Origin: a virus
DNA: 64,000 bases
Reading direction: 5' to 3' (one strand)
IMG/VR virus record: IMGVR_UViG_3300030329_005813
Coordinates: 1 to 64,000 of that record
In this document: positions 1 through 64,000 of the stretch, one piece after another
Position numbering within the stretch: position 1 is the first letter of the stretch
How the letters are laid out: the number at the start of each line of letters is the position of its first letter
The notes under the pieces: generated by a model
Seen by the model: only the letters and a program-made list of their open reading frames with translations
What the model was told of the DNA's origin: nothing
Databases searched by the model: none
Translations under genes and position numbers: made by a program

Positions 1-442
1 CATCCTTTACTACAACAGCATAATATCTTTTCCTACGGCGAGTAACGCCTTTATATTTGGAGCGCGTGCCATATAGAGATCCTTTCTTGGCACGAGGCTT
101 TCTAGAGTTCATCGAATTTTGACTATTGGTAACAAGTCGAAGGTTTTCTCTACGGTTATCTAGGCCATTACCATTGATATGATCCGTGTGTTCCTTCCGC
201 GTGAGCGGCCGACCAATTATTCTCTCCATAATAACTCTATGTAACCTTTTTGTTTGGCCATGATGATAAGGACTATTAGCTGCGTGCTCCTTATTGACCC
301 AGCACTTAGCGTAACACGTATAGTGATCACCGTGACGTTTTCTATTGCTATCGCAGAGTCTCCAAGACCACTGCGCCAAGTCGGCATCTTCATCACTGAT
401 AATCGCGACGCTTCCTTTGGTAAGTTTGATATCAATAGCCAT
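1..442 (-). CDS. HNH endonuclease with AP2-like DNA-binding domain, 3' end cut by window edge
   Basis: The open frame starts at ATG 442, five bases after a GGAGG ribosome site, and runs off the left edge (147 residues seen). Residues about 68-110 show the HNH core: LHRVIME, then H-T-D-H-I-N-G-N-G-L-D-N-R, then N-L-R-L-V-T-N-S-Q-N. After it, YKGVTRRRKRYYAVV matches the start of an AP2 DNA-binding domain. This HNH_3 plus AP2 layout is common in free-standing phage homing endonucleases. It is one of three HNH genes in the window and lies just downstream of the possible origin region. The missing C terminus prevents a check of completeness. Confidence 0.85.
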   Translation of the reverse strand, partial: MAIDIKLTKGSVAIISDEDADLAQWSWRLCDSNRKRHGDHYTCYAKCWVNKEHAANSPYHHGQTKRLHRVIMERIIGRPLTRKEHTDHINGNGLDNRRENLRLVTNSQNSMNSRKPRAKKGSLYGTRSKYKGVTRRRKRYYAVVVKD

Positions 443-870
443 ATCTTTCCTCCATATATAGCTTAACACACAGCGCTTAAAAAGTCAAATTCGAATTTCA
501 TATTTTGGGATTTTTCTGTGGGTGTAGTGAATGTATCAGCCCCGCTTTGCGCCGTACCGCCATATGGTACTTACATCCCGGTATATGGGGGGGAGGGGGG
601 GAGGAGGTACCGTCATAGTCTAGTTTCTTCCTTGTGGAAAACAGTTATCCATAGCATTATCGAGCAGTCTTATATAAGAGTTTAAACCTTTGTTATCATC
701 CTGGGGATAAAGTTATCCCTAGTCTATCCATAGGATAGTGAAAATAGAGATGCCCTAACCATCGGCCTTTTATTAAGGTTTGGGTAAGGGAGGGATAACC
801 TTTATTATCCGCTGTGGATAGCTGGGGATAGTTTATTAATAACCTTAGCCTCCACCATATATCCCTTGGA

Positions 871-899
871 AGGCCAACAATGCCGTAGCTGTGGACAAC
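871..899 (+). repeat. 29-bp imperfect direct repeat, copy 1
   Basis: This copy begins AGGCCAACAATGCCGT and ends in TGGACAAC. It matches the copy at 1116-1144 at 23 of 29 positions. All six differences are transitions, which fits an old duplication or a protein site with purine/pyrimidine specificity. Its right end carries a DnaA-box-like nonamer. Confidence 0.7.
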
Positions 900-1010
900 C
901 TGTGTATAAGCTGTGGGTTATTTGGTTGCAGCTATTCAACATATGCAAGAGCAGCATAGCCTGTCAACGGTAGGCCTGCAACCATATGCATAAATTAAAG
1001 ATATCGAGCC

Positions 1011-1019
1011 TGTGGATAA
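1011..1019 (-). promoter_or_regulatory. Perfect DnaA box
   Basis: TGTGGATAA on the plus strand is the exact complement of the DnaA box TTATCCACA. It lies within the nonamer cluster of the gene-free region. Confidence 0.55.
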
Positions 1020-1115
1020 AGTAATTAACAAATCGCTAGAGTGGAGTAAGAAACTTTATTATCGTCGGAAGGGGTTATCCATAGCTTTATCCATATGTTA
1101 AATAAAAAAGGTTGT

Positions 1116-1144
1116 AGGCCGATAATGCCGTGGTTATGGATAAC
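1116..1144 (+). repeat. 29-bp imperfect direct repeat, copy 2
   Basis: This is the second copy of the repeat at 871-899, starting AGGCCGATAATGCCGT and ending in TGGATAAC. It also ends in a DnaA-box-like nonamer, so the repeat unit carries the box at the same place in both copies. Confidence 0.7.
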
Positions 1145-1320
1145 ATAGGGTTGGTTGACAGGAGGGTTGTGTGTATGTATATTATCACCCACCCATTCTC
1201 AGCCTTTCTCCACCCCTATCCCTAACGTATCCTAACTCCCTTCTCTCTCCTCTCTATTCCTTCTCTATGAATACTTTCTCAGTGTTTTTATAAAAAGAAA
1301 GGGCCTAACTGACTTTATCT

Positions 1321-1329
1321 TGTGGATAA
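1321..1329 (-). promoter_or_regulatory. Perfect DnaA box
   Basis: This is a second exact TGTGGATAA (complement TTATCCACA). It follows a pyrimidine-rich stretch that has no coding potential. Confidence 0.55.
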
Positions 1330-1455
1330 ACCAATCAGACCCTACTAGTCTCATTATGCTGAATATGTTATTAATTCTTTATATTTTCTTTATATTTCTT
1401 TAGTCTCTATGTAAATGCTTGACATGTCAATGAAACGTCTTCCCACTTCATCCCA

Positions 1456-1674
1456 TTATAACCCACTTTGTTCCCTAATTCCCCCTTGTGGACTGATTGG
1501 GGACAAGAGACTATGTGATATAATAATTGTTTTATCAAGTCTCAAACTATAAACCGCATACGTTGTATATTGTTTGGGGAGTCCCGAAACATTTATTTTC
1601 TTGAATATGCATAGTCCTCCCTTTTCGCCGGTTTTGTATCGGAAAGACAACAATTGTCCTACTTTAAACTTCAC
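1456..1674 (-). CDS. GDLV-family small protein 1, last gene of the run
   Basis: This 72-residue protein starts at GTG 1674 and overlaps the preceding gene by 11 bases, with AGGA upstream. It opens MKFKVGQLLSFRY and contains YAVYSLRLDK where most relatives have V-Y-W-L, so the signature tryptophan is replaced by serine. It is a divergent member of the family repeated through 1456-4098. The length, the basic first residues and the alternating hydrophobic strands suggest a small beta-barrel (SH3 or KOW-like); that fold is inference. Function unknown. Confidence 0.7.
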   Translation of the reverse strand: MKFKVGQLLSFRYKTGEKGGLCIFKKINVSGLPKQYTTYAVYSLRLDKTIIISHSLLSPISPQGGIREQSGL

Positions 1675-1879
1675 TCTCGTCTTCCTGTGGATTGATGTGG
1701 ATAAGCGCTTTGGGTAGATATGCCATTGTGCATCCGTTGTTAAACCAATAAACGTCAATAACCGGGGTGCCACGGTAAGTTTCGCGGGTGTGAGCAACGA
1801 TGCCCCTTTGGGCCTGTGAAAGGTCACGGCCTAGTGCTGACGTCTTCGTGGCGACCAATTGTCCTCTTTCAAACTTCAT
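1664..1879 (-). CDS. GDLV-family small protein 2
   Basis: This 71-residue protein starts at ATG 1879 in an ATGA overlap with the preceding stop. Signature parts are MKFERGQLVATK at the start, R-G-I-V-A near residue 26, and I-D-V-Y-W-F followed by A-Y-L-P-K-A-L-I-H-I. The last part is typical: hydrophobic strand, tryptophan, then a strand ending the domain. It ends with an acidic tail (PQEDESEV). The overlap implies coupled translation. Function unknown. Confidence 0.8.
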   Translation of the reverse strand: MKFERGQLVATKTSALGRDLSQAQRGIVAHTRETYRGTPVIDVYWFNNGCTMAYLPKALIHINPQEDESEV

Positions 1880-2079
1880 TCTTGCATCTCGCCTGCTCGC
1901 ACCAAGGTTAACGCTGACTTGGGATAGCTTGCATAGTCTTGCGACTTGAGCCAAAAGACTCGCGTGTACCCGGCGAAACCTTCGGAATCGGGATTAACAA
2001 CAATACCACGTCCCTCTGCAAACCGTGGTGGGTCTGAATACTTTAAGTTGGCACGAACCAAATCTCCTGCTTTAAACAC
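1876..2079 (-). CDS. GDLV-family small protein 3
   Basis: This 67-residue protein starts at GTG 2079, eight bases after a GGGAG site and overlapping the preceding stop by eight bases. It opens MFKAGDLVRANLK, then has G-R-G-I-V-V and T-R-V-F-W-L-K-S with S-Y-P-K-S-A-L-T-L-V at the end. It is one of the clearest matches to the family pattern. Function unknown. Confidence 0.8.
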   Translation of the reverse strand: MFKAGDLVRANLKYSDPPRFAEGRGIVVNPDSEGFAGYTRVFWLKSQDYASYPKSALTLVRAGEMQE

Positions 2080-2272
2080 TGTTATTCTCCCTCATCCCTC
2101 TTAGGTGAATGTGATATACCCATTCCGTGGTCATATCCTGAAAGAAATATACATTCACGTTTCCCTCCCTGTCCATATCAATAACAAGACCTCTATCAAA
2201 GGGATTATTATATACATTGATCAATTGTCCGCGTTTGAAGCGCTTGATGCCTAAGCTATGAGTGGTCCGCAT
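2072..2272 (-). CDS. GDLV-family small protein 4
   Basis: This 66-residue protein starts at ATG 2272 with AAGGG seven bases upstream and overlaps the preceding gene by 17 bases. It has a nine-residue lead before K-R-F-K-R-G-Q-L-I-N-V, then D-R-G-L-V-I and V-N-V-Y-F-F, with phenylalanine in place of the family tryptophan. Function unknown. Confidence 0.75.
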   Translation of the reverse strand: MRTTHSLGIKRFKRGQLINVYNNPFDRGLVIDMDREGNVNVYFFQDMTTEWVYHIHLRGMRENNSV

Positions 2273-2468
2273 CCTTCACCCTTATAATGCTGTGTGATGT
2301 GAAAGTAATTGTGTTTCCCTTTGCTAACCAATATACATCATACCTTGAATACTTCTCATTGTATGCCTGATAACTCTTTCTTACAACAATCCCCAACCTC
2401 TTTGGTATACCACGGGGCTCACCGGTGAGCTTCTTGATGTATACCAACTCTCCTGGTTTGAACTCCAT
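2256..2468 (-). CDS. GDLV-family small protein 5
   Basis: This 70-residue protein starts at ATG 2468, which shares its A with the preceding TAA (TAATG). It opens MEFKPGELVYIKK, then R-L-G-I-V-V and Y-D-V-Y-W-L-A-K-G, ending S-I-I-R-V-K. It matches the family pattern in every segment. Function unknown. Confidence 0.8.
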   Translation of the reverse strand: MEFKPGELVYIKKLTGEPRGIPKRLGIVVRKSYQAYNEKYSRYDVYWLAKGNTITFTSHSIIRVKDADHS

Positions 2469-2710
2469 TATTCAATTCCTGAGATTGTATGCAAAAGCAG
2501 TGTTGAGAATGAACCAATCTTCATGTGTCTTAACCAATAAACATAAGCTATATCCTCACCTTTGTGCTCAAAACCCACGACAATCCCCTTGTCTCCGTTC
2601 TCCAACTGAATCAATTCTTTGGACATTGGGTAGCCAAACGGCGTCATCCAAAACTCTACTTTTGCCGTTACCAAGTCGCCAATCATAAAATTCTTCCGTT
2701 TTATGCTCAT
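2468..2710 (-). CDS. GDLV-family small protein 6
   Basis: The frame holds 80 residues from ATG 2710. A second ATG at 2686 (MIGDLVTAK), with GGAAG seven bases upstream, fits the family start better, so the first eight residues may not be translated. Further matches are D-K-G-I-V-V-G and A-Y-V-Y-W-L-R-H. The insert between strands is longer than in relatives. A gap of 54 bases separates it from the gene upstream. Function unknown. Confidence 0.75.
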   Translation of the reverse strand: MSIKRKNFMIGDLVTAKVEFWMTPFGYPMSKELIQLENGDKGIVVGFEHKGEDIAYVYWLRHMKIGSFSTLLLHTISGIE

Positions 2711-2764
2711 TGTGTATACCTGATGTGTTGTTCGGGGAAAAAAATGGCGCTGAAACCTTTGGTT

Positions 2765-2977
2765 CTATCTCGTATTTTCCACAACTTTTGTCAACTTATA
2801 AATATTAACCCATTCGGCGGGCCTGAACATCCTGGGCGGCCATAACACCCAAGTAACCTGGATTTTCATTCCATCTTGATCTAAAACAATTCCTAACGTT
2901 GCGCGGGGTGGCAAAACATCCTCGTGACGAACCATATCACCTTTGTTGAATTTGTGAGATTTGAGGCCGTCTTTCAA
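2765..2977 (-). CDS. GDLV-family small protein 7 (TTG start)
   Basis: This 70-residue protein starts at TTG 2977 in a TTGA overlap with the preceding stop. The only alternative, an ATG inside the motif, would remove the K-G-D segment. Matches are H-K-F-N-K-G-D-M-V-R, L-G-I-V-L-D and I-Q-V-T-W-V-L-W. The TTG start is chosen because the family motif needs it. Function unknown. Confidence 0.7.
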   Translation of the reverse strand: MKDGLKSHKFNKGDMVRHEDVLPPRATLGIVLDQDGMKIQVTWVLWPPRMFRPAEWVNIYKLTKVVENTR

Positions 2978-3174
2978 GATACCAACTCAACTTCGTTTAC
3001 GGTGGGACGAACCTTGCAAACTGGGTCCATTAACCAATAAACGTTCAATATAACTGTGTTATCGTCGGTGACTAACTCATCTCCGAAAACTTTGAGATCT
3101 TTTACCAAGCCTAAAAAGTGAGGGCTTCCATTTCTTAGGCGTACAATGCTGCCTTTCTTAATCTTCATTTTCAT
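2974..3174 (-). CDS. GDLV-family small protein 8
   Basis: The start is taken at ATG 3174 (MKMKIKKGSIVRL, 66 residues). A GTG one codon earlier and an ATG two codons later are also possible, and no strong ribosome site decides. Matches are K-K-G-S-I-V-R-L, F-L-G-L-V-K and L-N-V-Y-W-L-M-D. It overlaps the preceding gene by 17 bases. Function unknown. Confidence 0.75.
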   Translation of the reverse strand: MKMKIKKGSIVRLRNGSPHFLGLVKDLKVFGDELVTDDNTVILNVYWLMDPVCKVRPTVNEVELVS

Positions 3175-3376
3175 CACAATACACTCTTAGGCTTTGTGCG
3201 CCGTGGGTCGCAACGTAAGGCGTTTTCTCATAAGGGTGTTCAAACCACAATACTTTCCAACCAGTCCAATCAAATAACTTAAGTTGCTCCTCGGTGTCGG
3301 GAACAACGCCACGACAAAGCAAAATCCCCTTGAATCCAAATATATCCTTAAGTTTAACCAAGTCTCCTACTTTCAT
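3158..3376 (-). CDS. GDLV-family small protein 9
   Basis: This 72-residue protein starts at ATG 3376, ten bases after GGAG. It opens MKVGDLVKLKD, then C-R-G-V-V-P and W-K-V-L-W-F-E-H, ending S-L-R-V-Y. A gene-free gap of 122 bases lies upstream (3377-3498). The gap holds an inverted repeat of AAGGCCG/CGGCCTT but no T-run on this strand, so I do not call it a terminator. Function unknown. Confidence 0.8.
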   Translation of the reverse strand: MKVGDLVKLKDIFGFKGILLCRGVVPDTEEQLKLFDWTGWKVLWFEHPYEKTPYVATHGAQSLRVYCDENED

Positions 3377-3498
3377 AAGATTCAAACTCCAATAAATCAA
3401 AATCGTTTTTTAAGGCCGTTTTCGCTTCCGTGGCGGCCTTGGGCGGCTCTGATGAGTCCTTACCCTCTCGAAGCCCTGGAGGGCTCTCTAGGGCGTCT

Positions 3499-3765
3499 CT
3501 AGGGCTCGCTAGATGCCTTCTCGGGTGTCTGGTCCGCTGGAGCACCGACCCACAAAAGGTGGGCGGGTCTGACGGCTACATCGCCAACGTTGGGGAAGGA
3601 CGCCAAATAACCAGTATAATACTGATCTTTGTCCTCGCCCTTCCAAAACTCAACTTCGGCCTTGATAATTCCAATGCCGTATTCGTCAAACATACTATGT
3701 CGGACCAACCTACCTTTATAGGGGGTATTCGAATCGGTGACACCCCAACCTGAGCCTTTACTCAC
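3499..3765 (-). CDS. GDLV-family-like protein 10, longer variant
   Basis: This 88-residue protein starts at GTG 3765 in a GTGA overlap with the preceding stop. Segments are Y-K-G-R-L-V-R-H, Y-G-I-G-I-I-K-A, V-E-F-W-K-G-E and H-L-L-W-V. It has an extra strand segment and a loose polar C terminus (QTPEKASSEP). It is the least regular member, and family membership rests on order and spacing rather than identity. Function unknown. Confidence 0.65.
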   Translation of the reverse strand: MSKGSGWGVTDSNTPYKGRLVRHSMFDEYGIGIIKAEVEFWKGEDKDQYYTGYLASFPNVGDVAVRPAHLLWVGAPADQTPEKASSEP

Positions 3766-3932
3766 TTTAAACCTCCATTTTGCTTCGCTACACGACAAAA
3801 CCGAACGTCTTCGCGTGATGCTTCGCCGTAATCACACCAAAAAACCAAGATTTTATCTCCCTTTTGGTCCTCTAGGGCGACGCCGATAGCGTCTGACCCA
3901 TTCCATTTAATCAAATCACCCTTTCTAAGCAT
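3762..3932 (-). CDS. GDLV-family small protein 11
   Basis: This short gene codes for 56 residues from ATG 3932. It opens MLRKGDLIKWNG, then A-I-G-V-A-L-E-D and I-L-V-F-W-C-D-Y-G. Its first 29 bases, including the upstream flank, are identical to those around the next gene's start (4078-4106), so the two arose by tandem duplication. It overlaps the preceding gene by eight bases and ends in a GTGA overlap. Function unknown. Confidence 0.8.
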   Translation of the reverse strand: MLRKGDLIKWNGSDAIGVALEDQKGDKILVFWCDYGEASREDVRFCRVAKQNGGLK

Positions 3933-3940
3933 CTTTTTGT
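3912..3940. repeat. 29-bp perfect direct repeat spanning a gene junction, copy 1
   Basis: This segment is identical to 4078-4106. On the coding strand it holds the last codons of the upstream gene (K-D-A-stop in one frame) and the first codons of the next (M-L-R-K-G-D-L in another). It is direct evidence of recent tandem duplication of a GDLV gene. Confidence 0.9.
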
Positions 3941-4098
3941 CCTTTGTTAGATAAGACCTTAAGAAGCCGGATCTTCGTCCTCATAGCTTCGCTAAGATCG
4001 AACCAGTAGACCCAAACCCGGCTAGAAGGCGGGCTTTCGTCTTCCATGACGATACCGATGGCATGACTGTAATTGACCAAATCACCCTTTCTAAGCAT
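3925..4098 (-). CDS. GDLV-family small protein 12, first of the run
   Basis: This gene codes for 57 residues from ATG 4098. It opens MLRKGDLVNYSH, then A-I-G-I-V-M-E-D and V-W-V-Y-W-F-D-L-S. It is the closest relative of the next gene downstream. It overlaps the preceding gene by eight bases, in the same geometry as its own downstream overlap. Function unknown. Confidence 0.8.
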   Translation of the reverse strand: MLRKGDLVNYSHAIGIVMEDESPPSSRVWVYWFDLSEAMRTKIRLLKVLSNKGQKDA

Positions 4099-4106
4099 CT
4101 TTTTGT
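4078..4106. repeat. 29-bp perfect direct repeat spanning a gene junction, copy 2
   Basis: This is the second copy of the segment at 3912-3940. It spans the end of the 4091-4321 gene and the start of the 3925-4098 gene, so the C-terminal residues K-D-A of both upstream proteins are by-products of the duplicated junction. Confidence 0.9.
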
Positions 4107-4321
4107 TCTCTGCCAGATAAAGCCTTGAGAGCCCGGATCTTGTTGCAGCCGCAGATGGCCGCCACTATCCGGGGGTAACACGCCTTATGAATCGTAATAG
4201 CCAGCTTTCTACAGGCATCTTCCGTGGGTGCCTCTTTTTGGGCCGCGAAGAAGAGATGAAGCACTTCCTCGTCGTCTTCTTCTTCATTAATGGCTTTGAT
4301 CCAGTATTCTACGCTTTTCAT
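4091..4321 (-). CDS. Small helical protein of unknown function
   Basis: This 76-residue protein starts at ATG 4321 with GAGGAG five bases upstream. It opens MKSVEYWIKAINEEEDDEEV and looks mostly helical. It contains a C-x17-C-x10-C-G-C pattern (residues about 37-66) with no recognised metal-binding layout. It is not a GDLV protein but sits between the VWA gene and the GDLV run in the same operon. Its last three residues come from the duplicated junction. No family recognised. Confidence 0.7.
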   Translation of the reverse strand: MKSVEYWIKAINEEEDDEEVLHLFFAAQKEAPTEDACRKLAITIHKACYPRIVAAICGCNKIRALKALSGREQKDA

Positions 4322-4337
4322 AATATCTCCTCTCGAC

Positions 4338-5597
4338 CTAAACCGTGATTTCAAGTACTTTTTCGTGTGTCTTGAAGAAAGGTTGGGTTGCACCGTAAGA
4401 ATCGGTCATCCACATACGCTGACAATTGCTTGGAATAGGCTTTGGAGCGCACATATCGGTAAGAACGATGTGACCATCGAGCTTCTGGCTGTTGACATAC
4501 TCCGTTGGGGCGTTAAAGCAGGTTCCACCGTACATAACACGCTCCCAAGGCTTTTTCTGTCCTTTCTTCCAGGTAAATACGAGATCTTCGTTAACCGTAG
4601 TATCAAAGGGTACAACCACGAACTCGGCATACTTGGCCAAGGCTTCAAGCTCCGAAAAGAAGGCTGCAAGCATCGAATTCGAGACACTACCGGACTGGTC
4701 GATACTAATGGCGATACGGGCAACGCGCTCAGAGCGCTTACCGGCGTGAATGTAGGGGAAACGCCGATTAATACGCTTCACGGTTGAACGCCGATTAGCC
4801 TTTTGGCTGGCTTTAACAAAGGAACGAAGTACCTTTCTCCAATCAACCTTTGAAGTGATGGACTCCATAATGGTCTTCTTCATGCCGGCAGAAACGGAGC
4901 CCCAACCTCGGGTATTGGCTTCTTCGGCGGCCTTCTTGACCATATCCTTAAGGCGCTCCTGGGCGATTTGCTGGTTTGTACCTTCCTCACCGGCTGATGC
5001 CTCGCCCCATCCAGAGTGGTCGTCAAGCGGCTCGGCGTCGCTCATACCGCCGCCCGAACCTTCACTATCGGAATCGCCTGAACCTTCGCCAGAGCCACCG
5101 CCCCCGCCGCCCTCTTTCTCTTCAAGAATGAGTTTGTAATAGGCTTCTGCGGATAATCCCTCTGGAAGGTCGGCGAACGTGTCGCGGCCTGGAATGAGAG
5201 CCGAAGGCGGCAATTCATCAGGAATATGGGTGTTAATCGCGAGATCCATCGCGATGTTCCACGTCTTGTTGATACCCTCTTCTGGCTTTCTGGTGGTACA
5301 ATGCCCATAAATCAGGTGGTAGAACTCGTGCATCAAGATACCACGAACCCACCGATACTTATTGTTGGCGTTCTCCTTGGTTTCTCCGCACTCTTTGATC
5401 ATACGCTCCATAAAATCTGGATTATAAACCAGTTCAAACCGGCCTTCTTCGGTAACGGTAACGCCAGCGGTAGGAACCGTGGAACAAGCTCGTTTATCGA
5501 GCCGGCGCGAAAGAGCGGCGAAGAACGGCTCATCAGAGAGAAGCCGATGAGTGTGCATGTTGAGGTTGAAAGTAGCTTTTGGGGCTTTATCAGACAT
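4338..5597 (-). CDS. VWA-domain protein with metallopeptidase-like N terminus
   Basis: This 419-residue protein starts at ATG 5597 with GGAG ten bases upstream. An H-E-F-Y-H zinc motif (residues 90-94, in MHEFYHLIYGH) marks a metallopeptidase-like domain (DUF2201 N-terminal type). A glycine/serine/acidic linker follows (about 162-200). The C-terminal VWA-like domain has the metal site D-Q-S-G-S at 300-304. Proteins of this layout are usually encoded beside a MoxR AAA ATPase, as here (6467-7540), and may act as a chaperone or metal-insertion pair. It is the first gene of the operon that continues into the GDLV run, driven by the promoter at 5641-5703. The substrate is unknown. Confidence 0.85.
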   Translation of the reverse strand: MSDKAPKATFNLNMHTHRLLSDEPFFAALSRRLDKRACSTVPTAGVTVTEEGRFELVYNPDFMERMIKECGETKENANNKYRWVRGILMHEFYHLIYGHCTTRKPEEGINKTWNIAMDLAINTHIPDELPPSALIPGRDTFADLPEGLSAEAYYKLILEEKEGGGGGGSGEGSGDSDSEGSGGGMSDAEPLDDHSGWGEASAGEEGTNQQIAQERLKDMVKKAAEEANTRGWGSVSAGMKKTIMESITSKVDWRKVLRSFVKASQKANRRSTVKRINRRFPYIHAGKRSERVARIAISIDQSGSVSNSMLAAFFSELEALAKYAEFVVVPFDTTVNEDLVFTWKKGQKKPWERVMYGGTCFNAPTEYVNSQKLDGHIVLTDMCAPKPIPSNCQRMWMTDSYGATQPFFKTHEKVLEITV

Positions 5598-5640
5598 CAA
5601 GTAGACTCCAGAGTCGGGAACTTCCCCGACCATTACAGTA

Positions 5641-5703
5641 ATTATACACCCAAACGCCAACAAAGTCAAGATTTTTCTGCGCCCTTGACAATCTCTTTAC
5701 ATT
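5641..5703 (-). promoter_or_regulatory. Sigma70-type promoter with inverted TTGACA pair, for the VWA-GDLV operon
   Basis: On the minus strand, -35 TTGACT (5664-5669) and -10 TATAAT (5641-5646) are 17 bases apart. Upstream, 5684-5703 reads CTTGACAATCTCTTTACATT on the plus strand: the two half-sites of the shared promoter module, in inverted orientation. A weak plus-strand promoter there cannot be excluded. Confidence 0.8.
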
Positions 5704-5749
5704 CATTCTGATATTGTAGTTTGGATCGTTGATGGCCTTGTGGGCGACG

Positions 5750-5920
5750 TTATCCGCCGAACGTCCGGCAACGTGGGCAGAGCATCAGAAAGGGGTCTGT
5801 CGGGTCCGTGAAGGGGCCTAGAGAGCATCCCACAAGCTTGGACGAGTCAGTAATCGCCTGATGCCTGCTAGGGCCTCTAGAGGCTTCTATGGACGCGAGA
5901 AGAAGTGTTTCTGAGATCAT
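5750..5920 (-). CDS. Possible small Cys-rich protein
   Basis: This 56-residue frame starts at ATG 5920 with AGGA seven bases upstream. It ends F-L-M-L-C-P-R-C-R-T-F-G-G, a C-x-x-C pair as in zinc knuckles and ribbons. It begins directly after the terminator at 5941-5988, so transcription would need read-through. The surrounding DNA is rich in CTAGAG-like palindromes (for example 5873-5884), and the frame could be fortuitous. No family recognised. Confidence 0.4.
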   Translation of the reverse strand: MISETLLLASIEASRGPSRHQAITDSSKLVGCSLGPFTDPTDPFLMLCPRCRTFGG

Positions 5921-5940
5921 AGTTTATTCCTACATAAAGT

Positions 5941-5988
5941 AAAAGGCCCCGATTACCTAGATTTCAACCAGATAATCGGGGCCATTTT
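5941..5988 (-). terminator. Rho-independent terminator
   Basis: GGCCCCGATTA (5945-5955) pairs perfectly with TAATCGGGGCC (5973-5983) across a 17-base loop. On the minus strand it is followed by TTTTACTTT. It closes the short operon 6008-6264. A T-rich flank on the other side (ATTTTG) may make it bidirectional. Confidence 0.85.
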
Positions 5989-6007
5989 GAATTGCGAGGC
6001 GCTCACG

Positions 6008-6178
6008 TTACTCGCTCTCTGCTAGCCGAAGACGGCGTTGAAGGTACTCTATGAGATCTTCCGCTCCGTCATCGATATGTTCGTTCGTTTCGTTTTCGTG
6101 GAACCAAAGAGCGCCTATAAGGCTTTCAATCTGCTCTTTCGTCAAACTTAATTGAAAACGTTCGCTAGGCGATGCCAT
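6008..6178 (-). CDS. Small acidic helical protein
   Basis: This 56-residue protein starts at ATG 6178, sharing a base with the preceding stop (TAATG). It opens MASPSERFQLSLTKEQIES and contains D-D-G-A-E-D-L-I-E-Y-L-Q-R-R-L. The protein is helical and acidic. Translation is probably coupled to the 28-residue gene upstream. No family recognised. Confidence 0.65.
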   Translation of the reverse strand: MASPSERFQLSLTKEQIESLIGALWFHENETNEHIDDGAEDLIEYLQRRLRLAESE

Positions 6179-6264
6179 TAGGCCACCGAAAAACAAGCAA
6201 GAACGGGCATTACAGCGACGAAGACCATCAGAGTGTCCGCGTAATCGAAATAGTGATTTCTCAT
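6178..6264 (-). CDS. Very small membrane peptide (28 residues)
   Basis: ATG 6264 follows a strong AGGAGG site ten bases upstream and the promoter at 6294-6322. The peptide is MRNHYFDYADTLMV then FVAVMPVLACFSVA, so the second half is one hydrophobic segment long enough to span or enter a membrane. The stop is fused to the next start (TAATG). The good ribosome site and promoter argue that it is translated, either as a real peptide or as a coupling leader. Confidence 0.55.
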   Translation of the reverse strand: MRNHYFDYADTLMVFVAVMPVLACFSVA

Positions 6265-6293
6265 TTTATAGTTTCCTCCTAAATTATCAAGCC

Positions 6294-6322
6294 AATGTAA
6301 CAGGCCAAGGAATGTTTGTCAA
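6294..6322 (-). promoter_or_regulatory. Sigma70-type promoter
   Basis: -35 TTGACA (6317-6322) and -10 TACATT (6294-6299) are 17 bases apart on the minus strand. Unlike most promoters of this region it lacks the second TTGACA pair upstream. It lies directly after the tRNA-Lys gene. Confidence 0.7.
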
Positions 6323-6340
6323 GGTTAAAAGTAAAAAAAA

Positions 6341-6413
6341 TGGGATGAGAGGGGCTCGAACCCTCGACTCTCGGCTTAAAAGGCCGGTGCTCTGCCAACT
6401 GAGCTATCATCCC
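6341..6413 (-). tRNA. tRNA-Lys (anticodon TTT)
   Basis: The 73 bases fold as a full cloverleaf. The acceptor GGGATGA pairs with TCATCCC, the anticodon loop is CTTTTAA with TTT, the T arm is GAGGG-TTCGAGC-CCCTC, and the discriminator is A. CCA is not encoded. A T-run follows on the minus strand. Phage tRNAs often supplement codons rare in the host. Confidence 0.95.
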
Positions 6414-6466
6414 GTTAAAAGGTGCAATATGGCCCGCCCCTTATTAAGGGGCGAGCAAGCTAGCTT

Positions 6467-7540
6467 TTAGCCAACGATCTCAACAATGAAGTCAAGAACG
6501 GTCTTACCGTTGTTGGCGGTCGCAGAGTGAAGCGCGATAACGTTGGAGCTATCAGCAACTTGGCCGATAGAAGCGAAGAGCTTCATAGCAACCTCGGACG
6601 GGAGCGTCACGAACCAGTTAGCGAGGTTTTGAATCTGCGAGGAAGAAAGCGGATTCTCAAGAAGACCACTCGCCTCCAGCTTCTCGACGAGTGCCAAGTG
6701 GTCGTTAATACCGAAGTCAGCGGTCTTTTCGACCTGACCGTGATCGAGAATGTCCTCGATAGTGACGATACGCTCGTACTTTTCGCAGAAGTCACGGAAA
6801 GAGACAGCAGCCTCGAAGCCAACGAAGGCACACGCGAGATTATAGATAGAAGCAAGACTTTGCTTCGGCTCCGCGAGAAGACAAGCTCCATCGAGGGTTT
6901 TGTTGAAACGAACCCACGAGCGGCGTGAAGGATAGACCTTGTTCGGCTCGTAACCGCCGCCATCGGGAGTGTACTCCAGATGGGTGTGGTTCTGGTTGAT
7001 GAAGTCCCAAACCATAGGATCAACCTTGCCATTGGCCCAGGTGAGCCAGTCGGACACGGTGGGCTCGACGTCAAAGACGGTCCAGCGGTCAAGCTCGGCG
7101 GGGTCCATCTCACCGACCTGATAGGACGAAGCACCGGCATGCTCGCCACCGTTGACGGCTGCGAAAATGCGGGTTTCAGGGTGTAAATGCCACCCGTTCA
7201 GCTTGCGCGAATCGGTAAGCTCGAAAATACCCTGGCGAACCTCCATAGTAGCGCGGTCGACCTCATCGAGGAAGAGCACCACGGGATTATCGCAGGCTTC
7301 TTTGAGCCAGTCAGGGGCGTTCCAACGCGTGGACTCGCCGGTAATAGAGGGGAGACCCATAAGATCGCCCTCGGTCATCTGCGAGGCGCGACGCTCGACG
7401 ACGGGCAGGCCCAGGGACTGGGCCATCTGATAAACCAGTTCAGACTTACCAATACCGTGGCGGCCACGGACGAGAACGGGCATGCCGGCATCGACGACGT
7501 GAGGGATAACAGCGGAAAAAGTGGCGAAATCAACGGCCAT
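6467..7540 (-). CDS. MoxR-family AAA+ ATPase
   Basis: This 357-residue protein starts at ATG 7540 with GGAG nine bases upstream. Walker A is GRHGIGKS (26-33) and Walker B is VVLFLDEVD (87-95). Further AAA features are A-A-V-N-G-G (sensor 1) and E-M-D-P-A-E-L-D-R-W, as in MoxR proteins (AAA_5). MoxR ATPases work with VWA proteins to remodel or activate target complexes; the VWA partner is 870 bases away (4338-5597) under the same type of promoter. A GC-rich hairpin (about 6436-6452) lies between its stop and the tRNA-Lys gene. Confidence 0.9.
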   Translation of the reverse strand: MAVDFATFSAVIPHVVDAGMPVLVRGRHGIGKSELVYQMAQSLGLPVVERRASQMTEGDLMGLPSITGESTRWNAPDWLKEACDNPVVLFLDEVDRATMEVRQGIFELTDSRKLNGWHLHPETRIFAAVNGGEHAGASSYQVGEMDPAELDRWTVFDVEPTVSDWLTWANGKVDPMVWDFINQNHTHLEYTPDGGGYEPNKVYPSRRSWVRFNKTLDGACLLAEPKQSLASIYNLACAFVGFEAAVSFRDFCEKYERIVTIEDILDHGQVEKTADFGINDHLALVEKLEASGLLENPLSSSQIQNLANWFVTLPSEVAMKLFASIGQVADSSNVIALHSATANNGKTVLDFIVEIVG

Positions 7541-7585
7541 TTAGGAATTCTCCAGCGTCGAGGGGCATCCCCGACTTACTCTATA

Positions 7586-7641
7586 ATTATACACCCAATC
7601 AGGTACAAAGTAAAGGATTTAATTGTAAAGGAAATGTCAAG
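7586..7641 (-). promoter_or_regulatory. Promoter module with paired TTGACA boxes, for the MoxR gene
   Basis: -35 TTTACT (7609-7614) and -10 TATAAT (7586-7591) have a 17-base spacer. Upstream (7623-7641) the minus strand reads CTTGACATTTCCTTTACAA, two TTGACA-like boxes one helical turn apart. The block starts 27 bases before the -35 box, the shared module spacing. A GGCCGAG/CTCGGCC hairpin sits just upstream at the end of the preceding gene. Confidence 0.85.
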
Positions 7642-7666
7642 GCCGAGATGGCTCGGCCAACCTAGT

Positions 7667-8488
7667 TTATCGCTTCCTGGCCTTCTTGAGCCAACGCTCT
7701 TCGACGAAGACGGGCAAGACTTCACCGAAGAAAAGCACGGAGTAAACTTTACTTCCACGAGCAGGGCTAATAACCGGGGCTGCATTAGACTTGATGACAA
7801 CACCGGTTTTAGCTTGCATCTCGGAGATAGGGTACACGTCTGCGGCGTTGACGGCGCGGCGGATCTTCGCGTTGGCGCGAAGAGCTACGTGAGAACCGGC
7901 AGCAAACTTAGCTTCTGACAAAGTGCTCTCGATAACCTTGGTTGTATACTTGTTTTCGACCATCTTGGCATATGCCTTCTGGGAAGGGACAAATGTATCA
8001 TCTTCAATGGCTTTTCGCGCAAGATCACCGAAGTAAGGGGGATTTGCGAGGTAGTAGTGTGCAGCGATGATCATTTTCTCGCGCATCTCGGAAGTAAAGG
8101 AAGAAGCCCAGTTATCACGGACAGCCTGGGCCTCGTCGCTGTGACGAGCCTCGACCTTCGCGAGAATCTCCTTTTGACGCGGAGAAAGCTCACGACCAGC
8201 GAGAAGTTGGCCTCGAAGGCTGCCAATGAAGTCAACAGCCCAGGCGTCGCCAGCAATACGAGCGCGAAATTCTGTAGTTGAAAGCTGTGTTTCAAGCTCT
8301 TTCTCGATGGTCGCAGGTGGCGCGTTCAAGCGCTCCTCGATTTGCAGGAGACAACGCCGACGACCGGGCGACAGAGACTTACGTCGGTGGTAGTGCGTCT
8401 GAAGCGACTCCACGAAAATGCGCTCGCGACCTTGAATACGGGCGTCGGCGAGGATAGCGTCGAAGATGGGCTGAATACGTCGGGCCAT
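7667..8488 (-). CDS. Unknown protein with possible GDLV-like C-terminal domain
   Basis: This 273-residue protein starts at ATG 8488 with AGGAGAG six bases upstream. The first 190 residues are mostly helical and charged, including two S-P-R-R/Q-like segments (S-P-G-R-R, S-P-R-Q-K). The C terminus has G-S-H-V-A-L-R, T-G-V-V-I-K-S, K-V-Y-S-V-L-F-F-G and V-E-E-R-W-L-K, the order of strands seen in the GDLV proteins, so a fused copy of that domain is possible. It sits between the MoxR and zinc-knuckle genes, each with its own promoter module. No family recognised. Confidence 0.7.
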   Translation of the reverse strand: MARRIQPIFDAILADARIQGRERIFVESLQTHYHRRKSLSPGRRRCLLQIEERLNAPPATIEKELETQLSTTEFRARIAGDAWAVDFIGSLRGQLLAGRELSPRQKEILAKVEARHSDEAQAVRDNWASSFTSEMREKMIIAAHYYLANPPYFGDLARKAIEDDTFVPSQKAYAKMVENKYTTKVIESTLSEAKFAAGSHVALRANAKIRRAVNAADVYPISEMQAKTGVVIKSNAAPVISPARGSKVYSVLFFGEVLPVFVEERWLKKARKR

Positions 8489-8513
8489 GTAGTTCTCTCC
8501 TGTCTACCCCATA

Positions 8514-8569
8514 ATTATACACCCGATGGGGCCACGGGTCAAGAATCTTTTTGTCAAGAGAATGTTAAG
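8514..8569 (-). promoter_or_regulatory. Promoter module with paired TTGACA boxes
   Basis: -35 TTGACC (8537-8542) and -10 TATAAT (8514-8519) have a 17-base spacer. The upstream pair at 8551-8569 reads CTTAACATTCTCTTGACAA on the minus strand and begins 27 bases before the -35 box. It drives 7667-8488. Confidence 0.85.
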
Positions 8570-8597
8570 GCTTAAAACCTAGATATTTCCTTTAATA

Positions 8598-9314
8598 TTA
8601 CCAGATGCCAAGATCAAATGCCTCTGGGTCGAACTCCTGGGTGAACGCCCCATACATATCTTTCATCGAGTAGAGGTCTGACTTCTTATTCTTAAAAAGC
8701 TTGTGCAATCCTAGGGTTCCGTCCAAAAACTCTGGCGGGACCGTAGACCGAATACGATTTTCGTTGGTTCGAACTACAATATTGTAATCCACACCGAACT
8801 CATAGCCGGTGACGTTGCGCGGAAGGCGAGTCCTGGACCAGTACCTGTTGTCCAAAACGCCCTTAGATAGACGATTTTGGTCATCAGCGACGTCGACAAT
8901 GAACATCATCATTTGGCCTTTATTGGCGATATTGACCCGGTTCCAGTCGATACCAGTGACGAGCCACACGGTATCTTCGGCTTGAATCATCGAGCCTGGA
9001 CCGAAACCATGGTTAACCAACTTGTCGACAAATGCGCTTCGATACTTAGCATTGATGACGCGAAAGCTTTCGATTGCGTCTTTAAGCCTGGAACAACCTG
9101 CTCTATTGTGGCCTCGCTCGCCACAGTAGGTACAACGTCGATTTTTAGCCGATGCGGCCTTCTTCGCCTTCTGCGCGTCATAACGACGGACGAGGTAGGA
9201 ATCGGGGTCGATCTCGCGGCGGCGCTCAATATAACGCTTGTAAACTGGGCAACCAGCTTTGTTATGGCCGGTCGTGCCGCAGTGAGAGCAAGAGATGATA
9301 CGTTTATAGCTCAT
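8598..9314 (-). CDS. Protein with two CCHC zinc knuckles
   Basis: This 238-residue protein starts at ATG 9314 with GAGG five bases upstream. Two retroviral-type zinc knuckles are visible: C-S-H-C-G-T-T-G-H-N-K-A-G-C (about residues 9-22) and C-T-Y-C-G-E-R-G-H-N-R-A-G-C (about 61-74), both with exact C-x2-C-x4-H-x4-C spacing. Such knuckles bind single-stranded RNA or DNA. The rest has no recognised domain; a stretch with G-P-G-S-M-I and T-V-W-L-V-T-G may be a small barrel. It has its own promoter module. Confidence 0.85.
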   Translation of the reverse strand: MSYKRIISCSHCGTTGHNKAGCPVYKRYIERRREIDPDSYLVRRYDAQKAKKAASAKNRRCTYCGERGHNRAGCSRLKDAIESFRVINAKYRSAFVDKLVNHGFGPGSMIQAEDTVWLVTGIDWNRVNIANKGQMMMFIVDVADDQNRLSKGVLDNRYWSRTRLPRNVTGYEFGVDYNIVVRTNENRIRSTVPPEFLDGTLGLHKLFKNKKSDLYSMKDMYGAFTQEFDPEAFDLGIW

Positions 9315-9372
9315 TTTTTCCTCGAAAAGTAGGGATTCTGGGGTGTCGGGAACTTTCCCGACCGTTACAGTA

Positions 9373-9428
9373 ATTATACACCCAATCGGGTACAAAGTCC
9401 AGAACAAAATTGTCAATAGAATGTCAAG
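9373..9428 (-). promoter_or_regulatory. Promoter module with paired TTGACA boxes, for the zinc-knuckle gene
   Basis: -35 TGGACT (9396-9401) and -10 TATAAT (9373-9378) have a 17-base spacer. The upstream pair at 9410-9428 reads CTTGACATTCTATTGACAA on the minus strand. A GGGGC/GCCCC hairpin formed by the preceding gene's flank runs straight into the first TTGACA box, so a terminator and the next promoter share bases. Confidence 0.85.
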
Positions 9429-9456
9429 GGGCAAAAAGCCCCTTTAAAACTTTACT

Positions 9457-10179
9457 TTACGCAGCTAAAGGAACCAACATTTTGGCGCTGATGGTGCCCT
9501 CGCTCATTTCATCGAGCCAAAAAACAGTTATCTTGTAGTTTTCTAAGAGTTCCTGCTCCACGACAGACTTAACAATCCCCTTGCGGTGGGCGTCCGGGGC
9601 TGGAGGCCAAGCGACCCCAAGGGGCTGAACGAGATCACCAACCTTAAAAACGTAGGTAAATGGCTCCTTTTCTGGCGCTGGAGGGGCAGCCGCTTTGACG
9701 GCTGTATTGAGGCGACGCGCAGTCTTTGGCTTTGAACCTGTCTTTTTCTTGCGTGGCACCCATCGTTTCTTCGAGGGCTTGACAGGCAACGCGAGAAAAC
9801 CTTCATCGTTCGCCCGCTTTCGAGCAGTGCTGTAGGTTTTTCGCATCGCTTCGAGCAGGCGACCGGTGATAGCTTCCATATCACCCGTTCGGTTGATACG
9901 GGTGCTCTTGACCAAACCACGGCTTTGACCAGTACTATTAGTGTACACCGCGCAGACGCGAATGGCATCCTCCCCGACAGTACGCATCTCGCCGTTGAGA
10001 ATCGAGGTTAAAACTCGAATCTTAGCTGACCCGTTGGAAACTCCGTCGACGTCGCGGCAATACACATCTTCGTTTCTAGAGGGGCCTTCGAGAGAAAACC
10101 CGCTTCCTTTCAACATCTTCGCGATGCGCTTGGCGAGGGTCTTACGGTGCTGCTTATTGTTGGGGTTGTAGCGTGGCAT
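9457..10179 (-). CDS. Conserved phage protein fused to a C-terminal GDLV domain
   Basis: This 240-residue protein starts at ATG 10179 with GGAG nine bases upstream. Residues about 10-125 resemble a conserved phage hypothetical family (R-V-L-T-S-I-L-N-G-E, G-E-D-A-I-R-V-C, R-I-N-R-T-G-D-M-E). A basic linker follows (about 130-165, many K/R/P). The last 70 residues are a GDLV domain: F-K-V-G-D-L-V-Q-P, R-K-G-I-V-K and I-T-V-F-W-L-D-E-M. This is the clearest case of the domain attached to another protein. Function unknown. Confidence 0.8.
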   Translation of the reverse strand: MPRYNPNNKQHRKTLAKRIAKMLKGSGFSLEGPSRNEDVYCRDVDGVSNGSAKIRVLTSILNGEMRTVGEDAIRVCAVYTNSTGQSRGLVKSTRINRTGDMEAITGRLLEAMRKTYSTARKRANDEGFLALPVKPSKKRWVPRKKKTGSKPKTARRLNTAVKAAAPPAPEKEPFTYVFKVGDLVQPLGVAWPPAPDAHRKGIVKSVVEQELLENYKITVFWLDEMSEGTISAKMLVPLAA

Positions 10180-10205
10180 GTAGTGAATCTCCAAATTACA
10201 CGTAC

Positions 10206-10267
10206 ATTATACAGGAAAATGTCGTCAATGTCAAGAAGAATCTTCTCTCTTGACCTTCTCTTTACAT
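10206..10267 (-). promoter_or_regulatory. Promoter with inverted TTGAC pair
   Basis: -35 TTGACA (10229-10234) and -10 TATAAT (10206-10211) are 17 bases apart on the minus strand. Upstream, 10249-10267 reads CTTGACCTTCTCTTTACAT on the plus strand, the inverted form of the paired box, as at 5684-5703. It drives 9457-10179. Confidence 0.8.
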
Positions 10268-10284
10268 TTCAAAATTGCCCTCGT

Positions 10285-10479
10285 TTAACTTAGCTTTTTA
10301 AAAAGATCTGGATATTCCCAAACTTGCAGGCCGGTTTTGACCCACTGTATACGCATGCGGTCTGGTGGGTGCGGAGTTTTCATCGGCGGCTGTATTTCCA
10401 CGACCAAAGCCAATTTTTCGCCCTTGAATCTTATCCGCTGTACAGCGGCCTCAATTAAGTCTCCAGGTTTAAACTTCAT
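10285..10479 (-). CDS. GDLV-family small protein 13
   Basis: This 64-residue protein starts at ATG 10479 in an ATGA overlap. It opens MKFKPGDLIEAAV, then L-A-L-V-V-E-I and M-R-I-Q-W-V-K-T-G. It is the last gene of the second run of five. Function unknown. Confidence 0.8.
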   Translation of the reverse strand: MKFKPGDLIEAAVQRIRFKGEKLALVVEIQPPMKTPHPPDRMRIQWVKTGLQVWEYPDLFKKLS

Positions 10480-10664
10480 TTTTCTACCCTCACTAAATCT
10501 CTAAGATCAAATAGCTGTTTCTTCCCTACTTTTGGGCCAGTGAGCCATATGACCATAGCCTTCTCGATAATACGACCAGCACCGTAATCGAGCCTTTGAA
10601 CCTTGGCAATCGAGCCTAGAGCGAGTCTATTGCCCTTGTAGCAAACCAAATCACCTTTTTGCAC
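10476..10664 (-). CDS. GDLV-family small protein 14
   Basis: This 62-residue protein starts at GTG 10664, six bases after GGAGG and inside the preceding gene's last codons. It opens MQKGDLVCYKGN, then S-I-A-K-V-Q and A-M-V-I-W-L-T-G. The overlap geometry equals that of the next junction upstream, so the two are tandem duplicates. Function unknown. Confidence 0.8.
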   Translation of the reverse strand: MQKGDLVCYKGNRLALGSIAKVQRLDYGAGRIIEKAMVIWLTGPKVGKKQLFDLRDLVRVEK

Positions 10665-10881
10665 TTACAACCTCCAGATCCTGGTTCCAGTAGCGCCGGT
10701 AGTGTTGCTGTAGCATCGGGTGGACTTTATCAGTTAGAAACAGGACTTTAAAAAGAGTCGCTTCCGCTTTATAGGCCCAGTCGCTGGCGAGATGCTTTTC
10801 GATCTTTACGATCATAGCGAGCGAATTACTTGGAACACCGACGGAAGCTCGCTTTATTCGTACTAAATCACCGGGTCGCAC
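10651..10881 (-). CDS. GDLV-family small protein 15
   Basis: This 76-residue protein starts at GTG 10881, six bases after GGAGG. It opens MRPGDLVRIKRAS, then L-A-M-I-V-K-I and F-K-V-L-F-L-T-D, ending L-E-V-V-S-A-K-R. The codons of the final S-A-K-R contain the GTG start of the following gene. Function unknown. Confidence 0.8.
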   Translation of the reverse strand: MRPGDLVRIKRASVGVPSNSLAMIVKIEKHLASDWAYKAEATLFKVLFLTDKVHPMLQQHYRRYWNQDLEVVSAKR

Positions 10882-11053
10882 TGATCACCTCCAAATACTT
10901 ATCTTCAACAACTTCTTCTTTTTTTGCCGTTCCAAACCAGCGAACCATCCACCAACGTGGATGTTTTTTCCCGACGTATGCGGAGCGCAAAACAAGGCCG
11001 CGTGGACGTTGGCCTTCTCCGTAGGTTCTACGCACTATATCGCCGGGTTTCAC
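10868..11053 (-). CDS. GDLV-family small protein 16
   Basis: This 61-residue protein starts at GTG 11053, which shares its G with the preceding TAG (TAGTG). It opens MKPGDIVRRTY, then R-G-L-V-L-R and W-M-V-R-W-F-G-T, ending L-E-V-I-S-A-T-R. The last residues again encode the next start. Function unknown. Confidence 0.8.
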   Translation of the reverse strand: MKPGDIVRRTYGEGQRPRGLVLRSAYVGKKHPRWWMVRWFGTAKKEEVVEDKYLEVISATR

Positions 11054-11451
11054 TATTCACCTTCCGATTCTGCTGAAGGAATAGTCGAAAATTCATCGGC
11101 TTCTACCTCCGAAATCGTCAAAAAACCTCCAGGAAAAGCCGCTACAGCATCTTCCCAAGACATATCACCTGAAAGAAAAGATTGAAGCTCTTCTTTGGTC
11201 ATCTCGCTAATGTTAACAGTTAATTCTGTAGTTTTATTCACTGTTTTCTCCGAATGGTTGTTCAAAATTTCTAAATCCGAAACCCACGAAAACCAAGGTT
11301 TGGGCCGGGATATCCACTGAACCCAGCAGCACCACATACCATACTCATCCTCTTCTGAGTCCTTGATAACAATGCCAATACCTAGCTTTTTGGCGTCTCC
11401 CTCGACCGTTCCCGGCCTAGCCTTGACCAAAGTTCCCTTCTTAACTTTCAT
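11053..11451 (-). CDS. GDLV-family protein 17 with a C-terminal extension
   Basis: This 132-residue protein starts at ATG 11451 in an ATGA overlap. The first 70 residues are a GDLV domain (MKVKKGTLVKARP, L-G-I-G-I-V-I-K, W-V-Q-W-I-S-R-P). The other 60 are acidic, with M-T-K-E-E-L-Q-S-F-L-S-G and E-S-E-G-E at the end. The extension has no recognised fold. Function unknown. Confidence 0.75.
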   Translation of the reverse strand: MKVKKGTLVKARPGTVEGDAKKLGIGIVIKDSEEDEYGMWCCWVQWISRPKPWFSWVSDLEILNNHSEKTVNKTTELTVNISEMTKEELQSFLSGDMSWEDAVAAFPGGFLTISEVEADEFSTIPSAESEGE

Positions 11452-11762
11452 TTAAACCATCCTTGGGTCTTGTCGAAAGATGGGTTAAGAGTTACCTTTT
11501 CGTCTGATGGCGTTGGGTTCCAAACCCAAAATCGGCGTTTCTTGGTACCAATCTGATGAAGGCCGTGAGGCGCCGGACCTCCAAGACCATTCTTGCGAGA
11601 TTGCCCTTTCGAAGAGAAGATTCCAGCTTCGACTGCCATAGCAGCCAGATCTTCAGATTCAACCTTAATAATTTGCTCGTGGCCCTCGAAGGGGCCAAAA
11701 ACTGCTTCAATATCCTTATCCGAAACTGGACTTTGGGCGGATTCGACAACAAAGTGTAGCAA
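11448..11762 (-). CDS. Unknown protein, first gene of the second GDLV operon
   Basis: This 104-residue protein starts at TTG 11762 with GGAG seven bases upstream, no ATG being well placed. It opens MLHFVVESAQSPVSDKDIEA and has a middle segment rich in glycine and lysine (S-S-K-G-Q-S-R-K-N-G-L-G-G). It is not a GDLV protein. It is driven by the promoter at 11786-11841 and followed without a gap by five GDLV genes. No family recognised. Confidence 0.65.
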   Translation of the reverse strand: MLHFVVESAQSPVSDKDIEAVFGPFEGHEQIIKVESEDLAAMAVEAGIFSSKGQSRKNGLGGPAPHGLHQIGTKKRRFWVWNPTPSDEKVTLNPSFDKTQGWFK

Positions 11763-11785
11763 GCGGTTCTCCTGTTTACCCCATA

Positions 11786-11841
11786 ATTATACACCCGTGG
11801 GCCTACGAAGTCAATAGCGAAGTTGTCAAGCGAATGTCAAC
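11786..11841 (-). promoter_or_regulatory. Promoter module with paired TTGACA boxes, for the second GDLV operon
   Basis: -35 TTGACT (11809-11814) and -10 TATAAT (11786-11791) have a 17-base spacer. The upstream pair at 11823-11841 reads GTTGACATTCGCTTGACAA on the minus strand. The TGA of its first box is the stop codon of the preceding gene (11837-12259). Confidence 0.85.
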
Positions 11842-12259
11842 AACAATAATTGGTCATCAAATGCAGGTTATCGGGCTCTAGCTCCGAAAGGTAGTCTTCA
11901 AAGGCTTTATCGTCGTGAATGCTCCAATCTTCGCCTTCTTCCTCATCTTCTACGTTTTCGTCGAAAGAGTCGATTCGAGCTTGGGTTTCGCGATCTTTGA
12001 TGAGCACGTTATTTTCCCGCGTGTAAGCTGCAATATCACGCAGCGTTTCCTCGGCCTCTGTGGCTCTCCTGAGAGCATCCTGGACCTCTGACGGGTCCAT
12101 AGTCGTCTCGGGCTCTACCTGGGCCGTCACGGCGCTCTGTGGGCCTGTAAGGATAGCTACGACCTTACCGTGCTTGGTTACCTGGACCGGGCCAGACTCT
12201 AGGTCTTGAAGCAGGCTGGAAAATTGAACTCTGATTTCGGATGCGGTGATTGTCTTCAA
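11837..12259 (-). CDS. Phd/YefM-type antitoxin-like protein, no partner toxin
   Basis: This 140-residue protein starts at TTG 12259 with GGAG five bases upstream. The N terminus (MKTITASEIRVQFSSLLQDL, then G-P-V-Q-V-T-K-H-G-K-V-V-A-I-L) matches the Phd/YefM antitoxin DNA-binding fold. The remaining 95 residues are acidic and unlike the usual short toxin-binding tail. No toxin gene flanks it, so it may neutralise a host toxin or act as a transcription regulator. Two tRNA genes lie just upstream and its stop is inside the next promoter. Confidence 0.75.
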   Translation of the reverse strand: MKTITASEIRVQFSSLLQDLESGPVQVTKHGKVVAILTGPQSAVTAQVEPETTMDPSEVQDALRRATEAEETLRDIAAYTRENNVLIKDRETQARIDSFDENVEDEEEGEDWSIHDDKAFEDYLSELEPDNLHLMTNYCC

Positions 12260-12317
12260 GATAACTCCATAATGGATGATTGATTTTTGGCCATTGGCCG
12301 ATTGCTAAGGTTAAAAG

Positions 12318-12402
12318 CGGAGAAGGTGAGATTCGAACTCACGGTGCCTTTCGGCACGTCGGTTTTCAAGACCGATACCTTAAACCACTCGGTCACTTCT
12401 CC
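12318..12402 (-). tRNA. tRNA-Ser (anticodon TGA)
   Basis: The 85 bases fold as a class II tRNA with a long variable arm (GTGCCGAAAGGCAC). The acceptor GGAGAAG pairs with CTTCTCC, the anticodon is TGA in the loop between CGGTC and GACCG-like arms, the T arm is GTGAG-TTCGAAT-CTCAC, and the discriminator G is typical of serine tRNAs. CCA is not encoded. Confidence 0.93.
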
Positions 12403-12412
12403 AGGTTGTAAG

Positions 12413-12495
12413 TAGCTGAGGCGGGATTCGAACCCGCAAGCCCGATGGGGCGTCAGATTTTAAGTCTGATGTGTATTCCATTCCACCACTCAGCC
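12413..12495 (-). tRNA. tRNA-Leu (anticodon TAA)
   Basis: The 83 bases form a class II tRNA. The anticodon stem TCAGA/TCTGA holds the loop CTTAAAA with TAA. The variable arm is GCCCCATCGGGC, the T arm is GCGGG-TTCGAAT-CCCGC and the discriminator is A. The first acceptor pair is G-U. It lies 11 bases from the tRNA-Ser gene, so the two are probably cut from one transcript. Confidence 0.93.
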
Positions 12496-12523
12496 ATAAT
12501 TGTATTTGCCCTTGTTTTTTAAG

Positions 12524-12790
12524 TCAAGTTAGAGCCTCTTTATTTTGTTTTTTGTGTACGCTATACACCAGATGTGCGGCGGATAGCAAGAAAGTAATAG
12601 CGAGATTGGGATCCCAGACCGGCAAAAAGAGAGCTACAACTGACCAAATGGCGTAATAGTATAACGCAAAAATCGTGATTGTAGCACACGTAGCAACGTG
12701 AATGCTAAGGGCAATCTGCCTTTTCAGGCGACCGGTGGGGTCTTTTTCCGCCGCCTCTTTAAGTTTCGCCATGGAAGGTAGTTTTCTCAT
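12524..12790 (-). CDS. Small membrane protein
   Basis: This 88-residue protein starts at ATG 12790 after AGAGGA. A charged lead (MRKLPSMAKLKEAAEKDP) is followed by two or three hydrophobic segments (about residues 26-50, 53-66 and 65-80). An inner-membrane protein is likely. Its family is not recognised. It follows the small acidic gene at 12800-12976 in the same transcript. Confidence 0.7.
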   Translation of the reverse strand: MRKLPSMAKLKEAAEKDPTGRLKRQIALSIHVATCATITIFALYYYAIWSVVALFLPVWDPNLAITFLLSAAHLVYSVHKKQNKEALT

Positions 12791-12799
12791 AGTGTTCCT

Positions 12800-12976
12800 C
12801 TAAAAAGGGATTTCGGGATCTAGATCGGCGGGAGCCGGGTCATAGTCAGGGTCCATCCCGTAAGATGGCTCATCGTGATAGTTCTCCTCTTCATATTCGC
12901 TTTGGGCGAATTCAGAGGAAAGGTCGAAACCGTCGAAGATAACGGTTGGCATTGGCTTTTCGTGCATGTACGGCAT
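12800..12976 (-). CDS. Small acidic protein
   Basis: This 58-residue protein starts at ATG 12976, six bases after AAGGAG. It opens MPYMHEKPMPTVIFDGF and then is almost entirely acidic and aromatic (S-E-Y-E-E-E-N-Y-H-D-E and D-P-D-Y-D-P-A-P-A-D). It is probably disordered, possibly a DNA mimic or binding peptide. It is the first gene after the promoter at 13001-13056. Confidence 0.65.
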   Translation of the reverse strand: MPYMHEKPMPTVIFDGFDLSSEFAQSEYEEENYHDEPSYGMDPDYDPAPADLDPEIPF

Positions 12977-13000
12977 GTAGAACTCCTTTCTAGCCCCATA

Positions 13001-13056
13001 ATTATAGCACCGATAGGGCGGCAGGTCAATAGTTAAATTGTTAAGGAAATGTCAAG
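13001..13056 (-). promoter_or_regulatory. Promoter module with paired TTGACA boxes
   Basis: -35 TTGACC (13024-13029) and -10 TATAAT (13001-13006) have a 17-base spacer. The upstream pair at 13038-13056 reads CTTGACATTTCCTTAACAA on the minus strand. The TGA of the first box is the stop codon of the SWIM-like gene (13052-13393). Confidence 0.85.
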
Positions 13057-13393
13057 AGGCAAAAGCATCCTTTAAATGCTTACATTTGCCTCGGAATTTA
13101 AAACCAGGACACGAACAAGTGACTTCGCCCGTAGCCTTCGAGCGCCGCAAAGTATAGGTATTACCTCGTGAACCGGTAACTTTAACCTCTTCGAAGTTGT
13201 CCCCTGGCTTGTCCCAAGACATCCATTTAGGTAGGTCTTCCCTGGTAGATCCCGCAGGTATGGGGATCCAAGTTCCGCCCGAGATGGCGTAGGTTATCCC
13301 GCTTGGGAAGGTGGATATCGCCGGACAAGCGTCCACCTTGATGGGGAAGTCAATCTCTGGGTGGGCCTCGATAGGGTCAGGCGTGGCCGGCAT
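13052..13393 (-). CDS. SWIM-type zinc-finger-like protein
   Basis: This 113-residue protein starts at ATG 13393, six bases after GGAGG. The C terminus carries [16 protein letters not shown], the C-x-C-xn-C-x-H pattern of SWIM zinc fingers, which bind DNA or proteins. The segment before it ([12 protein letters not shown]) forms the strand that normally precedes a SWIM finger. The N-terminal half, with many prolines, is unrecognised. Confidence 0.8.
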
Positions 13394-13562
13394 AGCTGGC
13401 CTCCAAAGCAGTTTCTAGCTTGTCCAGCAAGTTGTCAAGCGTCTCGATCTTACCATTAACGAGTTCGTCCCCGTGATATAGGGCAACATCTTTTAGGTCT
13501 TCGATGCTATTATTGATACTGTCGATCAAGCTAACAATTTCGTCAGTTGTCAAGTCCATCAT
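13377..13562 (-). CDS. Small helical acidic protein
   Basis: This 61-residue protein starts at ATG 13562, six bases after GGAGG (a second ATG follows directly). It opens [20 protein letters not shown] and has leucine-rich heptad-like spacing later, suggesting a helical hairpin or coiled coil. Its last codons contain the ribosome site of the next gene. No family recognised. Confidence 0.65.
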
Positions 13563-13746
13563 TGTCGGCCTCCAAAGCCTGTTTAATTTCCTCGTCGGTC
13601 CAACCCGCTTTCTTCAGAAAGTCGATCTGGCTGGGCAAACCTTCATTATTGCTGTTGGCCGCAAACGCTGATGCGGCCTCGCGGACGATCTCGTCCAAGT
13701 CTTCGGGTCCAAGACCCTTTTCCATAACCCAGCTTACAAGGTCCAT
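13543..13746 (-). CDS. Small helical protein
   Basis: This 67-residue protein starts at ATG 13746, sharing a base with the preceding TAA (TAATG). It opens MDLVSWVMEKGLGPEDLDEI and contains F-L-K-K-A-G-W-T-D-E-E-I-K-Q-A-L-E-A. It looks fully helical. No family recognised. The end overlaps the next gene by 20 bases and contains its GGAGG site. Confidence 0.65.
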   Translation of the reverse strand: MDLVSWVMEKGLGPEDLDEIVREAASAFAANSNNEGLPSQIDFLKKAGWTDEEIKQALEADNDGLDN

Positions 13747-13970
13747 TATTCGGCCTCCAAAGCCGCAGCGTCGCGACCATAGCCATCGGCGTGGGCGCGG
13801 GCAATATGGTACTTGACGAGAGTGTGCATACCCTTTTCAATTCTGTCAAGTCGGTCTGTTTGTACGTGATACAGGGCCAGAAGAAGCCAGATAAGCGCCG
13901 AGATGGCGTGGCCGGTCCAGAAGGAACCCACGAAGGCAACAAAGTAGCCGAAAAGTATTAAATTATCCAA
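13746..13970 (-). CDS. Small membrane protein (TTG start)
   Basis: The start is taken at TTG 13970, seven bases after GGAG, which gives 74 residues. An ATG five codons upstream has no ribosome site. Residues 2-35 hold two hydrophobic segments (L-I-L-F-G-Y-F-V-A-F-V-G and A-L-I-W-L-L-L-A-L), then a charged helix. An inner-membrane protein is likely. No family recognised. Confidence 0.6.
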   Translation of the reverse strand: MDNLILFGYFVAFVGSFWTGHAISALIWLLLALYHVQTDRLDRIEKGMHTLVKYHIARAHADGYGRDAAALEAE

Positions 13971-13972
13971 TT

Positions 13973-14194
13973 TCAATCTCCACATAGGGGCGAGTGTGAC
14001 CAGTTGGCGTACTGCCAATCGCTGATTTGGCCGTTTTTACAAAGAGAATCGGTCCAGTCGTTCCAAGCTTCGGAACGGGCGGGCCAGTCAGGCTTGCCGT
14101 CCTGCTCGTACTGATCGATAATCGCAGGAAGAACGTGCTCTTCGAACTGAATACACGCTTGATCCCAGGTAATGACGCGATAAAGGTTTTTCAT
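13973..14194 (-). CDS. Small conserved-looking phage protein
   Basis: This 73-residue protein starts at ATG 14194, nine bases after AAGGAG. It opens MKNLYRVITWDQACIQFEEH and has tryptophan-rich later parts (P-D-W-P-A-R-S-E-A-W-N-D-W-T-D). The composition resembles small early proteins of other phages. Function unknown. Confidence 0.65.
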   Translation of the reverse strand: MKNLYRVITWDQACIQFEEHVLPAIIDQYEQDGKPDWPARSEAWNDWTDSLCKNGQISDWQYANWSHSPLCGD

Positions 14195-14207
14195 ACTATC
14201 TAACTCC

Positions 14208-14369
14208 TTACTTACAGACTTCAGCGTGTGCCAAGTCAGCCATCACTTCAATTGCTTCGTCCAAAGTTTCAAACTCGCCCAGACACTCGGGCTCGCCCAC
14301 CTCTTCGACAAGGCCATCATCTTCATCGATTTCTTCGATGTGAACCCAAATTTTATAAATTTTGCTCAT
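14208..14369 (-). CDS. Small acidic protein
   Basis: This 53-residue protein starts at ATG 14369. It opens MSKIYKIWVHIEEIDEDDG and ends with T-L-D-E-A-I-E-V-M-A-D-L-A. A first strand with W-V-H-I-E-E and a final helix suggest a small alpha/beta fold. It is the first gene after the promoter at 14414-14469 and continues into 13973-14194. Confidence 0.65.
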   Translation of the reverse strand: MSKIYKIWVHIEEIDEDDGLVEEVGEPECLGEFETLDEAIEVMADLAHAEVCK

Positions 14370-14413
14370 TTTTCAATCTCCACGTTGTGGGGCCATCCCC
14401 AATCAACAAGTAC

Positions 14414-14469
14414 ATTATCTCATAGATTTCGATTTTGTTCAACCTTTAAAATGTTAAAGAAATGTCAAG
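14414..14469 (-). promoter_or_regulatory. Promoter module with paired TTGACA boxes
   Basis: -35 TTGAAC (14437-14442) and -10 GATAAT (14414-14419) have a 17-base spacer. The upstream pair at 14451-14469 reads CTTGACATTTCTTTAACAT on the minus strand and starts 27 bases before the -35 box. It abuts the T-run of the terminator at 14471-14511. Confidence 0.8.
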
Positions 14470-14470
14470 A

Positions 14471-14511
14471 GAAAAAACACCCTGCGCGTGAGGATTTCTC
14501 ACGCGCAGGGT
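14471..14511 (-). terminator. Rho-independent terminator
   Basis: CCCTGCGCGTGAG pairs perfectly with CTCACGCGCAGGG across a 5-base loop. On the minus strand it is followed by TGTTTTTTC. It closes the gene at 14519-14695. The T-run leads straight into the next promoter module. Confidence 0.95.
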
Positions 14512-14518
14512 GGCAGCC

Positions 14519-14695
14519 TTAGATGATTTTGTAGTAAGCCTCATCGGCGTATGCTTCGATGCCGTGGCCAATTACTATCACTGCCTTACCATTTTTTAAA
14601 GGGACAGTTCTTACAGTGCCAGCTTTAATCGTGGTTTTTCCACCGATTGTATCGTATGTGAAATCTCTTGTAAATTCAACTTTTCTGGTTTCCAC
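14519..14695 (-). CDS. Small beta-rich protein
   Basis: This 58-residue protein starts at GTG 14695, eight bases after GGAG. It opens METRKVEFTRDFTYDTIGGK and continues with T-I-K-A-G-T-V-R-T-V-P and A-V-I-V-I-G-H-G-I-E-A. It is strand-rich, with a size like the GDLV proteins but without their tryptophan motif. Its transcript has a leader with a hairpin (14734-14758). Function unknown. Confidence 0.65.
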   Translation of the reverse strand: METRKVEFTRDFTYDTIGGKTTIKAGTVRTVPLKNGKAVIVIGHGIEAYADEAYYKII

Positions 14696-14733
14696 CTTAA
14701 AAACTCCTTTAAAGAAGTGAGGGTTGCTTTTGC

Positions 14734-14758
14734 TGTAAGGTCTTCTCTTTACCTTACA
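14734..14758 (-). promoter_or_regulatory. Leader hairpin at the start of the transcript
   Basis: TGTAAGGT (14734-14741) and ACCTTACA (14751-14758) form a perfect 8-bp stem with a 9-base loop, placed at about the first transcribed base after the -10 box (14764-14769). A 5' hairpin there could protect the RNA from decay. Confidence 0.55.
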
Positions 14759-14763
14759 CTATA

Positions 14764-14819
14764 AATATAAGACCATAGCGAGAAAAGTCAATGCTCTAAA
14801 TTGTAAAGGGAATGTCAAG
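14764..14819 (-). promoter_or_regulatory. Promoter module with paired TTGACA boxes
   Basis: -35 TTGACT (14786-14791) and -10 TATATT (14764-14769) have a 16-base spacer. The upstream pair at 14801-14819 reads CTTGACATTCCCTTTACAA on the minus strand. It follows directly after the T-run of the candidate structured RNA. Confidence 0.8.
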
Positions 14820-14821
14820 AG

Positions 14822-15002
14822 AAAAAAAGATAGGTGCAAGCTTGGATTCCGCATATCCTCGGTGCGGGACCACCACCCCAGTCAACCTTTAATTGCCTTT
14901 CGACTTCGGTTTTCGTCCATAGTTCCAGTCAGTTTACCCGGCGTTCGTCGTTGACATTGAACGCCACCCATACATACAACATATTGAAACTTGCACCTAT
15001 CT
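14822..15002 (-). ncRNA. Candidate structured RNA of unknown class with its own terminator stem
   Basis: Between two genes, 172 bases are closed by a 12-13 bp perfect long-range stem: GATAGGTGCAAG (14990-15001 as read on the minus strand) with CTTGCACCTATC (14829-14840), followed by TTTTTTTC. Inside are the hairpins GGCGTTC/GAACGCC with a 12-base loop and CCGCA/TGCGG. No frame through it looks coding. Length and layout recall 6S-type RNAs, but I cannot assign it to a known class. Confidence 0.6.
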
Positions 15003-15006
15003 AATT

Positions 15007-15174
15007 TTAAATCTTGATTTCAAAATCTACGATTGAAGAGCCTCTATCTGGATTATCACTCTTTTTTTGTTCGTGCTGGTACGGCTGGGGCGGGGGAAGT
15101 TGAGGTTGAACGCAGGGTCTGTGCTGTCTCCTCCGTTCCTCTTCCTTTACTTTTTCGATAATCCATGGATTCAT
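15007..15174 (-). CDS. Small conserved protein with MNPW start
   Basis: This 55-residue protein starts at ATG 15174 with GAGGG eight bases upstream; an ATG 16 codons earlier has no ribosome site. It opens MNPWIIEKVKEEERRR, then a proline-rich part (Q-L-P-P-P-Q-P-Y) and ends R-G-S-S-I-V-D-F-E-I. I associate this arrangement with short conserved hypotheticals of bacteria and phages. Function unknown. The candidate RNA follows four bases after its stop. Confidence 0.65.
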   Translation of the reverse strand: MNPWIIEKVKEEERRRQHRPCVQPQLPPPQPYQHEQKKSDNPDRGSSIVDFEIKI

Positions 15175-15245
15175 AACTTTGCCCTCTACTTTTAAGTAGT
15201 GAGAAATAACCCAAGCTTCCATCTAGGTTTTCACGAAGAAGCAAC

Positions 15246-15416
15246 TCAGTCCCTCTTCAGGAGAACTAGATTATCTTCTTGAACAATTGAGGTAGTGCCT
15301 CGTTTATTTCCGCTTGTCCACAGAACTTTCCAGCAATACGAGATTGATGGACGCTCGGTGATAATACCCTTAGCGTTGTTTGAACCACGTTTTTGAACAA
15401 TATTACCAATGTGCAT
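15246..15416 (-). CDS. GDLV-family small protein 18, isolated copy
   Basis: This 56-residue protein starts at ATG 15416 after AGAGG. It opens MHIGNIVQKRGSN, then K-G-I-I-T-E-R and W-K-V-L-W-T-S-G, ending D-N-L-V-L-L. It stands outside the two runs, just downstream of tRNA-Met, showing that the family is dispersed as well as tandem. Function unknown. Confidence 0.75.
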   Translation of the reverse strand: MHIGNIVQKRGSNNAKGIITERPSISYCWKVLWTSGNKRGTTSIVQEDNLVLLKRD

Positions 15417-15461
15417 TTTTACCTCTCGGTGATGGGCTGCCGCCCGTTTATTAAGTTAAGA

Positions 15462-15535
15462 TGGGCCTTCTCGGACTCGAACCGAGGACATTCCGGGTAT
15501 GAGCCGGACGCGCTGACCAACTGCGCCAAAGGCCC
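15462..15535 (-). tRNA. tRNA-Met-type (anticodon CAT)
   Basis: The 74 bases form a full cloverleaf. The acceptor GGGCCTT pairs with AAGGCCC, the anticodon loop CTCATAC has CAT, the T arm is CTCGG-TTCGAGT-CCGAG and the discriminator is A. CAT could also be a tRNA-Ile decoding AUA after modification. Its first base overlaps the stop codon of the HNH gene. Confidence 0.93.
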
Positions 15536-15879
15536 TAAAGGGTGTGTAAACCTGCGTGTACTTCACAATGACAATTATGACACAATAAAATACACTTGTC
15601 AAGTTCTATTTTTAGTTTTTCCCAAGCGACCGACGAACCTTTAGAACCTATTCCAAAACTCTTGGTCGATGGGTCGATATGGTGAAAACACAATGCTTGT
15701 ATACATTTATTGTATCCACATATTTGACAGCTTCCACCTTTATATTGAATACTCCTTACCTTGCTTCTTGTTCTGCTTTCATTTACATGACACGTATTGC
15801 ATTTATTTTTTGTATATCCTTTTTTCCTAAGTTCTTTGCTGTATTTATATTGTTTATTACATTTACCACACTGATTCAT
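15535..15879 (-). CDS. HNH homing-type endonuclease between a broken and an intact tRNA
   Basis: This 114-residue protein starts at ATG 15879, eight bases after GGAG. It has an N-terminal zinc pair (C-G-K-C and C-N-T-C), a second pair (C-Q-I-C-G), then the HNH core: A-L-C-F-H-H-I-D-P, then C-I-L-L-C-H-N-C-H-C-E-V-H. Its TAG stop overlaps the first base of tRNA-Met, and upstream lies a 30-base copy of a tRNA 5' half. The gene appears to have inserted in or between tRNA genes, as a mobile nuclease would. Confidence 0.9.
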   Translation of the reverse strand: MNQCGKCNKQYKYSKELRKKGYTKNKCNTCHVNESRTRSKVRSIQYKGGSCQICGYNKCIQALCFHHIDPSTKSFGIGSKGSSVAWEKLKIELDKCILLCHNCHCEVHAGLHTL

Positions 15880-15920
15880 CTTTTGTTCTCCTTGCGTAGT
15901 AAATAGTATGTCATAGCAAA

Positions 15921-15950
15921 AAGTACTCTGACCAACTGAGCTAAAGGCCC
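15921..15950 (-). pseudogene. Truncated tRNA 5' half
   Basis: The minus strand reads GGGCCTTTAGCTCAGTTGGT and then CAGAGTAC before turning into unrelated sequence. The acceptor strand GGGCCTT is the same as in tRNA-Met 15462-15535, and the D arm is complete. There is no anticodon arm, T arm or 3' acceptor. It is the remnant of a tRNA interrupted at the site where the HNH gene begins. Confidence 0.8.
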
Positions 15951-15958
15951 TTTAAATC

Positions 15959-16168
15959 TCATCTACCAGCCCATCGAGCGTCCTTCAACGTCATCATCGG
16001 CTGGTAAGCTCCCTTATTGAAAGCTGGGGCGGAGCAACGTGCTCGGTGTTGTGCGAGCTTGTTGGCGTCCACGTCGCCACAATCGAGGCAAGTTGTGTAA
16101 CCAAGTTGAGCGCGTTTGATATTGTATTCCTCGCCGCACTCGCTACAATGTACGATGTTCCTGCTCAT
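15959..16168 (-). CDS. Small zinc-ribbon protein
   Basis: This 69-residue protein starts at ATG 16168, eight bases after GGAG. It carries C-S-E-C-G-E-E-Y-N and, about 20 residues on, C-L-D-C-G-D, a C-x2-C pair set as in DksA/TraR-like zinc ribbons. The C-terminal half is basic. DNA, RNA or polymerase binding is possible. The tRNA remnant follows eight bases after its stop. Confidence 0.75.
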   Translation of the reverse strand: MSRNIVHCSECGEEYNIKRAQLGYTTCLDCGDVDANKLAQHRARCSAPAFNKGAYQPMMTLKDARWAGR

Positions 16169-16181
16169 TCTTCGTTCTCCT

Positions 16182-16406
16182 TCAAACTGGTGGTTCGCCA
16201 CAGCGAACCTCCACTACCCCATCAACATACAAGAAGTAAAACACGTCCTGCTCGCTCACTTCACAGGGTAGCAGAAGGGCAGGGATGTCAAAGCGGCGAA
16301 TCTCGTTGTTAGTGCTAGTTATCTCGACGTGAACGACGCCGTTGTCAATCGAGTCAATCGTCCCAATACATAGAACAGAAACCAAAGCTGTTTGTAAGTA
16401 ATTCAC
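16182..16406 (-). CDS. Small beta-barrel-like protein
   Basis: This 74-residue protein starts at GTG 16406, six bases after AGGAG. The core V-L-C-I-G-T-I-D-S-I-D-N-G-V-V-H-V-E-I and the later L-L-L-P-C-E-V-S-E-Q-D-V-F-Y-F recall DUF3006-type small barrels, in which a strand pair is followed by a P-x-x-L-P segment. The similarity is by eye. Function unknown. Confidence 0.65.
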   Translation of the reverse strand: MNYLQTALVSVLCIGTIDSIDNGVVHVEITSTNNEIRRFDIPALLLPCEVSEQDVFYFLYVDGVVEVRCGEPPV

Positions 16407-16424
16407 TGTTTTCTCCTGGGTTAT

Positions 16425-16865
16425 TTAACCATCAATCGGGGACCAATCGCCCATGAACGCTGAAATAACAACTTTCTTGTCATCATTTGGACTGGCAATC
16501 TCCAGGTAGTCTGCCTCTAATTCTTGATGACCAAACAGCCTCATAGTGCATCCATCCAAACTTTTACGAAGATAATCGCGGTGGATCCAAAGAGAATCGT
16601 ACTTCTCTTTCACAACGTCAGGGCACTGAGTATCGACTATCTCCGAAGGAATGGCGACGTCGCCAGTGAGCGATTCCAAAACCCAGTCAAAACCTTCAAG
16701 ATCGAAGGTATCCTCAACTGGGCCACCCTCCCACTGGGCGCATCTAATAGGTTCAAGCTTTCTTTCAATGTACAACTCCCAAGAGGATGCATCATTAGTG
16801 CGACTCCATCGATCAGATCGCATATGAGTTTGGGCGACGTGGTTGAAAAATTCTTCTCTGTTCAT
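16425..16865 (-). CDS. Unknown 146-residue protein
   Basis: ATG 16865 follows AAGGAG at normal spacing. The protein opens MNREEFFNHVAQTHMRSDRW. It is acidic with scattered tryptophans (S-S-W-E-L-Y-I-E, G-F-D-W-V-L-E, F-M-G-D-W-S-P). No motif or family recognised. It is the first gene after the promoter at 16892-16947 and precedes the small barrel gene by 18 bases. Confidence 0.65.
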   Translation of the reverse strand: MNREEFFNHVAQTHMRSDRWSRTNDASSWELYIERKLEPIRCAQWEGGPVEDTFDLEGFDWVLESLTGDVAIPSEIVDTQCPDVVKEKYDSLWIHRDYLRKSLDGCTMRLFGHQELEADYLEIASPNDDKKVVISAFMGDWSPIDG

Positions 16866-16891
16866 AGCTCAATCTCCTTGTTTGCCCCATA

Positions 16892-16947
16892 ATTATACCA
16901 CCTGTGGGGCGTCAGGTCAACAGTTAAATTGTCAAGTAAATGTCAAG
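16892..16947 (-). promoter_or_regulatory. Promoter module with paired TTGACA boxes
   Basis: -35 TTGACC (16915-16920) and -10 TATAAT (16892-16897) have a 17-base spacer. The upstream pair at 16929-16947 reads CTTGACATTTACTTGACAA on the minus strand, the cleanest example of the module. The TGA of the first box is the stop of 16943-17326. Confidence 0.9.
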
Positions 16948-17326
16948 GCCCTTCCGCGTAGACAATACCGTAGTCCGTGAAGTACTCACGCGGATTATCG
17001 TCGGAAATGTAGCCTCGAATCGCCGTTTTCGTCCGTGTCTCGGGTGCCTTGTAAGTGGCAGCACGGAAGATAGCTCCGTCTTTTCGGCGTACAAAGCCAA
17101 AAATATTAGATCTAGTGATTCCCTTGACGTAATCAATATCAAAACCGGTGGCTATTTCCTCCGTATCGATAAAGATTTTCCAGTATACTCGCCCCTTTAC
17201 GGCGCGAGCCTTGTATCTGGCCTGACGAAGGCTAAGTTCAGACCGGCGATCTTGACAATCCTGGATAAGGTTCATAAAACGGTCAAAATACCACTCTATC
17301 TCTTCTGGCGGTCGATCCATTGTCAT
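16943..17326 (-). CDS. Conserved phage hypothetical protein
   Basis: This 127-residue protein starts at ATG 17326 in an ATGA overlap. Its C-terminal half (F-V-R-R-K-D-G-A-I-F-R-A-A-T-Y-K-A-P-E-T) resembles a common family of phage hypotheticals in which a G-D/A-x-x-K/R-A-A-S/T-W/Y-K-A-P segment recurs. The N-terminal half is helical. Function unknown. Confidence 0.7.
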   Translation of the reverse strand: MTMDRPPEEIEWYFDRFMNLIQDCQDRRSELSLRQARYKARAVKGRVYWKIFIDTEEIATGFDIDYVKGITRSNIFGFVRRKDGAIFRAATYKAPETRTKTAIRGYISDDNPREYFTDYGIVYAEGP

Positions 17327-17760
17327 CCCATACTGTACGCGATAGTGGGGCGGAAACCTAGCTTTTTAACGATGTTTTCGCCAATGGCCTCGATTTCAAA
17401 CGGACCTTCTTCGAAGTGCTCGGACGGATCTTCTTTATACAGGTCCAACCACTCTTCTAGGGAGTTGACCTTCCTACTGCCCGGTCCAGCCGGCCTTCCA
17501 AGAGCCCACTGCATAAGGTTTTCGGCTCCCAGGATCTCGACGGCTTCGCGAGGGTCAGACTCAATATAATCGCGCCAATACTCACGGGCGTGATCTCCAG
17601 CTTGCTCCTCATCTTCAAAGACGCAGAAACTGTGGCCGTAGGTTCCGCAACTGGGGATTTCGATGATTGCTCCGATGGCGAACGAATCGCCGCAATCCTC
17701 CTCCCTCACGACAAAAAACTGAGCGCCACTAAAGTCTTGATCAAATTTGATAAACGACAC
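17323..17760 (-). CDS. Unknown 145-residue protein
   Basis: The start is taken at GTG 17760, five bases after GGAG and inside the leader set by the promoter at 17782-17838; a GTG seven codons earlier lies too close to the -10 box. It opens MSFIKFDQDFSGAQFFVV and contains acidic helices (L-E-E-W-L-D-L-Y-K-E-D-P). No motif or family recognised. Confidence 0.65.
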   Translation of the reverse strand: MSFIKFDQDFSGAQFFVVREEDCGDSFAIGAIIEIPSCGTYGHSFCVFEDEEQAGDHAREYWRDYIESDPREAVEILGAENLMQWALGRPAGPGSRKVNSLEEWLDLYKEDPSEHFEEGPFEIEAIGENIVKKLGFRPTIAYSMG

Positions 17761-17781
17761 TATCCCTCCGAATGTGTACAC

Positions 17782-17838
17782 ATTATAGCACGAGCCTCGC
17801 GCTCGTGTCTACAAAAAAGTTGTCAAGAGAATGTCAAG
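17782..17838 (-). promoter_or_regulatory. Promoter module with an inverted repeat in the spacer
   Basis: -35 TAGACA (17806-17811) and -10 TATAAT (17782-17787) are 18 bases apart. The spacer holds CACGAGC and GCTCGTG as a 7-bp inverted repeat around CTCGC, which could bind a repressor. The upstream pair at 17820-17838 reads CTTGACATTCTCTTGACAA on the minus strand. The TGA of the first box is the stop of 17834-18010. Confidence 0.8.
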
Positions 17839-18010
17839 CAACTGCTTCTTCGCTTGTCATCCACCACAAAATTAGGTGTTCAAACTTGACTTCCGGGTAT
17901 TTTTGGGCCATAAGATCATCGATAATATCGATAATTTCCCCCGCGTCTTTGATCTCTTCATCGGAAAAAACTAGATTTGAATGCACTTTTTTGTCCTTTT
18001 TATCATCCAT
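17834..18010 (-). CDS. Small acidic helical protein
   Basis: This 58-residue protein starts at ATG 18010 downstream of a GGGAGGG stretch. It opens MDDKKDKKVHSNLVFSDEEI, then a run of I-I-D-I-I-D-D-L-M-A-Q-K, and ends W-W-M-T-S-E-E-A-V-A. It is probably helical. No family recognised. It is transcribed from the promoter at 18040-18091. Confidence 0.6.
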   Translation of the reverse strand: MDDKKDKKVHSNLVFSDEEIKDAGEIIDIIDDLMAQKYPEVKFEHLILWWMTSEEAVA

Positions 18011-18039
18011 GAAGAGACAACCCTCCCTTCACGTACATA

Positions 18040-18091
18040 AATGTAACCACTTGGCGGCTCGTCGTCAAGAGTGATTTACATTTTGTTGACA
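18040..18091 (-). promoter_or_regulatory. Promoter with inverted TTTACA/TTGACA pair
   Basis: -35 TTGACG (18063-18068) and -10 TACATT (18040-18045) are 17 bases apart on the minus strand. Upstream the plus strand reads TTTACATTTTGTTGACATT, two boxes 11 bases apart, the inverted version of the module as at 5684 and 10249. Confidence 0.7.
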
Positions 18092-18100
18092 TTTTCCCCC

Positions 18101-19042
18101 CTACTTCGGAATTGTCATACGTTCATCGTAGGCTTTCGCCTTAAGGTCCGATAATCTACTTAGCTCCTCGCTTCTTCTTAATACCTTGAAAGATAAGTTT
18201 TCAACTGAATATTGGCCTGTGCCCTCCAGGCCGGATCGACGCATATTTCGGATTTTGGCCTTCAAACGGTCAATTGCATCAAGTACCTCGTCGCCTTCTT
18301 CGTCTGCCATCATCTTTTCAATATGCGAGATTCTATCTGATATATCCTGAGCTTTTTTCTCCACGTTGGCGTAATCGATACTAACTGGTTCTGGGGTGGG
18401 TTTCGTTATCCATTCATCATTTTGGATCGAGTATATACCAGTTGAAAGGTGCGGTTCGTTAGAATCTTGAAAGTATATTTCTACCTCATAGCCCTTCATA
18501 TAGATATCGTGGCGGTTGTTCCAGTTTGTCTGAAGATTTCTAAATAGTTCTTTTACAAGCTCGATATTTTCGTCAATCGTTTCGAAATCAAGAACGATAT
18601 GTAAATCTATATCAGAGTATTTAGACCAGTTATAGTTGGCCAAAGAGCCGGTCAAAGTTATGTCTTCGGGATTTACGTCAAACTCTAAATCAACAAGGAA
18701 ATCACTAACAATTTTTAATAATGCTTGTCGAACCTCTGGATTTAGTTTATCGGCTTGCCACACTTCAGGCTCCAAAGTGTCGTGGACCTCGAATGATTTT
18801 AAAGCATCGGCCTGTATTTTCTCTTGCAAGCCTTCAAAACGCAAATGTGAAGTGCCAAATCTTTGCACATTACCGACAAATGGGCTTCCTGACTTAACAT
18901 TTTCGTGGCCGGAGGATCTGGTATACACGTCGTTTCTTTTACGACGAGCTTTCATTTTCTTCTGAAACGGGCTCGTAAGTTGACTTTGCTCCTTGGCTTC
19001 TGTCAACCTTTGAAAGTTTTTCCATTTGCGTTCAAAAGACAT
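18101..19042 (-). CDS. Nucleotidyltransferase-fold protein
   Basis: This 313-residue protein starts at ATG 19042; a GTG at 19054 in a GTGA overlap is an alternative. Residues 132-151 hold the polymerase-beta-type nucleotidyltransferase motif G-S-L-A-N-Y-N-W-S-K-Y-S-D-I-D-L-H, with G-S and D-x-D in place. A later Y-E-V-E-I-Y-F may carry the third carboxylate. The C terminus is a helical extension. It could modify RNA, protein or a small molecule; the substrate is not visible. Confidence 0.75.
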   Translation of the reverse strand: MSFERKWKNFQRLTEAKEQSQLTSPFQKKMKARRKRNDVYTRSSGHENVKSGSPFVGNVQRFGTSHLRFEGLQEKIQADALKSFEVHDTLEPEVWQADKLNPEVRQALLKIVSDFLVDLEFDVNPEDITLTGSLANYNWSKYSDIDLHIVLDFETIDENIELVKELFRNLQTNWNNRHDIYMKGYEVEIYFQDSNEPHLSTGIYSIQNDEWITKPTPEPVSIDYANVEKKAQDISDRISHIEKMMADEEGDEVLDAIDRLKAKIRNMRRSGLEGTGQYSVENLSFKVLRRSEELSRLSDLKAKAYDERMTIPK

Positions 19043-19050
19043 AATGATTC

Positions 19051-19260
19051 TCACTCAGACATAAAGTAGTCGTAATAACTCTTGAAAGAAGCTGCGAACT
19101 CTGGGACATCTCTGGCAACACCCTGGAGCACCTGCTTGACCAGATCGAGGCTGCCCAAATCATCAATTAACCCTGCAAGATCAACCTCCTCATCGGCTTC
19201 GTCCATTCTTCCAAGCTCCTCTTTGATGATTTGCTTAAGCTGTTCTTTTGTAACTTTCAT
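19051..19260 (-). CDS. Small helical protein with MKVTKEQLKQ start
   Basis: This 69-residue protein starts at ATG 19260. It opens MKVTKEQLKQIIKEELGRMD, a lead peptide I know from many unrelated marine-phage proteins, where it may be a targeting or cleavable segment. The rest is helical and hydrophobic. Its stop overlaps the nucleotidyltransferase gene. Function unknown. Confidence 0.65.
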   Translation of the reverse strand: MKVTKEQLKQIIKEELGRMDEADEEVDLAGLIDDLGSLDLVKQVLQGVARDVPEFAASFKSYYDYFMSE

Positions 19261-19426
19261 TTTTCACTGCTTCCTTTATTTCTTTGTAAAGTTCGTTGTC
19301 ATATATGACATGACTTTTCACTAAATCAAGCAACCGCTTGAGGTTTTTGTTTTCTTCTATAAGCTTTGAAACGTTAATATCGTCTCCCTTAGATGGTCTG
19401 ATTGGTGGTTCGCCCTCGCAGAACAT
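19235..19426 (-). CDS. Possible small helical protein
   Basis: This 63-residue frame runs from ATG 19426 and overlaps the next gene by 26 bases. It contains K-L-I-E-E-N-K-N-L-K-R-L-L-D-L-V-K, a coiled-coil-like stretch. No good ribosome site precedes ATG 19426, and a downstream start is possible. Function unknown. Confidence 0.5.
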   Translation of the reverse strand: MFCEGEPPIRPSKGDDINVSKLIEENKNLKRLLDLVKSHVIYDNELYKEIKEAVKNESYKRTA

Positions 19427-19438
19427 ATAATAAATAGT

Positions 19439-20473
19439 CTAAAACTCTTCTTGACGACCATCCGACCAAGTAATAATAGTTTTGTTTGTAGGGTGAGGAT
19501 TGATGTGAACGCGTTTAAAGTCCTCGATGCTCTCAAAGATGGCTATCGAGCCCTTGGGAGTGGGGGTAAGCCAATGCAGTACCACCTGCCCGGTGGCGTA
19601 CTGAACGCCCTCTATGACCACCCCAGTCCCCGATATGCCGCTCTCATCTCCCTGCCTACAAATAGTAAACGTCTCGATGCCACGAGGGGCAAACTTCGTA
19701 GGGGGCTTAGGTTTAAGTGCTTCTGCGTCTGTTTTAACAACTTCAGCCGAAGGAGGGCCAACGAGGATTTCCCAGGTATGTCTATAGTCTTTGACCTTTT
19801 CAAATGCGTCAGTCTCATTAAGTTCTTTAAGAACTGGATAATCATTTCCGCCGGGTTGGAGCTTATCTCCAAAGAAATGAATGGAGCAGCCATCGTGCCA
19901 CTCTCTTAAATAAGGGATTGAACGAGACTTATCATATCCGCTTGGACTAACATCAATACTAATCTGGCCACCAACATTAAAAGTTAAGTCTTCATACTTT
20001 TTACGCAGAATAGAAACTATTTTTTCTCTTTCGCCCGCCTCTTTGTCCCAACTAGCATATTCTTCTCTTTGTTCTAAATTGCAGTTACGACCAATGGTAC
20101 TAAAATTAATCATACCGGTTCTTTGTTCAATGTGATTGCCGGTTTTAACTGGACAGTCCGAACTCTGAACAAACAAATTTAGATCGTTTAGTAGCATTTC
20201 GGATGGTTCAAAAACGCCCCTATACTCTACCTTTTCTTGGCCAAAGTTATCTTGACTTTGCCAAAATGCATTTCCAGAACAAGTAAAGATACCATAGCAT
20301 AAACGCAAGATATCCTCTGGAACTTGCTCCAGCACCTTAACCCAGTCTGAGCCCGTGCTTAAATATACAATATTTTCTTTACAAAACTCTCTAAAGAACT
20401 CGGCGAAGTCTTCAACCATAAGCTGTCTGGCGGGAGTTAAAGTCCCGTCAATATCAAATAAGTATATTTTCAC
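19439..20473 (-). CDS. Eukaryotic-type phosphomannomutase-like HAD protein with extra C-terminal domain
   Basis: This 344-residue protein starts at GTG 20473, sharing a base with the preceding TAG, with GGAG seven bases upstream. Residues 1-240 follow the eukaryotic PMM pattern (HAD IIB): nucleophile site F-D-I-D-G-T (D7, D9), then I-G-R-N-C-N, G-G-Q-I-S-I-D-V-S-P-S-G-Y-D-K and H-F-F-G-D-K-L-Q-P-G-G-N-D-Y. Such enzymes interconvert mannose 6-phosphate and mannose 1-phosphate. Residues about 260-344 form a second domain with G-I-S-G-T-G-V-V-I-E-G and V-H-I-N-P-H, resembling a short domain found alone in bacteria. A mannose-6-phosphate-isomerase-like cupin is at 25253-25603. Confidence 0.85.
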   Translation of the reverse strand: MKIYLFDIDGTLTPARQLMVEDFAEFFREFCKENIVYLSTGSDWVKVLEQVPEDILRLCYGIFTCSGNAFWQSQDNFGQEKVEYRGVFEPSEMLLNDLNLFVQSSDCPVKTGNHIEQRTGMINFSTIGRNCNLEQREEYASWDKEAGEREKIVSILRKKYEDLTFNVGGQISIDVSPSGYDKSRSIPYLREWHDGCSIHFFGDKLQPGGNDYPVLKELNETDAFEKVKDYRHTWEILVGPPSAEVVKTDAEALKPKPPTKFAPRGIETFTICRQGDESGISGTGVVIEGVQYATGQVVLHWLTPTPKGSIAIFESIEDFKRVHINPHPTNKTIITWSDGRQEEF

Positions 20474-20682
20474 TAGGCATCTCCAACTGGCTTAAAAGAC
20501 TTTAATAGTTGTTCTTCAAGCGTATCTTTAATAGTTTCCTGTATTGCTTCGCCAATCGCCTTGCTAGAATTGTCCTGTTCCTCAAGGATAAACCAGAGAG
20601 ATTTATTTTCTTCTCTCAATCTATCTACTTCTTCCTCAAGTTTTTTTATAGTCTGTTTCAGTTCTTCGATTGAATTATCCAT
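20473..20682 (-). CDS. Small coiled-coil protein
   Basis: This 69-residue protein starts at ATG 20682, seven bases after GGAAGG. It opens MDNSIEELKQTIKKLEEEV and continues in heptads (D-R-L-R-E-E-N-K-S-L-W), a clear coiled coil. It is followed without a gap by the phosphomannomutase-like gene and driven by the promoter at 20705-20733. Function unknown. Confidence 0.7.
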   Translation of the reverse strand: MDNSIEELKQTIKKLEEEVDRLREENKSLWFILEEQDNSSKAIGEAIQETIKDTLEEQLLKSFKPVGDA

Positions 20683-20704
20683 AATATAACCTTCCATCAT
20701 AAAT

Positions 20705-20733
20705 AGTATAACTCAATCGAAATGAACTGTCAA
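20705..20733 (-). promoter_or_regulatory. Sigma70-type promoter
   Basis: -35 TTGACA (20728-20733) and -10 TATACT (20705-20710) have a 17-base spacer. The -35 box begins directly after the stop of the protease gene (20734). It serves 20473-20682 and 19439-20473. Confidence 0.8.
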
Positions 20734-21441
20734 CTAAAGACTAAGATTCATATCCAAAAGATCAAAGTTTAGTTTCCATATTGGAACGATAATGACGACA
20801 TCCTCGATAATATCGGGCATGCCTAAGAATCCTTCGCCGACTTCAAGCGCTATAAGAATTCCCACTAAACGACCCTTGCTATCGAAAACAGACGAGCCTG
20901 AGGCGCCGGACCACCCATAAGAGTGCATATAAACATATCCTTTTGGATGAACGCCAGCTATGTATCCTTCGATTGTAAGCAGGCTAGAGTTGTTTGGATA
21001 TCCAGAATATACCACGTCTGTTCCGATCTCCACATTCCTCTTGGAAACTGCTCTAAGCTTAATAGGCTTGACCCTCATATCCTCCTTGACCACCAAGACA
21101 GCCATATCGTTTAGCGTATCTAAGTATCTAACGGAAGTTTTAAAAAACTGGCCGCCGGTGCTAACTGTGACGTGATTGCCCCAGTCACCAACAACGTGGG
21201 CCGCTGTCAAAATAATCGTTTTACCTTTATAACTTAAGATGGTTCCGGTGCCGACGGAGCGACCCTTTGGCCTCTCAGCATACACCTTAACCGTTGATCT
21301 TCTGCTATCTCCAGCAATCCGAGTTGTTGACCTAGCAATTTGAATCTGTTCAGATTCTGAAGTGTCGCTGCAAACTTCATAAGATGCCGAGTGACACGAA
21401 ATTAACAAAAGAGATAATAATCCCCTAAATAAGTATCTCAT
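20734..21441 (-). CDS. Trypsin-like serine protease, probable lipoprotein
   Basis: This 235-residue protein starts at ATG 21441 after GGGGG. A signal peptide ends in the lipobox L-I-S-C (C16). The catalytic triad of an HtrA/trypsin-type protease is visible: H82 in T-A-A-H-V-V, D112 in L-N-D-M-A-V-L, S181 in G-A-S-G-S-S. An exported, membrane-anchored protease in a phage could act on the host envelope or on incoming phages. The 5' flank holds a CCCCCTA/TAGGGGG hairpin that includes the ribosome site. Confidence 0.85.
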   Translation of the reverse strand: MRYLFRGLLSLLLISCHSASYEVCSDTSESEQIQIARSTTRIAGDSRRSTVKVYAERPKGRSVGTGTILSYKGKTIILTAAHVVGDWGNHVTVSTGGQFFKTSVRYLDTLNDMAVLVVKEDMRVKPIKLRAVSKRNVEIGTDVVYSGYPNNSSLLTIEGYIAGVHPKGYVYMHSYGWSGASGSSVFDSKGRLVGILIALEVGEGFLGMPDIIEDVVIIVPIWKLNFDLLDMNLSL

Positions 21442-21491
21442 AATATTTTCCCCCTATATTAACTAGGGGGCTTTTTATGAAAAGACTTTAA

Positions 21492-21938
21492 TCAATTGGG
21501 TTTAGAACGCCAATATTGATGCTCAGCTTCGATAACAGCATGAAGATACCTTCTACCTAGATTATATTGTTTTGCCTCTTCAGGACTAATCCACTTATAA
21601 TCAACATGTTCATCACTTAAAGCGATTTGGCCAGACCATTCTTTGATAATATAAAACCGCGTGTTTTTGCTAAGCATGAACCAACTTGGAGCGCGAGGAA
21701 TCGTAAGGCTTGTTTCTTCCTTAATTTCTCTCGCAAGACCTTGAACATTTTTTTCGCCCTTTTCAATGTGGCCCCCGGGTAAATCCCATTCCCAAGGTGA
21801 CGCGTCGGACACCATTTTCGGAGATCTTTTCAATATCAATACATCTCCAGACTCATTAAACATCACCGCTTTTGAAACTCTTGGCATATCTTCGCTCTCC
21901 TGAAGATAACTATTCCAGCTTTTCATGAAACGCTTCAT
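21492..21938 (-). CDS. Nudix hydrolase
   Basis: This 148-residue protein starts at ATG 21938 in an ATGA overlap with the 913-residue gene. The Nudix box G-x5-E-x7-R-E-x-x-E-E is present as G-H-I-E-K-G-E-K-N-V, then Q-G-L-A-R-E-I-K-E-E-T. These enzymes cut nucleoside diphosphates linked to another group (for example oxidised dNTPs, NAD or mRNA caps). The N-terminal lead (MKRFMKSWNSYLQESEDM) resembles leads of virion-associated proteins in related phages. Confidence 0.9.
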   Translation of the reverse strand: MKRFMKSWNSYLQESEDMPRVSKAVMFNESGDVLILKRSPKMVSDASPWEWDLPGGHIEKGEKNVQGLAREIKEETSLTIPRAPSWFMLSKNTRFYIIKEWSGQIALSDEHVDYKWISPEEAKQYNLGRRYLHAVIEAEHQYWRSKPN

Positions 21939-24676
21939 TTGTCAATTCTTTTTAGACTGCCTTTGACAATATCAATCACCTTAACGCCAGGAACCAGCTT
22001 TGAACTATTGATTTCTGGAACAAGTGTTTGCGATACATACGTGCTCGGTCGTGATATATCAGACTCCGGGTGAAACTTTATTTTTGCCTCAATGACGCGG
22101 CTACCATAAGATCTTCGACTTTCCTCGTGACCAACGACTGTAACGCCCTGAATAGCACGGATACGATTTAGCTTCTGCTCAATACCGCCGCCAGCTTTCG
22201 GGTCGATCTGGAGTTTTAAAGTAACTTGAAATAATCTTGTTTCAAAGCCCGTTTGCTCTTGCAACAGTTTCTTTTTAAGCACCTTGCGAAGCGCTGCCTT
22301 TATCATCGATTCGTTTAACGGTGTGGGCATACCGGGAGACCATCCTTCCCTATCGGCTCGTTTTTGTCGAGCAGCAGCAGCTTCTCGACTTTTCTCTTCA
22401 GCAAGTTCATAAAGATCTTTTGCAGTATCGGCTGCTGCTTGATACAATACATCAATATGCTCATCTAGGAATTCCAGAAAGGCACCAGCACGCAAAAAAT
22501 CGTCCTCGGGAGTCTTGGGTGAAAGTTTAAGCTGAAACATAAGCCCGACCATAAGAGCTTTTTCGCCCATCGAGGATGGAAAGGCTTCCAGTCTGGTTTC
22601 GAAGCTCCAGGGCATCATTTGCCGCATATTCTTGGGCTTTGGCTGGTATTCCTTGGCGAAGGGCAGGGCCATTTGCTTATTAGCATATATAAATGCCTCA
22701 TTTGCAAGCTTCTTGAAAGCAATACGAATTTGTGCGTTGACTGCATCCTGATTTAACGATAAGTGCCTTGTTAACAAAAGACTAGCGTTATTTTTGGGGA
22801 ACTCGGCCACTTTATAATGACCCGGAGTTTGTGGCTTGATAAGCAATTTATCCGCAGGAATATCAGGCTTAATATCAATGCCATCACCAGGATCAGACTC
22901 GTCATAAAGAACCTTAAGGTTTTTGAATCCACCAAAATCTTCTGTAGTGTACCTTTCCACGGCTTTCTCAAATGATCCCGGGGGAAGATAGCCGTCTTCG
23001 ATCAGCACTTGACGTATGATAGCATAAATTTTGTTATAACCAGAATCAAAATCGCGAGCAAAATCATCAACGTGTTGATCAAACTCATCAACGGCGTCCA
23101 TTCCGGGGCGTTCAAACTGAAAATCCACCATAACTTCAATTGATAGTTTATTTTCGTTTTCATCATCATACGCTTCGATTCTGCTTTCGCCAGAAGTGTA
23201 TATATTGCTATTATACATTGCAGTTTCAATTATTTCAGCGAAATCACGAACGGCTTGCCAAGACGACCCGTTGCCAGGAACGTGGGTTCGGCCTTCTTTA
23301 TCCGCAAATTCATCGTCGTATGAGTAAATAAATATAACACTAGCTCCCCCTTGAACATAAAAGGGGATCTCCATATCCCAGCCCTCTTCCACGTCGCCGT
23401 GGACACTAGTGGCTTCTGATTCTTTGTTTGCGTTAAATGCTTCTATAATGTCTTCGATACGCTCGGCTGCTCGATCCATTTGCGCTTCCACGCCTAAACG
23501 GTTCTCATCAAAGTAATCTTCGTGTGCGTAGGTTACTCCCTCATAATCCTCATAGGCTTGCTTTTCAAAGGGGGTGTCTTCAAAAAGCGCAGAAATAAGG
23601 TCACCTATCGACCCACCGGACTCTACCTGATCCACATACTCACCGCCAATGCGAATCCAATCACCAGGGTCTAGAATATCACTTTTTAAGTTGCCCTCTT
23701 CGTCAGCCCAAACATTTTTTTGTTTTTCGCGCATCCACTTACGAACGGTGGGCAGAAAGTCTGGGACTTTCACACCATAGACTCTATTCTCGACAACACC
23801 AAAGTCCTCGCCTGTATCTGCATTATATAATTTATAAATACGTACACGGCCAACAGGTTCGGGTCCATCGACCCCAACGTCGTGGTCGCCGAATATTTCT
23901 TCGGCGTTAATGTTATTTATTAAGTCGTATTCGTCAACGTCCGAACCTTTTACTAGGTATGCGACCATACCGTGCCCCTTGGATTCGTTAATGGCGCAAT
24001 TAAAGTGAGAGGAACCTTCGGAATGGCAGGAACGCGTTAGTCCAAAGTCGGACATTCGAGCGACATCGATGGGGTGGCGCGAAACAACAATATGCAGTTT
24101 CGTTTCTGTTGCGCCGGCAAACCCATTAATCCACGGTTTTAAGAAATATTTTCTAACGTTTTCCATCTCGCGGAGGCTATTTTGGTTCTCTTTCCACCAA
24201 GCTTTATCTGCATCTGTTCCAAATTTTTGCACCAATTTGCCTAACGATACTTTTTGTGTGCGTGTTATTTCTTCGCCGGCTCTTGGGCCTTTAGGGATAA
24301 CCTTTACTTCTTCTTTCTTCATATCAAGTACGGGAACTTCCATAGGGACAGTATATTCTTGACCCCCACCAAGCATACGCATTTTCTGATCGACCGTCCT
24401 AAATGTAAAAGCCGGCTCCCAACCTTGATCTACGATGCGTTTAAAAAGGTTTGTGCCTTCGGTTTGCACATCACTACCAATAGGAAAAATAGCTCGCATT
24501 GTTGTCTCATCACCAAATATATCATTAAAGGAGTATCTTGGTGTATGACGACCCGGTGTACCATCTGCAATATATTTCCTAACTAACTTGCGGCTTGCAC
24601 TCGTAAGCTCGGATATTTGCTTCTTCTCTTCAAGCACTTGCTTCTTGAAGCTAGAAACCATCGTATGAAAATCCAT
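21935..24676 (-). CDS. Large multi-domain protein of unknown function, possible virion protein
   Basis: This 913-residue protein starts at ATG 24676. A helical lead is followed by a conserved-looking core near residues 200-245: V-V-S-R-H-P-I-D-V-A-R-M-S-D, then C-H-S-E-G-S-S-H-F-N-C-A. I associate that H/C-rich core with large proteins of marine phages. A middle helical part is rich in Q, M and F, a segment L-N-E-S-M-I-K-A-A-L-R-K-V-L sits near 790, and the last 110 residues look like a ferredoxin-like fold (R-I-R-A-I-Q-G-V-T-V-V-G). No enzyme family recognised. Confidence 0.7.
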   Translation of the reverse strand: MDFHTMVSSFKKQVLEEKKQISELTSASRKLVRKYIADGTPGRHTPRYSFNDIFGDETTMRAIFPIGSDVQTEGTNLFKRIVDQGWEPAFTFRTVDQKMRMLGGGQEYTVPMEVPVLDMKKEEVKVIPKGPRAGEEITRTQKVSLGKLVQKFGTDADKAWWKENQNSLREMENVRKYFLKPWINGFAGATETKLHIVVSRHPIDVARMSDFGLTRSCHSEGSSHFNCAINESKGHGMVAYLVKGSDVDEYDLINNINAEEIFGDHDVGVDGPEPVGRVRIYKLYNADTGEDFGVVENRVYGVKVPDFLPTVRKWMREKQKNVWADEEGNLKSDILDPGDWIRIGGEYVDQVESGGSIGDLISALFEDTPFEKQAYEDYEGVTYAHEDYFDENRLGVEAQMDRAAERIEDIIEAFNANKESEATSVHGDVEEGWDMEIPFYVQGGASVIFIYSYDDEFADKEGRTHVPGNGSSWQAVRDFAEIIETAMYNSNIYTSGESRIEAYDDENENKLSIEVMVDFQFERPGMDAVDEFDQHVDDFARDFDSGYNKIYAIIRQVLIEDGYLPPGSFEKAVERYTTEDFGGFKNLKVLYDESDPGDGIDIKPDIPADKLLIKPQTPGHYKVAEFPKNNASLLLTRHLSLNQDAVNAQIRIAFKKLANEAFIYANKQMALPFAKEYQPKPKNMRQMMPWSFETRLEAFPSSMGEKALMVGLMFQLKLSPKTPEDDFLRAGAFLEFLDEHIDVLYQAAADTAKDLYELAEEKSREAAAARQKRADREGWSPGMPTPLNESMIKAALRKVLKKKLLQEQTGFETRLFQVTLKLQIDPKAGGGIEQKLNRIRAIQGVTVVGHEESRRSYGSRVIEAKIKFHPESDISRPSTYVSQTLVPEINSSKLVPGVKVIDIVKGSLKRIDK

Positions 24677-24711
24677 TAATATACTCTCCCGCTTTAGTAA
24701 TTAGTTTCGGA

Positions 24712-24745
24712 TAAAAAGAAAGGCACCCCCGTTTGAGGATGCCTA
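24712..24745 (-). terminator. Rho-independent terminator
   Basis: On the minus strand AGGCATCC pairs with GGGTGCCT across a short C/A-rich loop, followed by TTCTTTTT. It closes the Hsp20 gene. Confidence 0.8.
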
Positions 24746-24770
24746 GGAAAAAAATGGCGCGATAAAAAAA

Positions 24771-25187
24771 TCAGTCGATTTCGATTCGACGAGCAACTGG
24801 TATTGTTTCGTCGTTTTTCGGGATTACGACTGTCAAAATACCATTTTTGTAATTGGCTTCGATCCCTTCAGATTTCACATCCTTTGGCAAGGTCCAAGAG
24901 CGAGAAAAAGACTTCTGAAATCGGAAGTTTGAATTTTCGCTGGTGTCATGATCAAAAGAAACGCTGATTCGGCCATCGCCGATATCTACCTTTAAATCTT
25001 CCTTTGAAATGCCTGGGGTGGCTACCGTGATTATGTGTCTCCCATCGACGTTATCAGTGTGGACGCGGGGGCCGCGAACATTACTAACAGGACGTGTCAT
25101 CGGATCAAACGCTTCGAAGATATCGAAGAAATCTCGGAACTCTCCTAACAGTGGTGAAAGACTAGGGTTATACTTAACAAGTGACAT
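24771..25187 (-). CDS. Small heat-shock protein (Hsp20/IbpA family)
   Basis: This 138-residue protein starts at ATG 25187. The alpha-crystallin domain spans about residues 40-130: V-A-T-P-G-I-S-K-E-D-L-K-V strand, F-S-R-S-W-T-L-P-K-D-V segment and the conserved A-N-Y-K-N-G-I-L-T-V-V-I-P. The N terminus is the usual short hydrophobic arm. Phage Hsp20 proteins hold unfolded proteins in the cytoplasm, often capsid subunits. It has its own promoter (25229-25256) and terminator. Confidence 0.95.
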   Translation of the reverse strand: MSLVKYNPSLSPLLGEFRDFFDIFEAFDPMTRPVSNVRGPRVHTDNVDGRHIITVATPGISKEDLKVDIGDGRISVSFDHDTSENSNFRFQKSFSRSWTLPKDVKSEGIEANYKNGILTVVIPKNDETIPVARRIEID

Positions 25188-25228
25188 ATTTTATTCTCCT
25201 TTTTAGGGGCGTCTCCCCTCTCATAATA

Positions 25229-25256
25229 AAGATAAACACCCATTCAAAGATGTCAA
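25229..25256 (-). promoter_or_regulatory. Sigma70-type promoter for hsp20
   Basis: -35 TTGACA (25251-25256) and -10 TATCTT (25229-25234) have a 16-base spacer. The TGA of the -35 box is the stop codon of the cupin gene. Confidence 0.7.
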
Positions 25257-25603
25257 GCCCTTTTATAATCATCTTCTAAACGAACTACGTCGTCAATCTC
25301 TGGGGTGCTCACCTCGATAAGTTCAACGTCCGTGCCGTGCTTTGGCGCCTCGAATCTATGCACCACACCGGGCTCAATCCTGTAAGAATCTCCTTCCGAC
25401 AACACTAGAACCTCTTGCGACTCTTCGTCTCCAATATGCAAGTTTAATACACCACTAAGCACATAAATTGTTTCGTCTTTCTGTTCGTGGTACTGCAAAG
25501 AAAGGCGATGACCCCTATAAATATGCAACAACTTCCCTAAATAGTTTTCATTAACTGCCCATCGATCCTCGAAACCCCAGGGCTTTTCTACCACTCTACT
25601 CAT
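25253..25603 (-). CDS. Cupin, mannose-6-phosphate isomerase type II-like
   Basis: This 116-residue protein starts at ATG 25603, five bases after GGAG. It opens MSRVVEKPWGFEDRW, the lead of the C-terminal isomerase domain of ManC-type proteins, and has the cupin core Q-Y-H-E-Q-K-D-E-T-I-Y-V-L-S-G and V-V-H-R-F-E. Such domains turn fructose 6-phosphate into mannose 6-phosphate, the substrate of the phosphomannomutase-like protein at 19439-20473. A sugar-binding cupin with another role is the alternative. Confidence 0.8.
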   Translation of the reverse strand: MSRVVEKPWGFEDRWAVNENYLGKLLHIYRGHRLSLQYHEQKDETIYVLSGVLNLHIGDEESQEVLVLSEGDSYRIEPGVVHRFEAPKHGTDVELIEVSTPEIDDVVRLEDDYKRA

Positions 25604-25604
25604 A

Positions 25605-25982
25605 TCATCTCCAAAATATTTGTATCGCCATTATCAAACAAGACAGGGCAACACACACCATTGTCTTCGCAGTAAACATACTTTCATTTGCCAGCCACCA
25701 AGTTAAGAATGGGAAAGTTAAATAAGACATCCCGAATCCCAAAAACCTTGGTCCCCACAGCTCATCCATCGCCATAAAACCATATTTTGTTCCGTGCCAG
25801 AAAAATAGCGAGGCTGGGATCCCAAAGAACAAAGCGGACATTAGTGGTTTATCCGACCACCACTCCCATATGATTTGTGAACTAGAGGCGAACCATACAC
25901 AAGTTTGGCCCCCAAACATAAACAAGCAGGCCAAAATCATATAATAGTTTTCACTGACTAGTATTGAAATTTTCTGGATCAT
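25605..25982 (-). CDS. Conserved phage membrane protein
   Basis: This 125-residue protein starts at ATG 25982 and overlaps the gene upstream by 32 bases. Three or four membrane segments are visible (about 12-32, 45-65, 78-97 and 102-122), with F-F-G-I-P-A-S-L-F-F-W-H-G-T-K-Y-G between the second and third. I recall similar small membrane proteins in marine phages. Function unknown. Confidence 0.75.
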   Translation of the reverse strand: MIQKISILVSENYYMILACLFMFGGQTCVWFASSSQIIWEWWSDKPLMSALFFGIPASLFFWHGTKYGFMAMDELWGPRFLGFGMSYLTFPFLTWWLANESMFTAKTMVCVALSCLIMAIQIFWR

Positions 25983-26385
25983 ACGCCCACCTTACATAGT
26001 CAAACAAGTTCTTCTTAATAAAGTTATGCCAAAGTTTTAAATCCAGTTTAATTCCAAGCGAATCGGCCAACTTTCTTCCTTCTTCCCACGCTACTACTTC
26101 TTCTCTTACCACGTCAACTCTGCGAGAAATTGATTTATTCTTTATCTTCTTACCATATGGAAACACTTCTTTATAATTGTCTCTTGACCTTATAACAGCG
26201 TGTCCAGCCTCGTGCAGCATAGAATATAACTGCAATCTTTTTGATTGCTTTGTGCTAATAGAGATGCTAGCGTGACCGTTGTTCCAGTACGCATTTGGTT
26301 CGTCATCAGCAAATATAACATCGATATTCATTTCTTCTTGCAAGAAATATAATATTGTATCAATGTCTTCTTGAAATTCTCGCAA
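25951..26385 (-). CDS. Zn metallopeptidase-like protein (ImmA/IrrE-like)
   Basis: This 144-residue protein starts at TTG 26385, about seven bases after GAGG. It has the gluzincin motif H-E-A-G-H-A-V-I (about residue 58) and, 35 residues on, E-E-V-V-A-W-E-E-G, which supplies a third ligand. Length and layout fit ImmA/IrrE-type peptidases, some of which cleave repressors. The target is unknown. Confidence 0.75.
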   Translation of the reverse strand: MREFQEDIDTILYFLQEEMNIDVIFADDEPNAYWNNGHASISISTKQSKRLQLYSMLHEAGHAVIRSRDNYKEVFPYGKKIKNKSISRRVDVVREEVVAWEEGRKLADSLGIKLDLKLWHNFIKKNLFDYVRWAYDPENFNTSQ

Positions 26386-26388
26386 AAA

Positions 26389-26664
26389 CTATCCTCGCAG
26401 AAGAGTCTTGTTATTGATACCAAGCTTTTCTTTAATGTGATTTAACTCACCTACAACTGTGATATCAATACCGGATTGTCCTCTGTCGACGTATAGCTTA
26501 GTAAATCTTTGATTTTCGTCCAAACCACTGGGCAGCTTTCCCTCTCTCAGTACATTCAGCATCCTATCATCTTGCCTCATAGCAACTACGTGCTTTGGGT
26601 TGATGTAGACCTCACCTAAATGATATCCAGTTAAATTCTTATGTACTTCCACTAACTTAATCAT
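26389..26664 (-). CDS. Small conserved phage protein, FlbD-like
   Basis: This 91-residue protein starts at ATG 26664 after GGAGG. It opens MIKLVEVHKNLTGYHLGEVY, then I-N-P-K-H-V-V-A-M and K-L-Y-V-D-R-G-Q-S-G-I-D-I-T-V-V-G. The strand order recalls FlbD-type small proteins, and I recall close relatives in marine phages. Function unknown. Confidence 0.7.
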   Translation of the reverse strand: MIKLVEVHKNLTGYHLGEVYINPKHVVAMRQDDRMLNVLREGKLPSGLDENQRFTKLYVDRGQSGIDITVVGELNHIKEKLGINNKTLLRG

Positions 26665-27052
26665 TTTTTCCCTCCAATAACTTTTCTATCTCAGAGTCTG
26701 ACAACTCCATACCTAAACTTTGTAGATTCTTCTTTACTTCCTCTAGGCGCTCATTTAGCTTTGCAGCGTTAGCCGGTGGTGCGACATTAACACTTGAATT
26801 TTCTGCCTGAATACGAGCAGAAATCAGGCCCATTACATCGTGCAATCTATAATCAGCTTGTGCCAAAGTCTGTCGGATTTTAGCTATTTCTCGCAAAGCA
26901 CGGTCGAACTCTTGACTATCAATAATCGCGTTTGCTTCTATCAAGTCTATAGAATAATTTTCTATATAATCTTGTGAACTGGTTAATAGGCGGCAAAGCT
27001 CTTTAACGAACTCATCCTCCCCTACAGAATATAAAATGTTATATCTATTCAA
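26657..27052 (-). CDS. Unknown helical protein
   Basis: This 131-residue protein starts at TTG 27052 after GGAGAG inside the end of groL. It is predicted helical throughout (A-L-R-E-I-A-K-I-R-Q-T-L-A-Q-A-D), with a proline-rich hinge and a final coiled-coil part (L-N-E-R-L-E-E-V-K-K-N-L). It is co-transcribed behind GroEL. No family recognised. Confidence 0.65.
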   Translation of the reverse strand: MNRYNILYSVGEDEFVKELCRLLTSSQDYIENYSIDLIEANAIIDSQEFDRALREIAKIRQTLAQADYRLHDVMGLISARIQAENSSVNVAPPANAAKLNERLEEVKKNLQSLGMELSDSEIEKLLEGKND

Positions 27053-27053
27053 C

Positions 27054-28625
27054 TCAACTCTCCAAGATAGAGTAGCCCGTCATAATAAGGGTTCCAGCAG
27101 CAGAAGCGGCGTTCTGTAAAGCTACCTTTGTAACTCTAGCCGGATCTATGATTCCTTCTTCGATCATATCGCACTCTCGCTCCTCGCCAAAGTTAAACCC
27201 TCTAGAACCATCTAAAGATTGCACTATATTCTCAATGATATCTGCGCTAAGTCCTGCGTTCTTTGCCATTTGTCGAATCGGCTCTCTGATAGCCTCCGCA
27301 ACGCACTGAGCGCCAATCGCCTGATCTTGATTATCAACCTTAACTTCTAGATCTTTGAGAACTCGCAACAAAGCTACCCCACCGCCAGGGACGATTCCCT
27401 CTAGCTGCGCTGCCTTAACGGCCTCTAAAGCATCTTCTATGCGATGCTTCTTTTCTGTCATCTCTACTTCAGTTGCGGCTCCGACACGAATAACGGCAAC
27501 ACCAGAGGCGAGGCGCGTAATACGCTCTTGAATCTTTTCGCTCTCCGGGAAGGTTCGGGCTTCATCAAGCTCGACCTTAAGAGCCTCGATCTTTTCGTTG
27601 ACTGCGTTTTCGTCTCTGCCACCATCAACAACTGATGTTTGATACTTGCTAATCTCAACCTTAGAGCAAGTTCCTAAATGTTCCAGCTTAACTTCTTCTA
27701 GCTTTAAACCTGAGTCTTTGGTGATATAAGAAGCTCCCGTGGCCAGACAAAGATCACCCAGAATGTTTCGGCGCTCTGCACCATATCTAGGAATCTTAAC
27801 CGCAGCCACTTTCATTGAGCCGCGAACCGTATTCATAATTAAGGCCGCCAAGGCTTGACCTTCCACCTCGCTGGCGACAATAACTAATGGCTTATTCTCG
27901 CGAGCTACCTGCTCAAGTACTGGGAGGATATCTTGCACATTCTCTATCTTCGCGTCGGCAACAAGAACAAACGCATTTTCATACGACACTACACCTCGGC
28001 GCTCGTCAGTAATAAATGCTCCTGCTGCATAACCTCCCGGGAAGCTAAACCCTTCCTTAAACTCTAGAGAAGTTTCGGCTGTCCCGGCTTCTTCAATAGT
28101 AATCGATCCATCCTTTCCAACACTATCAACCGCGTTAGAAATGAGGGTGCCAATAGAAATGTCGTTATTGGCCGAAATAGAGGCGATATGCTCTATGTCT
28201 TCCTTACTTTGGATAGGAGTAGCCAAATCAGTAAGGCGCTCAACAATCTCCTCTGTTGCCTTATCAATGCCACGTTTAATTTCAACGACGCTTGAGTCGT
28301 TAACTAAGTGTTTATGTGCATTTTTAAGAATAGCTCTAGCCAATACCGTAGCTGTAGTTGTTCCATCGCCAGCACTAATATTGGTATTTTCAGATGCTTG
28401 CCTAATCACTTGTGCGGCGGCGTCCATAAAAGGGTCTTCTAAAATTACAAACCTGGAAACAGTCACGCCATCCTTGGTAATAAATGGGGGCTTTCCTTTC
28501 TGCCTCAGGAGAACATTTCTCCCTTTGGGTCCGAGCGTACTAGCTACGTTATCGGCGAGCACATCTACACCTTCAATGATCTTCTTGTGCAGAGAAGAAC
28601 CATTATCATATCTTACTGTCAACAA
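27054..28625 (-). CDS. groL: GroEL-type chaperonin
   Basis: This 523-residue protein starts at the first codon after the promoter leader. ATP-site motifs are intact: T-L-G-P-K-G-R-N-V, T-K-D-G-V-T-V and G-D-G-T-T-T-A-T-V-L-A (catalytic Asp present), with the C-terminal G-G-G-V-A-L-L and G-R-G/S-R-G-F-N regions. It is slightly shorter than bacterial GroEL and lacks the glycine-methionine tail, as in other phage chaperonins. A GroES-like partner is encoded at 47115-47399. It probably folds capsid or replication proteins in the cytoplasm. Confidence 0.95.
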   Translation of the reverse strand: MLTVRYDNGSSLHKKIIEGVDVLADNVASTLGPKGRNVLLRQKGKPPFITKDGVTVSRFVILEDPFMDAAAQVIRQASENTNISAGDGTTTATVLARAILKNAHKHLVNDSSVVEIKRGIDKATEEIVERLTDLATPIQSKEDIEHIASISANNDISIGTLISNAVDSVGKDGSITIEEAGTAETSLEFKEGFSFPGGYAAGAFITDERRGVVSYENAFVLVADAKIENVQDILPVLEQVARENKPLVIVASEVEGQALAALIMNTVRGSMKVAAVKIPRYGAERRNILGDLCLATGASYITKDSGLKLEEVKLEHLGTCSKVEISKYQTSVVDGGRDENAVNEKIEALKVELDEARTFPESEKIQERITRLASGVAVIRVGAATEVEMTEKKHRIEDALEAVKAAQLEGIVPGGGVALLRVLKDLEVKVDNQDQAIGAQCVAEAIREPIRQMAKNAGLSADIIENIVQSLDGSRGFNFGEERECDMIEEGIIDPARVTKVALQNAASAAGTLIMTGYSILES

Positions 28626-28646
28626 ACACCTCTTTGTTTATATTAT

Positions 28647-28675
28647 ATTATAACCACTTATTAAACAAATGTCAA
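28647..28675 (-). promoter_or_regulatory. Sigma70-type promoter for groL
   Basis: -35 TTGACA (28670-28675) and -10 TATAAT (28647-28652) have a 17-base spacer, a consensus match at both boxes. It lies in the short gap between the gene ending at 28681 and groL. Confidence 0.85.
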
Positions 28676-28680
28676 GTAAT

Positions 28681-30366
28681 TTATACATCCGAAACTTCTT
28701 TTGTTCTTGTCTCGATGTCATCTGCCGCTTTAATAGCAGTTGCAGCTTTATTATCATCTCGTAGGCCATTTGCAAAGTATTCATTTAAATTTTCTGTGAG
28801 ACTCTTCAAGGAACTAAAAATAGAATAAATATTCTCATCTAAGACACTCTGACAGTTCCTCAAGACATTCTCGATATGGGATGAACCAATATTAATTTCA
28901 CCCAGATAACGAATGTCAACCAAGCTATCAGAAGTTGACTCGGCTCGGTTCAATTCAAATTGTTGTGTCTTAAGATAGCCCATCGTGTACTTTAGAGCTT
29001 TTCTTTTGGTCTCTTCATCTTGTGCGTTATACCAGTCTCTCGAACGGGCAGCAAGAGCCTTAACTGCTTGAATTTCTGGGTTCTTTTTGCCGCTGCCTGA
29101 TGGTATTTTTTGTGGAAAAATGCCACGCTTTTGAAGATCTTCAATGCCCGTTCCCTTTCGAGCATTAATCTCGGCTTGCTGGCCCACAGTTGAAATATAC
29201 GCATTATTAATTACATTTAGCGCCGAAGCGATCTCTGCATTTGAAACTCTTCCGGTTTCAGGGTCTGTAATTAGTGGCGTGATCATATCCTTATTCGCTC
29301 TAGACGTTCGGTTGATAGCGCCAGACCCGGTTACCCCAAGCGAACCTTCACTCTGATACCCAATGAGGGGACTATTAACAATATTTCTAATTTGGAAGTC
29401 CTTAAGTCCCGAGTCCTTCCAGGCTTCAGATGTACTCAAAATCCTACGCATAGCCTGATCGATCTGTTCAACATTAAATGTAACCGGCTCTTCTAAGTCT
29501 TCGATGTTAGCAACCAGTTGTAATTCACCATTATCATCTTCTACTAGGGGTAGAATAATGTTGGCATTAGTGTGGGCGCGGCTGGCTCCTGCAATAATGT
29601 TAGCAATATTGTCTAGCGTAAAATCAAACTCGAAGAACTTAATACCGCCCTCTTGCTGACCGGGCTGACCAGCGAGAGATTTGGTACAAACAACATATCG
29701 CATACCCGCACCATCTGGATGGGAAAATTTAGGATCTACCAAATCACGAACCAAATCAGTAAAACTGCCGCCAACGGCAACTGTTTTCTCAGCATACAAT
29801 TTAAGACTGATAGGGATATTCTCACCCGTCTTAAAATCTGCAATTGTGCCAGTATTAGCCTTAATCTGTGAACCGCCGAGCAAGGTAGCCAAGAAAGCCT
29901 CAAATGTAAAACCAGCCGACGCAGCATTAAAGTTAGTAATAATTCTTGTCAGTGTTTTATAAAAAACCAAAAACGACAAAGTTCTGCTAATCATTTCTGT
30001 AGTTTTTTCAGATTCAATTTGATTAAAACCACTTTCATAAAAAGAATCTAGAGCCTTAATTTTTGCAGCGAGATCTCCACCGGGTGCAATATTGTTCAAA
30101 TAATTTTCTAAAAGAGCACGTTGATCGCCAGTGACCTCTGTCCCCTCATCGGTTTCAAGCTTATTCCAGCCAAGCTCTGTGAGAGGAATTTCTGGGATGC
30201 CCGTATGGCTAATCGTTACTGATTGCTGGATTCTTTCGTTGACCGGAGTTCGCAAGTCTTGAGCTTCACTTATAACCTCGCGTACAACCTCAGAAAGAAT
30301 CTTTAGTGTATTATTTTCTTTGTTAGCAAAATGATTTTCAATCAATAAATCCCAATTTGTGTCCAT
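28681..30366 (-). CDS. Large protein, possible virion structural protein
   Basis: This protein of about 561 residues starts at ATG 30366, eight bases after AGGAG; a GTG three codons earlier is an alternative. A central stretch (A-S-A-G-F-T-F-E-A-F-L-A-T-L-L-G-G, then N-T-G-T-I-A-D-F-K-T-G) resembles proteins I have seen in marine phages, where they are listed as structural. The N and C thirds are helical. It precedes groL and follows the endolysin gene. No enzyme motif is recognised. Confidence 0.65.
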   Translation of the reverse strand: MDTNWDLLIENHFANKENNTLKILSEVVREVISEAQDLRTPVNERIQQSVTISHTGIPEIPLTELGWNKLETDEGTEVTGDQRALLENYLNNIAPGGDLAAKIKALDSFYESGFNQIESEKTTEMISRTLSFLVFYKTLTRIITNFNAASAGFTFEAFLATLLGGSQIKANTGTIADFKTGENIPISLKLYAEKTVAVGGSFTDLVRDLVDPKFSHPDGAGMRYVVCTKSLAGQPGQQEGGIKFFEFDFTLDNIANIIAGASRAHTNANIILPLVEDDNGELQLVANIEDLEEPVTFNVEQIDQAMRRILSTSEAWKDSGLKDFQIRNIVNSPLIGYQSEGSLGVTGSGAINRTSRANKDMITPLITDPETGRVSNAEIASALNVINNAYISTVGQQAEINARKGTGIEDLQKRGIFPQKIPSGSGKKNPEIQAVKALAARSRDWYNAQDEETKRKALKYTMGYLKTQQFELNRAESTSDSLVDIRYLGEINIGSSHIENVLRNCQSVLDENIYSIFSSLKSLTENLNEYFANGLRDDNKAATAIKAADDIETRTKEVSDV

Positions 30367-30392
30367 AGCCATCACTCCTTTCTATAAATAGT

Positions 30393-30782
30393 TTATTTCA
30401 GTTCAAAATGCGGCAGATCCATAAATGTTTGGTCATGAACTTGTGTATCACCATCCCAATCACCGCCCCATCGAAGTTCAATTCCCATTTGGCTAGCAAT
30501 ACCCTTTACATAACCGGCAAAAAAGTAAAACCTTTCTTTATCATTCCAGTCAATCGGGTATGGTGCAACGTCAACAGCGTTTGAGGGGTTGGAGTTGTGT
30601 TTTGAGTTTGGAAACTTTACTTTTGACCTTCCGGTTCGATAATACTCATCTTGTTTCTTTTTTGAACGATTGCCCTCCAGCACGGTGCAGTCAAAATGTT
30701 TAATGACCTCGTTAAAGACTTTCTGTAAGTCGGAATGGCAAGTTTCAAGTTTGCCTCTAGATCGTTTTCCAAATTTTGGCAT
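30393..30782 (-). CDS. M15-family peptidase, endolysin
   Basis: This 129-residue protein starts at ATG 30782 after GGAAG. Zinc ligands of an M15 (T5 endolysin-type) L-alanyl-D-glutamate or D-Ala-D-Ala peptidase are in place: S-K-H-N-S-N-P-S-N-A-V-D-V, and H-F-E-L at the end (D-L-P-H-F-E-L). An early T-V-L-E-G-N-R-S-K-K-K-Q motif is also typical. It lacks a signal peptide, so a holin is needed. It cuts peptidoglycan stems at lysis. Confidence 0.92.
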   Translation of the reverse strand: MPKFGKRSRGKLETCHSDLQKVFNEVIKHFDCTVLEGNRSKKKQDEYYRTGRSKVKFPNSKHNSNPSNAVDVAPYPIDWNDKERFYFFAGYVKGIASQMGIELRWGGDWDGDTQVHDQTFMDLPHFELK

Positions 30783-30793
30783 ACTATACTTCC

Positions 30794-31444
30794 TTATACA
30801 ATAACATCAGCAATACCATACTCAACAGCTTCTTCCGCCGTTAAATAGATATTAACTTTCTTCTTAAGCAAAGCTCTTAATTGTTTTTCTGTCATTTTAG
30901 TCTCTTCGCACAATGCCTTGATATGTAACTCTTGAATATATTTAATTTCTTTCATTTCATTATCAAGTTGATGCATAGGTCCAACAGACCCACCGATAAC
31001 TGAATGCATCATAATACGGCAGTGCTTACCAATCTTTCGCTTTCCCTTGGTTCCGGCGGCAAGAAGTAAAACTCCCGCAGACATAACTTTGCCAATGCCT
31101 AAAGTTTCTATTTCAACTTCCTTTCGGATTATTCTCATCGCATCGTAGATAGCAAACATATCATCGGCATTTCCACCATTTGTTGAAATAACCATCTCAA
31201 TAGGCTGCATCACCTCTTCTACTTCGCTACTAATATCCTCTGGATCCGTAAGTTGTTCGGTCTTGGCTGTAAAATTCAAGTACCACAAGCCACTCATAAC
31301 TTCTTTGGCTAAATCCTCGCTGATATCTCCGTATATTGCAACGGTTCTAATCTCTGGGTCGGGCATATTGATCACAATCGATTTTGCCTCGGTAACCTCC
31401 GAACTTTCGTCGCTCGGTTTATCATTTTCAAATTTTCTACGCAT
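30794..31444 (-). CDS. clpP: ClpP-like serine protease
   Basis: This 216-residue protein starts at ATG 31444, sharing a base with the preceding TGA, with GGAG five bases upstream. The ClpP/crotonase fold is shown by S-T-N-G-G-N-A-D-D, the catalytic serine S122 in G-K-V-M-S-A-G-V, and H147 in I-M-M-H-S-V. It lacks a prohead-protease signature but may process phage proteins. It stands beside the acidic scaffold-like gene, so a role in prohead maturation is possible. Confidence 0.85.
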   Translation of the reverse strand: MRRKFENDKPSDESSEVTEAKSIVINMPDPEIRTVAIYGDISEDLAKEVMSGLWYLNFTAKTEQLTDPEDISSEVEEVMQPIEMVISTNGGNADDMFAIYDAMRIIRKEVEIETLGIGKVMSAGVLLLAAGTKGKRKIGKHCRIMMHSVIGGSVGPMHQLDNEMKEIKYIQELHIKALCEETKMTEKQLRALLKKKVNIYLTAEEAVEYGIADVIV

Positions 31445-31833
31445 CAAAGCTCCTTGTGTCCTCTTTTATAGATGTCGTCTAATAATTTCATTGCCGTTTT
31501 CCAATCAACATAGTTTGGAAACTTCTTGAAGTTCTCGGTATAAGCAGCTAAAAGATTGCTTACTGCGGAGTTTTTCCACGCAGTAAAGTTATAATCATCG
31601 ACGTTCTTTGTCATTTTAACTGTGTTCTCGGGAAGTTCTAAATCTTTCATAGCCTGGTATTTGATGGCTTGTATGTATGATATGGATTCTGCTGTAGAAG
31701 CTAGCATAATAAGAGCACTTTTTTCGGCCTCGCTAACATATCTATGCACTCCAGCCAGATCCCATATAAAAGATAACACATAACAGATTAAAAAGCCAGC
31801 AAAAAATCCAACAAAAAAAAGATAATATTCCAA
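31444..31833 (-). CDS. Membrane-anchored protein of unknown function
   Basis: This 129-residue protein starts at TTG 31833, five bases after GAGG. One N-terminal membrane segment (Y-Y-L-F-F-V-G-F-F-A-G-F-L-I-C-Y-V-L) is followed by a soluble helical part. It is translated just before the protease gene. No family recognised. A role as holin or spanin-like anchor cannot be told from the sequence. Confidence 0.65.
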   Translation of the reverse strand: MEYYLFFVGFFAGFLICYVLSFIWDLAGVHRYVSEAEKSALIMLASTAESISYIQAIKYQAMKDLELPENTVKMTKNVDDYNFTAWKNSAVSNLLAAYTENFKKFPNYVDWKTAMKLLDDIYKRGHKEL

Positions 31834-31841
31834 AATAACCT

Positions 31842-31877
31842 CAAAAAAAAACCACGGCCACGAAGACCATGGTTTTT
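31842..31877 (-). terminator. Rho-independent terminator
   Basis: AACCATGG and CCGTGGTT form the stem around TCTTCGTGG on the minus strand, followed by seven T residues. It closes the gene at 31897-32517. Confidence 0.85.
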
Positions 31878-31896
31878 AGTTTATTTATTTATCGAC

Positions 31897-32517
31897 TCAC
31901 TTCTTTTGGAGACGCTGCATAATAGAATCAGCAAGAGAATCAATCATCTGATCTCGCTTCTGATCTCTAGCCTGCTGGTCTTTCATCTCCGCAAGGCGGC
32001 GAGTAACGCGGTTCATCGTCTCGTTAACGATGGCTTCCTCGTCCAGGACGTCCAAGCCAGGAATCTCGTCGTCTTCAACGGCCTCGGGGCCTTCATCGCC
32101 GGGAAGCTCCGCCTCGGGCTCATCCTCGATTGTGGCCTCGCCCTCAACACCGTAGGGAGCGAGGGCCGCGAGCATAGCGTCAGCAGCAGCCTCAACAGCC
32201 TGCTCCAGCGCGGAGACGGCCTCGGCAGGGAGTGCATCCTCAGCGGGGGCGTCGTCGGCATCCAAGTCATCCAAGACCGGCTCGTCGGCAGGCTCTTCCA
32301 TGGCGTCGTCATGCATCTCCTCTTCCATGCCGTAATCGCCCTCGGCAACGACTTCATCGCCCTCGGCAACCACCTCGTCGCTTTCAGCCACGACTTCTTC
32401 CTCTTCCAACGTAGCGGAATAGGTCTCGTTAATAAAATTGTCGGTCAAGCCCTCAATATTGGCATACTTCATAAACTGACGGACAGTTGCTTCACTTAAA
32501 AGGTCTTTCTTGCTCAT
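31897..32517 (-). CDS. Highly acidic protein, scaffold-like
   Basis: This 206-residue protein starts at ATG 32517 after AGGAG. It opens MSKKDLLSEATVRQFMKYAN, then a long acidic middle with V-V-A-E-S/G-D-E repeats (about 42-60) and ends in a helical basic part (N-R-V-T-R-R-L-A-E-M-K). This composition fits prohead core or scaffolding proteins, which are digested or expelled. The DNA here is GC-rich relative to its surroundings. Role inferred. Confidence 0.65.
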   Translation of the reverse strand: MSKKDLLSEATVRQFMKYANIEGLTDNFINETYSATLEEEEVVAESDEVVAEGDEVVAEGDYGMEEEMHDDAMEEPADEPVLDDLDADDAPAEDALPAEAVSALEQAVEAAADAMLAALAPYGVEGEATIEDEPEAELPGDEGPEAVEDDEIPGLDVLDEEAIVNETMNRVTRRLAEMKDQQARDQKRDQMIDSLADSIMQRLQKK

Positions 32518-32580
32518 TTAAAAATATCTCCTGAGTTGCGCTCACTACAATAAATAGTCTTTATAGAATAGAAAAGCACT

Positions 32581-32922
32581 TTAAAAGCTAGAATCTTCTT
32601 TTTCTAGAATATCGAAAATACTTTCTATCTCTTCTTGGTCTAGCAGTAACTTATCAAGTGTTTCGCTTCCTTCATTAATTAGTGCCCTAGACTTTTTAAT
32701 TTTCTTTTTTTGCTTAGAATTCTTTTGCTTCTCTGCTTTCAATTTGTCAACGAAGTTTAGAATATCTGGATCTTGCATTAGGTATCCTGTTAAGATCCCT
32801 CTAAAGAACTTTGCTTGTGATAGACCGTCGTGCGATAATCTTATCTTTAAGTCTGCATATCTTTTATCAGAATCATAAAAGACAATCTTTTTCTTTAGAG
32901 TACCGTAAACTGGATCACTCAT
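32581..32922 (-). CDS. Small conserved phage protein
   Basis: This 113-residue protein starts at ATG 32922 in an ATGA overlap with guaB. It opens [20 protein letters not shown], has a middle H-D-G-L-S-Q-A-K-F-F-R segment and a lysine-rich C terminus. I associate this order with a conserved protein of marine T4-like phages. It may be a ribbon-helix-helix type regulator. Function unknown. Confidence 0.7.
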   Translation of the reverse strand: MSDPVYGTLKKKIVFYDSDKRYADLKIRLSHDGLSQAKFFRGILTGYLMQDPDILNFVDKLKAEKQKNSKQKKKIKKSRALINEGSETLDKLLLDQEEIESIFDILEKEDSSF

Positions 32923-33941
32923 AGGCCGTTCCTATGAATATGCGTCGAGCTTTCGACTCGACCTGAGGATGTTTGGCGAATAAACTTTCTTTTCGCTTGT
33001 AGGTCTATGATGCTTTTGGCACCTGTATAAGATAAGCCGCTGCGAATACCAGTTTCTAGATTAGCTAAAACCTGTTTTATTTTGCCTTTATACCTCACTC
33101 GGTGCGAGACTCCTTCCAAAGAAGAGTGTTTACCTCTCCAATCCTGTTGAGCCTCTTTGCTGGCCATGCCTCGATAAGTTTTATAAAATTTGCCGGTATC
33201 ATCGGTTTTTAACTTACCTGGGGTCTCATCTGTTCCGGCCAGCAGTGAACCGAGCATAACAAAGTCTGCACCAGCTGCAAGAGCTTTTACAATATCTCCA
33301 CTATTTCTAATTCCACCATCAGCAATCAAGGTGGCATCCCTCGTCGAACGCGAACAATCTAGAATAGATTGAAAGGTTGGGACGCCATGGCCGGTCTGAA
33401 TCCGGGTAGAGCAAATTGATCCGCCACCAATTCCGACTCTGATTGAATTTGCTCCCCAGTCTGCTAGACTATCGAAGCCCTCAAGAGTGGCCACGTTTCC
33501 AGCCATAATATGTATAGAGTCACCAAATGTTTTTCTCAATGTCTCTAGAGCATATCTCACATTACAGTGGTGTCCGTGAGCCACATCAATACAAAGCATT
33601 CCGGCTTTGCCTTTTTTTACGAGTGCCTGGGCTCTTTCGAGAAAATCACCTGTGGCACCGATGGCGGCGCCGACGATGCATAGATTTTCATCTGCTTTGC
33701 GAACCATTTTAACTTGTTCTTCGATACTATTATAACGATGAATAATACCAAGACCACCTTCACGATACATAGCCATAGCCATCTTTTCTTCTGTCACAGT
33801 GTCCATCGGAGAAGATATAATGGGAATGTCATAATAAACTGAATTTTCCAGATAAGATGAAATACTCACCTCTTTCCTGGAAGTTATTTCAGAATACCTA
33901 GGCTCTAGTAAGACATCATCAAAACTAAGAGCTAGATCCAT
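32919..33941 (-). CDS. guaB: IMP dehydrogenase, CBS-less
   Basis: This 340-residue protein starts at ATG 33941 ([16 protein letters not shown]); the frame is open upstream but lies in the preceding gene. The catalytic loop G-G-G-S-I-C-S-T-R (C177), M-D-T-V-T-E, and [13 protein letters not shown] are present. It lacks the CBS pair normal in GuaB, so its length is nearer GMP reductase, but the opening F-D-D-V-L-L-E-P favours IMP dehydrogenase (IMP to XMP). PurA follows in the same region. Confidence 0.9.
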
Positions 33942-34209
33942 ACTTATCCTCCAAATGCTTTTTAAAGTCTTCTGTGATCTTTTTGGCTTTTTCCCAGCAT
34001 TCTGGGCAATAGAGGCGAACAATCTCTTCTTCACCGTGGATAACAACGCTCCAAGTTAAAGCCATTTGTTTATTGCCTTTGTCAAATGGCTTTTCACAAG
34101 TTAGGCACTCATCTGGAATCTTTCCAAACAGGGCTATCTTACTTTCTAGTTCTCTATTACCTTCAGACTTCGCCTCTTTCATGGCTGCTCTCCGTTGTTC
34201 TCGATTCAT
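33925..34209 (-). CDS. Small zinc-binding phage protein
   Basis: This 94-residue protein starts at ATG 34209, sharing a base with the dUTPase stop and preceded by a G-run. Cysteine pairs C-L-T-C (about 36-39) and C-P-E-C (about 68-71) bracket a strand segment, a zinc-ribbon layout. The N terminus is basic (M-N-R-E-Q-R-R-A-A). I recall close relatives in marine phages. Function unknown. Confidence 0.75.
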   Translation of the reverse strand: MNREQRRAAMKEAKSEGNRELESKIALFGKIPDECLTCEKPFDKGNKQMALTWSVVIHGEEEIVRLYCPECWEKAKKITEDFKKHLEDKYGSSS

Positions 34210-34730
34210 CACACCCCCCAAATCGAACGATGGGAAGGTGTAGTAGAACTTTTTGGAGTCGTCGGTGCTTCTTTCTTATCGGTGCTTCCTAGCGCACCAT
34301 CGCCGCGATCACTAAGAGTAATCGGATACCAGTCATAAAGATTGTCATCTGGACTCTCCACAAATCGTGCCGGGACAACCGGGATAAGAACAGCCTGGGC
34401 GATTTTGTCACCCGGGTTAATAGTCCAGGAATGATCTGATAAGTTGTGAAGGTTAACAAATACCTCTCCATCATATCCCGAATCAACAACACAAGCACCG
34501 ACCAACCACTTCTTCTTAGCGGCATTACCAGACCTGTTCATGATTTGAAGCATATATCCATGCGGGATTCCAAACTTCAGTCCTGTTGGAATAATTTTAC
34601 TTTCGCCCTTTTCAATATGTAAAGAGGTGCCATTGTGCGAGTTATAACATAGATCCAAGCCTGCATCAGATGGATTTGCTCGCGTTGGACGATGCTTGCA
34701 GTGTGGCATACAATAATATTCTAAAATCAT
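34209..34730 (-). CDS. dut: dUTP diphosphatase
   Basis: This 173-residue protein starts at ATG 34730 in an ATGA overlap. dUTPase motifs appear in order: A-N-P-S-D-A-G-L-D-L (I), N-R-S-G-N-A-A-K-K (II), V-V-D-S-G-Y-D-G-E-V (III), G-D-K-I-A-Q-A-V-L-I (IV), and R-G-D-G-A-L-G-S-T (V), where the usual phenylalanine is leucine. It removes dUTP and supplies dUMP for ThyX. A C-terminal extension (about 25 residues, proline and threonine rich) is unusual. Confidence 0.92.
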   Translation of the reverse strand: MILEYYCMPHCKHRPTRANPSDAGLDLCYNSHNGTSLHIEKGESKIIPTGLKFGIPHGYMLQIMNRSGNAAKKKWLVGACVVDSGYDGEVFVNLHNLSDHSWTINPGDKIAQAVLIPVVPARFVESPDDNLYDWYPITLSDRGDGALGSTDKKEAPTTPKSSTTPSHRSIWGV

Positions 34731-35737
34731 TTTTTACTTCCCTTCCTAGGCCCTTTCTTGGCCCTACGTTTTAAATCACCAACCATAAGTCTCTTTTGCG
34801 CGCCCTTAGACACAGCCAAAAAAGTACCGGGTTGATTTTTCTGGTGTTCGACAATTTCTTGTGCCAATCCAGCAGCCATACGATAAGATTTCGGAAACCC
34901 GCTTCGACAATCGCGTTCTATATTGCTTCCAAACCGATCTGGCACCTTGTTGCCAGCCGACTCTAGAAAAAATTGTTCAAACTCTACTCCGCACTCCCCT
35001 CTTGGGCGTAGCTGTGGGTACGTTGAAAAAAGAATGCACAGGGATCGAAGTAACGGGCCGGCTATGATTTTACTTGGTGCAAGAGGATTTTTACACTTCA
35101 TAATTAAATTTTTGGCCTCGGTCAACATCTGAGGGTCGTCCGCAGCCTGATATGCGGCCTTAAGGTGTCCAAAACGAATTTGAGTGCCCATAGGATCACC
35201 AACGACTCCTCCATCCTCATGACTACAATAAACATATAAGCCTGCATTTTTGCATGCCGTCGCGTATTTAACAACCGATTCATCGCCGGCATGGTAATTA
35301 TGGACGAATATTTGTTCACTGCTAATAGGTGTTTTGCAAGTGGCGTTCGTTTGAACAAATAACTTATGAATTTCCTCTTTACTCTCTACGTCAATTACTT
35401 GAACAGGCATGGTTTTTGCGTCTGGATAAGCAAACATAAATAAATGTTTTGAGTGATCTCCATCAAAAATATAAATTTCACCTGTGGACGCAACTCGGCC
35501 TGCTCTGGGCGCTTGCCACAAAGCCCCATCGAATCCTCCACGAACTTTCATGTTCTTTTTGAGAGATGCCAGCTTTGTATCTCGATTAATTAAAGAAGGA
35601 GTATTGATTGGCAGATCCTCCATCCTGGCAGAATAGTCTGCGGCTGTCTTGGGGGCGTCAAGTAAAATGTTCTTTTTAAGCCCCCTATATTCTCCTTCGG
35701 GAAGGGGAACACCTCCCATCGTAATGCGATTACTCAT
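34727..35737 (-). CDS. ParB/sulfiredoxin-fold protein
   Basis: This 336-residue protein starts at ATG 35737 in an ATGA overlap. An N-terminal ParB-like domain is suggested by F-D-G-D-H-S-K-H-L-F and P-V-Q-V-I-D-V-E-S-K-E-E-I, followed by a long helical part and a lysine/arginine-rich end (R-A-K-K-G-P-R-K-G-S-K-K). Phage ParB-like proteins may act as nucleases or DNA-binding regulators. No partner ParA gene is in the window. Confidence 0.7.
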   Translation of the reverse strand: MSNRITMGGVPLPEGEYRGLKKNILLDAPKTAADYSARMEDLPINTPSLINRDTKLASLKKNMKVRGGFDGALWQAPRAGRVASTGEIYIFDGDHSKHLFMFAYPDAKTMPVQVIDVESKEEIHKLFVQTNATCKTPISSEQIFVHNYHAGDESVVKYATACKNAGLYVYCSHEDGGVVGDPMGTQIRFGHLKAAYQAADDPQMLTEAKNLIMKCKNPLAPSKIIAGPLLRSLCILFSTYPQLRPRGECGVEFEQFFLESAGNKVPDRFGSNIERDCRSGFPKSYRMAAGLAQEIVEHQKNQPGTFLAVSKGAQKRLMVGDLKRRAKKGPRKGSKK

Positions 35738-36018
35738 GCTCCACCTCGTGCTGCCTTGACGATAGAATCATAAATGGTCACAAACTGATCCATATCAATA
35801 TCATCCTTCATCATTCGGTACGCTTTCACGGTCATAGAAATCTCGTCACCAGTAAGCCAACCCTGACGCTTGAAATCGGCCTTAAGCTCACGCTTTTGCT
35901 CCTTGTAAGGCTCCATAGCCTCCTCAATCGTCTTGAGACTCCTAATATACTCAATCATCTTTTCTGTCTTTTCATCGCGAACTTCTTCTACGATAGCAAT
36001 TTCGTTCTCTGGGAACAT
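35734..36018 (-). CDS. Small conserved helical phage protein, GapR-like
   Basis: This 94-residue protein starts at ATG 36018, four bases after GGAGG. The segment M-I-E-Y-I-R-S-L-K-T-I-E-E-A-M-E-P-Y-K-E-Q-K followed by L-T-G-D-E-I-S-M-T-V-K-A-Y-R-M resembles DUF2312/GapR-type helical DNA-binding proteins and hypotheticals in T4-like phages. Driven by the promoter at 36041-36069. Function unknown. Confidence 0.65.
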   Translation of the reverse strand: MFPENEIAIVEEVRDEKTEKMIEYIRSLKTIEEAMEPYKEQKRELKADFKRQGWLTGDEISMTVKAYRMMKDDIDMDQFVTIYDSIVKAARGGA

Positions 36019-36040
36019 CTAACCTCCAAGTTACTTATAT

Positions 36041-36069
36041 AATATAGCATACCTACTTGTACGTGTCAA
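36041..36069 (-). promoter_or_regulatory. Sigma70-type promoter
   Basis: -35 TTGACA (36064-36069) and -10 TATATT (36041-36046) have a 17-base spacer. The TGA of the -35 box is the stop codon of purA (36066). Confidence 0.8.
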
Positions 36070-37082
36070 GCATATAAATCAAATGTTTCTGGGTTATCCG
36101 AGAAATACAAGGTTGTATCTGGAAAAGCTTTCCCAATATAATCTTTCATTTCCTGCTCATTCTGGAATAGGATCTCGGACTTTGAGTGATCGTTGAGGCG
36201 CAATTTCCAAATACCAATTTCACGTAAGATGTCAATTTTATTAAATACGACGTGAGTTGCGCCATTTGTTCTGATTGACTTGTTTAGCATGTCATAATTG
36301 AGCCAGTTACACTGACGTGGGCGACCAGTTGTGGCGCCAAACTCATTACCAACTTTTTGAATCTTCCTAAACACCTCTTCATTAGGCTGAAATGGCTTTG
36401 ACCCGACATAAGTTTCGTAAATCTTGGCCACACCCCACACATCTCGTACTGACTGCGGAGGAAGGCCGTTTAATAAGGCTCCTGCGGACGTACAGTGGCT
36501 TGAAGTGACATATGGGTAATCGCCGTGGTCAACGTCCAGTTGATAGCCCTGAGCGCCTTCAAATAGCGCTACAACAGGCTTCTCATTATAGTGCATCTCA
36601 TGAAAGAAGTCAATAAGATAAGGCTTTAGGACTTCAACGTCTTGGGCGCGTTGACCCTTTCTGGCGTACTTGTCCCTATATGCTGGGCCATTACCAGTTT
36701 TTGTGGTGCCGATCTTCTTATCCCTGCTGTCTTCGGTAAGATGCTGTTCTTGAATAATATGTACATTATTAGATATATAAATCAAACCGTTCGTATCAAC
36801 GCCATTTTCATTCAACAGTTGAATCTCTTTGAAGAAATTGTTGATGTTTAAAACGCAACCGGGTCCAATAATAGACTTTACTCCAAAGAAAACACCAGCC
36901 GGGACAGCGTGTGTAACAAACTTTTTCCCTTTGTGATAGATGGTATGGCCAGCATTTCCGCCACCATTGTAACGAACACAGTGTGTATATTCTCGCTCTC
37001 TCAAAAGATTATGGGTTATCTTCCCTTTACCTTCGTCACCGGCCTGAAGACCGACTACAATATCTACCGTCAAACTGCTCAC
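36066..37082 (-). CDS. purA: Adenylosuccinate synthetase (PurA/PurZ family)
   Basis: This 338-residue protein starts at GTG 37082 after AGGTGA. It has the nucleotide loop A-G-D-E-G-K-G-K (14-21), N-A-G-H-T, K-I-G-T-T-K-T-G-N-G-P-A-Y and T-T-G-R-P-R-Q-C. The catalytic aspartate of the loop is kept, whereas phage PurZ proteins that make the diaminopurine precursor replace it; so PurA (IMP to adenylosuccinate) is the default. The size is that of short archaeal forms rather than the usual 430 residues. It pairs with GuaB upstream. Confidence 0.9.
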   Translation of the reverse strand: MSSLTVDIVVGLQAGDEGKGKITHNLLREREYTHCVRYNGGGNAGHTIYHKGKKFVTHAVPAGVFFGVKSIIGPGCVLNINNFFKEIQLLNENGVDTNGLIYISNNVHIIQEQHLTEDSRDKKIGTTKTGNGPAYRDKYARKGQRAQDVEVLKPYLIDFFHEMHYNEKPVVALFEGAQGYQLDVDHGDYPYVTSSHCTSAGALLNGLPPQSVRDVWGVAKIYETYVGSKPFQPNEEVFRKIQKVGNEFGATTGRPRQCNWLNYDMLNKSIRTNGATHVVFNKIDILREIGIWKLRLNDHSKSEILFQNEQEMKDYIGKAFPDTTLYFSDNPETFDLYA

Positions 37083-37105
37083 TAATCACCTCATTTTGTA
37101 TATTT

Positions 37106-37134
37106 ATTATAGCACACTAAAACGTATTACGCAA
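37106..37134 (-). promoter_or_regulatory. Sigma70-type promoter for purA
   Basis: -35 TTGCGT (37129-37134) and -10 TATAAT (37106-37111) have a 17-base spacer. The -35 box overlaps the end of dnaE. Confidence 0.65.
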
Positions 37135-40100
37135 GTGCTTTCCAAGTTTTATATGCTCGGCCTCGGGTAGAAAATCCCCATTCTAGACTATATTGCGGAC
37201 GAATCATATAGGGCTTATTTATCTGAATGTTATCGCCACCCCTGATATCAACGCCCCAGCACCGCACCCTAATATTAGAAGAGTTGCTGTCTGTTGCTTC
37301 AACAATCAAATAGTCTTTACCGTTCTTTGTCTTTTTAGGTACAATCTTACGAGGAATCAACCAGACAACTTGTAAATCTGGATCGTACTCGGAGATTGGC
37401 GGAATAGCCATAGCACTTAGCTTCGTCATAATCTCAGAATTAATAACTTTATCAATCGGAAACTGCCCGGTTAGGTCGACAAGAGATTGAATCTTCTCTT
37501 CCTCGGTAAAGTCACCTTCGGGAGCATAAAGTTCTATATTGGCCTCAAGGTTCTTAAGCTTTCGAGGACGATCAACAGCAACAGCAGACCAAAAGTGCTT
37601 CAAGCCTGTGAAGCGATTGTCCATAAGCGGTGTCAAGGTGCCTGAGCGAACAAGAACATCAAGCGACTTCTTGTTAAGCTTGGAATAACGTATCTCCTCG
37701 TTAAACAAGAAGCTTTCAACCGAGTCAAAGGGGCGACCGATAAAAATCTGGTCAATAGCGGCGTCCCCAAGGCCCTTGATTGATGTTAGGGGCTGGATAA
37801 GGCGCTTACCGTCTTTGCTAATTTCCCAGACTCTACCGGAAGTATTAATATTTAAGGGCTCAATCTCAAAACCAAACTGCTTGGCGATTGCAATAGCTTT
37901 TTCTTTACGGGTCTCTGGCTCCTTATCGAGAAACGCTGCCATCCAACACTCAGGATAGTAGTTTAGAAGCCAAGCACACTGGAATGAAATCATCGAGTAA
38001 GACACGGCATGTGATTTATTGAAGCCATAGCCAGAGAAGTATTCGAAGGTGTCCCAGAGGCGCTGGGCCTCTTTCTGTGTCATGCCGTGCAGTTCCAAAC
38101 AGCCCTGCATAAACTTCTCATACAAAGCCATCTTAACCTTGGCCGCTTTTCCAGTGCCCTTCTTGGTAAGCACCTTTCGAAGCATATTAGCCTCGTCCAG
38201 AGACAGATCCTTGCCCAACTTATGAGCCAGCATAGCAATCTGCTCTTGGAAAATAAGGAAACCATTCGTCTCCTCGGTCACTTCGCGATGAGTATCGTTG
38301 ATATATCTGACCATACCGGGGCTCTTTCGCGTCTTAACGAAGTCCTTGTCAACGTTCGCCGACAAGGGGCCAGGACGAAAGATAGAAGTGATAGCAGAGA
38401 TATCAATAATGTTTGTTGGCACCACCTGTTTGCAGAGATTCTGTGCTCCGCTTTCTGTGAACTGGAACGTGCCGGCCCACTTACCTGATTGAAATATGTT
38501 TTTGTAGATCTCTTGATCATTAAAGTCGATAACATCAGGATGAAGCATTTGATTGTAATAGTCCTTGACATCGGCGAAAGTTGGCTCTTTAATACCCTTC
38601 TCACGCTTAAGGATGTGCCGGATGGCACCATCAATCATACGCAGGGTAGAGAGGCCCAAGACATCATATTTAATAAAGCCCATAGGCTCCAAGTGCCGAA
38701 CGTTCTGCCCCTCGGACCACGGCGTTTGACGCACGTCCTTCGAGGAGATAAGCGGCATATGATGGTCAAGATTCTCGGCAATCACAACGCCACCAGCGTG
38801 ACGAGAACAGGAACGGACCTGCCCGTATAGAGCATCAACGTGTGTTGCGACATTCGGATACTTAGCCAGGAAAGAGCGAAGAGTCGTTGAGAACTCCTTT
38901 ACTTCCTCGAATGTTGGAGTATACACACCAGCCTTGATACCGTGCTTTTTCTTTGCGGCGGTTGTTGCCTCAAACATCATCTTTCCGGTTACGGCGTTGA
39001 CCTCGTGGAAAGGAATATCATAAAGTTTAGAGATATCCTTGATAAGTGACTTCAACTGGAGTGTATTCCAGTTAGAGATTGGAGCAACAGTGTTGCTGCC
39101 CCACTTCTCCACCAGAAGTTCTTTCAGCTTCATTGGCTCGGCTACATCATAGTCAATATCTGGGTAGTCGGTGGCATCGGAACGAAGGAACCGTGCGAAC
39201 TGAAGTCCATATTTAAGAGGGTCTACCTGGGTAATATCCAAAGCATATGCCACCAGGGAGCCTGCCGCAGAACCACGGCCTGGACCAGTAAGCATCACCT
39301 CGTTGGCGACCTTCGTGATCTCATTCATTGTCAAGAAATACTTGGAGAAACCTCGATCAGAGATAACTGATAGTTCGTGTTCCAAGCGCGAAGTATATTC
39401 TTCGTTTTCGTGCAGATTCTTGGCCCGCAATCCCTCAAAACAAAACTTGCGGAGAGCAGAGTCTGCCGTTTCACCCACAGGAATAACAAAGTCGGGCAGT
39501 CGAACTGTATTATCGGGCATAAACCTTTCGATTCGTTCGTGAGCAATACGATGCGTAGTGGTTATAGAATCAAGAACTAGCTTATCATCATACTCTGTTT
39601 CGCACTGGGCGGAATACTTTTTGTACGACTCCCACATCTGTTCGCCATTCTTAGGATACAACTCGTATCCGATCTCATCGACATCAACGGGAAGTTCCCC
39701 GTTATCAGCCCACGAGGGTCGGCCACGACCAAGCCACCCTAGACGCTTGTAAAGCTCTCTATCCTTCCAGGCGTCGGGGTTCGGATAATGACTGTCAGCC
39801 GTCGAGATCATCTCAACACCAAACTCCTCGCACACTTGGATGATATACTTATTAAGCTCGTGTTGCTCTGGAATGTTGTTCCATTGTAACTCGCCATACC
39901 ATCGATCACCAAAGACTTCCTGCATCCGGCGTGTAACATCACGCATAGCCTCTAGAACGGCTTCAGGGCCTTCCTCACGGTTTTCCCAGTAACACCCAGC
40001 GTAGACCCCACCTAAGCAAGCCGAGGCCGCTATGACCCCTTCAGAGTGCTTAGCGAGCAGGTCATAGTCAAGACGCGGGAAGCGATAAAAATTCTCGGGT

Positions 40101-40567
40101 TCATAGCTCAACGAGATCAACTTAAACAGGTTGTTCAAGCCAGTCTGGTTCTGGGCTAGGAGGACAAGGTGCCTTCGGCGATTTAGGATATTTCTTGCGG
40201 CTTTTTTAGACTCGCCCTCATCCTCGACCGTTGTGCCCTTGGTTTCTGCTTTTTTGGCAGCCCGTGCAGCTTTCTTGTCCTGCATCACGCGATCATAATC
40301 TTCACGCCACTCCGCGATGGAGGGTACAAAGTAAGCTTCCACCCCAAAAATAGGCTTGAAGTCCTTGCCTTCAGCCTGCATCTTCTTGGCGTGCAAAACT
40401 TGCCAAGCTAGACCATTCATATTTCCATGATCCGTAAGAGCTAGCGCAGTCGCACCATTTTCATAGGCAAAATCCATATGCTCTTGTGGATAGCCTAGGC
40501 CATCAAAGATAGAGCCTGCAACGCTGTGTGCGTGCAGACCCACGAATGGAATATCTTTTTTATTCAT
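37127..40567 (-). CDS. dnaE: DNA polymerase III alpha subunit (family C)
   Basis: This protein of about 1146 residues starts at ATG 40567, four bases after GGGGGA; a TTG upstream lies before the ribosome site. The PHP domain opens V-G-L-H-A-H-S, and G-R-G-S-A-A-G-S-L-V-A-Y marks the family C palm. The catalytic pair is in P-D-I-D-Y-D, and the fingers/tau-binding C-terminal part follows with an OB-like end (I-R-C/V-R-C-W-G-V-D-I-R-G-G). It is the main replicative enzyme candidate. A shortened family A polymerase is also encoded (58429-59616). It has its own promoter. Confidence 0.95.
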   Translation of the reverse strand: MNKKDIPFVGLHAHSVAGSIFDGLGYPQEHMDFAYENGATALALTDHGNMNGLAWQVLHAKKMQAEGKDFKPIFGVEAYFVPSIAEWREDYDRVMQDKKAARAAKKAETKGTTVEDEGESKKAARNILNRRRHLVLLAQNQTGLNNLFKLISLSYEPENFYRFPRLDYDLLAKHSEGVIAASACLGGVYAGCYWENREEGPEAVLEAMRDVTRRMQEVFGDRWYGELQWNNIPEQHELNKYIIQVCEEFGVEMISTADSHYPNPDAWKDRELYKRLGWLGRGRPSWADNGELPVDVDEIGYELYPKNGEQMWESYKKYSAQCETEYDDKLVLDSITTTHRIAHERIERFMPDNTVRLPDFVIPVGETADSALRKFCFEGLRAKNLHENEEYTSRLEHELSVISDRGFSKYFLTMNEITKVANEVMLTGPGRGSAAGSLVAYALDITQVDPLKYGLQFARFLRSDATDYPDIDYDVAEPMKLKELLVEKWGSNTVAPISNWNTLQLKSLIKDISKLYDIPFHEVNAVTGKMMFEATTAAKKKHGIKAGVYTPTFEEVKEFSTTLRSFLAKYPNVATHVDALYGQVRSCSRHAGGVVIAENLDHHMPLISSKDVRQTPWSEGQNVRHLEPMGFIKYDVLGLSTLRMIDGAIRHILKREKGIKEPTFADVKDYYNQMLHPDVIDFNDQEIYKNIFQSGKWAGTFQFTESGAQNLCKQVVPTNIIDISAITSIFRPGPLSANVDKDFVKTRKSPGMVRYINDTHREVTEETNGFLIFQEQIAMLAHKLGKDLSLDEANMLRKVLTKKGTGKAAKVKMALYEKFMQGCLELHGMTQKEAQRLWDTFEYFSGYGFNKSHAVSYSMISFQCAWLLNYYPECWMAAFLDKEPETRKEKAIAIAKQFGFEIEPLNINTSGRVWEISKDGKRLIQPLTSIKGLGDAAIDQIFIGRPFDSVESFLFNEEIRYSKLNKKSLDVLVRSGTLTPLMDNRFTGLKHFWSAVAVDRPRKLKNLEANIELYAPEGDFTEEEKIQSLVDLTGQFPIDKVINSEIMTKLSAMAIPPISEYDPDLQVVWLIPRKIVPKKTKNGKDYLIVEATDSNSSNIRVRCWGVDIRGGDNIQINKPYMIRPQYSLEWGFSTRGRAYKTWKALA

Positions 40568-40584
40568 TGTATCCCCCAATTTAT

Positions 40585-40613
40585 ATATTACACGCTTTTG
40601 ATTGCGTTGTCAA
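40585..40613 (-). promoter_or_regulatory. Sigma70-type promoter for dnaE
   Basis: -35 TTGACA (40608-40613) and -10 TAATAT (40585-40590) have a 17-base spacer, within the end of the small gene upstream. The ribosome site GGGGGA follows closely, so the leader is short. Confidence 0.75.
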
Positions 40614-40773
40614 CAATTTTCATAACATTATCGACTGTCTCACGATGTTCACCGGGAAAAGTAAGGTTCATGATGTCCACTCGAATACGTCCGAGCGCTC
40701 GCTCAAGATTTGTTTCGCGCAACTTAGTTTCTTCAAGCTTTTTAAATAGCTCCATTTTAGTTATTGTCGGCAT
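40588..40773 (-). CDS. Small helical protein
   Basis: This 61-residue protein starts at ATG 40773, six bases after AGGAG. It opens MPTITKMELFKKLEETKLR and stays helical (R-A-L-G-R-I-R-V-D-I-M-N-L). It overlaps the gene upstream by 17 bases. No family recognised. Confidence 0.65.
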   Translation of the reverse strand: MPTITKMELFKKLEETKLRETNLERALGRIRVDIMNLTFPGEHRETVDNVMKIVDNAIKSV

Positions 40774-41614
40774 TATTTACTCCTATTGGGTTAAGTTCTC
40801 TATAAGATATGACTAATTTTCCAGGGTGCCTCATCTCGCTCTTTTCCTCAGATCCGAGATATTTGCAATATGAGTCCCAGCTATCAATTTGATAGAACCA
40901 GGGTGTCTCTAACTTTCCCTGCTCTCTTATTATAACACAATCAAATGTTTTGTCAAGAGAAAATTTATTCTTGAAGTATGCTTTTTCATCTTCAAGCTCT
41001 TGGCCTAATAATAGGCTGTTTTCTATTTTGTAAAATTCTTTTTGTATCGTCTTAAGCTGCTTTAAATTAAAGGTAAAACCTAAATAATTTCCTGTTCCAA
41101 CTGATGCGTCTTGATAGGTTAGAAAAAAATTATCTTGCTTATTGATCTCCAGACGATGGGGCCGCAATATGTCCGGAGGGTATACCGCGTATGGGAAGGC
41201 CACATAAAAGACCGATGGGGCCAACCATTTGCTTATGGAGCTGCCAATCTTGTTGGCAACAGAAGCGCCCCTCACGATTGACCAAGATATACAATGTTCT
41301 TTATTGTCGTGCTCGTCGCGACACGGAACATAAAAAATAGGAATCAAAGAACGCTTGTTTGAAGGAAATCTACACTTCCTACCTAACCAAACTGGGTCTT
41401 GTATGTAGTCCCCTAGCCTGTGTCTTACTAATGGTGTAACGTTGTCGTTGGCTACGATCCATATTGTCTTACAGCCGGCATATGCACACTCTAGCACGGC
41501 CCTTTCGATAGCATAATAATTTGGCGCGATGGGCATTAAACAATCGTGCCAATCTAAGTTATAGTCCATAGGCTCTGTAACAATGGGAACTACTCCCACT
41601 AAATGACGATTCAT
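40757..41614 (-). CDS. Possible GT-A-type nucleotidyltransferase
   Basis: This 285-residue protein starts at ATG 41614 in an ATGA overlap. The N terminus (M-P-I-A-P-N-Y-Y-A-I-E-R-A-V-L-E-C-A-Y-A, then K-T-I-W-I-V-A-N-D) looks like the nucleotide-binding half of a sugar-nucleotide transferase, and L-V-R-H-R-L-G-D-Y follows. I recall similar hypotheticals in cyanophages. The substrate is not visible. With the mannose enzymes it could serve GDP- or UDP-sugar synthesis; that link is inference. Confidence 0.6.
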   Translation of the reverse strand: MNRHLVGVVPIVTEPMDYNLDWHDCLMPIAPNYYAIERAVLECAYAGCKTIWIVANDNVTPLVRHRLGDYIQDPVWLGRKCRFPSNKRSLIPIFYVPCRDEHDNKEHCISWSIVRGASVANKIGSSISKWLAPSVFYVAFPYAVYPPDILRPHRLEINKQDNFFLTYQDASVGTGNYLGFTFNLKQLKTIQKEFYKIENSLLLGQELEDEKAYFKNKFSLDKTFDCVIIREQGKLETPWFYQIDSWDSYCKYLGSEEKSEMRHPGKLVISYRELNPIGVNNADNN

Positions 41615-42465
41615 AGCGCCTCACATAGTTTGCGAAAAAATCCTGTAGGCTTGGTGCCATTCTCTACGATCTGCTCTATAGAGTCATAACAAAACTCAAA
41701 ACGATCATCTGGCTTATAATAGCGTATACTGTTCGAAAATACCTGTCTTTCGGCAGGTTCTACTTTTATTGCGTAGTATTTGTAGCGGTCTGGTCGAAGC
41801 TGATCTCTACCATTTCGAGCCCCACGAATACCGGCTGCTTTCATCATTTTAATAATTTTAAACTTTGCCATCGTATCGGAAAAATCAAAATCTTTCAGTT
41901 CTTCATCGGTCAAGTATGAGATAGCAACTAAATCTTTTAATTTACCACTATCAAGTCGTCCTGAGGTATAAAAAAATATCTCTTTTATAAACTGCTCATC
42001 ACTTTCCAGATAATCAACACCATGCCGGCATCCACTACGAACATTAACCCAATCAATAACTGTATTCTTTCTTTTCTCTTCTTTTGTAACTCTTGGTAGG
42101 CCCGTAATCTTCTCATCGTCAAAAATAACCAATTTGTTAAAATTATACTTAATAACTCTAGAGCCAGAAGAAACAGTTAAACTTTTGTCTTTGACTCTTA
42201 AGGTATTGTCCATCTCATTTACCAACACAAGACCAGAAAGACCCAGAAGAAAAATTAGTTTTTCCCAGATCTCCCTGCTTGTCGTTGTTTCATTTACATC
42301 AATATTCAGTTTCGTTAGATCATCACAAGGAAAAAGATCAAAACGAAAAGGAGGTAAAGGCCCACTGTAAACCACTGGTAGGCTTCGAAGACTTGCGTAC
42401 AGTAGCGCTCTAATACACCCTCCAACCACAATCCTATCTTTTTCAAATTCTAGGTTCCTTTTCAT
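41611..42465 (-). CDS. Conserved phage protein of unknown function
   Basis: This 284-residue protein starts at ATG 42465. It opens MKRNLEFEKDRIVVGGCIRA and contains P-P-F-R-F-D-L-F and R-G-A-R-N-G-R-D-Q-L-R-P-D-R-Y-K-Y-Y. The first strand and glycine turn resemble a nucleotide-binding lead, but no known domain is clear. I associate the order with hypothetical proteins of marine phages, next to the preceding gene type. Confidence 0.65.
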   Translation of the reverse strand: MKRNLEFEKDRIVVGGCIRALLYASLRSLPVVYSGPLPPFRFDLFPCDDLTKLNIDVNETTTSREIWEKLIFLLGLSGLVLVNEMDNTLRVKDKSLTVSSGSRVIKYNFNKLVIFDDEKITGLPRVTKEEKRKNTVIDWVNVRSGCRHGVDYLESDEQFIKEIFFYTSGRLDSGKLKDLVAISYLTDEELKDFDFSDTMAKFKIIKMMKAAGIRGARNGRDQLRPDRYKYYAIKVEPAERQVFSNSIRYYKPDDRFEFCYDSIEQIVENGTKPTGFFRKLCEAL

Positions 42466-42473
42466 CTAGCTTA

Positions 42474-42623
42474 TTATGCTTTGCCCTGACCACGATACTT
42501 TTTTCTGTAGCCCTTGGGCACTGTACCGCCAGAGTTCTTTGATTTATACTTAGTATTCTTGCTGTTTCCAATACTTGTTTTTTTAGCCCTCCCATCGGGA
42601 GACCAACCACTTTTAGCTGCCAT
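42474..42623 (-). CDS. Very small basic protein
   Basis: This 49-residue protein starts at ATG 42623, six bases after GGAG and sharing a base with the glutaredoxin stop (TAATG). It opens MAAKSGWSPDGRAKKTSIGN and ends K-G-Y-R-K-K-Y-R-G-Q-G. It is almost entirely K, R, S and G: a nucleic-acid-binding or virion-packed peptide is possible. Function unknown. Confidence 0.65.
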   Translation of the reverse strand: MAAKSGWSPDGRAKKTSIGNSKNTKYKSKNSGGTVPKGYRKKYRGQGKA

Positions 42624-42943
42624 TATAAACTCCTTCGAAGCCTAGAGACTTCCTCTCTCAAGATTAAAACTTCTTCGCGAATTGCTTTAAGGCGGAAATT
42701 TGAGGATTCGCTTAATTTGACCAAATCATCGCATCCACCAATAAATTCATCTCCCAAAAAGATAACTGGGACTGTTTTTTGGCCCGTGTCTTCAATGATC
42801 ATTTCGCGAAGATTAAGATCTTTCGTGACATCAATTGAGTGTAGGCTGCACTTGAGTTCATTTAAAATCACATCTTTTGCCTTATCACAAAAGGGACATC
42901 CGTCCTTAATGTACATCTTAAACGCCGTTCTATTATCTAACAT
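42623..42943 (-). CDS. Glutaredoxin
   Basis: This 106-residue protein starts at ATG 42943. The active site C-P-F-C (about 16-19), the cis-proline loop T-V-P-V-I-F and the glutathione-site G-G-C-D-D-L are present, in the order of phage and bacterial glutaredoxins. A C-terminal helix with E-E-V is extended by about 20 residues. It may reduce ribonucleotide reductase (48090-49949) or other cysteines. Confidence 0.9.
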   Translation of the reverse strand: MLDNRTAFKMYIKDGCPFCDKAKDVILNELKCSLHSIDVTKDLNLREMIIEDTGQKTVPVIFLGDEFIGGCDDLVKLSESSNFRLKAIREEVLILREEVSRLRRSL

Positions 42944-42946
42944 TAC

Positions 42947-43225
42947 TTATTCTCCATTTTCTCGGTTTGAAGTGTCTAAAGGAACATTTTCTATTAAATT
43001 CTCTGGTAACAAGAGCTTCCATAATTCACCATACAAATCTAAAAGAATAGATTTATCCGTATTGGGAATTTGCAACTCGCTGTGTTCTTCTTCTGTGATG
43101 AACCTATTTCTTTTAAGAGTAGTTAATACCATATTTGTCATTAAATTGATATCTTTTTCTTCTAGGTTTGATCCTTCTGGCAAGGCCGCTATTAATGTGG
43201 CTTTAATTTGATCGGTTAAGTTCAA
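42947..43225 (-). CDS. Unknown 92-residue protein (TTG start)
   Basis: The start is TTG 43225 in a TTGA overlap with the preceding stop. It opens MNLTDQIKATLIAALPEGSN and is helical with T-N-M-V-L-T-T-L-K-R. Four bases separate it from the glutaredoxin gene. No family recognised. Confidence 0.6.
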   Translation of the reverse strand: MNLTDQIKATLIAALPEGSNLEEKDINLMTNMVLTTLKRNRFITEEEHSELQIPNTDKSILLDLYGELWKLLLPENLIENVPLDTSNRENGE

Positions 43226-43446
43226 TCTTTCTTCTCTTGGTCGGGTACTGGGCGCAAATAATAAACTTTTTTCTTATTCGGGGGCTCTTCTTCATATTCT
43301 TGCATTTGACGAAACAAATCTTCAGCAGTTTTTACAGAACCGCGAAAATAACCCTCGTCGTAAGCTGACTTCCAAGTATAACGCTCCACTGCAAATGTCC
43401 ACCCTACAAAACCAGCAATACAAATAATAATTAGTATCTCATTCAC
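43222..43446 (-). CDS. Small membrane-anchored protein
   Basis: This 74-residue protein starts at GTG 43446, eight bases after GGGG, in the same geometry as the GGAGAGCGAAGAATG cassettes upstream; a GTG three codons earlier is an alternative. One membrane segment (I-L-I-I-I-C-I-A-G-F-V-G-W-T-F) opens it, and the rest is charged. Function unknown. Confidence 0.65.
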   Translation of the reverse strand: MNEILIIICIAGFVGWTFAVERYTWKSAYDEGYFRGSVKTAEDLFRQMQEYEEEPPNKKKVYYLRPVPDQEKKD

Positions 43447-43808
43447 TCTTCGCACCCCTGTACAACAATAGCCACAAAGTCATCGCCATCGAGAACCCAA
43501 TGACGCCTAGCAACAATCGTGTCTTCTCCAAATGCATTTAAATCTGATAGGGCTTCCTGCAAATAGTCAGGCATTGAACTCCACGGGATAGTACCAATAG
43601 TGGCGAAAAGAGAGCTTGGATCCTTGTCACCTATCGTCTCTACATCTTGCGGTGTCAGCATAGCAGTCATAACCTCTGCTGCGTGATGTGGGCATTCGTA
43701 GTCCATTTCTTTGTGATCAAAAGAAACAAACTGATTGTAAAGTGTACCTCCAACAAAAGTGCCTTCTTTTGGTTTGGACTCGATCCAAAGCGGTCCTTCA
43801 ATTTTCAC
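43443..43808 (-). CDS. Unknown 121-residue protein
   Basis: The protein starts at GTG 43808 in a GTGA overlap, after a GGAGAGTGAAGA cassette. It opens MKIEGPLWIESKPKEGTFVG and contains F-D-H-K-E-M-D-Y-E-C-P-H-H and W-V-L-D-G-D-D-F-V-A-I-V-V-Q. The beta-strand end suggests a small domain. It ends C-E-E, the remnant of the shared tail. No family recognised. Confidence 0.65.
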   Translation of the reverse strand: MKIEGPLWIESKPKEGTFVGGTLYNQFVSFDHKEMDYECPHHAAEVMTAMLTPQDVETIGDKDPSSLFATIGTIPWSSMPDYLQEALSDLNAFGEDTIVARRHWVLDGDDFVAIVVQGCEE

Positions 43809-43993
43809 TCTTCACTCTCCAGTTTATCCGCTAGCTTCTCAAGTTCCTTCATTACCATAACATAACTAATGTTTCCCGGCAAACCATCTGGTAAGACGCG
43901 CTCTATCAAATGAAGGTTCTGAGGCGGGTTTAAACAACCTTTTTTAAGTGCCTCTGCTTGATTCCTTAATATTTCTGCAATAATAAAATTCAT
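43805..43993 (-). CDS. Small helical protein with -ESEE tail
   Basis: This 62-residue protein starts at ATG 43993 in an ATGA overlap. It opens MNFIIAEILRNQAEALKKGC and ends K-L-A-D-K-L-E-S-E-E. Its tail is the coding shadow of the next gene's ribosome site. No family recognised. Confidence 0.65.
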   Translation of the reverse strand: MNFIIAEILRNQAEALKKGCLNPPQNLHLIERVLPDGLPGNISYVMVMKELEKLADKLESEE

Positions 43994-44175
43994 TCTTCGC
44001 TCTCCACTCTTATAAGTTCAAACTCTTCATATCTGTAAACAATCGGGTGTTCGCCACTTCGGTCAATGACCAAATCTTTCTTCCCGGTTGATTGCATTTT
44101 CCACTTTGTATTTAAGCGACGAGTATTAGGGCTTTCGTCAGAGACTTCTACTTTTATTTCTGGTAGGTCTTTCAT
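43990..44175 (-). CDS. Small protein with -ESEE tail
   Basis: This 61-residue protein starts at ATG 44175 in an ATGA overlap. It opens MKDLPEIKVEVSDESPNTRR, has beta-like strands and ends F-E-L-I-R-V-E-S-E-E. It is part of the chain of genes joined by the repeated GGAGAGCGAAGAATGA cassette. Function unknown. Confidence 0.65.
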   Translation of the reverse strand: MKDLPEIKVEVSDESPNTRRLNTKWKMQSTGKKDLVIDRSGEHPIVYRYEEFELIRVESEE

Positions 44176-44333
44176 TCTTCGCTTTCCACGTTTAGGAGTC
44201 TTATGAGTTCATCTTCAAGTTCATCAGTTAATTCCTCAAGAGGATAAAGTTCGGGACTAACCATTGTTTTTTTGTATTCTTTGCTAAACTCAACAATCTT
44301 CCAGCAAATACGTCTTAATTCATTGTCGCTCAT
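44172..44333 (-). CDS. Small helical protein with -ESEE tail
   Basis: This 53-residue protein starts at ATG 44333 in an ATGA overlap. It opens MSDNELRRICWKIVEFSKEY and ends I-R-L-L-N-V-E-S-E-E. It is fully helical by appearance. Function unknown. Confidence 0.65.
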   Translation of the reverse strand: MSDNELRRICWKIVEFSKEYKKTMVSPELYPLEELTDELEDELIRLLNVESEE

Positions 44334-44545
44334 TCTTCGCTCTCCTCACGAAACACGCCGTTTTCTTCTACCAATACCTTAACATCATATCTCTCAAGAA
44401 ACAAGTCCCACATCTCTTCTCCAACGACAGCACACTCTTTTCCAAAGTAGCCCTTTAGCCACTGGTGTCTCTCCCACGAGTTTGGTAGAGGGACAAAAAT
44501 AGAGTTTACTTCATTGCTAGTTCTAATGAACTTGCACTTTTTCAT
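44330..44545 (-). CDS. Small protein with -ESEE tail
   Basis: This 71-residue protein starts at ATG 44545 in an ATGA overlap. It opens MKKCKFIRTSNEVNSIFVPL and contains W-L-K-G-Y-F-G-K-E-C-A, ending V-F-R-E-E-S-E-E. Small alpha/beta composition. Function unknown. Confidence 0.65.
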   Translation of the reverse strand: MKKCKFIRTSNEVNSIFVPLPNSWERHQWLKGYFGKECAVVGEEMWDLFLERYDVKVLVEENGVFREESEE

Positions 44546-44772
44546 TCTTCGCTCTCCACAAGTTCAACATCCTCTAAATAGTCTTCGCTTGTATCGCCTG
44601 TCAAGAAGAATGGATTTCCCTCTGGGATTTCGTTGTCCCACTTTATGACGGCATAGAAGAAGCCTTTAGGCTCCTCTTCAATCGGGTGAATCTCCGTAAT
44701 AGTTCCTGTCCCTCTATTAAACTCGCTGTCAAGGTAGAAAAGACGATCACGAACTCTATCACCGACTTTCAT
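44542..44772 (-). CDS. GDLV-family small protein 19, isolated copy with -ESEE tail
   Basis: This 76-residue protein starts at ATG 44772, eight bases after GGAG and inside the end of thyX. It opens MKVGDRVRDRLFYL, then G-T-G-T-I-T-E-I and Y-A-V-I-K-W-D-N, ending L-E-D-V-E-L-V-E-S-E-E. It is a divergent GDLV protein far from the two runs. Function unknown. Confidence 0.7.
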   Translation of the reverse strand: MKVGDRVRDRLFYLDSEFNRGTGTITEIHPIEEEPKGFFYAVIKWDNEIPEGNPFFLTGDTSEDYLEDVELVESEE

Positions 44773-45463
44773 TCTTCGCTCTCCGATAAGCACCAACCGC
44801 AACAGGCCATAACTCTTCTGCGATCTCCAAGCAAGCCTCAGCAACCTTTTGTATTTCCCATTGCGCCCCTTCGTGCGTGCGGAGGTCAATGAACTTTAGA
44901 AGATTGTTTAGGTTGACTGTGCCATAATACTCGGTGTACATATTTTGAGGCAGAACGCCTCTTGCTTGCTCTCGGCAAACGCCTGCTTCGATGAGGCTGT
45001 TAAATAATTCCAAAGAAATCCTATTATGTCCTAGGAATGCTTCAGAAGCAGCAACCTTATGTGCTCCAGCAAGAAACAAATCTGGATCAATCAACTCTTC
45101 GACGTTGCTTGCCTGTCGGTTGGACTTGTGTTGAGTACGGAATGCTTCGGGCTCGTAGAACTGGATGTTTACGTCAGTATACCGACGAGAAATTTCATTA
45201 TAGCTCCAAGTCCGATGACGATGATGCTGAGAACGAACGAAGAGGGGGACAGTAAAGCGGAAAGTAATAGTATTATGCTCAAACGTAGACGTGTGCCGAT
45301 GCTTAACCAAATAGCTGATAAGTTTTTTATCCTTTTCATCTAATTCTTCCTTGTGCTTCCCAAAACTGACACGAGCACTATTAACAATAGTAAGATCGTC
45401 ACCCATGTATTGCACGAGATCAACTGTTCCAATTCCATCTCCATATAGCTCGATTGATTTCAT
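44759..45463 (-). CDS. thyX: Flavin-dependent thymidylate synthase
   Basis: This 234-residue protein starts at ATG 45463, directly after the glutamine synthetase stop. The ThyX signature R-H-R-x3-S-x2-E-x-S-x-R-Y occurs as H-R-H-R-T-W-S-Y-N-E-I-S-R-R-Y (about 82-96). It methylates dUMP with folate and FAD. It fits with the dUTPase, class II RNR and glutaredoxin in the same window. Its final codons contain the GGAGAGCGAAGAATG cassette for the next gene. Confidence 0.95.
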   Translation of the reverse strand: MKSIELYGDGIGTVDLVQYMGDDLTIVNSARVSFGKHKEELDEKDKKLISYLVKHRHTSTFEHNTITFRFTVPLFVRSQHHRHRTWSYNEISRRYTDVNIQFYEPEAFRTQHKSNRQASNVEELIDPDLFLAGAHKVAASEAFLGHNRISLELFNSLIEAGVCREQARGVLPQNMYTEYYGTVNLNNLLKFIDLRTHEGAQWEIQKVAEACLEIAEELWPVAVGAYRRAKNESR

Positions 45464-46468
45464 TTATTCGCCCCATAGAGCTGAACAAATAGTGTCGGTT
45501 ACAATAGCCGTAACCTGATACGGGTCACAATTTGCATTTGGTCTCCGATCTTCAATATAGCCTACTCCCTCGATAGCGACTTGCCACGGAATACGAACTG
45601 AAGCGCCTCGGTCTGAAACGCCCCACTTAAACTCCTTATAGGAACAAGTTTCGTGCAGACCGGTTAAACGTTCTTCAATTTTATCTCCATATACGTGTAT
45701 ATGTTCAGAAGCTTTTACGGCTAGTGCTCTTGCTGCCTGCTCGTAAACTCCCTTTTCAGTACGCATCTCAACGGTAGAATAATTAGTGTGACAGCCGGCG
45801 CCGTTCCAATCTCCCTTAACGGGCTTCGGATCCCAACTAACTGATACGCCATACTTTTCGGCTACGCGCTCCAGTAAGTATCGAGCCAGCCACAAATGAT
45901 CAGCAGCCTTAACTGGTCCTAGAGGACCAACCTGAAACTCCCATTGACCCGGCATTACTTCGGCATTGATACCCGAGATGGCCAGTCCGGCTTGAAGACA
46001 TAATTCAAGATGTTCCTCGACAATTTGCCGACCAAATGCATTGGAGGCACCAACGCTACAATAATACTGTCCTTGCGGAGATGGATATCCAGTTTCTGGG
46101 AATCCTAATGGTCGACCGTCCTTAAACAACGTGTATTCCTGCTCTAGGCCGAACCACGATTCGTGTTTTTCGTACTTTTTGGCCAATTCAACACATTGAT
46201 GCCTAGTGTTTGACTTGTGTGGCGTCATGTCAGGGTTAAGTACCTCGCACAATACCAACGTAGAGTTGGGGCCACGGAGCGGGTCTGGAGTAACCGATAA
46301 GACTGGTTTTAAAACACAATCAGAGCTAGAGCCCTCGGCTTGGTTAGTAGAAGAGCCATCAAACCCCCACAGTGATAAATCATCGTTATTACCGATTACT
46401 TTTGTTTTGCTTCTTAATTGTGGTGTCGGCTCTGTGCCATCAATCCAAATATATTCTGCTAATTTCAT
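45464..46468 (-). CDS. Glutamine synthetase, eukaryotic type (GSII)
   Basis: This 334-residue protein starts at ATG 46468. It follows GSII, not bacterial GSI: Y-I-W-I-D-G, F-D-G-S-S-T-N-Q-A-E-G-S-S-S-D, W-F-G-L-E-Q-E-Y-T-L, P-G-Q-W-E-F-Q-V-G and N-G-A-G-C-H-T-N-Y-S. The catalytic and metal residues all appear kept and the length is normal, so it is probably active (glutamate plus ammonia plus ATP to glutamine). GSII in a phage is uncommon. Confidence 0.93.
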   Translation of the reverse strand: MKLAEYIWIDGTEPTPQLRSKTKVIGNNDDLSLWGFDGSSTNQAEGSSSDCVLKPVLSVTPDPLRGPNSTLVLCEVLNPDMTPHKSNTRHQCVELAKKYEKHESWFGLEQEYTLFKDGRPLGFPETGYPSPQGQYYCSVGASNAFGRQIVEEHLELCLQAGLAISGINAEVMPGQWEFQVGPLGPVKAADHLWLARYLLERVAEKYGVSVSWDPKPVKGDWNGAGCHTNYSTVEMRTEKGVYEQAARALAVKASEHIHVYGDKIEERLTGLHETCSYKEFKWGVSDRGASVRIPWQVAIEGVGYIEDRRPNANCDPYQVTAIVTDTICSALWGE

Positions 46469-46499
46469 TTTGTCTTATACTCTCATTAATTCAATAAAT

Positions 46500-46844
46500 T
46501 TAGGCTTCTTTGCCCTTAATAATTTTCCCACAACAGTTGCACTCAAAAGGTTCAGCCAATTTAGATTCGCTCTCATTATAATTGAAAGTAACTTCCTCAT
46601 CGCTCTCTATATCGCGTAAAGACACTACAAAAAAACTGACAACCTTACAAGTAGGATTACAAGAATGATTAATATATCTACCTACCTTGTCCTCGACGTG
46701 ATATTTCTTAGATACTTGAATAGATGTTCTGGTTGGGCCTGGAACTAGCGTGCCGGTAGTCAAATCACATACCACAGCCCCTTTCTTACAAGGTTCTTTG
46801 AGGTATACACCATATACATCATTTTTAGATGCTACGTAAATCAC
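46500..46844 (-). CDS. SET-domain protein (lysine methyltransferase-like)
   Basis: This 114-residue protein starts at GTG 46844 after GAGG. The SET core shows K-V-G-R-Y-I-N-H-S-C-N-P-T-C (cofactor-pocket N-H-S-C), D-E-E-V-T-F-N-Y-N (catalytic region) and a post-SET-like C-N-C-C. The early G-V-Y-L-K-E-P strand fits too. SET proteins methylate lysine in proteins. This minimal form may modify a host or phage protein; the target is unknown. Confidence 0.85.
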   Translation of the reverse strand: MIYVASKNDVYGVYLKEPCKKGAVVCDLTTGTLVPGPTRTSIQVSKKYHVEDKVGRYINHSCNPTCKVVSFFVVSLRDIESDEEVTFNYNESESKLAEPFECNCCGKIIKGKEA

Positions 46845-46851
46845 TTTTTAC

Positions 46852-47118
46852 TCACGCCTCAGGAGGAACAGGAAAATGTATTAGATTTTCATAGACGGAA
46901 TCTTCTTCGGGCTCGTCGATATTAAAAGAATCCGTAACGGCTGATATTTTATTTCTTAGTTGGCCTAAGGCTATAATCATATCCATAGTCTGGTCTACGG
47001 TCCACTCTTCTGGTAGATCACCAGTCCTAAGCCAGCGTTTCCAAGTTACTATCGCCATTTCAATACAGCCTTCCAACATATGCAAGTCAGAAAGTCCAAG
47101 ATCCATTGATTTTTTCAA
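46852..47118 (-). CDS. Unknown helical protein
   Basis: This 88-residue frame starts at TTG 47118 in a TTGA overlap, six bases after AGGGA; ATG 47106 is an alternative. It opens MKKSMDLGLSDLHMLEGCIE and contains D-L-P-E-E-W-T-V-D-Q-T-M-D-M. Mostly helical. No family recognised. Confidence 0.6.
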   Translation of the reverse strand: MKKSMDLGLSDLHMLEGCIEMAIVTWKRWLRTGDLPEEWTVDQTMDMIIALGQLRNKISAVTDSFNIDEPEEDSVYENLIHFPVPPEA

Positions 47119-47399
47119 TTTTCTTCCCTCATAGACGCCATAATATGATTTCGCTCGATCAGGCTAAAAGAATGTGATTCTACTTGTATGTCCCTAATAA
47201 TATGTGTTGGGATAACTAATAGCTCATCTTTCTTGAAGCTGGCCGCCTCATTAGTGGAATCCCGAATCACTTTGACAACTGAATAAGGACTCTCTTTTGC
47301 TTTGAAATCTTCCGGAAGCAAAACCATAGATTCTTTCTTTTCTTCTGGAGCCTTAACAAGCTCTACTAAAATCCAATTATTTTCTGGCTGTATTCTCAC
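47115..47399 (-). CDS. GroES/Cpn10-like co-chaperonin
   Basis: This 94-residue protein starts at GTG 47399, five bases after GGAG; earlier starts lie inside the promoter. It follows the Cpn10 order: R-I-Q-P-E-N-N-W-I-L-V-E-L, L-L-P-E-D-F, Y-S-V-V-K-V-I, D-E-L-L-V-I-P and R-N-H-I-M-A-S-M. T4 encodes a diverged analogue (gp31). It could cap the phage GroEL at 27054-28625 although encoded 19 kb away. Confidence 0.7.
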   Translation of the reverse strand: MRIQPENNWILVELVKAPEEKKESMVLLPEDFKAKESPYSVVKVIRDSTNEAASFKKDELLVIPTHIIRDIQVESHSFSLIERNHIMASMREEN

Positions 47400-47418
47400 T
47401 GTCTCTCCATTTGTATAT

Positions 47419-47447
47419 AATATAACACACTCATATCCACAAGTCAA
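47419..47447 (-). promoter_or_regulatory. Sigma70-type promoter for the GroES-like gene
   Basis: -35 TTGACT (47442-47447) and -10 TATATT (47419-47424) have a 17-base spacer. Its place fixes the GTG 47399 start. Confidence 0.8.
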
Positions 47448-47452
47448 GTTAT

Positions 47453-48010
47453 TTAAGAATTGTTTTCGGCCACCTTTTTACACATCTCAATAAAATAGTC
47501 TTGTGGAAACTTGTTTTTCATCCTATTTATGTCTTTATGAACGAACTGAATGTTCTCTTTTGTGTAGCCCTTGTTGCTGTCGATTCTGTCTGGTGACCAA
47601 GTATTCTTGTCAAGTTTTACGCCGGAAAGGGCGCAAACAAAGCCACTCTTCTCTAAAGCCTCGTTCATAGCTTGAATGTTTATTTCAAACGGGATGTTCC
47701 TATCCATTGCTTGACGCTCCGTTCTCCGAAACCTCGCACCCGAAATAAGCCCACAACCCTTCCAACTTGGATTACCGGAGCCATAACTATGTTTCACAGA
47801 GCACTCATAACAACGAGTAGAGGCCCCATTTACTAACTGCGTGCAGTCAGTGGGTTTTTCGGCGCCGCATTTACACTTCACCGAATAATAGTAATAGAAA
47901 TTTTTTCCCTTTTTCAACCGGATCGGCTCTGGATCTAATAATTCCCACGAACCGAACTTATGTCCCTTTGGGAATAGATTTTTGTATTTTGTTTGTCCTT
48001 TTCTTGGCAT
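47453..48010 (-). CDS. HNH endonuclease, free-standing
   Basis: This 185-residue protein starts at ATG 48010, seven bases after GAAAGGAGG. Cysteine pairs (C-K-C-G, then C-Y-E-C) are followed by the HNH-like core C-A-L-S-G-V-K-L, S-P-D-R-I-D-S-N-K-G-Y and N-I-Q-F-V-H-K-D-I-N. Free-standing endonucleases like this often sit beside the gene whose intron-less allele they cut; here the neighbour is the ribonucleotide reductase gene. The ribosome site is held in the hairpin at 48018-48068. Confidence 0.88.
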   Translation of the reverse strand: MPRKGQTKYKNLFPKGHKFGSWELLDPEPIRLKKGKNFYYYYSVKCKCGAEKPTDCTQLVNGASTRCYECSVKHSYGSGNPSWKGCGLISGARFRRTERQAMDRNIPFEINIQAMNEALEKSGFVCALSGVKLDKNTWSPDRIDSNKGYTKENIQFVHKDINRMKNKFPQDYFIEMCKKVAENNS

Positions 48011-48017
48011 AATAAAA

Positions 48018-48068
48018 CCTCCTTTCAATAATAAGTAGTTCTTCAAAGCCCTTATCACCGAAAGGAGG
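48018..48068 (-). promoter_or_regulatory. Hairpin that can sequester the HNH ribosome site
   Basis: GAAAGGAGG, the ribosome site (complement of 48018-48026), pairs perfectly with CCTCCTTTC (complement of 48060-48068) across a 33-base loop. This 9-bp stem would block initiation of the HNH gene and may also terminate the transcript from the RNR gene. On the plus strand it is followed by a T-run. Confidence 0.65.
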
Positions 48069-48089
48069 CTGTTTTTTATTCAGTCGCCA

Positions 48090-49949
48090 TTAGGTAAGTT
48101 CACAACTTCCGTTGCCTCCACAAGCTATTTCGCCCTGAAGATCGGTGTTGTCTTCGACTTCAATGACGTTTGTAAGATCGACATCAACAAGTGTTTTCAT
48201 CAACTCTTCATATTCTTCCTTAGTGCAGTCAGAAAAGGGAGCTTGGATATACGATCCTCCGTCGTAGGGAAGCACAGATAAACCATTGTAATGTTTACGA
48301 TTTTCCCACATCCACTCGCCCGTCTCTTCCCACTCGTCTTCTCGAATACTAACGGTAGCACTAACGTTATGCGTGTTTTGTCCTTTGCTATGGCCGGGTC
48401 GAATCCACTCCATACTTACTTTTTTAACGCGCTCAAGCATTGAAATAGCACTTTCTGAGCGTGTAATAGCGTTTTGTGGAGATTTTTGTGGCGCTGATAT
48501 AACAGCCGTGTCGTGAGGGCGGAAATAATCGTCCTCGACCAACTCCGGATGAAACTCCGCTAAATAACCGTAAATAGCTTCGTTTTTCCCCACTCGGATT
48601 CGTCGAATGTAGTAGTCATTGTGCCACGCGTGAATTCCAGACGAAGTACCTAGTGTTAAGGAGGTTGTTCCAGCCGGCTTGACGCAAGTGCAGCGAGCAG
48701 CCGGATTAATTCCTAACAATTTAGCGACTCGTGCATTTTCTTCTTTAACGACCTTGGCAGCTGCCTTCATATCTAGATTTAAAACTTTACCTGAGGCAAT
48801 ACCGGTCATAGAAACACCGATTAAAGCATCTTTTTCTGTTGTACGTTGCCAGACTGGACGAAGATAGTGAAAATCTGTGTAAGAAGCTTGCAAAGTACCA
48901 ATAAAGGCAGCTGCACGAACTCGATTTTCATATTCTTCCTGCGTATCGATGTCTGAAACATTAACTTCGGTTAAATTACAGAACTGAAACGGGCGCAGAG
49001 CAATTTCACAACACGGGTTTGTACCCCAGTCCTTATCATATGTAAAATAGAACCCAGGCTCCCCTGCACCAGAAGCTTTTACGCGGCTCCAAAGGTCAAG
49101 AAAAAACTCTTTTGTGACCATATGTCGCATTAAAGCAACTGAGTTGTTTGCTCGGCCACGTTGGGGGTTTTCCTCCCACCAGGAACCAGCTTTGGCGGCG
49201 ATCATTTCATCGTTATCAGCAGAAAAAAGACTAATAAGAGCAGCGCGACGAATTCCGCCGGCTAAAACAGCGTCAGCTATATAACAAACCATATCATGCA
49301 CTTCAATCGGACGTAGCTTATCGCCATTTTCCTTAGACTCAAGTATACCCTCAAGCTTAACTAAGCACTCTTTAAGAGGCTGCGGGCCTGGGGCCTTACC
49401 ACCAGATGTTACTAATCTGGCTCCCTTAGGTCTAATGTCCGAGAAATCGAAACGAAGCTTAGAAGTACCACGAAAATAAGAAGTTACAAGCGCCTTTACA
49501 GCGTCGGCCCACCCTTCAATAGAGTCACCAATAAGATATCGGTAGGTTCTCTTGCCATTTGGTTTATTAATCTCTGGCAATTTATCAACGTGGTGATTTT
49601 GTACCGAATAACCAACCCCAGTGCCACCAAGCAGCAAAAACATAATCTCACCAAAAGCACGGGTGTCGTCAATGGGCATATAGGCGCAGTTAAAGATTCG
49701 GTTGGGTGCAACTTCGATGGGTTTGCCGCCGAACTGCATCGATCTCATAGAAGGAAGTACTTTTTTCTGATGTACATATTCATATGCTTCTTCGATTTCG
49801 TCTTTTAGTTCCGGATATCTTTTAATATGCATAACTTTATTTCTATCGGCCAGTTCCGTAAATGATTCACGGCGATAAGCCTCTTTCAAGTATCTCGCAT
49901 ATTTCATATGTACTGTAATATCTGATAAAATACTAGCTGCTAATTCCAT
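48090..49949 (-). CDS. nrdJ: Ribonucleotide reductase, class II (adenosylcobalamin-dependent)
   Basis: This 619-residue protein starts at ATG 49949, sharing a base with the helicase stop (TAATG). It follows the monomeric RTPR type: F-N-C-A-Y-M-P-I-D (first redox cysteine), G-G-T-G-V-G-Y-S-V, N-P-C-C-E-I-A-L-R-P and F-Q-F-C-N-L-T-E-V-N-V. It ends C-G-G-N-G-S-C-E-L-T, a C-terminal redox cysteine pair. It reduces ribonucleotides without oxygen, using cobalamin, which the host must supply. Shorter than the 739-residue Lactobacillus enzyme. Confidence 0.92.
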   Translation of the reverse strand: MELAASILSDITVHMKYARYLKEAYRRESFTELADRNKVMHIKRYPELKDEIEEAYEYVHQKKVLPSMRSMQFGGKPIEVAPNRIFNCAYMPIDDTRAFGEIMFLLLGGTGVGYSVQNHHVDKLPEINKPNGKRTYRYLIGDSIEGWADAVKALVTSYFRGTSKLRFDFSDIRPKGARLVTSGGKAPGPQPLKECLVKLEGILESKENGDKLRPIEVHDMVCYIADAVLAGGIRRAALISLFSADNDEMIAAKAGSWWEENPQRGRANNSVALMRHMVTKEFFLDLWSRVKASGAGEPGFYFTYDKDWGTNPCCEIALRPFQFCNLTEVNVSDIDTQEEYENRVRAAAFIGTLQASYTDFHYLRPVWQRTTEKDALIGVSMTGIASGKVLNLDMKAAAKVVKEENARVAKLLGINPAARCTCVKPAGTTSLTLGTSSGIHAWHNDYYIRRIRVGKNEAIYGYLAEFHPELVEDDYFRPHDTAVISAPQKSPQNAITRSESAISMLERVKKVSMEWIRPGHSKGQNTHNVSATVSIREDEWEETGEWMWENRKHYNGLSVLPYDGGSYIQAPFSDCTKEEYEELMKTLVDVDLTNVIEVEDNTDLQGEIACGGNGSCELT

Positions 49950-51319
49950 TATTCTTCTCCGTCTTTTTTCTTGGTTTGTCTAAACTTTTTATACTTCTCT
50001 TTTAGTACTTCGCTTTGGTCTTTAGTAGACAATGTATTTTGCTCTTCTCCAGTAGTCTGTAATACTTCTATCTGTACATTTCTTGTGTGCATTGAAACAG
50101 GAAATACTAAACCATCAGGGCCATTTCTGTTTTTAGCAACGAAAATTCTACCCGAATTACTCTGCTTGTCCTCTACGGTTCTCGAAAGCGAAAAAATAAA
50201 ATCTGACACAAAACACTTGTTGTAAGCTTCTGAGATTGATTCCATCGTGATAACTTCAGCATTCAGGCCCGACCTATTTGTTTGAGAAGCGGTCCAGACA
50301 CAGCAATTAAATTCCTTTGCCAAACCTCGCATCTCTTCATAAATAGATTCCAACTCATGTCTTTTCTCATTTTTGACAGAAATTGGCCGCAATAAATCTC
50401 CATAGTCAATAATGACCATATCTGGATTAATATCTCTCATTCTTAGTTTTTCTAGATGAGTTCTAAGAGTTCTCGTGGAGGCTGACTTGGTAGGATATTC
50501 TTTGACAATTAACACTCCTTCCAAGTCTTGAATTGTTTCATAGATCTCTTCTTTAAAGGAATGTAGATTGCCTAGAGGTACCTTAGTTATACAAGAATCA
50601 TAACGACTTGCTGTTATAGTGTCAGCTAACTCAAGAGTATAATGTACTACAGTCTTGCCCAACTTGATAGCTTGTGCTCCTAAATGGACCAAAACCATTG
50701 ATTTGCCAGCGCCTGTGGGGGCGATGACAACTCCAAGCTCCCCTATACCAAGACCACCTTGGCAGATTGAATCGATCTCCTGCCAACCTGTAGTTATCGG
50801 ACTCCGAGCCTTAATCTCAAATCGTCTTTCAAAGTCTTTTAAATAATCATACCCAAAATCAGTAGGATCACCCAGCTTAATTGCATTGTTAATGATTGAA
50901 GCAATTTCATCAAAAGAAGACTTTTGAAGAAGGCCAACCGACTTAATCATCGCTTCCTTAAGTTTTTGCTTTCGACAAAAATCCAGTGCAATGTTTTTAA
51001 TATAATCTGAGCCGTTTACTTTCGTATTATGGATGCGGGCAAAATAGTTTCTAAGTTGCTGCTGTGTGGCAACATTTTCATCTTCCAGATCAGCCCGAAT
51101 TATAGAGATCATAATCTTATAAGTCGGATGAACATCATACTCTTCGCGATATTCAAAAATCTTCTTGATAAATACACGAAGATATCGAAGCTCTAGAAAG
51201 TTAATATCTAGAACCTCCATAATCTGATCAGCAAAAGGCCGATCTTGTAAGATCATCTGACAAAGAGACTCTTGAAAGTCCTTGCCATACTTACTGAAAC
51301 TAGGCTTATCTGTGCCCAC
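49949..51319 (-). CDS. Replicative DNA helicase, DnaB/gp41-like
   Basis: This 456-residue protein starts at GTG 51319 after GGGGGA. Walker A is A-P-T-G-A-G-K-S (200-207), and Walker B follows with M-V-I-I-D-Y-G-D-L-L, as in DnaB and T4 gp41. The N-terminal helical part and a C-terminal K/R-rich tail are present. It unwinds DNA at the fork. It is encoded with the exonuclease and RNR in the same order of transcription. Confidence 0.93.
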   Translation of the reverse strand: MGTDKPSFSKYGKDFQESLCQMILQDRPFADQIMEVLDINFLELRYLRVFIKKIFEYREEYDVHPTYKIMISIIRADLEDENVATQQQLRNYFARIHNTKVNGSDYIKNIALDFCRKQKLKEAMIKSVGLLQKSSFDEIASIINNAIKLGDPTDFGYDYLKDFERRFEIKARSPITTGWQEIDSICQGGLGIGELGVVIAPTGAGKSMVLVHLGAQAIKLGKTVVHYTLELADTITASRYDSCITKVPLGNLHSFKEEIYETIQDLEGVLIVKEYPTKSASTRTLRTHLEKLRMRDINPDMVIIDYGDLLRPISVKNEKRHELESIYEEMRGLAKEFNCCVWTASQTNRSGLNAEVITMESISEAYNKCFVSDFIFSLSRTVEDKQSNSGRIFVAKNRNGPDGLVFPVSMHTRNVQIEVLQTTGEEQNTLSTKDQSEVLKEKYKKFRQTKKKDGEE

Positions 51320-51341
51320 TAAAATCCCCCTGTGGCTATTA

Positions 51342-51370
51342 AATATAGCCTATTTTATTGCGCTTGTCAA
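51342..51370 (-). promoter_or_regulatory. Sigma70-type promoter, partly in an inverted repeat
   Basis: -35 TTGACA (51365-51370) and -10 TATATT (51342-51347) have a 17-base spacer. GGCTAT and ATAGCC form an inverted repeat around the -10 box. The TGA of the -35 box is the stop codon of the exonuclease gene (51367). Confidence 0.8.
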
Positions 51371-52335
51371 GCAGCTTCTTTATTTTTCTCAATCAGTCCA
51401 CGAAGCATCGCCATAAGCTCGGACCAATCATAAGAACCAAAACCGTGCTCAACAGAAGTGCGCTTAAGCTCGGTTGCATTTAGCTCAAATTCAAAATTAT
51501 CGAGCGCAAAGTTAATTTTTTGGCGCCCTTGAACTGAAATGCTAGGAGGGGTAAGATTCATTACTTTGTAGTTTGTCTCTACCGTATTCCAGCCCTCCAC
51601 AATCCTTTCATAGAATTTTAAATTACTGTCAATCTTGGCGCAATGGTCGTAAACCTTATCAAGTGTGTGCATCTTGTCTTCACACAAGAAGTCCAGACGC
51701 TTTGATATGGTCGCCAGTCCGGCTCCACGGATACCTACGAGATTATCGGACTTATCCCCGGCAATAGCTCGGGCAATCACGAAGTTTTCGGGTGAAATGC
51801 CGTATTCTTCAATAACAGTATTTTTGGTCCAAGCTTTCTTCTGGATAGGGCGGTACAGTACCGTCTCTTCATCGAGAAGCTGTAAAAAATCTTTATCCGA
51901 AGAGACAATTACCTTTTGCCAGCCGGCATACTTGGGCGACTGGACGACCATTGAAATAATATCATCTGCCTCGGTCCTATCTAATACTAGCTGCATAATC
52001 GGCATTTCGTTTAGCATTTCCATAAGGATACGCTGTTGCCAGATCATATTCTCTTTCTCAGATTGCTCCGACATGCCCTCGATCTTGTAGTTTTTTCGCA
52101 ATGGCTTTCGACCTTGCTTATACTCCTTGACCACTGTACGGCGCTTTTGAGAGCCACCAGAGCCATCCCAACAGATAATCACTCGGTCTGGCTTGGCTTC
52201 CCTCATAAGCTTCTTAATGGAGTTAATAAAGCCAACAGCGCCACCGATTGGGTTGCCATTGCTTGAGATCATTGGGTTAACAATGTAGTTCCTAATAAAC
52301 ATATTAAGAGCGTCAACTACTAATAATCGCCTCAT
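51367..52335 (-). CDS. 5'-3' exonuclease, RNase H/FEN-like
   Basis: This 322-residue protein starts at ATG 52335 in an ATGA overlap, eight bases after GGGGAG. It opens MRRLLVVDALNMFIRNY and has the FEN metal motifs (V-V-D-A-L-N; I-I-C-W-D-G-S-G-G-S; E-A-D-D; S-S-D-K-D). It resembles T4 RNase H and T5 D15. It removes RNA primers at the fork. Confidence 0.9.
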   Translation of the reverse strand: MRRLLVVDALNMFIRNYIVNPMISSNGNPIGGAVGFINSIKKLMREAKPDRVIICWDGSGGSQKRRTVVKEYKQGRKPLRKNYKIEGMSEQSEKENMIWQQRILMEMLNEMPIMQLVLDRTEADDIISMVVQSPKYAGWQKVIVSSDKDFLQLLDEETVLYRPIQKKAWTKNTVIEEYGISPENFVIARAIAGDKSDNLVGIRGAGLATISKRLDFLCEDKMHTLDKVYDHCAKIDSNLKFYERIVEGWNTVETNYKVMNLTPPSISVQGRQKINFALDNFEFELNATELKRTSVEHGFGSYDWSELMAMLRGLIEKNKEAA

Positions 52336-52802
52336 TGGCTCACTCCCCACCAATTTGGCACATTGCCGTTTTTCCACTTAGCAATACGCGCCTTGGCACC
52401 AATATAATAGTTTCTATATGATTCCACTGGATCTTCTGTTTTGAATTCGTTTGGCATCGCAAGACGAAATGGTGTTTGGCCAATGGTAGGCAAGTTAATG
52501 TTTAAGTTTTCGGCCCACTCAGTGACAGCTTGTGATTTATGAATCCTTCCATATCGCTTTGTATATTCTTCACACAAGGCGCGAGAATGTTTAACAAGCC
52601 ACTGCCAGTTTTCATAAGACTCGCCAGCCCACAACGTGCAAGGATGCTTAGGATGGGCCGTGCGATAAGGCGCATCAAGACCTTGCTTGCGTGCTACCGT
52701 ACACAACATCTGGTTGGATTCCAGAATCATTTTAACTACGTGCTTATCGCACATCATCTGTGCTGCAACGACCGGATCGTCGTGCAAAACAAAAATATTC
52801 AT
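52332..52802 (-). CDS. Conserved phage protein, possible DNA-repair family
   Basis: This 156-residue protein starts at ATG 52802. It opens M-N-I-F-V-L-H-D-D-P-V-V-A-A-Q and then C-D-K-H-V-V-K-M-I-L-E-S, with later W-L-V-K-H-S-R and G-K/N-V-P-N-W-W. I have seen this lead in phage proteins sometimes annotated as pyrimidine-dimer glycosylase; I cannot confirm that here. Driven by the promoter at 52824-52852. Confidence 0.6.
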   Translation of the reverse strand: MNIFVLHDDPVVAAQMMCDKHVVKMILESNQMLCTVARKQGLDAPYRTAHPKHPCTLWAGESYENWQWLVKHSRALCEEYTKRYGRIHKSQAVTEWAENLNINLPTIGQTPFRLAMPNEFKTEDPVESYRNYYIGAKARIAKWKNGNVPNWWGVSQ

Positions 52803-52823
52803 ACTTTATCCCCCTGTGCTTAT

Positions 52824-52852
52824 AATATAGCACGTATTCTTAATCTAGTCAA
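52824..52852 (-). promoter_or_regulatory. Sigma70-type promoter
   Basis: -35 TTGACT (52847-52852) and -10 TATATT (52824-52829) have a 17-base spacer, with another TTGACA about 15 bases further upstream. Confidence 0.8.
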
Positions 52853-52872
52853 CAGAAAAGATGTCAAGAAAC

Positions 52873-54114
52873 CTAAAACTGCTCAGCTTCGGTTGATTCT
52901 GTTAATGCTAGCGTCGATGACTCACCGCCGGTAATCACTTCTTTAACAGCGTCAAAATAGCCTGTTCCGACCTCTCTCTGGTGTTTTGTAGCGGTATACC
53001 CAAGGCTTTCAGCCTCAAACTCACGCTGCTGGAGGTCAACATAGGCGGTCATCCCCTCATCGCGATAACCAGACGCCAGCTTGAACATACTGTGATTTAA
53101 AGCGTGAAACCCGGCCAAAGTTACAAACTGAAACTTATAGCCCATTTTTCCAAGTTCTTTCTGAAAGATCGCAATTGTTTCGTCATCTAGGTGCTTCTTC
53201 CAATTAAATGATGGAGAGCAGTTATAAGCCAGCAGCTTACCTGGATACTTTGCGTGAATTGCGTCGGCAAACTGCCTAGCTTCGTCCAAGTTTGGCTTCG
53301 AGGTTTCACACCAGATTAGGTCTGCATACGGGGCATACTGTAGGCCACGATTAATGGCCATCTCAATGCCGCCCGTAATCTTATAAAAACCTTCAGCTGT
53401 CCGGACATCATCAGTAATAAATTTGCGATCTTCTTCATCGATATCGGTCGTCAACAACTTAGCGCTGTTTGCGTCAGTTCGTGCAATTAAGACGGTTGGA
53501 ACACGCATAACGTCTGCTGCCAAGCGAGCAGCCTTAAGATTACGAATAAATTGTGATCCTGGAATTAGTACTTTGCCGCCTAAGTGACCACATTTCTTTT
53601 CTGAGCTTAGCTGGTCTTCAAAATGAACTCCCGCCGCTCCAGCTTCAATCATAGCTCTCATAAGCTCGTAAGCGTTAAGTGGGCCACCAAAGCCAGCTTC
53701 GGCGTCGGCAACGATTGGCACCATCCAGTCCTTTGAACTATTCCCTTCAACACTATCAATTTGGTCGGCCCTGTGCAAAGCCTGATTAATCCTTTTTACA
53801 ACGTGAGGCACACTATTCGCTGGATACAAGCTCTGATCTGGGTACATATGGCCAGATAGGTTGGCATCTGCTGCCACTTGCCAGCCGGACAAGTAGATTG
53901 CTTTAAGCCCAGCTTTAACTTGTTGAACTGCTTGATTACCAGTTAGAGCGCCAAGGGCGATGACGGGATCTGGCTCGTGAATAGCATCCCATAGCTTATT
54001 TGCGCCTTGGATTGCCAAAGAGTGATAAATATACACACTTCCGCGCAACCTAGATACATCTTGATTAGTCCAATCTCTTTTAATTCCCTTCCAACGAAAA
54101 GTCTTGTCGCTCAT
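52873..54114 (-). CDS. aceA: Isocitrate lyase
   Basis: This 413-residue protein starts at ATG 54114. It carries the ICL signature K-K-C-G-H-L-G-G-K (173-181; catalytic cysteine C175), metal residues in [15 protein letters not shown], and [11 protein letters not shown]. Length and order are as in bacterial AceA, so it is complete. It splits isocitrate into glyoxylate and succinate (glyoxylate shunt) in the cytoplasm. No malate synthase is in the window. This gene is very uncommon in phages. Confidence 0.93.
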
Positions 54115-54155
54115 ATTAATTTCCTCTTTATTAAAAAATAGGCTTAAAAGTAAAA

Positions 54156-54199
54156 CCCCTCAACATGATTAATATACCATGTTGAGGGGCCGTTGTCAA
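54156..54199 (-). promoter_or_regulatory. Promoter whose -10 box lies in the loop of a 12-bp hairpin
   Basis: -35 TTGACA (54194-54199) and -10 TATATT (54171-54176) have a 17-base spacer. CCCCTCAACATG and CATGTTGAGGGG (54156-54167 and 54178-54189) form a perfect 12-bp inverted repeat around the -10. On the minus strand the repeat is followed by TTTTAC, so it may terminate the upstream gene and also serve as an operator for aceA. Confidence 0.75.
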
Positions 54200-54209
54200 G
54201 TTAAAAAAT

Positions 54210-54500
54210 TTAGCGACGTACTCTAATTCGATGTCCACTTCTAACCACCACAGTTGGTCGAGGCCGAACAACAACGGGTGGCCGGACAACAACCGGCGGT
54301 CGAATAACAACGGGTGGCCGGATAATAACCGAAGGACGAACGTATGTATACACGTTCGGCTGAGCCACCGGGATGTAACGAACCTGCGGGTGCGTATACA
54401 CTGTCACAACTGGCGGGCGCGTTACTTGCGCCACAACCGTTGGGTGCGCCTGTGCTTGGAGACACCCAAACAACATTAAAATGCTAGCAAAAATACTCAT
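54210..54500 (-). CDS. Secreted proline/valine repeat protein
   Basis: This 96-residue protein starts at ATG 54500. A signal peptide (MSIFASILMLFGCLQAQA) may include a lipobox (L-F-G-C). The mature part is a P-P-V-V-[V/I]-R repeat (four near copies, about 62-83) ending basic (R-H/R-I-R-V-R-R). It may be displayed on the host envelope or bind polyanions. Function unknown. Confidence 0.7.
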   Translation of the reverse strand: MSIFASILMLFGCLQAQAHPTVVAQVTRPPVVTVYTHPQVRYIPVAQPNVYTYVRPSVIIRPPVVIRPPVVVRPPVVVRPRPTVVVRSGHRIRVRR

Positions 54501-54542
54501 TTCTTATTCCTCCAATATTAATTAGACGCTCGGCATACAGTT

Positions 54543-55667
54543 TTATTCATCTTCGCCATCAATATCATAAAATTCTTTGGCGTCGACTTCTTTCTTCTCG
54601 AATTTAAGAATAACTTCCTGTTCCATAAGTTGCAAAATGCGATTACGAAACTTGTCATCTTGCAACTTACTAATCCAAGTGGCAGACTGAAACTTTTCTT
54701 CTGAGCCATCTTCATACTTAAGCGTAAACCATGCACCGGCATTTGTAATGTGCTTAGAACTCTTAATAGCCTCTAACCAAGATTCTTCATCTTGAATCTT
54801 CACATCATCGCCTGCCCATAAGATCTTAAATGTGCATTCTCGCGCATCAGAGCCAAACCTTGACTTCTTAATCTTAGCCTTAACCTCAGTGCCAACCCTA
54901 AAGCCCTTATCGTCGTAAATGAAGCTAGCTTTTCCTCGACGGGCGGTAAGCCAGATGCGAAGCGAATAAGCGTAGATTGCAGCCTTTCCACCAGGGGTAA
55001 AATAGGGCTCCAAACGGGCTTCTGCGATATTGCTTGTAATGTTGGTCTTAAGTTGGTTTAGGATAAGCAAGGTTGATTGTGAGTTGGCAATCGGCACAGT
55101 TAACTTAGAAAACCCTTTTGACAAAATACGAGGCTTAACCGCCATACTGGATAAAGGATTGAAATCACCATCGATATCCGAAATAGCAGGCGTCATAGCC
55201 AGCGAATCCCAGATAAAAAGCATTTGGTTTTCATTGCCGGCTAATAACTCCTCAATCGTTTCTAGAACAAACTCGACCGATTGAGCCTGGATATAAAGTA
55301 GATTTTCAATATCACAGCCCGCATTTGCCAAAAACTCTGGGTCTACAGCAGACTCAGAGTCAAAATATACCACATCAATCCCCATTTTCTGAGCATTGCC
55401 AGCAACCTGAGCCGCCATATATGACTTACCAGACGCTGAAAGACCAGCAATCTCGCTGATCTTACCCACTGGAATCCCAGCATACCTGCCTCGACAAATA
55501 ATAGAGTTTAACCAACGAGATCCGGTTGGGATCCACTGCTTAACTTCTGTAGGATTTGAATCCCCTAGGTCGTGTGCCACAGTTACGCCGGCCTTTTTAT
55601 TAACAATCTTTCGCATATCAGCGATAGAAAGTTTTCCAGCTTTAGGCTTTTTTGATGTACGTGGCAT
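54543..55667 (-). CDS. uvsX: UvsX/RecA-type recombinase
   Basis: This 374-residue protein starts at ATG 55667 after GGAG. Walker A is G-L-S-A-S-G-K-S (75-82); Walker B-like V-V-Y-F-D-S-E-S-A and Q-L-K-T-N-I-T follow. A C-terminal acidic end (D-I-D-G-E-D-E) is typical. It forms filaments on ssDNA for recombination and recombination-dependent replication, with the SSB at 56798-57550. Confidence 0.92.
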   Translation of the reverse strand: MPRTSKKPKAGKLSIADMRKIVNKKAGVTVAHDLGDSNPTEVKQWIPTGSRWLNSIICRGRYAGIPVGKISEIAGLSASGKSYMAAQVAGNAQKMGIDVVYFDSESAVDPEFLANAGCDIENLLYIQAQSVEFVLETIEELLAGNENQMLFIWDSLAMTPAISDIDGDFNPLSSMAVKPRILSKGFSKLTVPIANSQSTLLILNQLKTNITSNIAEARLEPYFTPGGKAAIYAYSLRIWLTARRGKASFIYDDKGFRVGTEVKAKIKKSRFGSDARECTFKILWAGDDVKIQDEESWLEAIKSSKHITNAGAWFTLKYEDGSEEKFQSATWISKLQDDKFRNRILQLMEQEVILKFEKKEVDAKEFYDIDGEDE

Positions 55668-56135
55668 TTACTTCTCCAAAGTCAAAAGACCGTTCTCAGT
55701 CAGTACTTGTGCTTCCCAGCCACTAAAAGAAAAAGGATGATTTTTAAGATCTTGAACCTTGACATCAAAATCAAGTGTAAAAGTAGTAAAACCTCGCTTG
55801 TGATCGAAACGCTCTGTATGGTGCTCAAACCAATCATAGTCCCAGTGATTATCAGCAATCACCTCGGCCACAAAATCTGTAAAGGTACCATCTCCACGCT
55901 CATAATCATCAAGTAGCCCTTCATCACGCATCTCTTCTAAAATAGCATTGCCATTTAGATACAATGGGCCATCTGTAATTGCTTCTGCTAATGTGTGTGC
56001 GATTCCAGTTTCATGCATAGCGTGAAAAAGAAAGTCATCAGTATAATGATGCACATCACACCCATCTTCATAGCTTACGCGCACTTCTGCATTGTCATCA
56101 AGCCTTAAAGCTTGAAGCTTCTTATAAATACTCAT
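55668..56135 (-). CDS. Unknown 155-residue protein
   Basis: The protein starts at ATG 56135, three bases after AGGAGGG, and ends directly before uvsX. It opens MSIYKKLQALRLDDNAEVRV and contains acidic/aromatic stretches (H-H-Y-T-D-D-F-L-F-H, H-W-D-Y-D-W-F-E-H-H). It may bind DNA or UvsX. No family recognised. Confidence 0.65.
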   Translation of the reverse strand: MSIYKKLQALRLDDNAEVRVSYEDGCDVHHYTDDFLFHAMHETGIAHTLAEAITDGPLYLNGNAILEEMRDEGLLDDYERGDGTFTDFVAEVIADNHWDYDWFEHHTERFDHKRGFTTFTLDFDVKVQDLKNHPFSFSGWEAQVLTENGLLTLEK

Positions 56136-56155
56136 TATCCCTCCTAAAAAAATAC

Positions 56156-56179
56156 GGGGCATCTGTAAACCCATGCCCC
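56156..56179 (-). terminator. Rho-independent terminator, one of a duplicated pair
   Basis: GGGGCAT and ATGCCCC pair across 10 bases, followed on the minus strand by GTATTTTTTT. The hairpin closely resembles 56486-56511 (GAAGGCAT/ATGCCTTC with a similar loop and a following CTGCGG), so the element was duplicated with its neighbouring gene. Confidence 0.75.
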
Positions 56180-56196
56180 CCTGCGGTTGGGGGATT

Positions 56197-56460
56197 TTAA
56201 TTATTTGAGTTTTCTTCGATCTCGACCGCGTGATCATCTTCATTCTCGATAATCTTCTCGGCAGTAATCTCGGAAACTTCTGAGGGGTTCTCCTCATTGG
56301 TAATATCGGGAACCTCTTCATTATTCTCGATATTAGTAATATCGGCTGTCACGTCGCTATTTTCTTGATCAAAGCCAACGAAAAAAAACAAAGCCGCAAG
56401 CCCAATGCCAATAAATCCTAAAATGGCAATCTTGTTCTTGTTATTAATCTTTTCAGACAT
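56197..56460 (-). CDS. Small membrane protein with acidic repeat tail
   Basis: This 87-residue protein starts at ATG 56460 after AAGGA. One membrane segment (about 9-30, I-A-I-L-G-F-I-G-I-G-L) is followed by an acidic tail with I-T-N and E-E/E-N repeats. It may be a paralogue of 56525-56782, with which it shares order and flanking hairpin. Function unknown. Confidence 0.65.
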   Translation of the reverse strand: MSEKINNKNKIAILGFIGIGLAALFFFVGFDQENSDVTADITNIENNEEVPDITNEENPSEVSEITAEKIIENEDDHAVEIEENSNN

Positions 56461-56485
56461 ATTTTAATTTTCCTTTATATTGTGT

Positions 56486-56511
56486 GAAGGCATCTATAAC
56501 CCCATGCCTTC
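56486..56511 (-). terminator. Hairpin, second of the duplicated pair
   Basis: GAAGGCAT (56486-56493) pairs with ATGCCTTC (56504-56511) across 10 bases. On the minus strand it lacks a strong T-run (ACACAA follows), so its terminator activity is doubtful. It is near-identical in layout to 56156-56179. Confidence 0.6.
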
Positions 56512-56524
56512 CTGCGGGCCACAA

Positions 56525-56782
56525 CTAGTCTTGTGAGTCGGTGTCGGCGTCTGTATCAGCGTCGGTATCCGCGTCCGTATCGGCATCGGTATCCGCATCT
56601 GTATCAGCATCGGTATCCGAGTCCGTATCGGCATCGGTATCCGTATCCGCCTCTACCACGTCAGTGTCATCAGTAACCTCGTCACAAGCGGGATCGCAAG
56701 CAACGATGAAAACAGTGGCAAGAATCGCCCCCATTCCCACAAGCACACCAATAACCATATCACGACTAATAAAGTCAAACAT
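56525..56782 (-). CDS. Lipoprotein-like membrane protein with Asp-Thr-Asp-Ala repeats
   Basis: This 85-residue protein starts at ATG 56782 after AGGAG. A hydrophobic segment (V-L-V-G-M-G-A-I-L-A-T-V-F-I-V-A-C) ends in A-C, a possible lipobox. The tail is a run of D-T-D-A and D-S-D repeats from about residue 40 to 82, coded by an 18-base DNA repeat (for example GCATCGGTATCCGCATC). Aspartate repeats may bind cations such as calcium. The DNA repeat probably varies in length. Function unknown. Confidence 0.7.
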   Translation of the reverse strand: MFDFISRDMVIGVLVGMGAILATVFIVACDPACDEVTDDTDVVEADTDTDADTDSDTDADTDADTDADTDADTDADTDADTDSQD

Positions 56783-56797
56783 ACTAACTTTCTCCTT

Positions 56798-57550
56798 TTA
56801 AGCGTTCATCAATTCGTTGAACGCGGCATCAACACTAGTGGTTGACCCATTCTTATCATACTTTACAACATCTTCTGAACCGTCGTCCTCACCGGCCAAC
56901 CATTCATCAAGCATCGTTTGGATCTCCTCTGGGGTCTTCCTGGGGAACAACCCGTCAAAATCCGGAATACTATTCAGAAGCTCGGCGCACTTTTCGGCAC
57001 CGCCGACAGCATCGTCACACAAAGGCGACGTTCGTCGTCGGGGAGTCAAAGTGGTTTGCGGAAACTGTGCTCCTGCCGGCTTACCATATTTGAGAACAAG
57101 GTCGGTACCCGTCTCGACATCAGTAATGTCGCCGTACTCGGGGTTGAGAACAAGATTCAACAACTCCTGATACGCCATCTTACCGAAGCCCCAGATTCGG
57201 ACGCCCTTCTCCTCCTCTCCGCGAACCAAAACAGGTGCAAAGAAGCGTTGACGGGCCATGAGATCCTTGGCCATTTTAATAGACTCTTCGGTCCCTTCAT
57301 TAAACAACTGACGAACAAAATCGTTCAGCGGGTCATCAATACCAAAGTTTCGCTTTGGACTGAGAAACCCGGGGTTCTTACCCAAGTTATAGTGGAACCA
57401 ATACTCCTTGAAGGGGTCTCCATCAGGAGTGGGAACAATACGAATCGTCTGCTCACCATCTTCGGGACGCCAAAAAGCAGAATCTTTCTTTTGTCCTCGG
57501 TTTTGAAGCGCTTCCAGCTTGGAGCGCATTTTATCTAGATCAATAGCCAT
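56798..57550 (-). CDS. Single-stranded DNA-binding protein, gp32-like
   Basis: This 250-residue protein starts at ATG 57550. It opens MAIDLDKMRSKLEALQNRGQ and contains F-W-R-P-E-D-G-E-Q-T-I-R-I and a P-L-C-D-D/C-A-E zinc region as in T4 gp32. The acidic C terminus (A-G-E-D-D-G-S-E-D) is typical of SSBs that recruit partners. It works with UvsX and the polymerase at the fork. Confidence 0.88.
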   Translation of the reverse strand: MAIDLDKMRSKLEALQNRGQKKDSAFWRPEDGEQTIRIVPTPDGDPFKEYWFHYNLGKNPGFLSPKRNFGIDDPLNDFVRQLFNEGTEESIKMAKDLMARQRFFAPVLVRGEEEKGVRIWGFGKMAYQELLNLVLNPEYGDITDVETGTDLVLKYGKPAGAQFPQTTLTPRRRTSPLCDDAVGGAEKCAELLNSIPDFDGLFPRKTPEEIQTMLDEWLAGEDDGSEDVVKYDKNGSTTSVDAAFNELMNA

Positions 57551-57577
57551 TTTTATTTTTCCTTTTATTGTTAGAGT

Positions 57578-57601
57578 CAGAACAGCAAATATCCTGTTCT
57601 G
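57578..57601 (-). promoter_or_regulatory. Perfect 8-bp hairpin between SSB and tubulin-like genes
   Basis: CAGAACAG (57578-57585) and CTGTTCTG (57594-57601) pair across eight bases, directly next to the stop of the tubulin-like gene. On the minus strand it is followed by ACTCTAAC, not a T-run, so a terminator is unlikely; an RNA-binding or processing site is possible. Confidence 0.5.
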
Positions 57602-58432
57602 CTAGCTTTGAATTTTTGAACTATAAGCTAAGACGTAGCCATAATCCATTTCGTAGTTGGTAGGAAATACTCCAAATGAAACATTTACTGTTTCGTCCTT
57701 CACTTTTCCTTTCATTTGCGAAACAATCTTCGTATGAAGGTCGCCGTCTTCTCGCAATCTTTCCTCATTTACCCCATAAATATAACTGATTTCTTCAGGG
57801 CTGTCAAGAGGAAAAAACAATTTTTCTTCATCTTTTTCGATATCATAGATTCCAAGTGTACAAATTTTACGAATCTTACTCGGAGGAGATAAAGATCCCA
57901 TAACAGGCTCAGCGTTGTTGAAGATGTTAACCATATGCATCGTATATACAATTAAATCATTCAATTTCTTGTAGTAGCCCATAATCGGTACAGTACCTAA
58001 GATACTCTCTACTAACGTATTTGACACCAAATAAATCTTGTTAATTGCTGCTGAACGAGCATATTGTTGTAATACGTTATAAGTTACTTTTTCGTGGAGT
58101 CGCTTGGGCTCACTTAATAGCTGTGTGTCTGGGTGGACGTACAGTACATTTATAGCGCACGAATCCTTGATTTCTTCCATTATGCGAAGACACATACCAG
58201 ATATGTCGCCAGAGCCACCAATGACGAAAATAGTCTCTCCCTCAATATCTTTAAAAAACTCTTTAAAAGAGGGAGCGTTCTTTTCATACTCCTCTGGTCC
58301 TCGCTGCTTTTCCACACCGTAGCAGGACGGACCCACGAGGCCAACATCAATCTTGAATATTTTATATTCTGGATATTCGCCGAATCTATCGGCAATAGCG
58401 CATCCAGCTTTTCCAAGTCCAATGACATTCAT
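57602..58432 (-). CDS. Tubulin/FtsZ-like GTPase-fold protein
   Basis: This 276-residue protein starts at ATG 58432 in an ATGA overlap with the polymerase gene. It opens MNVIGLGKAGCAIADRF, as FtsZ does, and has the tubulin signature-like loop I-G-G-S-G-D-I-S-G (71-79). K-L-F-F-P-L-D and other segments resemble phage tubulin-like proteins I recall from marine phages. It lacks a clear C-terminal domain of PhuZ. It could form filaments that place phage DNA or a nucleus-like shell; function is inference. Confidence 0.7.
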   Translation of the reverse strand: MNVIGLGKAGCAIADRFGEYPEYKIFKIDVGLVGPSCYGVEKQRGPEEYEKNAPSFKEFFKDIEGETIFVIGGSGDISGMCLRIMEEIKDSCAINVLYVHPDTQLLSEPKRLHEKVTYNVLQQYARSAAINKIYLVSNTLVESILGTVPIMGYYKKLNDLIVYTMHMVNIFNNAEPVMGSLSPPSKIRKICTLGIYDIEKDEEKLFFPLDSPEEISYIYGVNEERLREDGDLHTKIVSQMKGKVKDETVNVSFGVFPTNYEMDYGYVLAYSSKIQS

Positions 58433-59616
58433 AGATTTAACGCCCTTAAGTTTCCGAAATCTTTCCCAGCCTTCACGTTTACCATAAATTTGCCCAAGGC
58501 CGTGTTGGAAAAGATTTCAATCATCTCTGGTATAATATACCTCTCTTCATCTGGAATGTCAAGTACAATATTATCGTGAATCGTAAAAGCGATGAAAGAA
58601 CGTCGATCTTTTAAGAAATTATTTATTTTAATCACTTGCCTCAACACAAGGTCGGCAGTGGTGCTTTGGATGATATAGTTCAGGGCATGCTTGTCGTCGG
58701 CTTCAATTTCTCGACCAAACATTGTCTTGACAAGTCCATCGGCCCAATACATCCCTTTTACTTTATCGCGATCATATACGCGTGAAAGGGTAGGGTTAAT
58801 TTTGTTCTCATCATACAGCCACGAGAAGAGCCTTTGCTTAGCCTCTACACGCGTTGTGCCTTTAGGGAACACGTTACCCGCATTCCACTCGTGGATGTCT
58901 TCTAGGGGTGTTGTAGAGCCTCCTAGAGCCATCAGCGTTCGCAGTTCCGCTGCGTTGAAATCAAGCTCAACAAACCAGTCCTGAGTCGGTTTCACGATGG
59001 AACGAAAGTCTTTATCCATTGTCATAATGGGAAAAGAGTCTTTTTGGGTCGTTAACCGCCCAGTTTTCGTTCCAACAATATTATAGCGACAATATGGCTC
59101 AATTTGAGCGTACTTTTTCATTGCCTGACGGAATTTAGGCAAGTGTGCCCGTTCTACCAGGGAAGATGTGTCAATATTTAGCTTCTGATATCGAATACGA
59201 GTCAAAACTTTTGTTAAATCAACCAAAAAGTCGTAATTTTGCGGTTTTTCATAGTTTTCAAACACATATTGAGTGATTTTATTACGAATTTCACAATAAT
59301 CAATCAAAAATGACCTTGGAACAAGGTCAAAAAAACAATTCTCGTTCATATTGACCTTTGCCAACACAAACGAGCGATAAAATGCCTTTAATTTTGTCTC
59401 TACTACAATCCAATCGTCAATTAACGAGCTTGGACAAGCATCATTAAGGCTCCGATTTCCGCAGAGTATACTAGCGTACTCAACATCGTTTTTTTCAAGA
59501 TACTCCGCATACTTCCACGTTTTTGTAATGTCTTCTGGGATGGACCCGAAACACAGTTTTCCATTTTTATAAACTCCTACACATTCGCCTTTGTCATCAA
59601 GCGTTTGAAAATACAA
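58429..59616 (-). CDS. Family A DNA polymerase, shortened
   Basis: This 395-residue protein starts at TTG 59616 after GGGGG. Palm motif A is V-E-L-D-F-N-A-A-E-L-R, the fingers region reads T-T-R-V-E-A-K-Q-R-L-F-S-W-L-Y-D, and motif C is F-T-I-H-D-N-I, where the usual glutamate after H-D is asparagine. The 5'-3' and proofreading exonuclease domains of a full Pol I are absent. With DnaE also encoded, it may be a gap-filling or translesion enzyme. Confidence 0.85.
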   Translation of the reverse strand: MYFQTLDDKGECVGVYKNGKLCFGSIPEDITKTWKYAEYLEKNDVEYASILCGNRSLNDACPSSLIDDWIVVETKLKAFYRSFVLAKVNMNENCFFDLVPRSFLIDYCEIRNKITQYVFENYEKPQNYDFLVDLTKVLTRIRYQKLNIDTSSLVERAHLPKFRQAMKKYAQIEPYCRYNIVGTKTGRLTTQKDSFPIMTMDKDFRSIVKPTQDWFVELDFNAAELRTLMALGGSTTPLEDIHEWNAGNVFPKGTTRVEAKQRLFSWLYDENKINPTLSRVYDRDKVKGMYWADGLVKTMFGREIEADDKHALNYIIQSTTADLVLRQVIKINNFLKDRRSFIAFTIHDNIVLDIPDEERYIIPEMIEIFSNTALGKFMVNVKAGKDFGNLRALNL

Positions 59617-59624
59617 TTTTCCCC

Positions 59625-60923
59625 CTAGAAAAAGATCTTTCTTGTTTTTTTGGCCTGACTAGTAATGTTTTCGTTTGTTTTATTCTCGCCCTCTGGCGAA
59701 ATCCTTTGTCTTGCTTTTTCGTTAGCGTATGCCAACGAGCCCTCATAAAATGTAACGCCCGAAAACTTCTTCTTAATGTAACTCATCGCGGCTCGCGTGT
59801 CAAGGGTTTTTATTATATCTTTTGCAACTTCTGTTATTTTAGTGAGTGCAGGGGCAGAATAGTCTAAACCAGTTTCAATATTTCTGGCTTTTATAAAATA
59901 TTCAACCCAGTAGGAATCATCATATGCATCATCAAACTGACTTCTAGACAGAAACGACCTAGCTTCTCTTGTCTTGGTGGTTCTGGCTGAAGAATGTGTA
60001 ACTGTTATATTAATGGGATTGTCTTTTACAAATTGGTTATAGAGTCTAAAAATGTATGTTTTAAATACTTCCAGTTCTTTCGCGGCTGTTTGTATAAAAA
60101 ATAGATTTGATATATCCAATGGACTGTTGACCGAAGGCTCATAGACTCTAGCGTAATTTATCATAACTTCCGAGTTTATATCCGCCATTAGGCGCCAAGG
60201 GATGTTTTTATCGATTACAAAACCGTGCTTAACTGCTAACTCAGTATAGCACGCAAAGTTGGGGCTGTCAATAAATTTCTTTTTTGCCTCGTCTTCGCTA
60301 TATGGAAGATTTAATATATCAATACCTAAGCCACTAATTAACGGATCGCAAAATCTACTCATAATAAATCCGCTTTTTGTGTACGGAAACCCGCCGGAAG
60401 ATTCAAATAAATAAAACATCTCTCTCATAAAATCGTCTAGATTTTGAATTTTGTGTTTGATATTGTTGATATTGATATGCGTTAAAAAAGAGTTATAGAA
60501 ACTTTTTTGCATTTCATTATACATTCTATCGATTGACACATAGCCCTTTACCGGGACCATCTCCGATAGGTATGGATCATCGGTGGCTAACTTACCTGCG
60601 CGGACATTTAATATATAATCGTTCTGGAATCTTTGGAATGCATCCGACACAAAGTTAAGGACGTTGACTGATCCGGCTTTAGTCGGGATCGGCTTTAAGT
60701 ATGGCAGATAAGGCTCGTGTGGCTCCAAAAAGTTATTTGCACTAACTCTTCCGTAGAATGTTATCTCATTCCACCAAAAGTCTTGAGTATTCGGAGGAAA
60801 TAAAGCTACATTTGGGTCAGTTTGTTCAACGGTTTGTACTCCATAGGCATGATTTCTATAATAGAGTCGTTTATTAAACATTTCTCGTGCTTTTAAATTG
60901 TTTTTTCCTTTAAAATCGGCCAT
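59625..60923 (-). CDS. Unknown protein, possible virion component
   Basis: This 432-residue protein starts at ATG 60923. It opens MADFKGKNNLKAREMFNKRL and has D-F-W-W-N-E-I-T-F-Y-G-R-V, and L-S-R-S-Q-F-D-D-A-Y-D-D-S. No recognised fold. Its place beside the next large gene suggests a structural role, such as baseplate or tail. It ends with K-K-T-R-K-I-F-F. Confidence 0.6.
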   Translation of the reverse strand: MADFKGKNNLKAREMFNKRLYYRNHAYGVQTVEQTDPNVALFPPNTQDFWWNEITFYGRVSANNFLEPHEPYLPYLKPIPTKAGSVNVLNFVSDAFQRFQNDYILNVRAGKLATDDPYLSEMVPVKGYVSIDRMYNEMQKSFYNSFLTHININNIKHKIQNLDDFMREMFYLFESSGGFPYTKSGFIMSRFCDPLISGLGIDILNLPYSEDEAKKKFIDSPNFACYTELAVKHGFVIDKNIPWRLMADINSEVMINYARVYEPSVNSPLDISNLFFIQTAAKELEVFKTYIFRLYNQFVKDNPINITVTHSSARTTKTREARSFLSRSQFDDAYDDSYWVEYFIKARNIETGLDYSAPALTKITEVAKDIIKTLDTRAAMSYIKKKFSGVTFYEGSLAYANEKARQRISPEGENKTNENITSQAKKTRKIFF

Positions 60924-60948
60924 ACAATTATAATCTCCCTACCCTATA

Positions 60949-63900
60949 TTAGTCTGCTGTCAGTGTTGTTGGAGGGTCTTCTGGGCAATCTGTTACATTA
61001 TCTTCATTGGCTGCCGTTATTCTACATCCATCGCCAGATGATTCGTACCGGGCCTTTACGACTGTCTTAAACATTCCAGATTCTATATAGCTCTCAACTC
61101 TTGTAATAATGTGATATCCGCCTAAACCCATAATATTAGATAGACTACTTTTTCTATGAGGCATGCCCAAGGCACCGTGAGATCCTAAACCAAAAGGATT
61201 TAAATATAAATAACTACCTGGATAGAAAAGAGTATTGCCTACCATATCGATTGATAGCTCATACACATCCGAAAGCTGTTGAATTGGGTCGAAGGTTCCT
61301 GCACCCTCTACTCGGGCCTCTCGTATATACGGGGCATCTGTTTTTGAAAAGTTTACCCTCTTAAGTACGCCGGTGCTGCTTCCAATATTTAAATGATGTA
61401 TACCTCTTTCCCTGTCAACCTCGGACGGTTTTTGACCTTCTATATTAGAATTTGGTGCCATACCAGGATAATACAAGCCCGATGGGCCTTGAGCATAGAT
61501 TACAATATATTGATAATAATTTTTTATAGATTTTTCATACGGCGTTTTTGCAAAAATTGGGTTTCGATATGAAACCGCATTTAAATTTAATCGTGCTGTC
61601 GTGCTTTGCTCAGCCTCCTCACCCTCTTCCAAGCCGGCGGTAACAGATTTATTTACGATTGGGTCTTTTCCATCCTCTGTTGCAGGGCCATCAATAAAAG
61701 CAGTCCTAACAATGGCTCTTTGTTTCTGAGTTTCGCCAAAACAATCTGCTCCCAAAGCAGCATAAACTAAGTCGTTAACCATATCTTTTATAAATGTTGC
61801 AAAATTATAAGTATCTTTCTGTTTTAAGATAACTTTTCTATGAAAAAAATCAACAAACAATCGAACGGATATTGGTACGTCTGCCAAGTTAGCTCTAACT
61901 GTGGCTTCTGTTTGAGGATCTTTATACTCAAAAGGCCCCAATAAAACTCTTAGATTTTCAACCTCCCCCTTCTTAAATGCATATTTGTCTTTAAGTGTTT
62001 GATTGTCGGAGTATTTTGAGTTTTCTGCCGTATTATTAAAAACATAACTCGCGATTATATCCACCAAATCACCCAAGTAAAAAAAGTTAATTAGCAGAGT
62101 AGATGGGTCACCAGGATCATATGAAGATAAAGATGTATAATCTTGCAACGAAGAAGCTACTTCACTAGCTTGCGCTGGTACTTGAGACGGTCCAAAGCCA
62201 ATCTTTTCTAGCACACGAGGGGCATATTCAAGCCAACTATTTGCAGCTGCTGTTTTTTCTTGAGAATCTGTTATATAATTGTCTACCTCCCCTACAGGAT
62301 CTCCCTCATATCTATTAATGTCCGACACGTTTACTAACCCTTCATCGCTAGCGGGGCGACGTGCATCGCTGAAAAGACTCAATTCTTCTTGGGTTATAGG
62401 CAATGAATGTATTAATTTTTTTCCTGCATTGACACCACCGGGTGTTGTAGTCGAGGTGCGATAGCCGGTAGTTACCTTTTCACTCTCAAAACCTTTATAA
62501 ATTGTTTCTGGATTCAACAGGGTATCTAACAGGAGAGTACGAGACCTTATCCTCAATTGATCTTTTAAAAGAATCATTTTATCTTTGGTTTTTTTAATTG
62601 TTTCTTGCTTGTAAAAACTATCTTCGCATGAACCATTCTTTTTAAATTCATCTAATATATTTTGAAGCGCGGCAAGATCTTGAAAGGTCTGTGTATCAGC
62701 TGACCCCATTCCCCCGCCGGATAACAGAATATTTGACTTTGGACTTACTAAAATACCATCCATTCGACCTCTATATTCAATTGATAATTCAAAAGTTCCG
62801 TCCTCATTGATTGAAAACTCATGATTTTGTAAAGTCAAAAACAAAGGCACTTGATTAAATCTTAGTGAGTCTATTAAAGCCGGATCGGCGCCTCGGTAAT
62901 CGGACCAGCCAACCACTGCTTTAATCTCATAAAATGACGAATCGTACTGACTACTACCGGGGCCACAAGTTTCTCCGTCCGGTTGATCCTGCTCAATATT
63001 GCCTGAGGCCTCTTTTAAGCCCCTATCGGAACGAAAATTGGGCGCCACAATTAAGTCTAAATAAGAATATGTTTCAGCTGTTTCGCCCAATATTGTTTGT
63101 CGATTTCTGATAAGCTCGTCCATACTTTGAAAGTACAACACTAGCTTGGCTGTAATATCATTTTCGATAGTGTCTGGATTTGTTGATATGTAGGCCCAAT
63201 CGAATGATTTTATGCCGACTCCCATTCTTCCCTGGGCGCCCCCGGGTCTTACCTTTGGATCAAGTACGGAAGTATCGGAATCAGACGCCCAATCTCTATC
63301 GGCCTTCGCTTTAGTAATTGTATGATTATAAAATTTAAAAGGTATTTCTCCTTTAACTTCGCCTTCATCGTTATAAATAATTTTATATAGATTTAATTTC
63401 GGCACCAATTCGGCCAATTGGCTTGTTTTTATGTCTAAAAGGCTTTCCGTACCGGGTCTCATTTTTAATTTTGGGATGACTTCAGATGGGTTACCGTCGA
63501 TTAAATGTGTTTTGTTATATGTAAATCGGGGAATAGGATTATTATCTCCAGCAATACTTGCAGGCACCATAGAATTTACATGCAGTGCAGCCAAGATAGT
63601 AAAGTTCCACATCAAATAACATTGCTCTGCCAATCTTGTTCTAGCTGCTAAAGCTTCTGGATCGTCTTGCTCATCTTGGCGATTTTCATCTTCACTGGCT
63701 TTGGCTTGCTGTCTTAGTGTTGCTTGCTTAACGGCCAAATCGTTTGCTTCATCTAAACTTTGATCTTCTAATATAACGCCTGCTGCTATATCTACACTAA
63801 CAGCGGCCTGTTCGGAGCGCGTCAGAAGACCAAATCTTTCCCTGTCTAAAGGGTCATATCCTAACGTTTCGGCCACAGGAGCAAGCCCGGTGGATTCGGC

Positions 63901-64000
63901 AATAAAAGCGCCGGCGGCCTTTACATATTCACCCTCTCGATAATAATTGTCTGAGACCGAGGCCGAATCTAAAATTAACGCATCTGTTGATTCAACGGTA
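60949..64000 (-). CDS. Very large protein, probable virion component, 5' end beyond window
   Basis: The frame is open to the right edge, so at least 1017 residues are seen and the start is outside. It contains segments such as Y-N-D-E-G-E-V-K-G-E-I-P-F and R-P-G-T-E-S-L-L-D-I, strand-rich parts, and near its end N-P-F-G-L-G-S-H-G-A-L-G-M-P-H-R-K. A C-terminal cysteine pair (C-R-I..., D-C-P-E-D-P) is present. A large beta-rich protein beside another unknown fits a tail, baseplate or capsid decoration protein. No known family is recognised. Confidence 0.65.
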   Translation of the reverse strand, partial: TVESTDALILDSASVSDNYYREGEYVKAAGAFIAESTGLAPVAETLGYDPLDRERFGLLTRSEQAAVSVDIAAGVILEDQSLDEANDLAVKQATLRQQAKASEDENRQDEQDDPEALAARTRLAEQCYLMWNFTILAALHVNSMVPASIAGDNNPIPRFTYNKTHLIDGNPSEVIPKLKMRPGTESLLDIKTSQLAELVPKLNLYKIIYNDEGEVKGEIPFKFYNHTITKAKADRDWASDSDTSVLDPKVRPGGAQGRMGVGIKSFDWAYISTNPDTIENDITAKLVLYFQSMDELIRNRQTILGETAETYSYLDLIVAPNFRSDRGLKEASGNIEQDQPDGETCGPGSSQYDSSFYEIKAVVGWSDYRGADPALIDSLRFNQVPLFLTLQNHEFSINEDGTFELSIEYRGRMDGILVSPKSNILLSGGGMGSADTQTFQDLAALQNILDEFKKNGSCEDSFYKQETIKKTKDKMILLKDQLRIRSRTLLLDTLLNPETIYKGFESEKVTTGYRTSTTTPGGVNAGKKLIHSLPITQEELSLFSDARRPASDEGLVNVSDINRYEGDPVGEVDNYITDSQEKTAAANSWLEYAPRVLEKIGFGPSQVPAQASEVASSLQDYTSLSSYDPGDPSTLLINFFYLGDLVDIIASYVFNNTAENSKYSDNQTLKDKYAFKKGEVENLRVLLGPFEYKDPQTEATVRANLADVPISVRLFVDFFHRKVILKQKDTYNFATFIKDMVNDLVYAALGADCFGETQKQRAIVRTAFIDGPATEDGKDPIVNKSVTAGLEEGEEAEQSTTARLNLNAVSYRNPIFAKTPYEKSIKNYYQYIVIYAQGPSGLYYPGMAPNSNIEGQKPSEVDRERGIHHLNIGSSTGVLKRVNFSKTDAPYIREARVEGAGTFDPIQQLSDVYELSIDMVGNTLFYPGSYLYLNPFGLGSHGALGMPHRKSSLSNIMGLGGYHIITRVESYIESGMFKTVVKARYESSGDGCRITAANEDNVTDCPEDPPTTLTAD

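Follow-up and report, generated by a model that had tools for sequence, protein, structure and literature searches.

Cassette arrays of overlapping small genes, with proteins predicted to form SH3-like barrels, in a T4-superfamily phage and its relatives

What use might a phage have for a dozen small, related genes laid end to end, most of them running into the next? The window analyzed here is the whole stretch of 64,000 nucleotides covering positions 1 to 64,000 of virus record IMGVR_UViG_3300030329_005813, a 172-kb T4-superfamily phage. It contains 12 consecutive ORFs of 56–88 amino acids, all on the minus strand, at 1456–4098, and the run of tandem small genes described in a sequence-only reading of this DNA is thus real. 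The same reading noted overlaps at nearly every junction. Nine of the 11 junctions overlap, by 1, 4, 4, 4, 8, 8, 11, 11, and 17 nt, and two are gapped (122 nt at m03/m04 and 54 nt at m06/m07). The genes of this array, termed array 1, and its upstream neighbor are given below, where “independent” denotes a profile built without any sequence of this genome.

4091–4321, minus strand: m00, non-family gene upstream of the array, overlapping m01 by 8 nt
3925–4098, minus strand: m01, family member, 57 aa; independent profile E 4e-7
3762–3932, minus strand: m02, family member, 56 aa; independent profile E 4e-5
3499–3765, minus strand: m03, doubtful member, 88 aa; profile E 0.3–1.9, motif and position only
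3158–3376, minus strand: m04, family member, 72 aa; independent profile E 3e-7
2974–3168, minus strand: m05, family member, 64 aa; leave-one-out E 0.001, independent profile 0.19
2765–2977, minus strand: m06, family member, 70 aa; independent profile E 2e-4
2468–2710, minus strand: m07, family member, 80 aa; independent profile E 6e-5
2256–2468, minus strand: m08, family member, 70 aa; independent profile E 4e-6, AlphaFold model
2072–2272, minus strand: m09, family member, 66 aa; independent profile E 8e-4
1876–2079, minus strand: m10, family member, 67 aa; independent profile E 1e-5
1664–1879, minus strand: m11, family member, 71 aa; leave-one-out E 1.5e-6, independent profile 0.013
1456–1674, minus strand: m12, weak family member, 72 aa; leave-one-out E 0.46

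The motif K-x-G-D/E/Q-L-V ... G-I/L-V ... V-Y/F/L-W occurs in ten real family ORFs genome-wide, and the same pattern averages 0.44 occurrences in 50 shuffles, with a maximum of 2. Profiles link the genes as the one unnamed family that had been proposed. Leave-one-out profiles recover m01 and m05–m11 (E 1e-6 to 2e-3), are weak for m02, m04, and m12 (0.05–0.5), and fail for m03. The independent profile finds m01, m02, m04, and m06–m10 at E 3e-7 to 8e-4, and gives 0.013 for m11, 0.19 for m05, 1.4 for m12, and 1.9 for m03. On the strength of these two sets of results, 11 of the 12 genes are supported as family. For m05, m11, and m12 the support comes chiefly from the genome's own profile and from gene position; m12 scores E 0.0025 against the genome's 15-member profile, from which m12 itself was excluded. 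Membership of m03 is uncertain, and the start of m05 may lie further upstream.

The phage carries about 20 family copies in the window and two or three elsewhere. An earlier count of 19 is about right for the window, where arrays 1 and 2, a C-terminal copy, and single copies are found. Array 2 comprises five genes at 10285–11451.

11053–11451, minus strand: n1, family domain (residues 1–64) with a 68-aa extension; independent profile E 8e-11
10868–11053, minus strand: n2, family member, 61 aa, C-terminus LEVISATR; AlphaFold pLDDT 91.4
10651–10881, minus strand: n3, family member, 76 aa; independent profile E 1e-8
10645–10675, minus strand: n3/n4 junction, the closest match in the window to the lineage junction consensus, with 2 mismatches
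10476–10664, minus strand: n4, family member, 62 aa; profile E 0.003, independent profile 0.67, 14-nt junction with n3
10285–10479, minus strand: n5, family member, 64 aa; independent profile E 5e-5
9457–10194, minus strand: 245-aa protein with a C-terminal family domain (about residues 182–245); independent profile E 1.7e-4
15246–15416, minus strand: solitary family member, 56 aa; independent profile E 2.5e-4
44542–44772, minus strand: solitary family member (MKVGDRVRDR...); independent profile E 7e-4

Relatives were reached through the neighboring DUF2201 gene and then through the junction pattern described below, and are metagenome assemblies throughout. Profile searches yield 1,371 distinct ORFs at E 0.01 and 1,034 at 1e-5, with no reversed decoys, and the limit of the family is soft because the profiles were iterated. 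The roughly 1,370 distinct relatives are spread over 120 viral contigs. In 25 records where matches were counted per genome, each holds 5–33. The carriers belong to a lineage of uncultured phages, probably marine in origin. Tandem runs of this kind had been called rare. That needs qualifying: they are present in 25 of the 25 array-bearing records checked, which amount to essentially one lineage, and are unseen in the cultured phages that could be tested. Neither single members nor a consensus nor a query of 19 joined members gave anything convincing when 50,697 phage records were searched by pairwise tblastn, a method insensitive for short divergent proteins. Profile searches of five phage records, picked by terminase or weak match, found 0–1 members each. 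The locus type is apparently undescribed, as had been suggested; no earlier account was found in full-text searches of an open-access library, a coverage that excludes subscription journals and preprints.

The fold was expected to resemble SH3- or KOW-like barrels, and the predicted structures agree. The AlphaFold models of n2 (pLDDT 91.4; strands E6-9, E18-25, E34-39, E47-50, and E54-58) and m08 (pLDDT 85.8) are both five-stranded SH3-like barrels with a short helical (3-10) turn preceding the last strand, which places these two modeled members in the predicted SH3-like small barrel fold class. The best Foldseek matches are chromobarrel, Spt5 KOW, PWWP, and R67 DHFR (TM about 0.55–0.79, E 0.002–0.1). 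PDB profile matches are weak and nearly all SH3-like, for example PsaE, MIB1, eS4, L14e, and NusG. With the SH3-like superfamily (Tudor, PWWP, chromobarrel, DUF2158, DUF1918, and R67 DHFR) the family shares the five-stranded barrel and a G-D-x-V ... G-x-V ... V-x-W pattern, but it has no significant sequence membership there. Among 86 members searched against Pfam, one or two match any given family, at E 4e-4 or weaker. KOW and DUF2158/YodC-like are each matched by a single member of the 86 (E 0.036 and 0.019), and the best PHROGs matches, to families of unknown function, are 2.6e-4 to 6e-4 for 4–6 of the 86; none of these amounts to membership. Membership of YorP (a phage SPbeta protein), a type that had also been proposed, is not borne out, with no match to Pfam YorP by the 86 members at E 0.1 or by ten window members at E 1. 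An origin from R67 DHFR, raised by the Foldseek matches, was rejected on sequence (E 47 against the family profile). The pattern VQ[IVL]Y, after the R67 active-site motif VQIY, occurs in 2 of 1,368 members, isolated and most likely by chance.

The most informative features of the locus are the junction, its 14-nt overlap, and the shuffling of modules, all of which are absent from the sequence-only reading. Exactly 14 nt are shared by 625 of 883 adjacent member pairs in the relatives, a proportion inflated for the sampled loci because the junction pattern itself was used to retrieve most of the relatives. Neighboring non-family genes show four possible cases of a 14-nt overlap, and 4 nt dominates among them. 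The conserved junction sequence, TTGGAGGTNATCAGTGAAAGTCGGTGATTTGGT, holds the last residues of one protein, a ribosome site, and the opening of the following protein, its first strand included. The upstream ORF ends in LEVISESR-stop, within which the Shine-Dalgarno GGAGG is read as L-E-V, and the 14-nt overlap lies within the start and first strand of the following ORF (MKVGDLV). Across 613 distinct junctions, conservation is limited to about −12 to +23, a stretch of about 35 nt in overlapping coding sequence. Among genes with a 14-nt overlap, 574 of 625 carry the SESR-like tail, versus 40 of 509 genes that have no member next to them; in 26 of the 31 exceptions that could be tested, another ORF nevertheless begins at that point. 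Records hold 2–22 copies, on a single strand only and none with the reversed pattern, and five reference phages have none. Within the window, the canonical 14-nt junction is absent from array 1 and present at two junctions of array 2 only, those of n3 with n2 and n4; G000 has one junction copy, with 2 mismatches. That these loci are built as cassette arrays is close to certain.

Shuffling driven by the junction is very likely. Inside family DNA, 406 of 521 alignment ends (78%) fall in junction windows, which make up 20% of that DNA; the corresponding values for other genes are 18% and 7%. Single-gene modules are gained and lost whole. L028 and L030 match at over 99.5% identity, and the one gene that separates them was lost by a crossover through ATGAAAGTCGGTGATTTGGT; L128 and L133 likewise show a one-gene difference, and in L081 one cassette is swapped for a cassette found elsewhere in L071. 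Some single insertion or deletion differences may be assembly errors at repeats, because all relatives are metagenome assemblies. Such errors cannot account for the low synteny of orthologues that are 50–90% identical: related neighbors are kept by 7% of family pairs at 50–70% identity and 21% at 70–90%, versus 41% and 61% for other genes in the corresponding classes.

Ordinary tandem duplication of one gene, with the likeness of the junctions as a relic, is very improbable as an explanation. The last 20 codons of m00 resemble the end of m01, and a direct repeat of 69 nt, 84% identical, links the m00/m01 and m01/m02 junctions (4073–4141 and 3907–3975), as duplication would leave behind. However, paralogues sharing a contig differ from each other nearly as much as members of separate phages do, likeness within one contig being only 1.4–2.4 times as frequent as between phages. 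Best matches lie mostly in other records, gene order is not kept, and plain duplication would not be expected to leave saturated interiors between near-identical junctions.

Known systems offer partial parallels. Short, conserved boundary sequences lie at gene borders of mosaic lambdoid phages (PMC3029335) and, like the array junction, permit homologous exchange of modules. Unlike them, the array junction is repeated many times per genome inside overlapping coding sequence, holds the ribosome site and start, and flanks one protein family, so that shuffling occurs within an array. Integrons also hold exchangeable single-gene cassettes of diverse content in one orientation with a common repeat, but the array cassettes overlap, appear to lack a separate attC-like site between ORFs, and place the ribosome site in the previous gene. 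Cassette exchange here looks homologous, unlike that of integrons. Surface-gene repertoires of pathogens, such as VSG and pilS, are diverse homologous sets renewed by recombination, as the array is; those genes are used one at a time, whereas the array looks like an operon in which all copies are expressed at once.

It is conceivable, though distinctly unlikely, that the junction is what spreads, with easy recombination piling up cassettes whose proteins mostly do little. Unrelated genes have entered arrays through the same junction, and the dN/dS of the family is roughly double the value for the loci's remaining genes, both as such selfish or near-neutral spread would predict. Outside the junction, dN/dS is nonetheless 0.13–0.20, which is purifying and, together with reading frames that stay intact across more than 1,300 members, indicates function; recent duplicates within one contig are also few. 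A test for positive selection, with values averaged across genes, detected none. The core is conserved and three loops of variable length are near-saturated in sequence, with an entropy of about 4.0–4.2 bits. Of the earlier proposal that the family expanded for variation against host targets, the variation fits the loop diversity and the shuffling, the purifying dN/dS speaks against it, and the targets are inferred.

The proteins might instead be KOW/Tudor-like nucleic-acid binders, coating the DNA of phage or host or else acting at the ribosome or RNA polymerase, their many copies supplying dose and sequence range. This is an unlikely reading, if one with structural points in its favor. Spt5 KOW, ssDNA-bound PWWP, and ribosomal KOW proteins are among the fold neighbors, and 64% of members carry R or K at position 8. 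MotB of T4, a small protein made early in infection and predicted to have a KOW (SH3-like) fold in its N-terminal domain, binds DNA (PMC7827196); its fold class agrees with that of the family, by description rather than by sequence comparison, but it carries an OB-fold as its second domain and does not belong to a large array. Net charge centers near zero and spreads very widely (mean −0.7, sd 4.3), unlike that of a uniform nucleic-acid binder, and the loops, the usual contact sites, are saturated.

The genomic setting bears on the timing of expression. Two sigma70-like promoters, by consensus match only, precede the arrays:

5641–5669, minus strand: TTGACT-17-TATAAT, upstream of the DUF2201 gene leading into array 1
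11786–11814, minus strand: TTGACT-17-TATAAT, upstream of array 2

Promoter-like sites number 40 versus 18.2 (sd 4.1) in window positions 1–16000 and 28 versus 9.1 (sd 3.0) in L011. The idea of a DnaA-box-rich origin beside the array was rejected, as the four TTATNCACA sites in the window are not significant against 2.4 expected. The array region contains many sigma70-like promoters, tRNAs, a DUF2201/AAA pair, and accessory genes, and lies apart from the structural genes. That location, along with a copy number varying from 5 to 33 between related records, makes it highly unlikely that the proteins are interchangeable subunits of one assembly, such as virion decoration or injected proteins, even though many diverse copies share one operon and SH3-like folds can form oligomers, as in the R67 DHFR tetramer.

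The preferred reading, held at somewhat better than even, is that the locus is a recombining cassette array giving diverse small binding proteins early in infection. Each cassette encodes one small single-domain protein, a predicted SH3-like barrel, and in most relatives interlocks with its neighbors through one short junction. Since the two ends of every cassette carry this common sequence, a crossover from one junction to another removes or exchanges entire genes with the frame intact. Each phage thus holds a different, largely non-redundant set from a shared pool. Host sigma70-type promoters may drive early transcription of the arrays, with coupled translation, and the proteins may serve as small binding modules on host proteins or defense factors, some possibly on nucleic acid, with shuffling renewing the set. 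Early binding to host or defense proteins is, taken alone, possible rather than probable. We tentatively suggest, at a little below even, a phage diversity system in which barrels with hypervariable loops, self-overlapping junctions, and a lineage-wide pool provide a continually reshuffled early set against host or defense, the junction serving simultaneously as C-terminus, ribosome site, start codon, and recombination site.

If the preferred reading is true, over 1,300 proteins that now lack annotation would fall into one family, and part of the unknown gene content of large, apparently marine phages would be accounted for. A large protein set would stay exchangeable without a dedicated enzyme, since the sequence that ends one gene and starts the next would itself be the recombination site. 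The arrays would also form a natural scaffold-and-loops library that could be screened for inhibitors of bacterial proteins and defense systems.

Judged from its terminase, which is 45.5% identical to that of Flavobacterium phage immuto, 41% to that of Microcystis phage Mel-JY01, and ~33% to those of T4-like cyanophages, the 172,361-base IMG/VR record that includes the window (G000) belongs to the T4 superfamily as a distant member. Every gene under discussion lies on the minus strand, with the first array and its neighbors arranged as follows.

1456-4098, minus strand: array 1 (m01-m12), with genes for a DUF2201 metallopeptidase/VWA protein and an AAA ATPase upstream of it
4338-8488, minus strand: the DUF2201 metallopeptidase/VWA and MoxR-like AAA ATPase genes

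Relatives of these two neighbors occur near arrays in 54 and 55 fetched loci, respectively, and the two are possibly a functional pair. Immediately past the end of array 1, positions 500-1440 are non-coding and hold several DnaA-box-like motifs (TTATCCACA/TTATACACA), whose count across the whole window shows no excess over chance. Elsewhere, 11837-12259 encodes a 140-residue protein with an N-terminal Phd/YefM-like antitoxin domain (Pfam E 4e-7), and a large glycosyltransferase, sugar-nucleotide, and methyltransferase-like gene block, read from ORF starts only, occupies 134-148 kb of the record (L005, L006).

The sequence-only reading described array 1 as twelve tandem genes of one family, overlapping at nearly every junction. 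All twelve ORFs are present, 9 of the 11 junctions overlap, and the proposed motif used as a pattern selects 11 ORFs in the genome, 10 of them real members, against 0.44 among shuffled ORFs. The linking of all twelve by profile held only in part: leave-one-out searches recovered eight at E <0.002 and three more weakly (0.05-0.5), and gave no support for m03. A profile from other phages only recovers m01, m02, m04, and m06-m10 at E <1e-3, m11 at 0.013, array 2 (n1-n5, 10285-11451), the C-terminus of a 245-residue protein (9457-10194), single members near 15246 and 44542, copies at 159.5 and 169.0 kb of G000, and a borderline copy at 153.3 kb. Membership of m05 and m12 is assigned mostly on G000's own profile, and m03 is a doubtful member. 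In the 245-residue protein, the family barrel forms the C-terminal domain after a basic linker, and the N-terminal 180 residues have no relative among the fetched loci.

Modeling supports the suspected SH3- or KOW-like architecture. For two members, models built on alignments that contained 44 and 86 relatives predict five-stranded barrels (pLDDT 91.4 and 85.8). Foldseek matches are to chromobarrel, Spt5 KOW, PWWP, ribosomal, and R67 DHFR domains, all at E 0.001 or above, and PDB profile matches are weak and nearly all SH3-like. The predicted SH3-like fold class is thus well supported; the fold itself is already known, and searches of Pfam and PHROGs gave no membership of a specific known family. 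Conserved core positions are G4, D5, L6, V7, G19, V37, W39, and L54-E-V, and three loops of variable length have near-maximal entropy (~4.0-4.2 bits). T4 MotB is a KOW-like early protein able to act on host DNA (PMC7827196). Nucleic-acid binding by the members is one possible reading of their role, against which the spread of their charges weighs. Many of the best structural matches are BFVD entries with adjacent accession numbers (A0A516M733, M741, M742, M749, M7N1, M7P1, M7Q1, and M7R5; likewise A0A516LBZ1, LBZ6, LC15, and LC30); judged by this numbering, several small barrels of this kind are probably encoded together in one or two deposited viral genomes.

Fourteen related loci were reached via the neighboring DUF2201 gene, with many members in their flanks, and at least 120 further IMG/VR stretches were gathered with a DNA pattern that describes the junction between genes. 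Iterated profile search of the fetched loci gave at least 1,371 distinct family ORFs at E 0.01, at least 1,278 at 1e-3, and at least 1,034 at 1e-5, spread over at least 120 distinct contigs; no reversed decoy matched at any cut-off. A count per related genome, as the sequence-only reading had proposed, gave 5-33 matches in each of 25 records. The longest run among the fetched loci is 25 genes with small gaps allowed, or 12 if strictly overlapping or abutting. A terminase is present in 21 of the 25 array-bearing records, those of the twenty other than G000 being 51-70% identical to that of G000. Three contigs carrying the junction and arrays (L142, L143, L144) were binned in bacterial MAGs and are probably binned phage DNA; their labels (Deltaproteobacteria, Flavobacteriales, Acidiferrobacteraceae) are weak host hints. 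The lineage's environment was judged from MAG titles, one naming Tara and the Red Sea, and from related phages. By profile search, five deposited phages have 0-1 members apiece. Single distant members occur in other large phages, at 58524-58685 of Cronobacter phage CR9 (L150, E 3e-6) and 160794-160955 of LR756508.1 (L151, E 3e-4).

Of 883 pairs of neighboring members in relatives, 625 have an overlap of exactly 14 nt, a share inflated because the pattern of that junction was used to fetch most loci; the first 14 loci, fetched via the neighboring gene, also have it. The 613 distinct junctions have TTGGAGGTNATCAGTGAAAGTCGGTGATTTGGT in common, and only a few bases beyond it on each side conservation is down to background. 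The upstream frame reads L-E-V-I-S-E-S-R-stop, with a Shine-Dalgarno GGAGG inside L-E-V at good spacing to the next start, and the downstream frame reads M/V-K-V-G-D-L-V, so that the SESR-type tail is the start of the next gene read in a different frame. Such a tail ends 574 of the 625 genes with the 14-nt overlap vs 40 of 509 that have no member next to them; in 26 of the 31 testable exceptions another ORF starts there all the same. Codon bias extends beyond the overlap constraint (Leu6 TTG/TTA, 74% vs 40% elsewhere; Lys2 AAA, 87% vs 51%). Overlaps of non-family neighbors are chiefly 4 nt, and 14 nt is rare. With up to 3 mismatches allowed, each related genome contains 2-22 copies of the junction pattern and G000 contains one, on a single strand throughout; at the same tolerance its reversed control was never seen in these genomes, and the pattern is absent from five reference phages. 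Array 2 includes two junctions with the 14-nt overlap:

10868-10881, minus strand: 14-nt junction overlap
10651-10664, minus strand: 14-nt junction overlap

In array 1 the junction takes another form: a repeat containing ACAAAAAGATGCTTAGAAAGGGTGATTTG lies at the m00/m01 and m01/m02 borders, inside 69 nt that are 84% identical between the two; the unrelated upstream gene m00 therefore ends like m01.

The arrays probably rearrange at these junctions. In related contigs, 78% of alignment ends in family DNA fall inside junction windows making up 20% of that DNA, vs 18% and 7% by the same measure at ends of other genes. One whole gene is missing from a near-identical contig in two cases (L028 8364-8543, missing from L030; L128 4311-4490, missing from L133), each with the crossover within the shared start repeat, and a cassette in L081 is swapped for one found further along the same array in L071. 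Orthologous members keep a related downstream neighbor in 7% (50-70% identical) and 21% (70-90%) of cases, vs 41% and 61% for other genes of the same loci. Unrelated genes are joined at the junction as well, among them a DNA methylase, an HD_4 domain protein, a GIY-YIG nuclease, and a SWIM protein. Plain duplication is an alternative origin of such arrays, against which similarity across genomes weighs: the frequency of similar members within one contig is only 1.4-2.4 times that between different phages. On these comparisons, the arrays are best read as samples from a pool, not fresh duplications. Boundary sequences in phage mosaicism are an idea already known (PMC3029335).

Outside the junction, dN/dS is 0.13-0.20 (other genes ~0.09, in a small control sample), from which the member proteins are judged to be kept by selection; these values show no overall sign of positive selection. 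They weigh against selfish accretion, one possible alternative, in which cassettes would build up through easy recombination at the repeat. Candidate promoters precede the arrays.

5669-5641, minus strand: sigma70-like promoter TTGACT-17-TATAAT, before the array region
11814-11786, minus strand: sigma70-like promoter TTGACT-17-TATAAT, before the array region

In a related locus (L011 1113-7580), a repeated unit TAAAACTTTTATTTGACAATAAAGTTTT...TTGACT-17-CATAAT, with copies up to 97% identical, precedes array segments and other small genes. By what is known of T4-type phages, such strong promoters suggest early expression of the arrays. The location of the arrays weighs against another alternative, that the members are virion subunits.

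The computation demonstrates the family, its fold class, the anatomy of the junction, the gain and loss of modules, and the loss of synteny. A limited library search found no prior account of such an array. The arrays would be expressed early, as polycistronic and translationally coupled units, their proteins may bind host or defence targets, and the phage would benefit from a renewed protein set.
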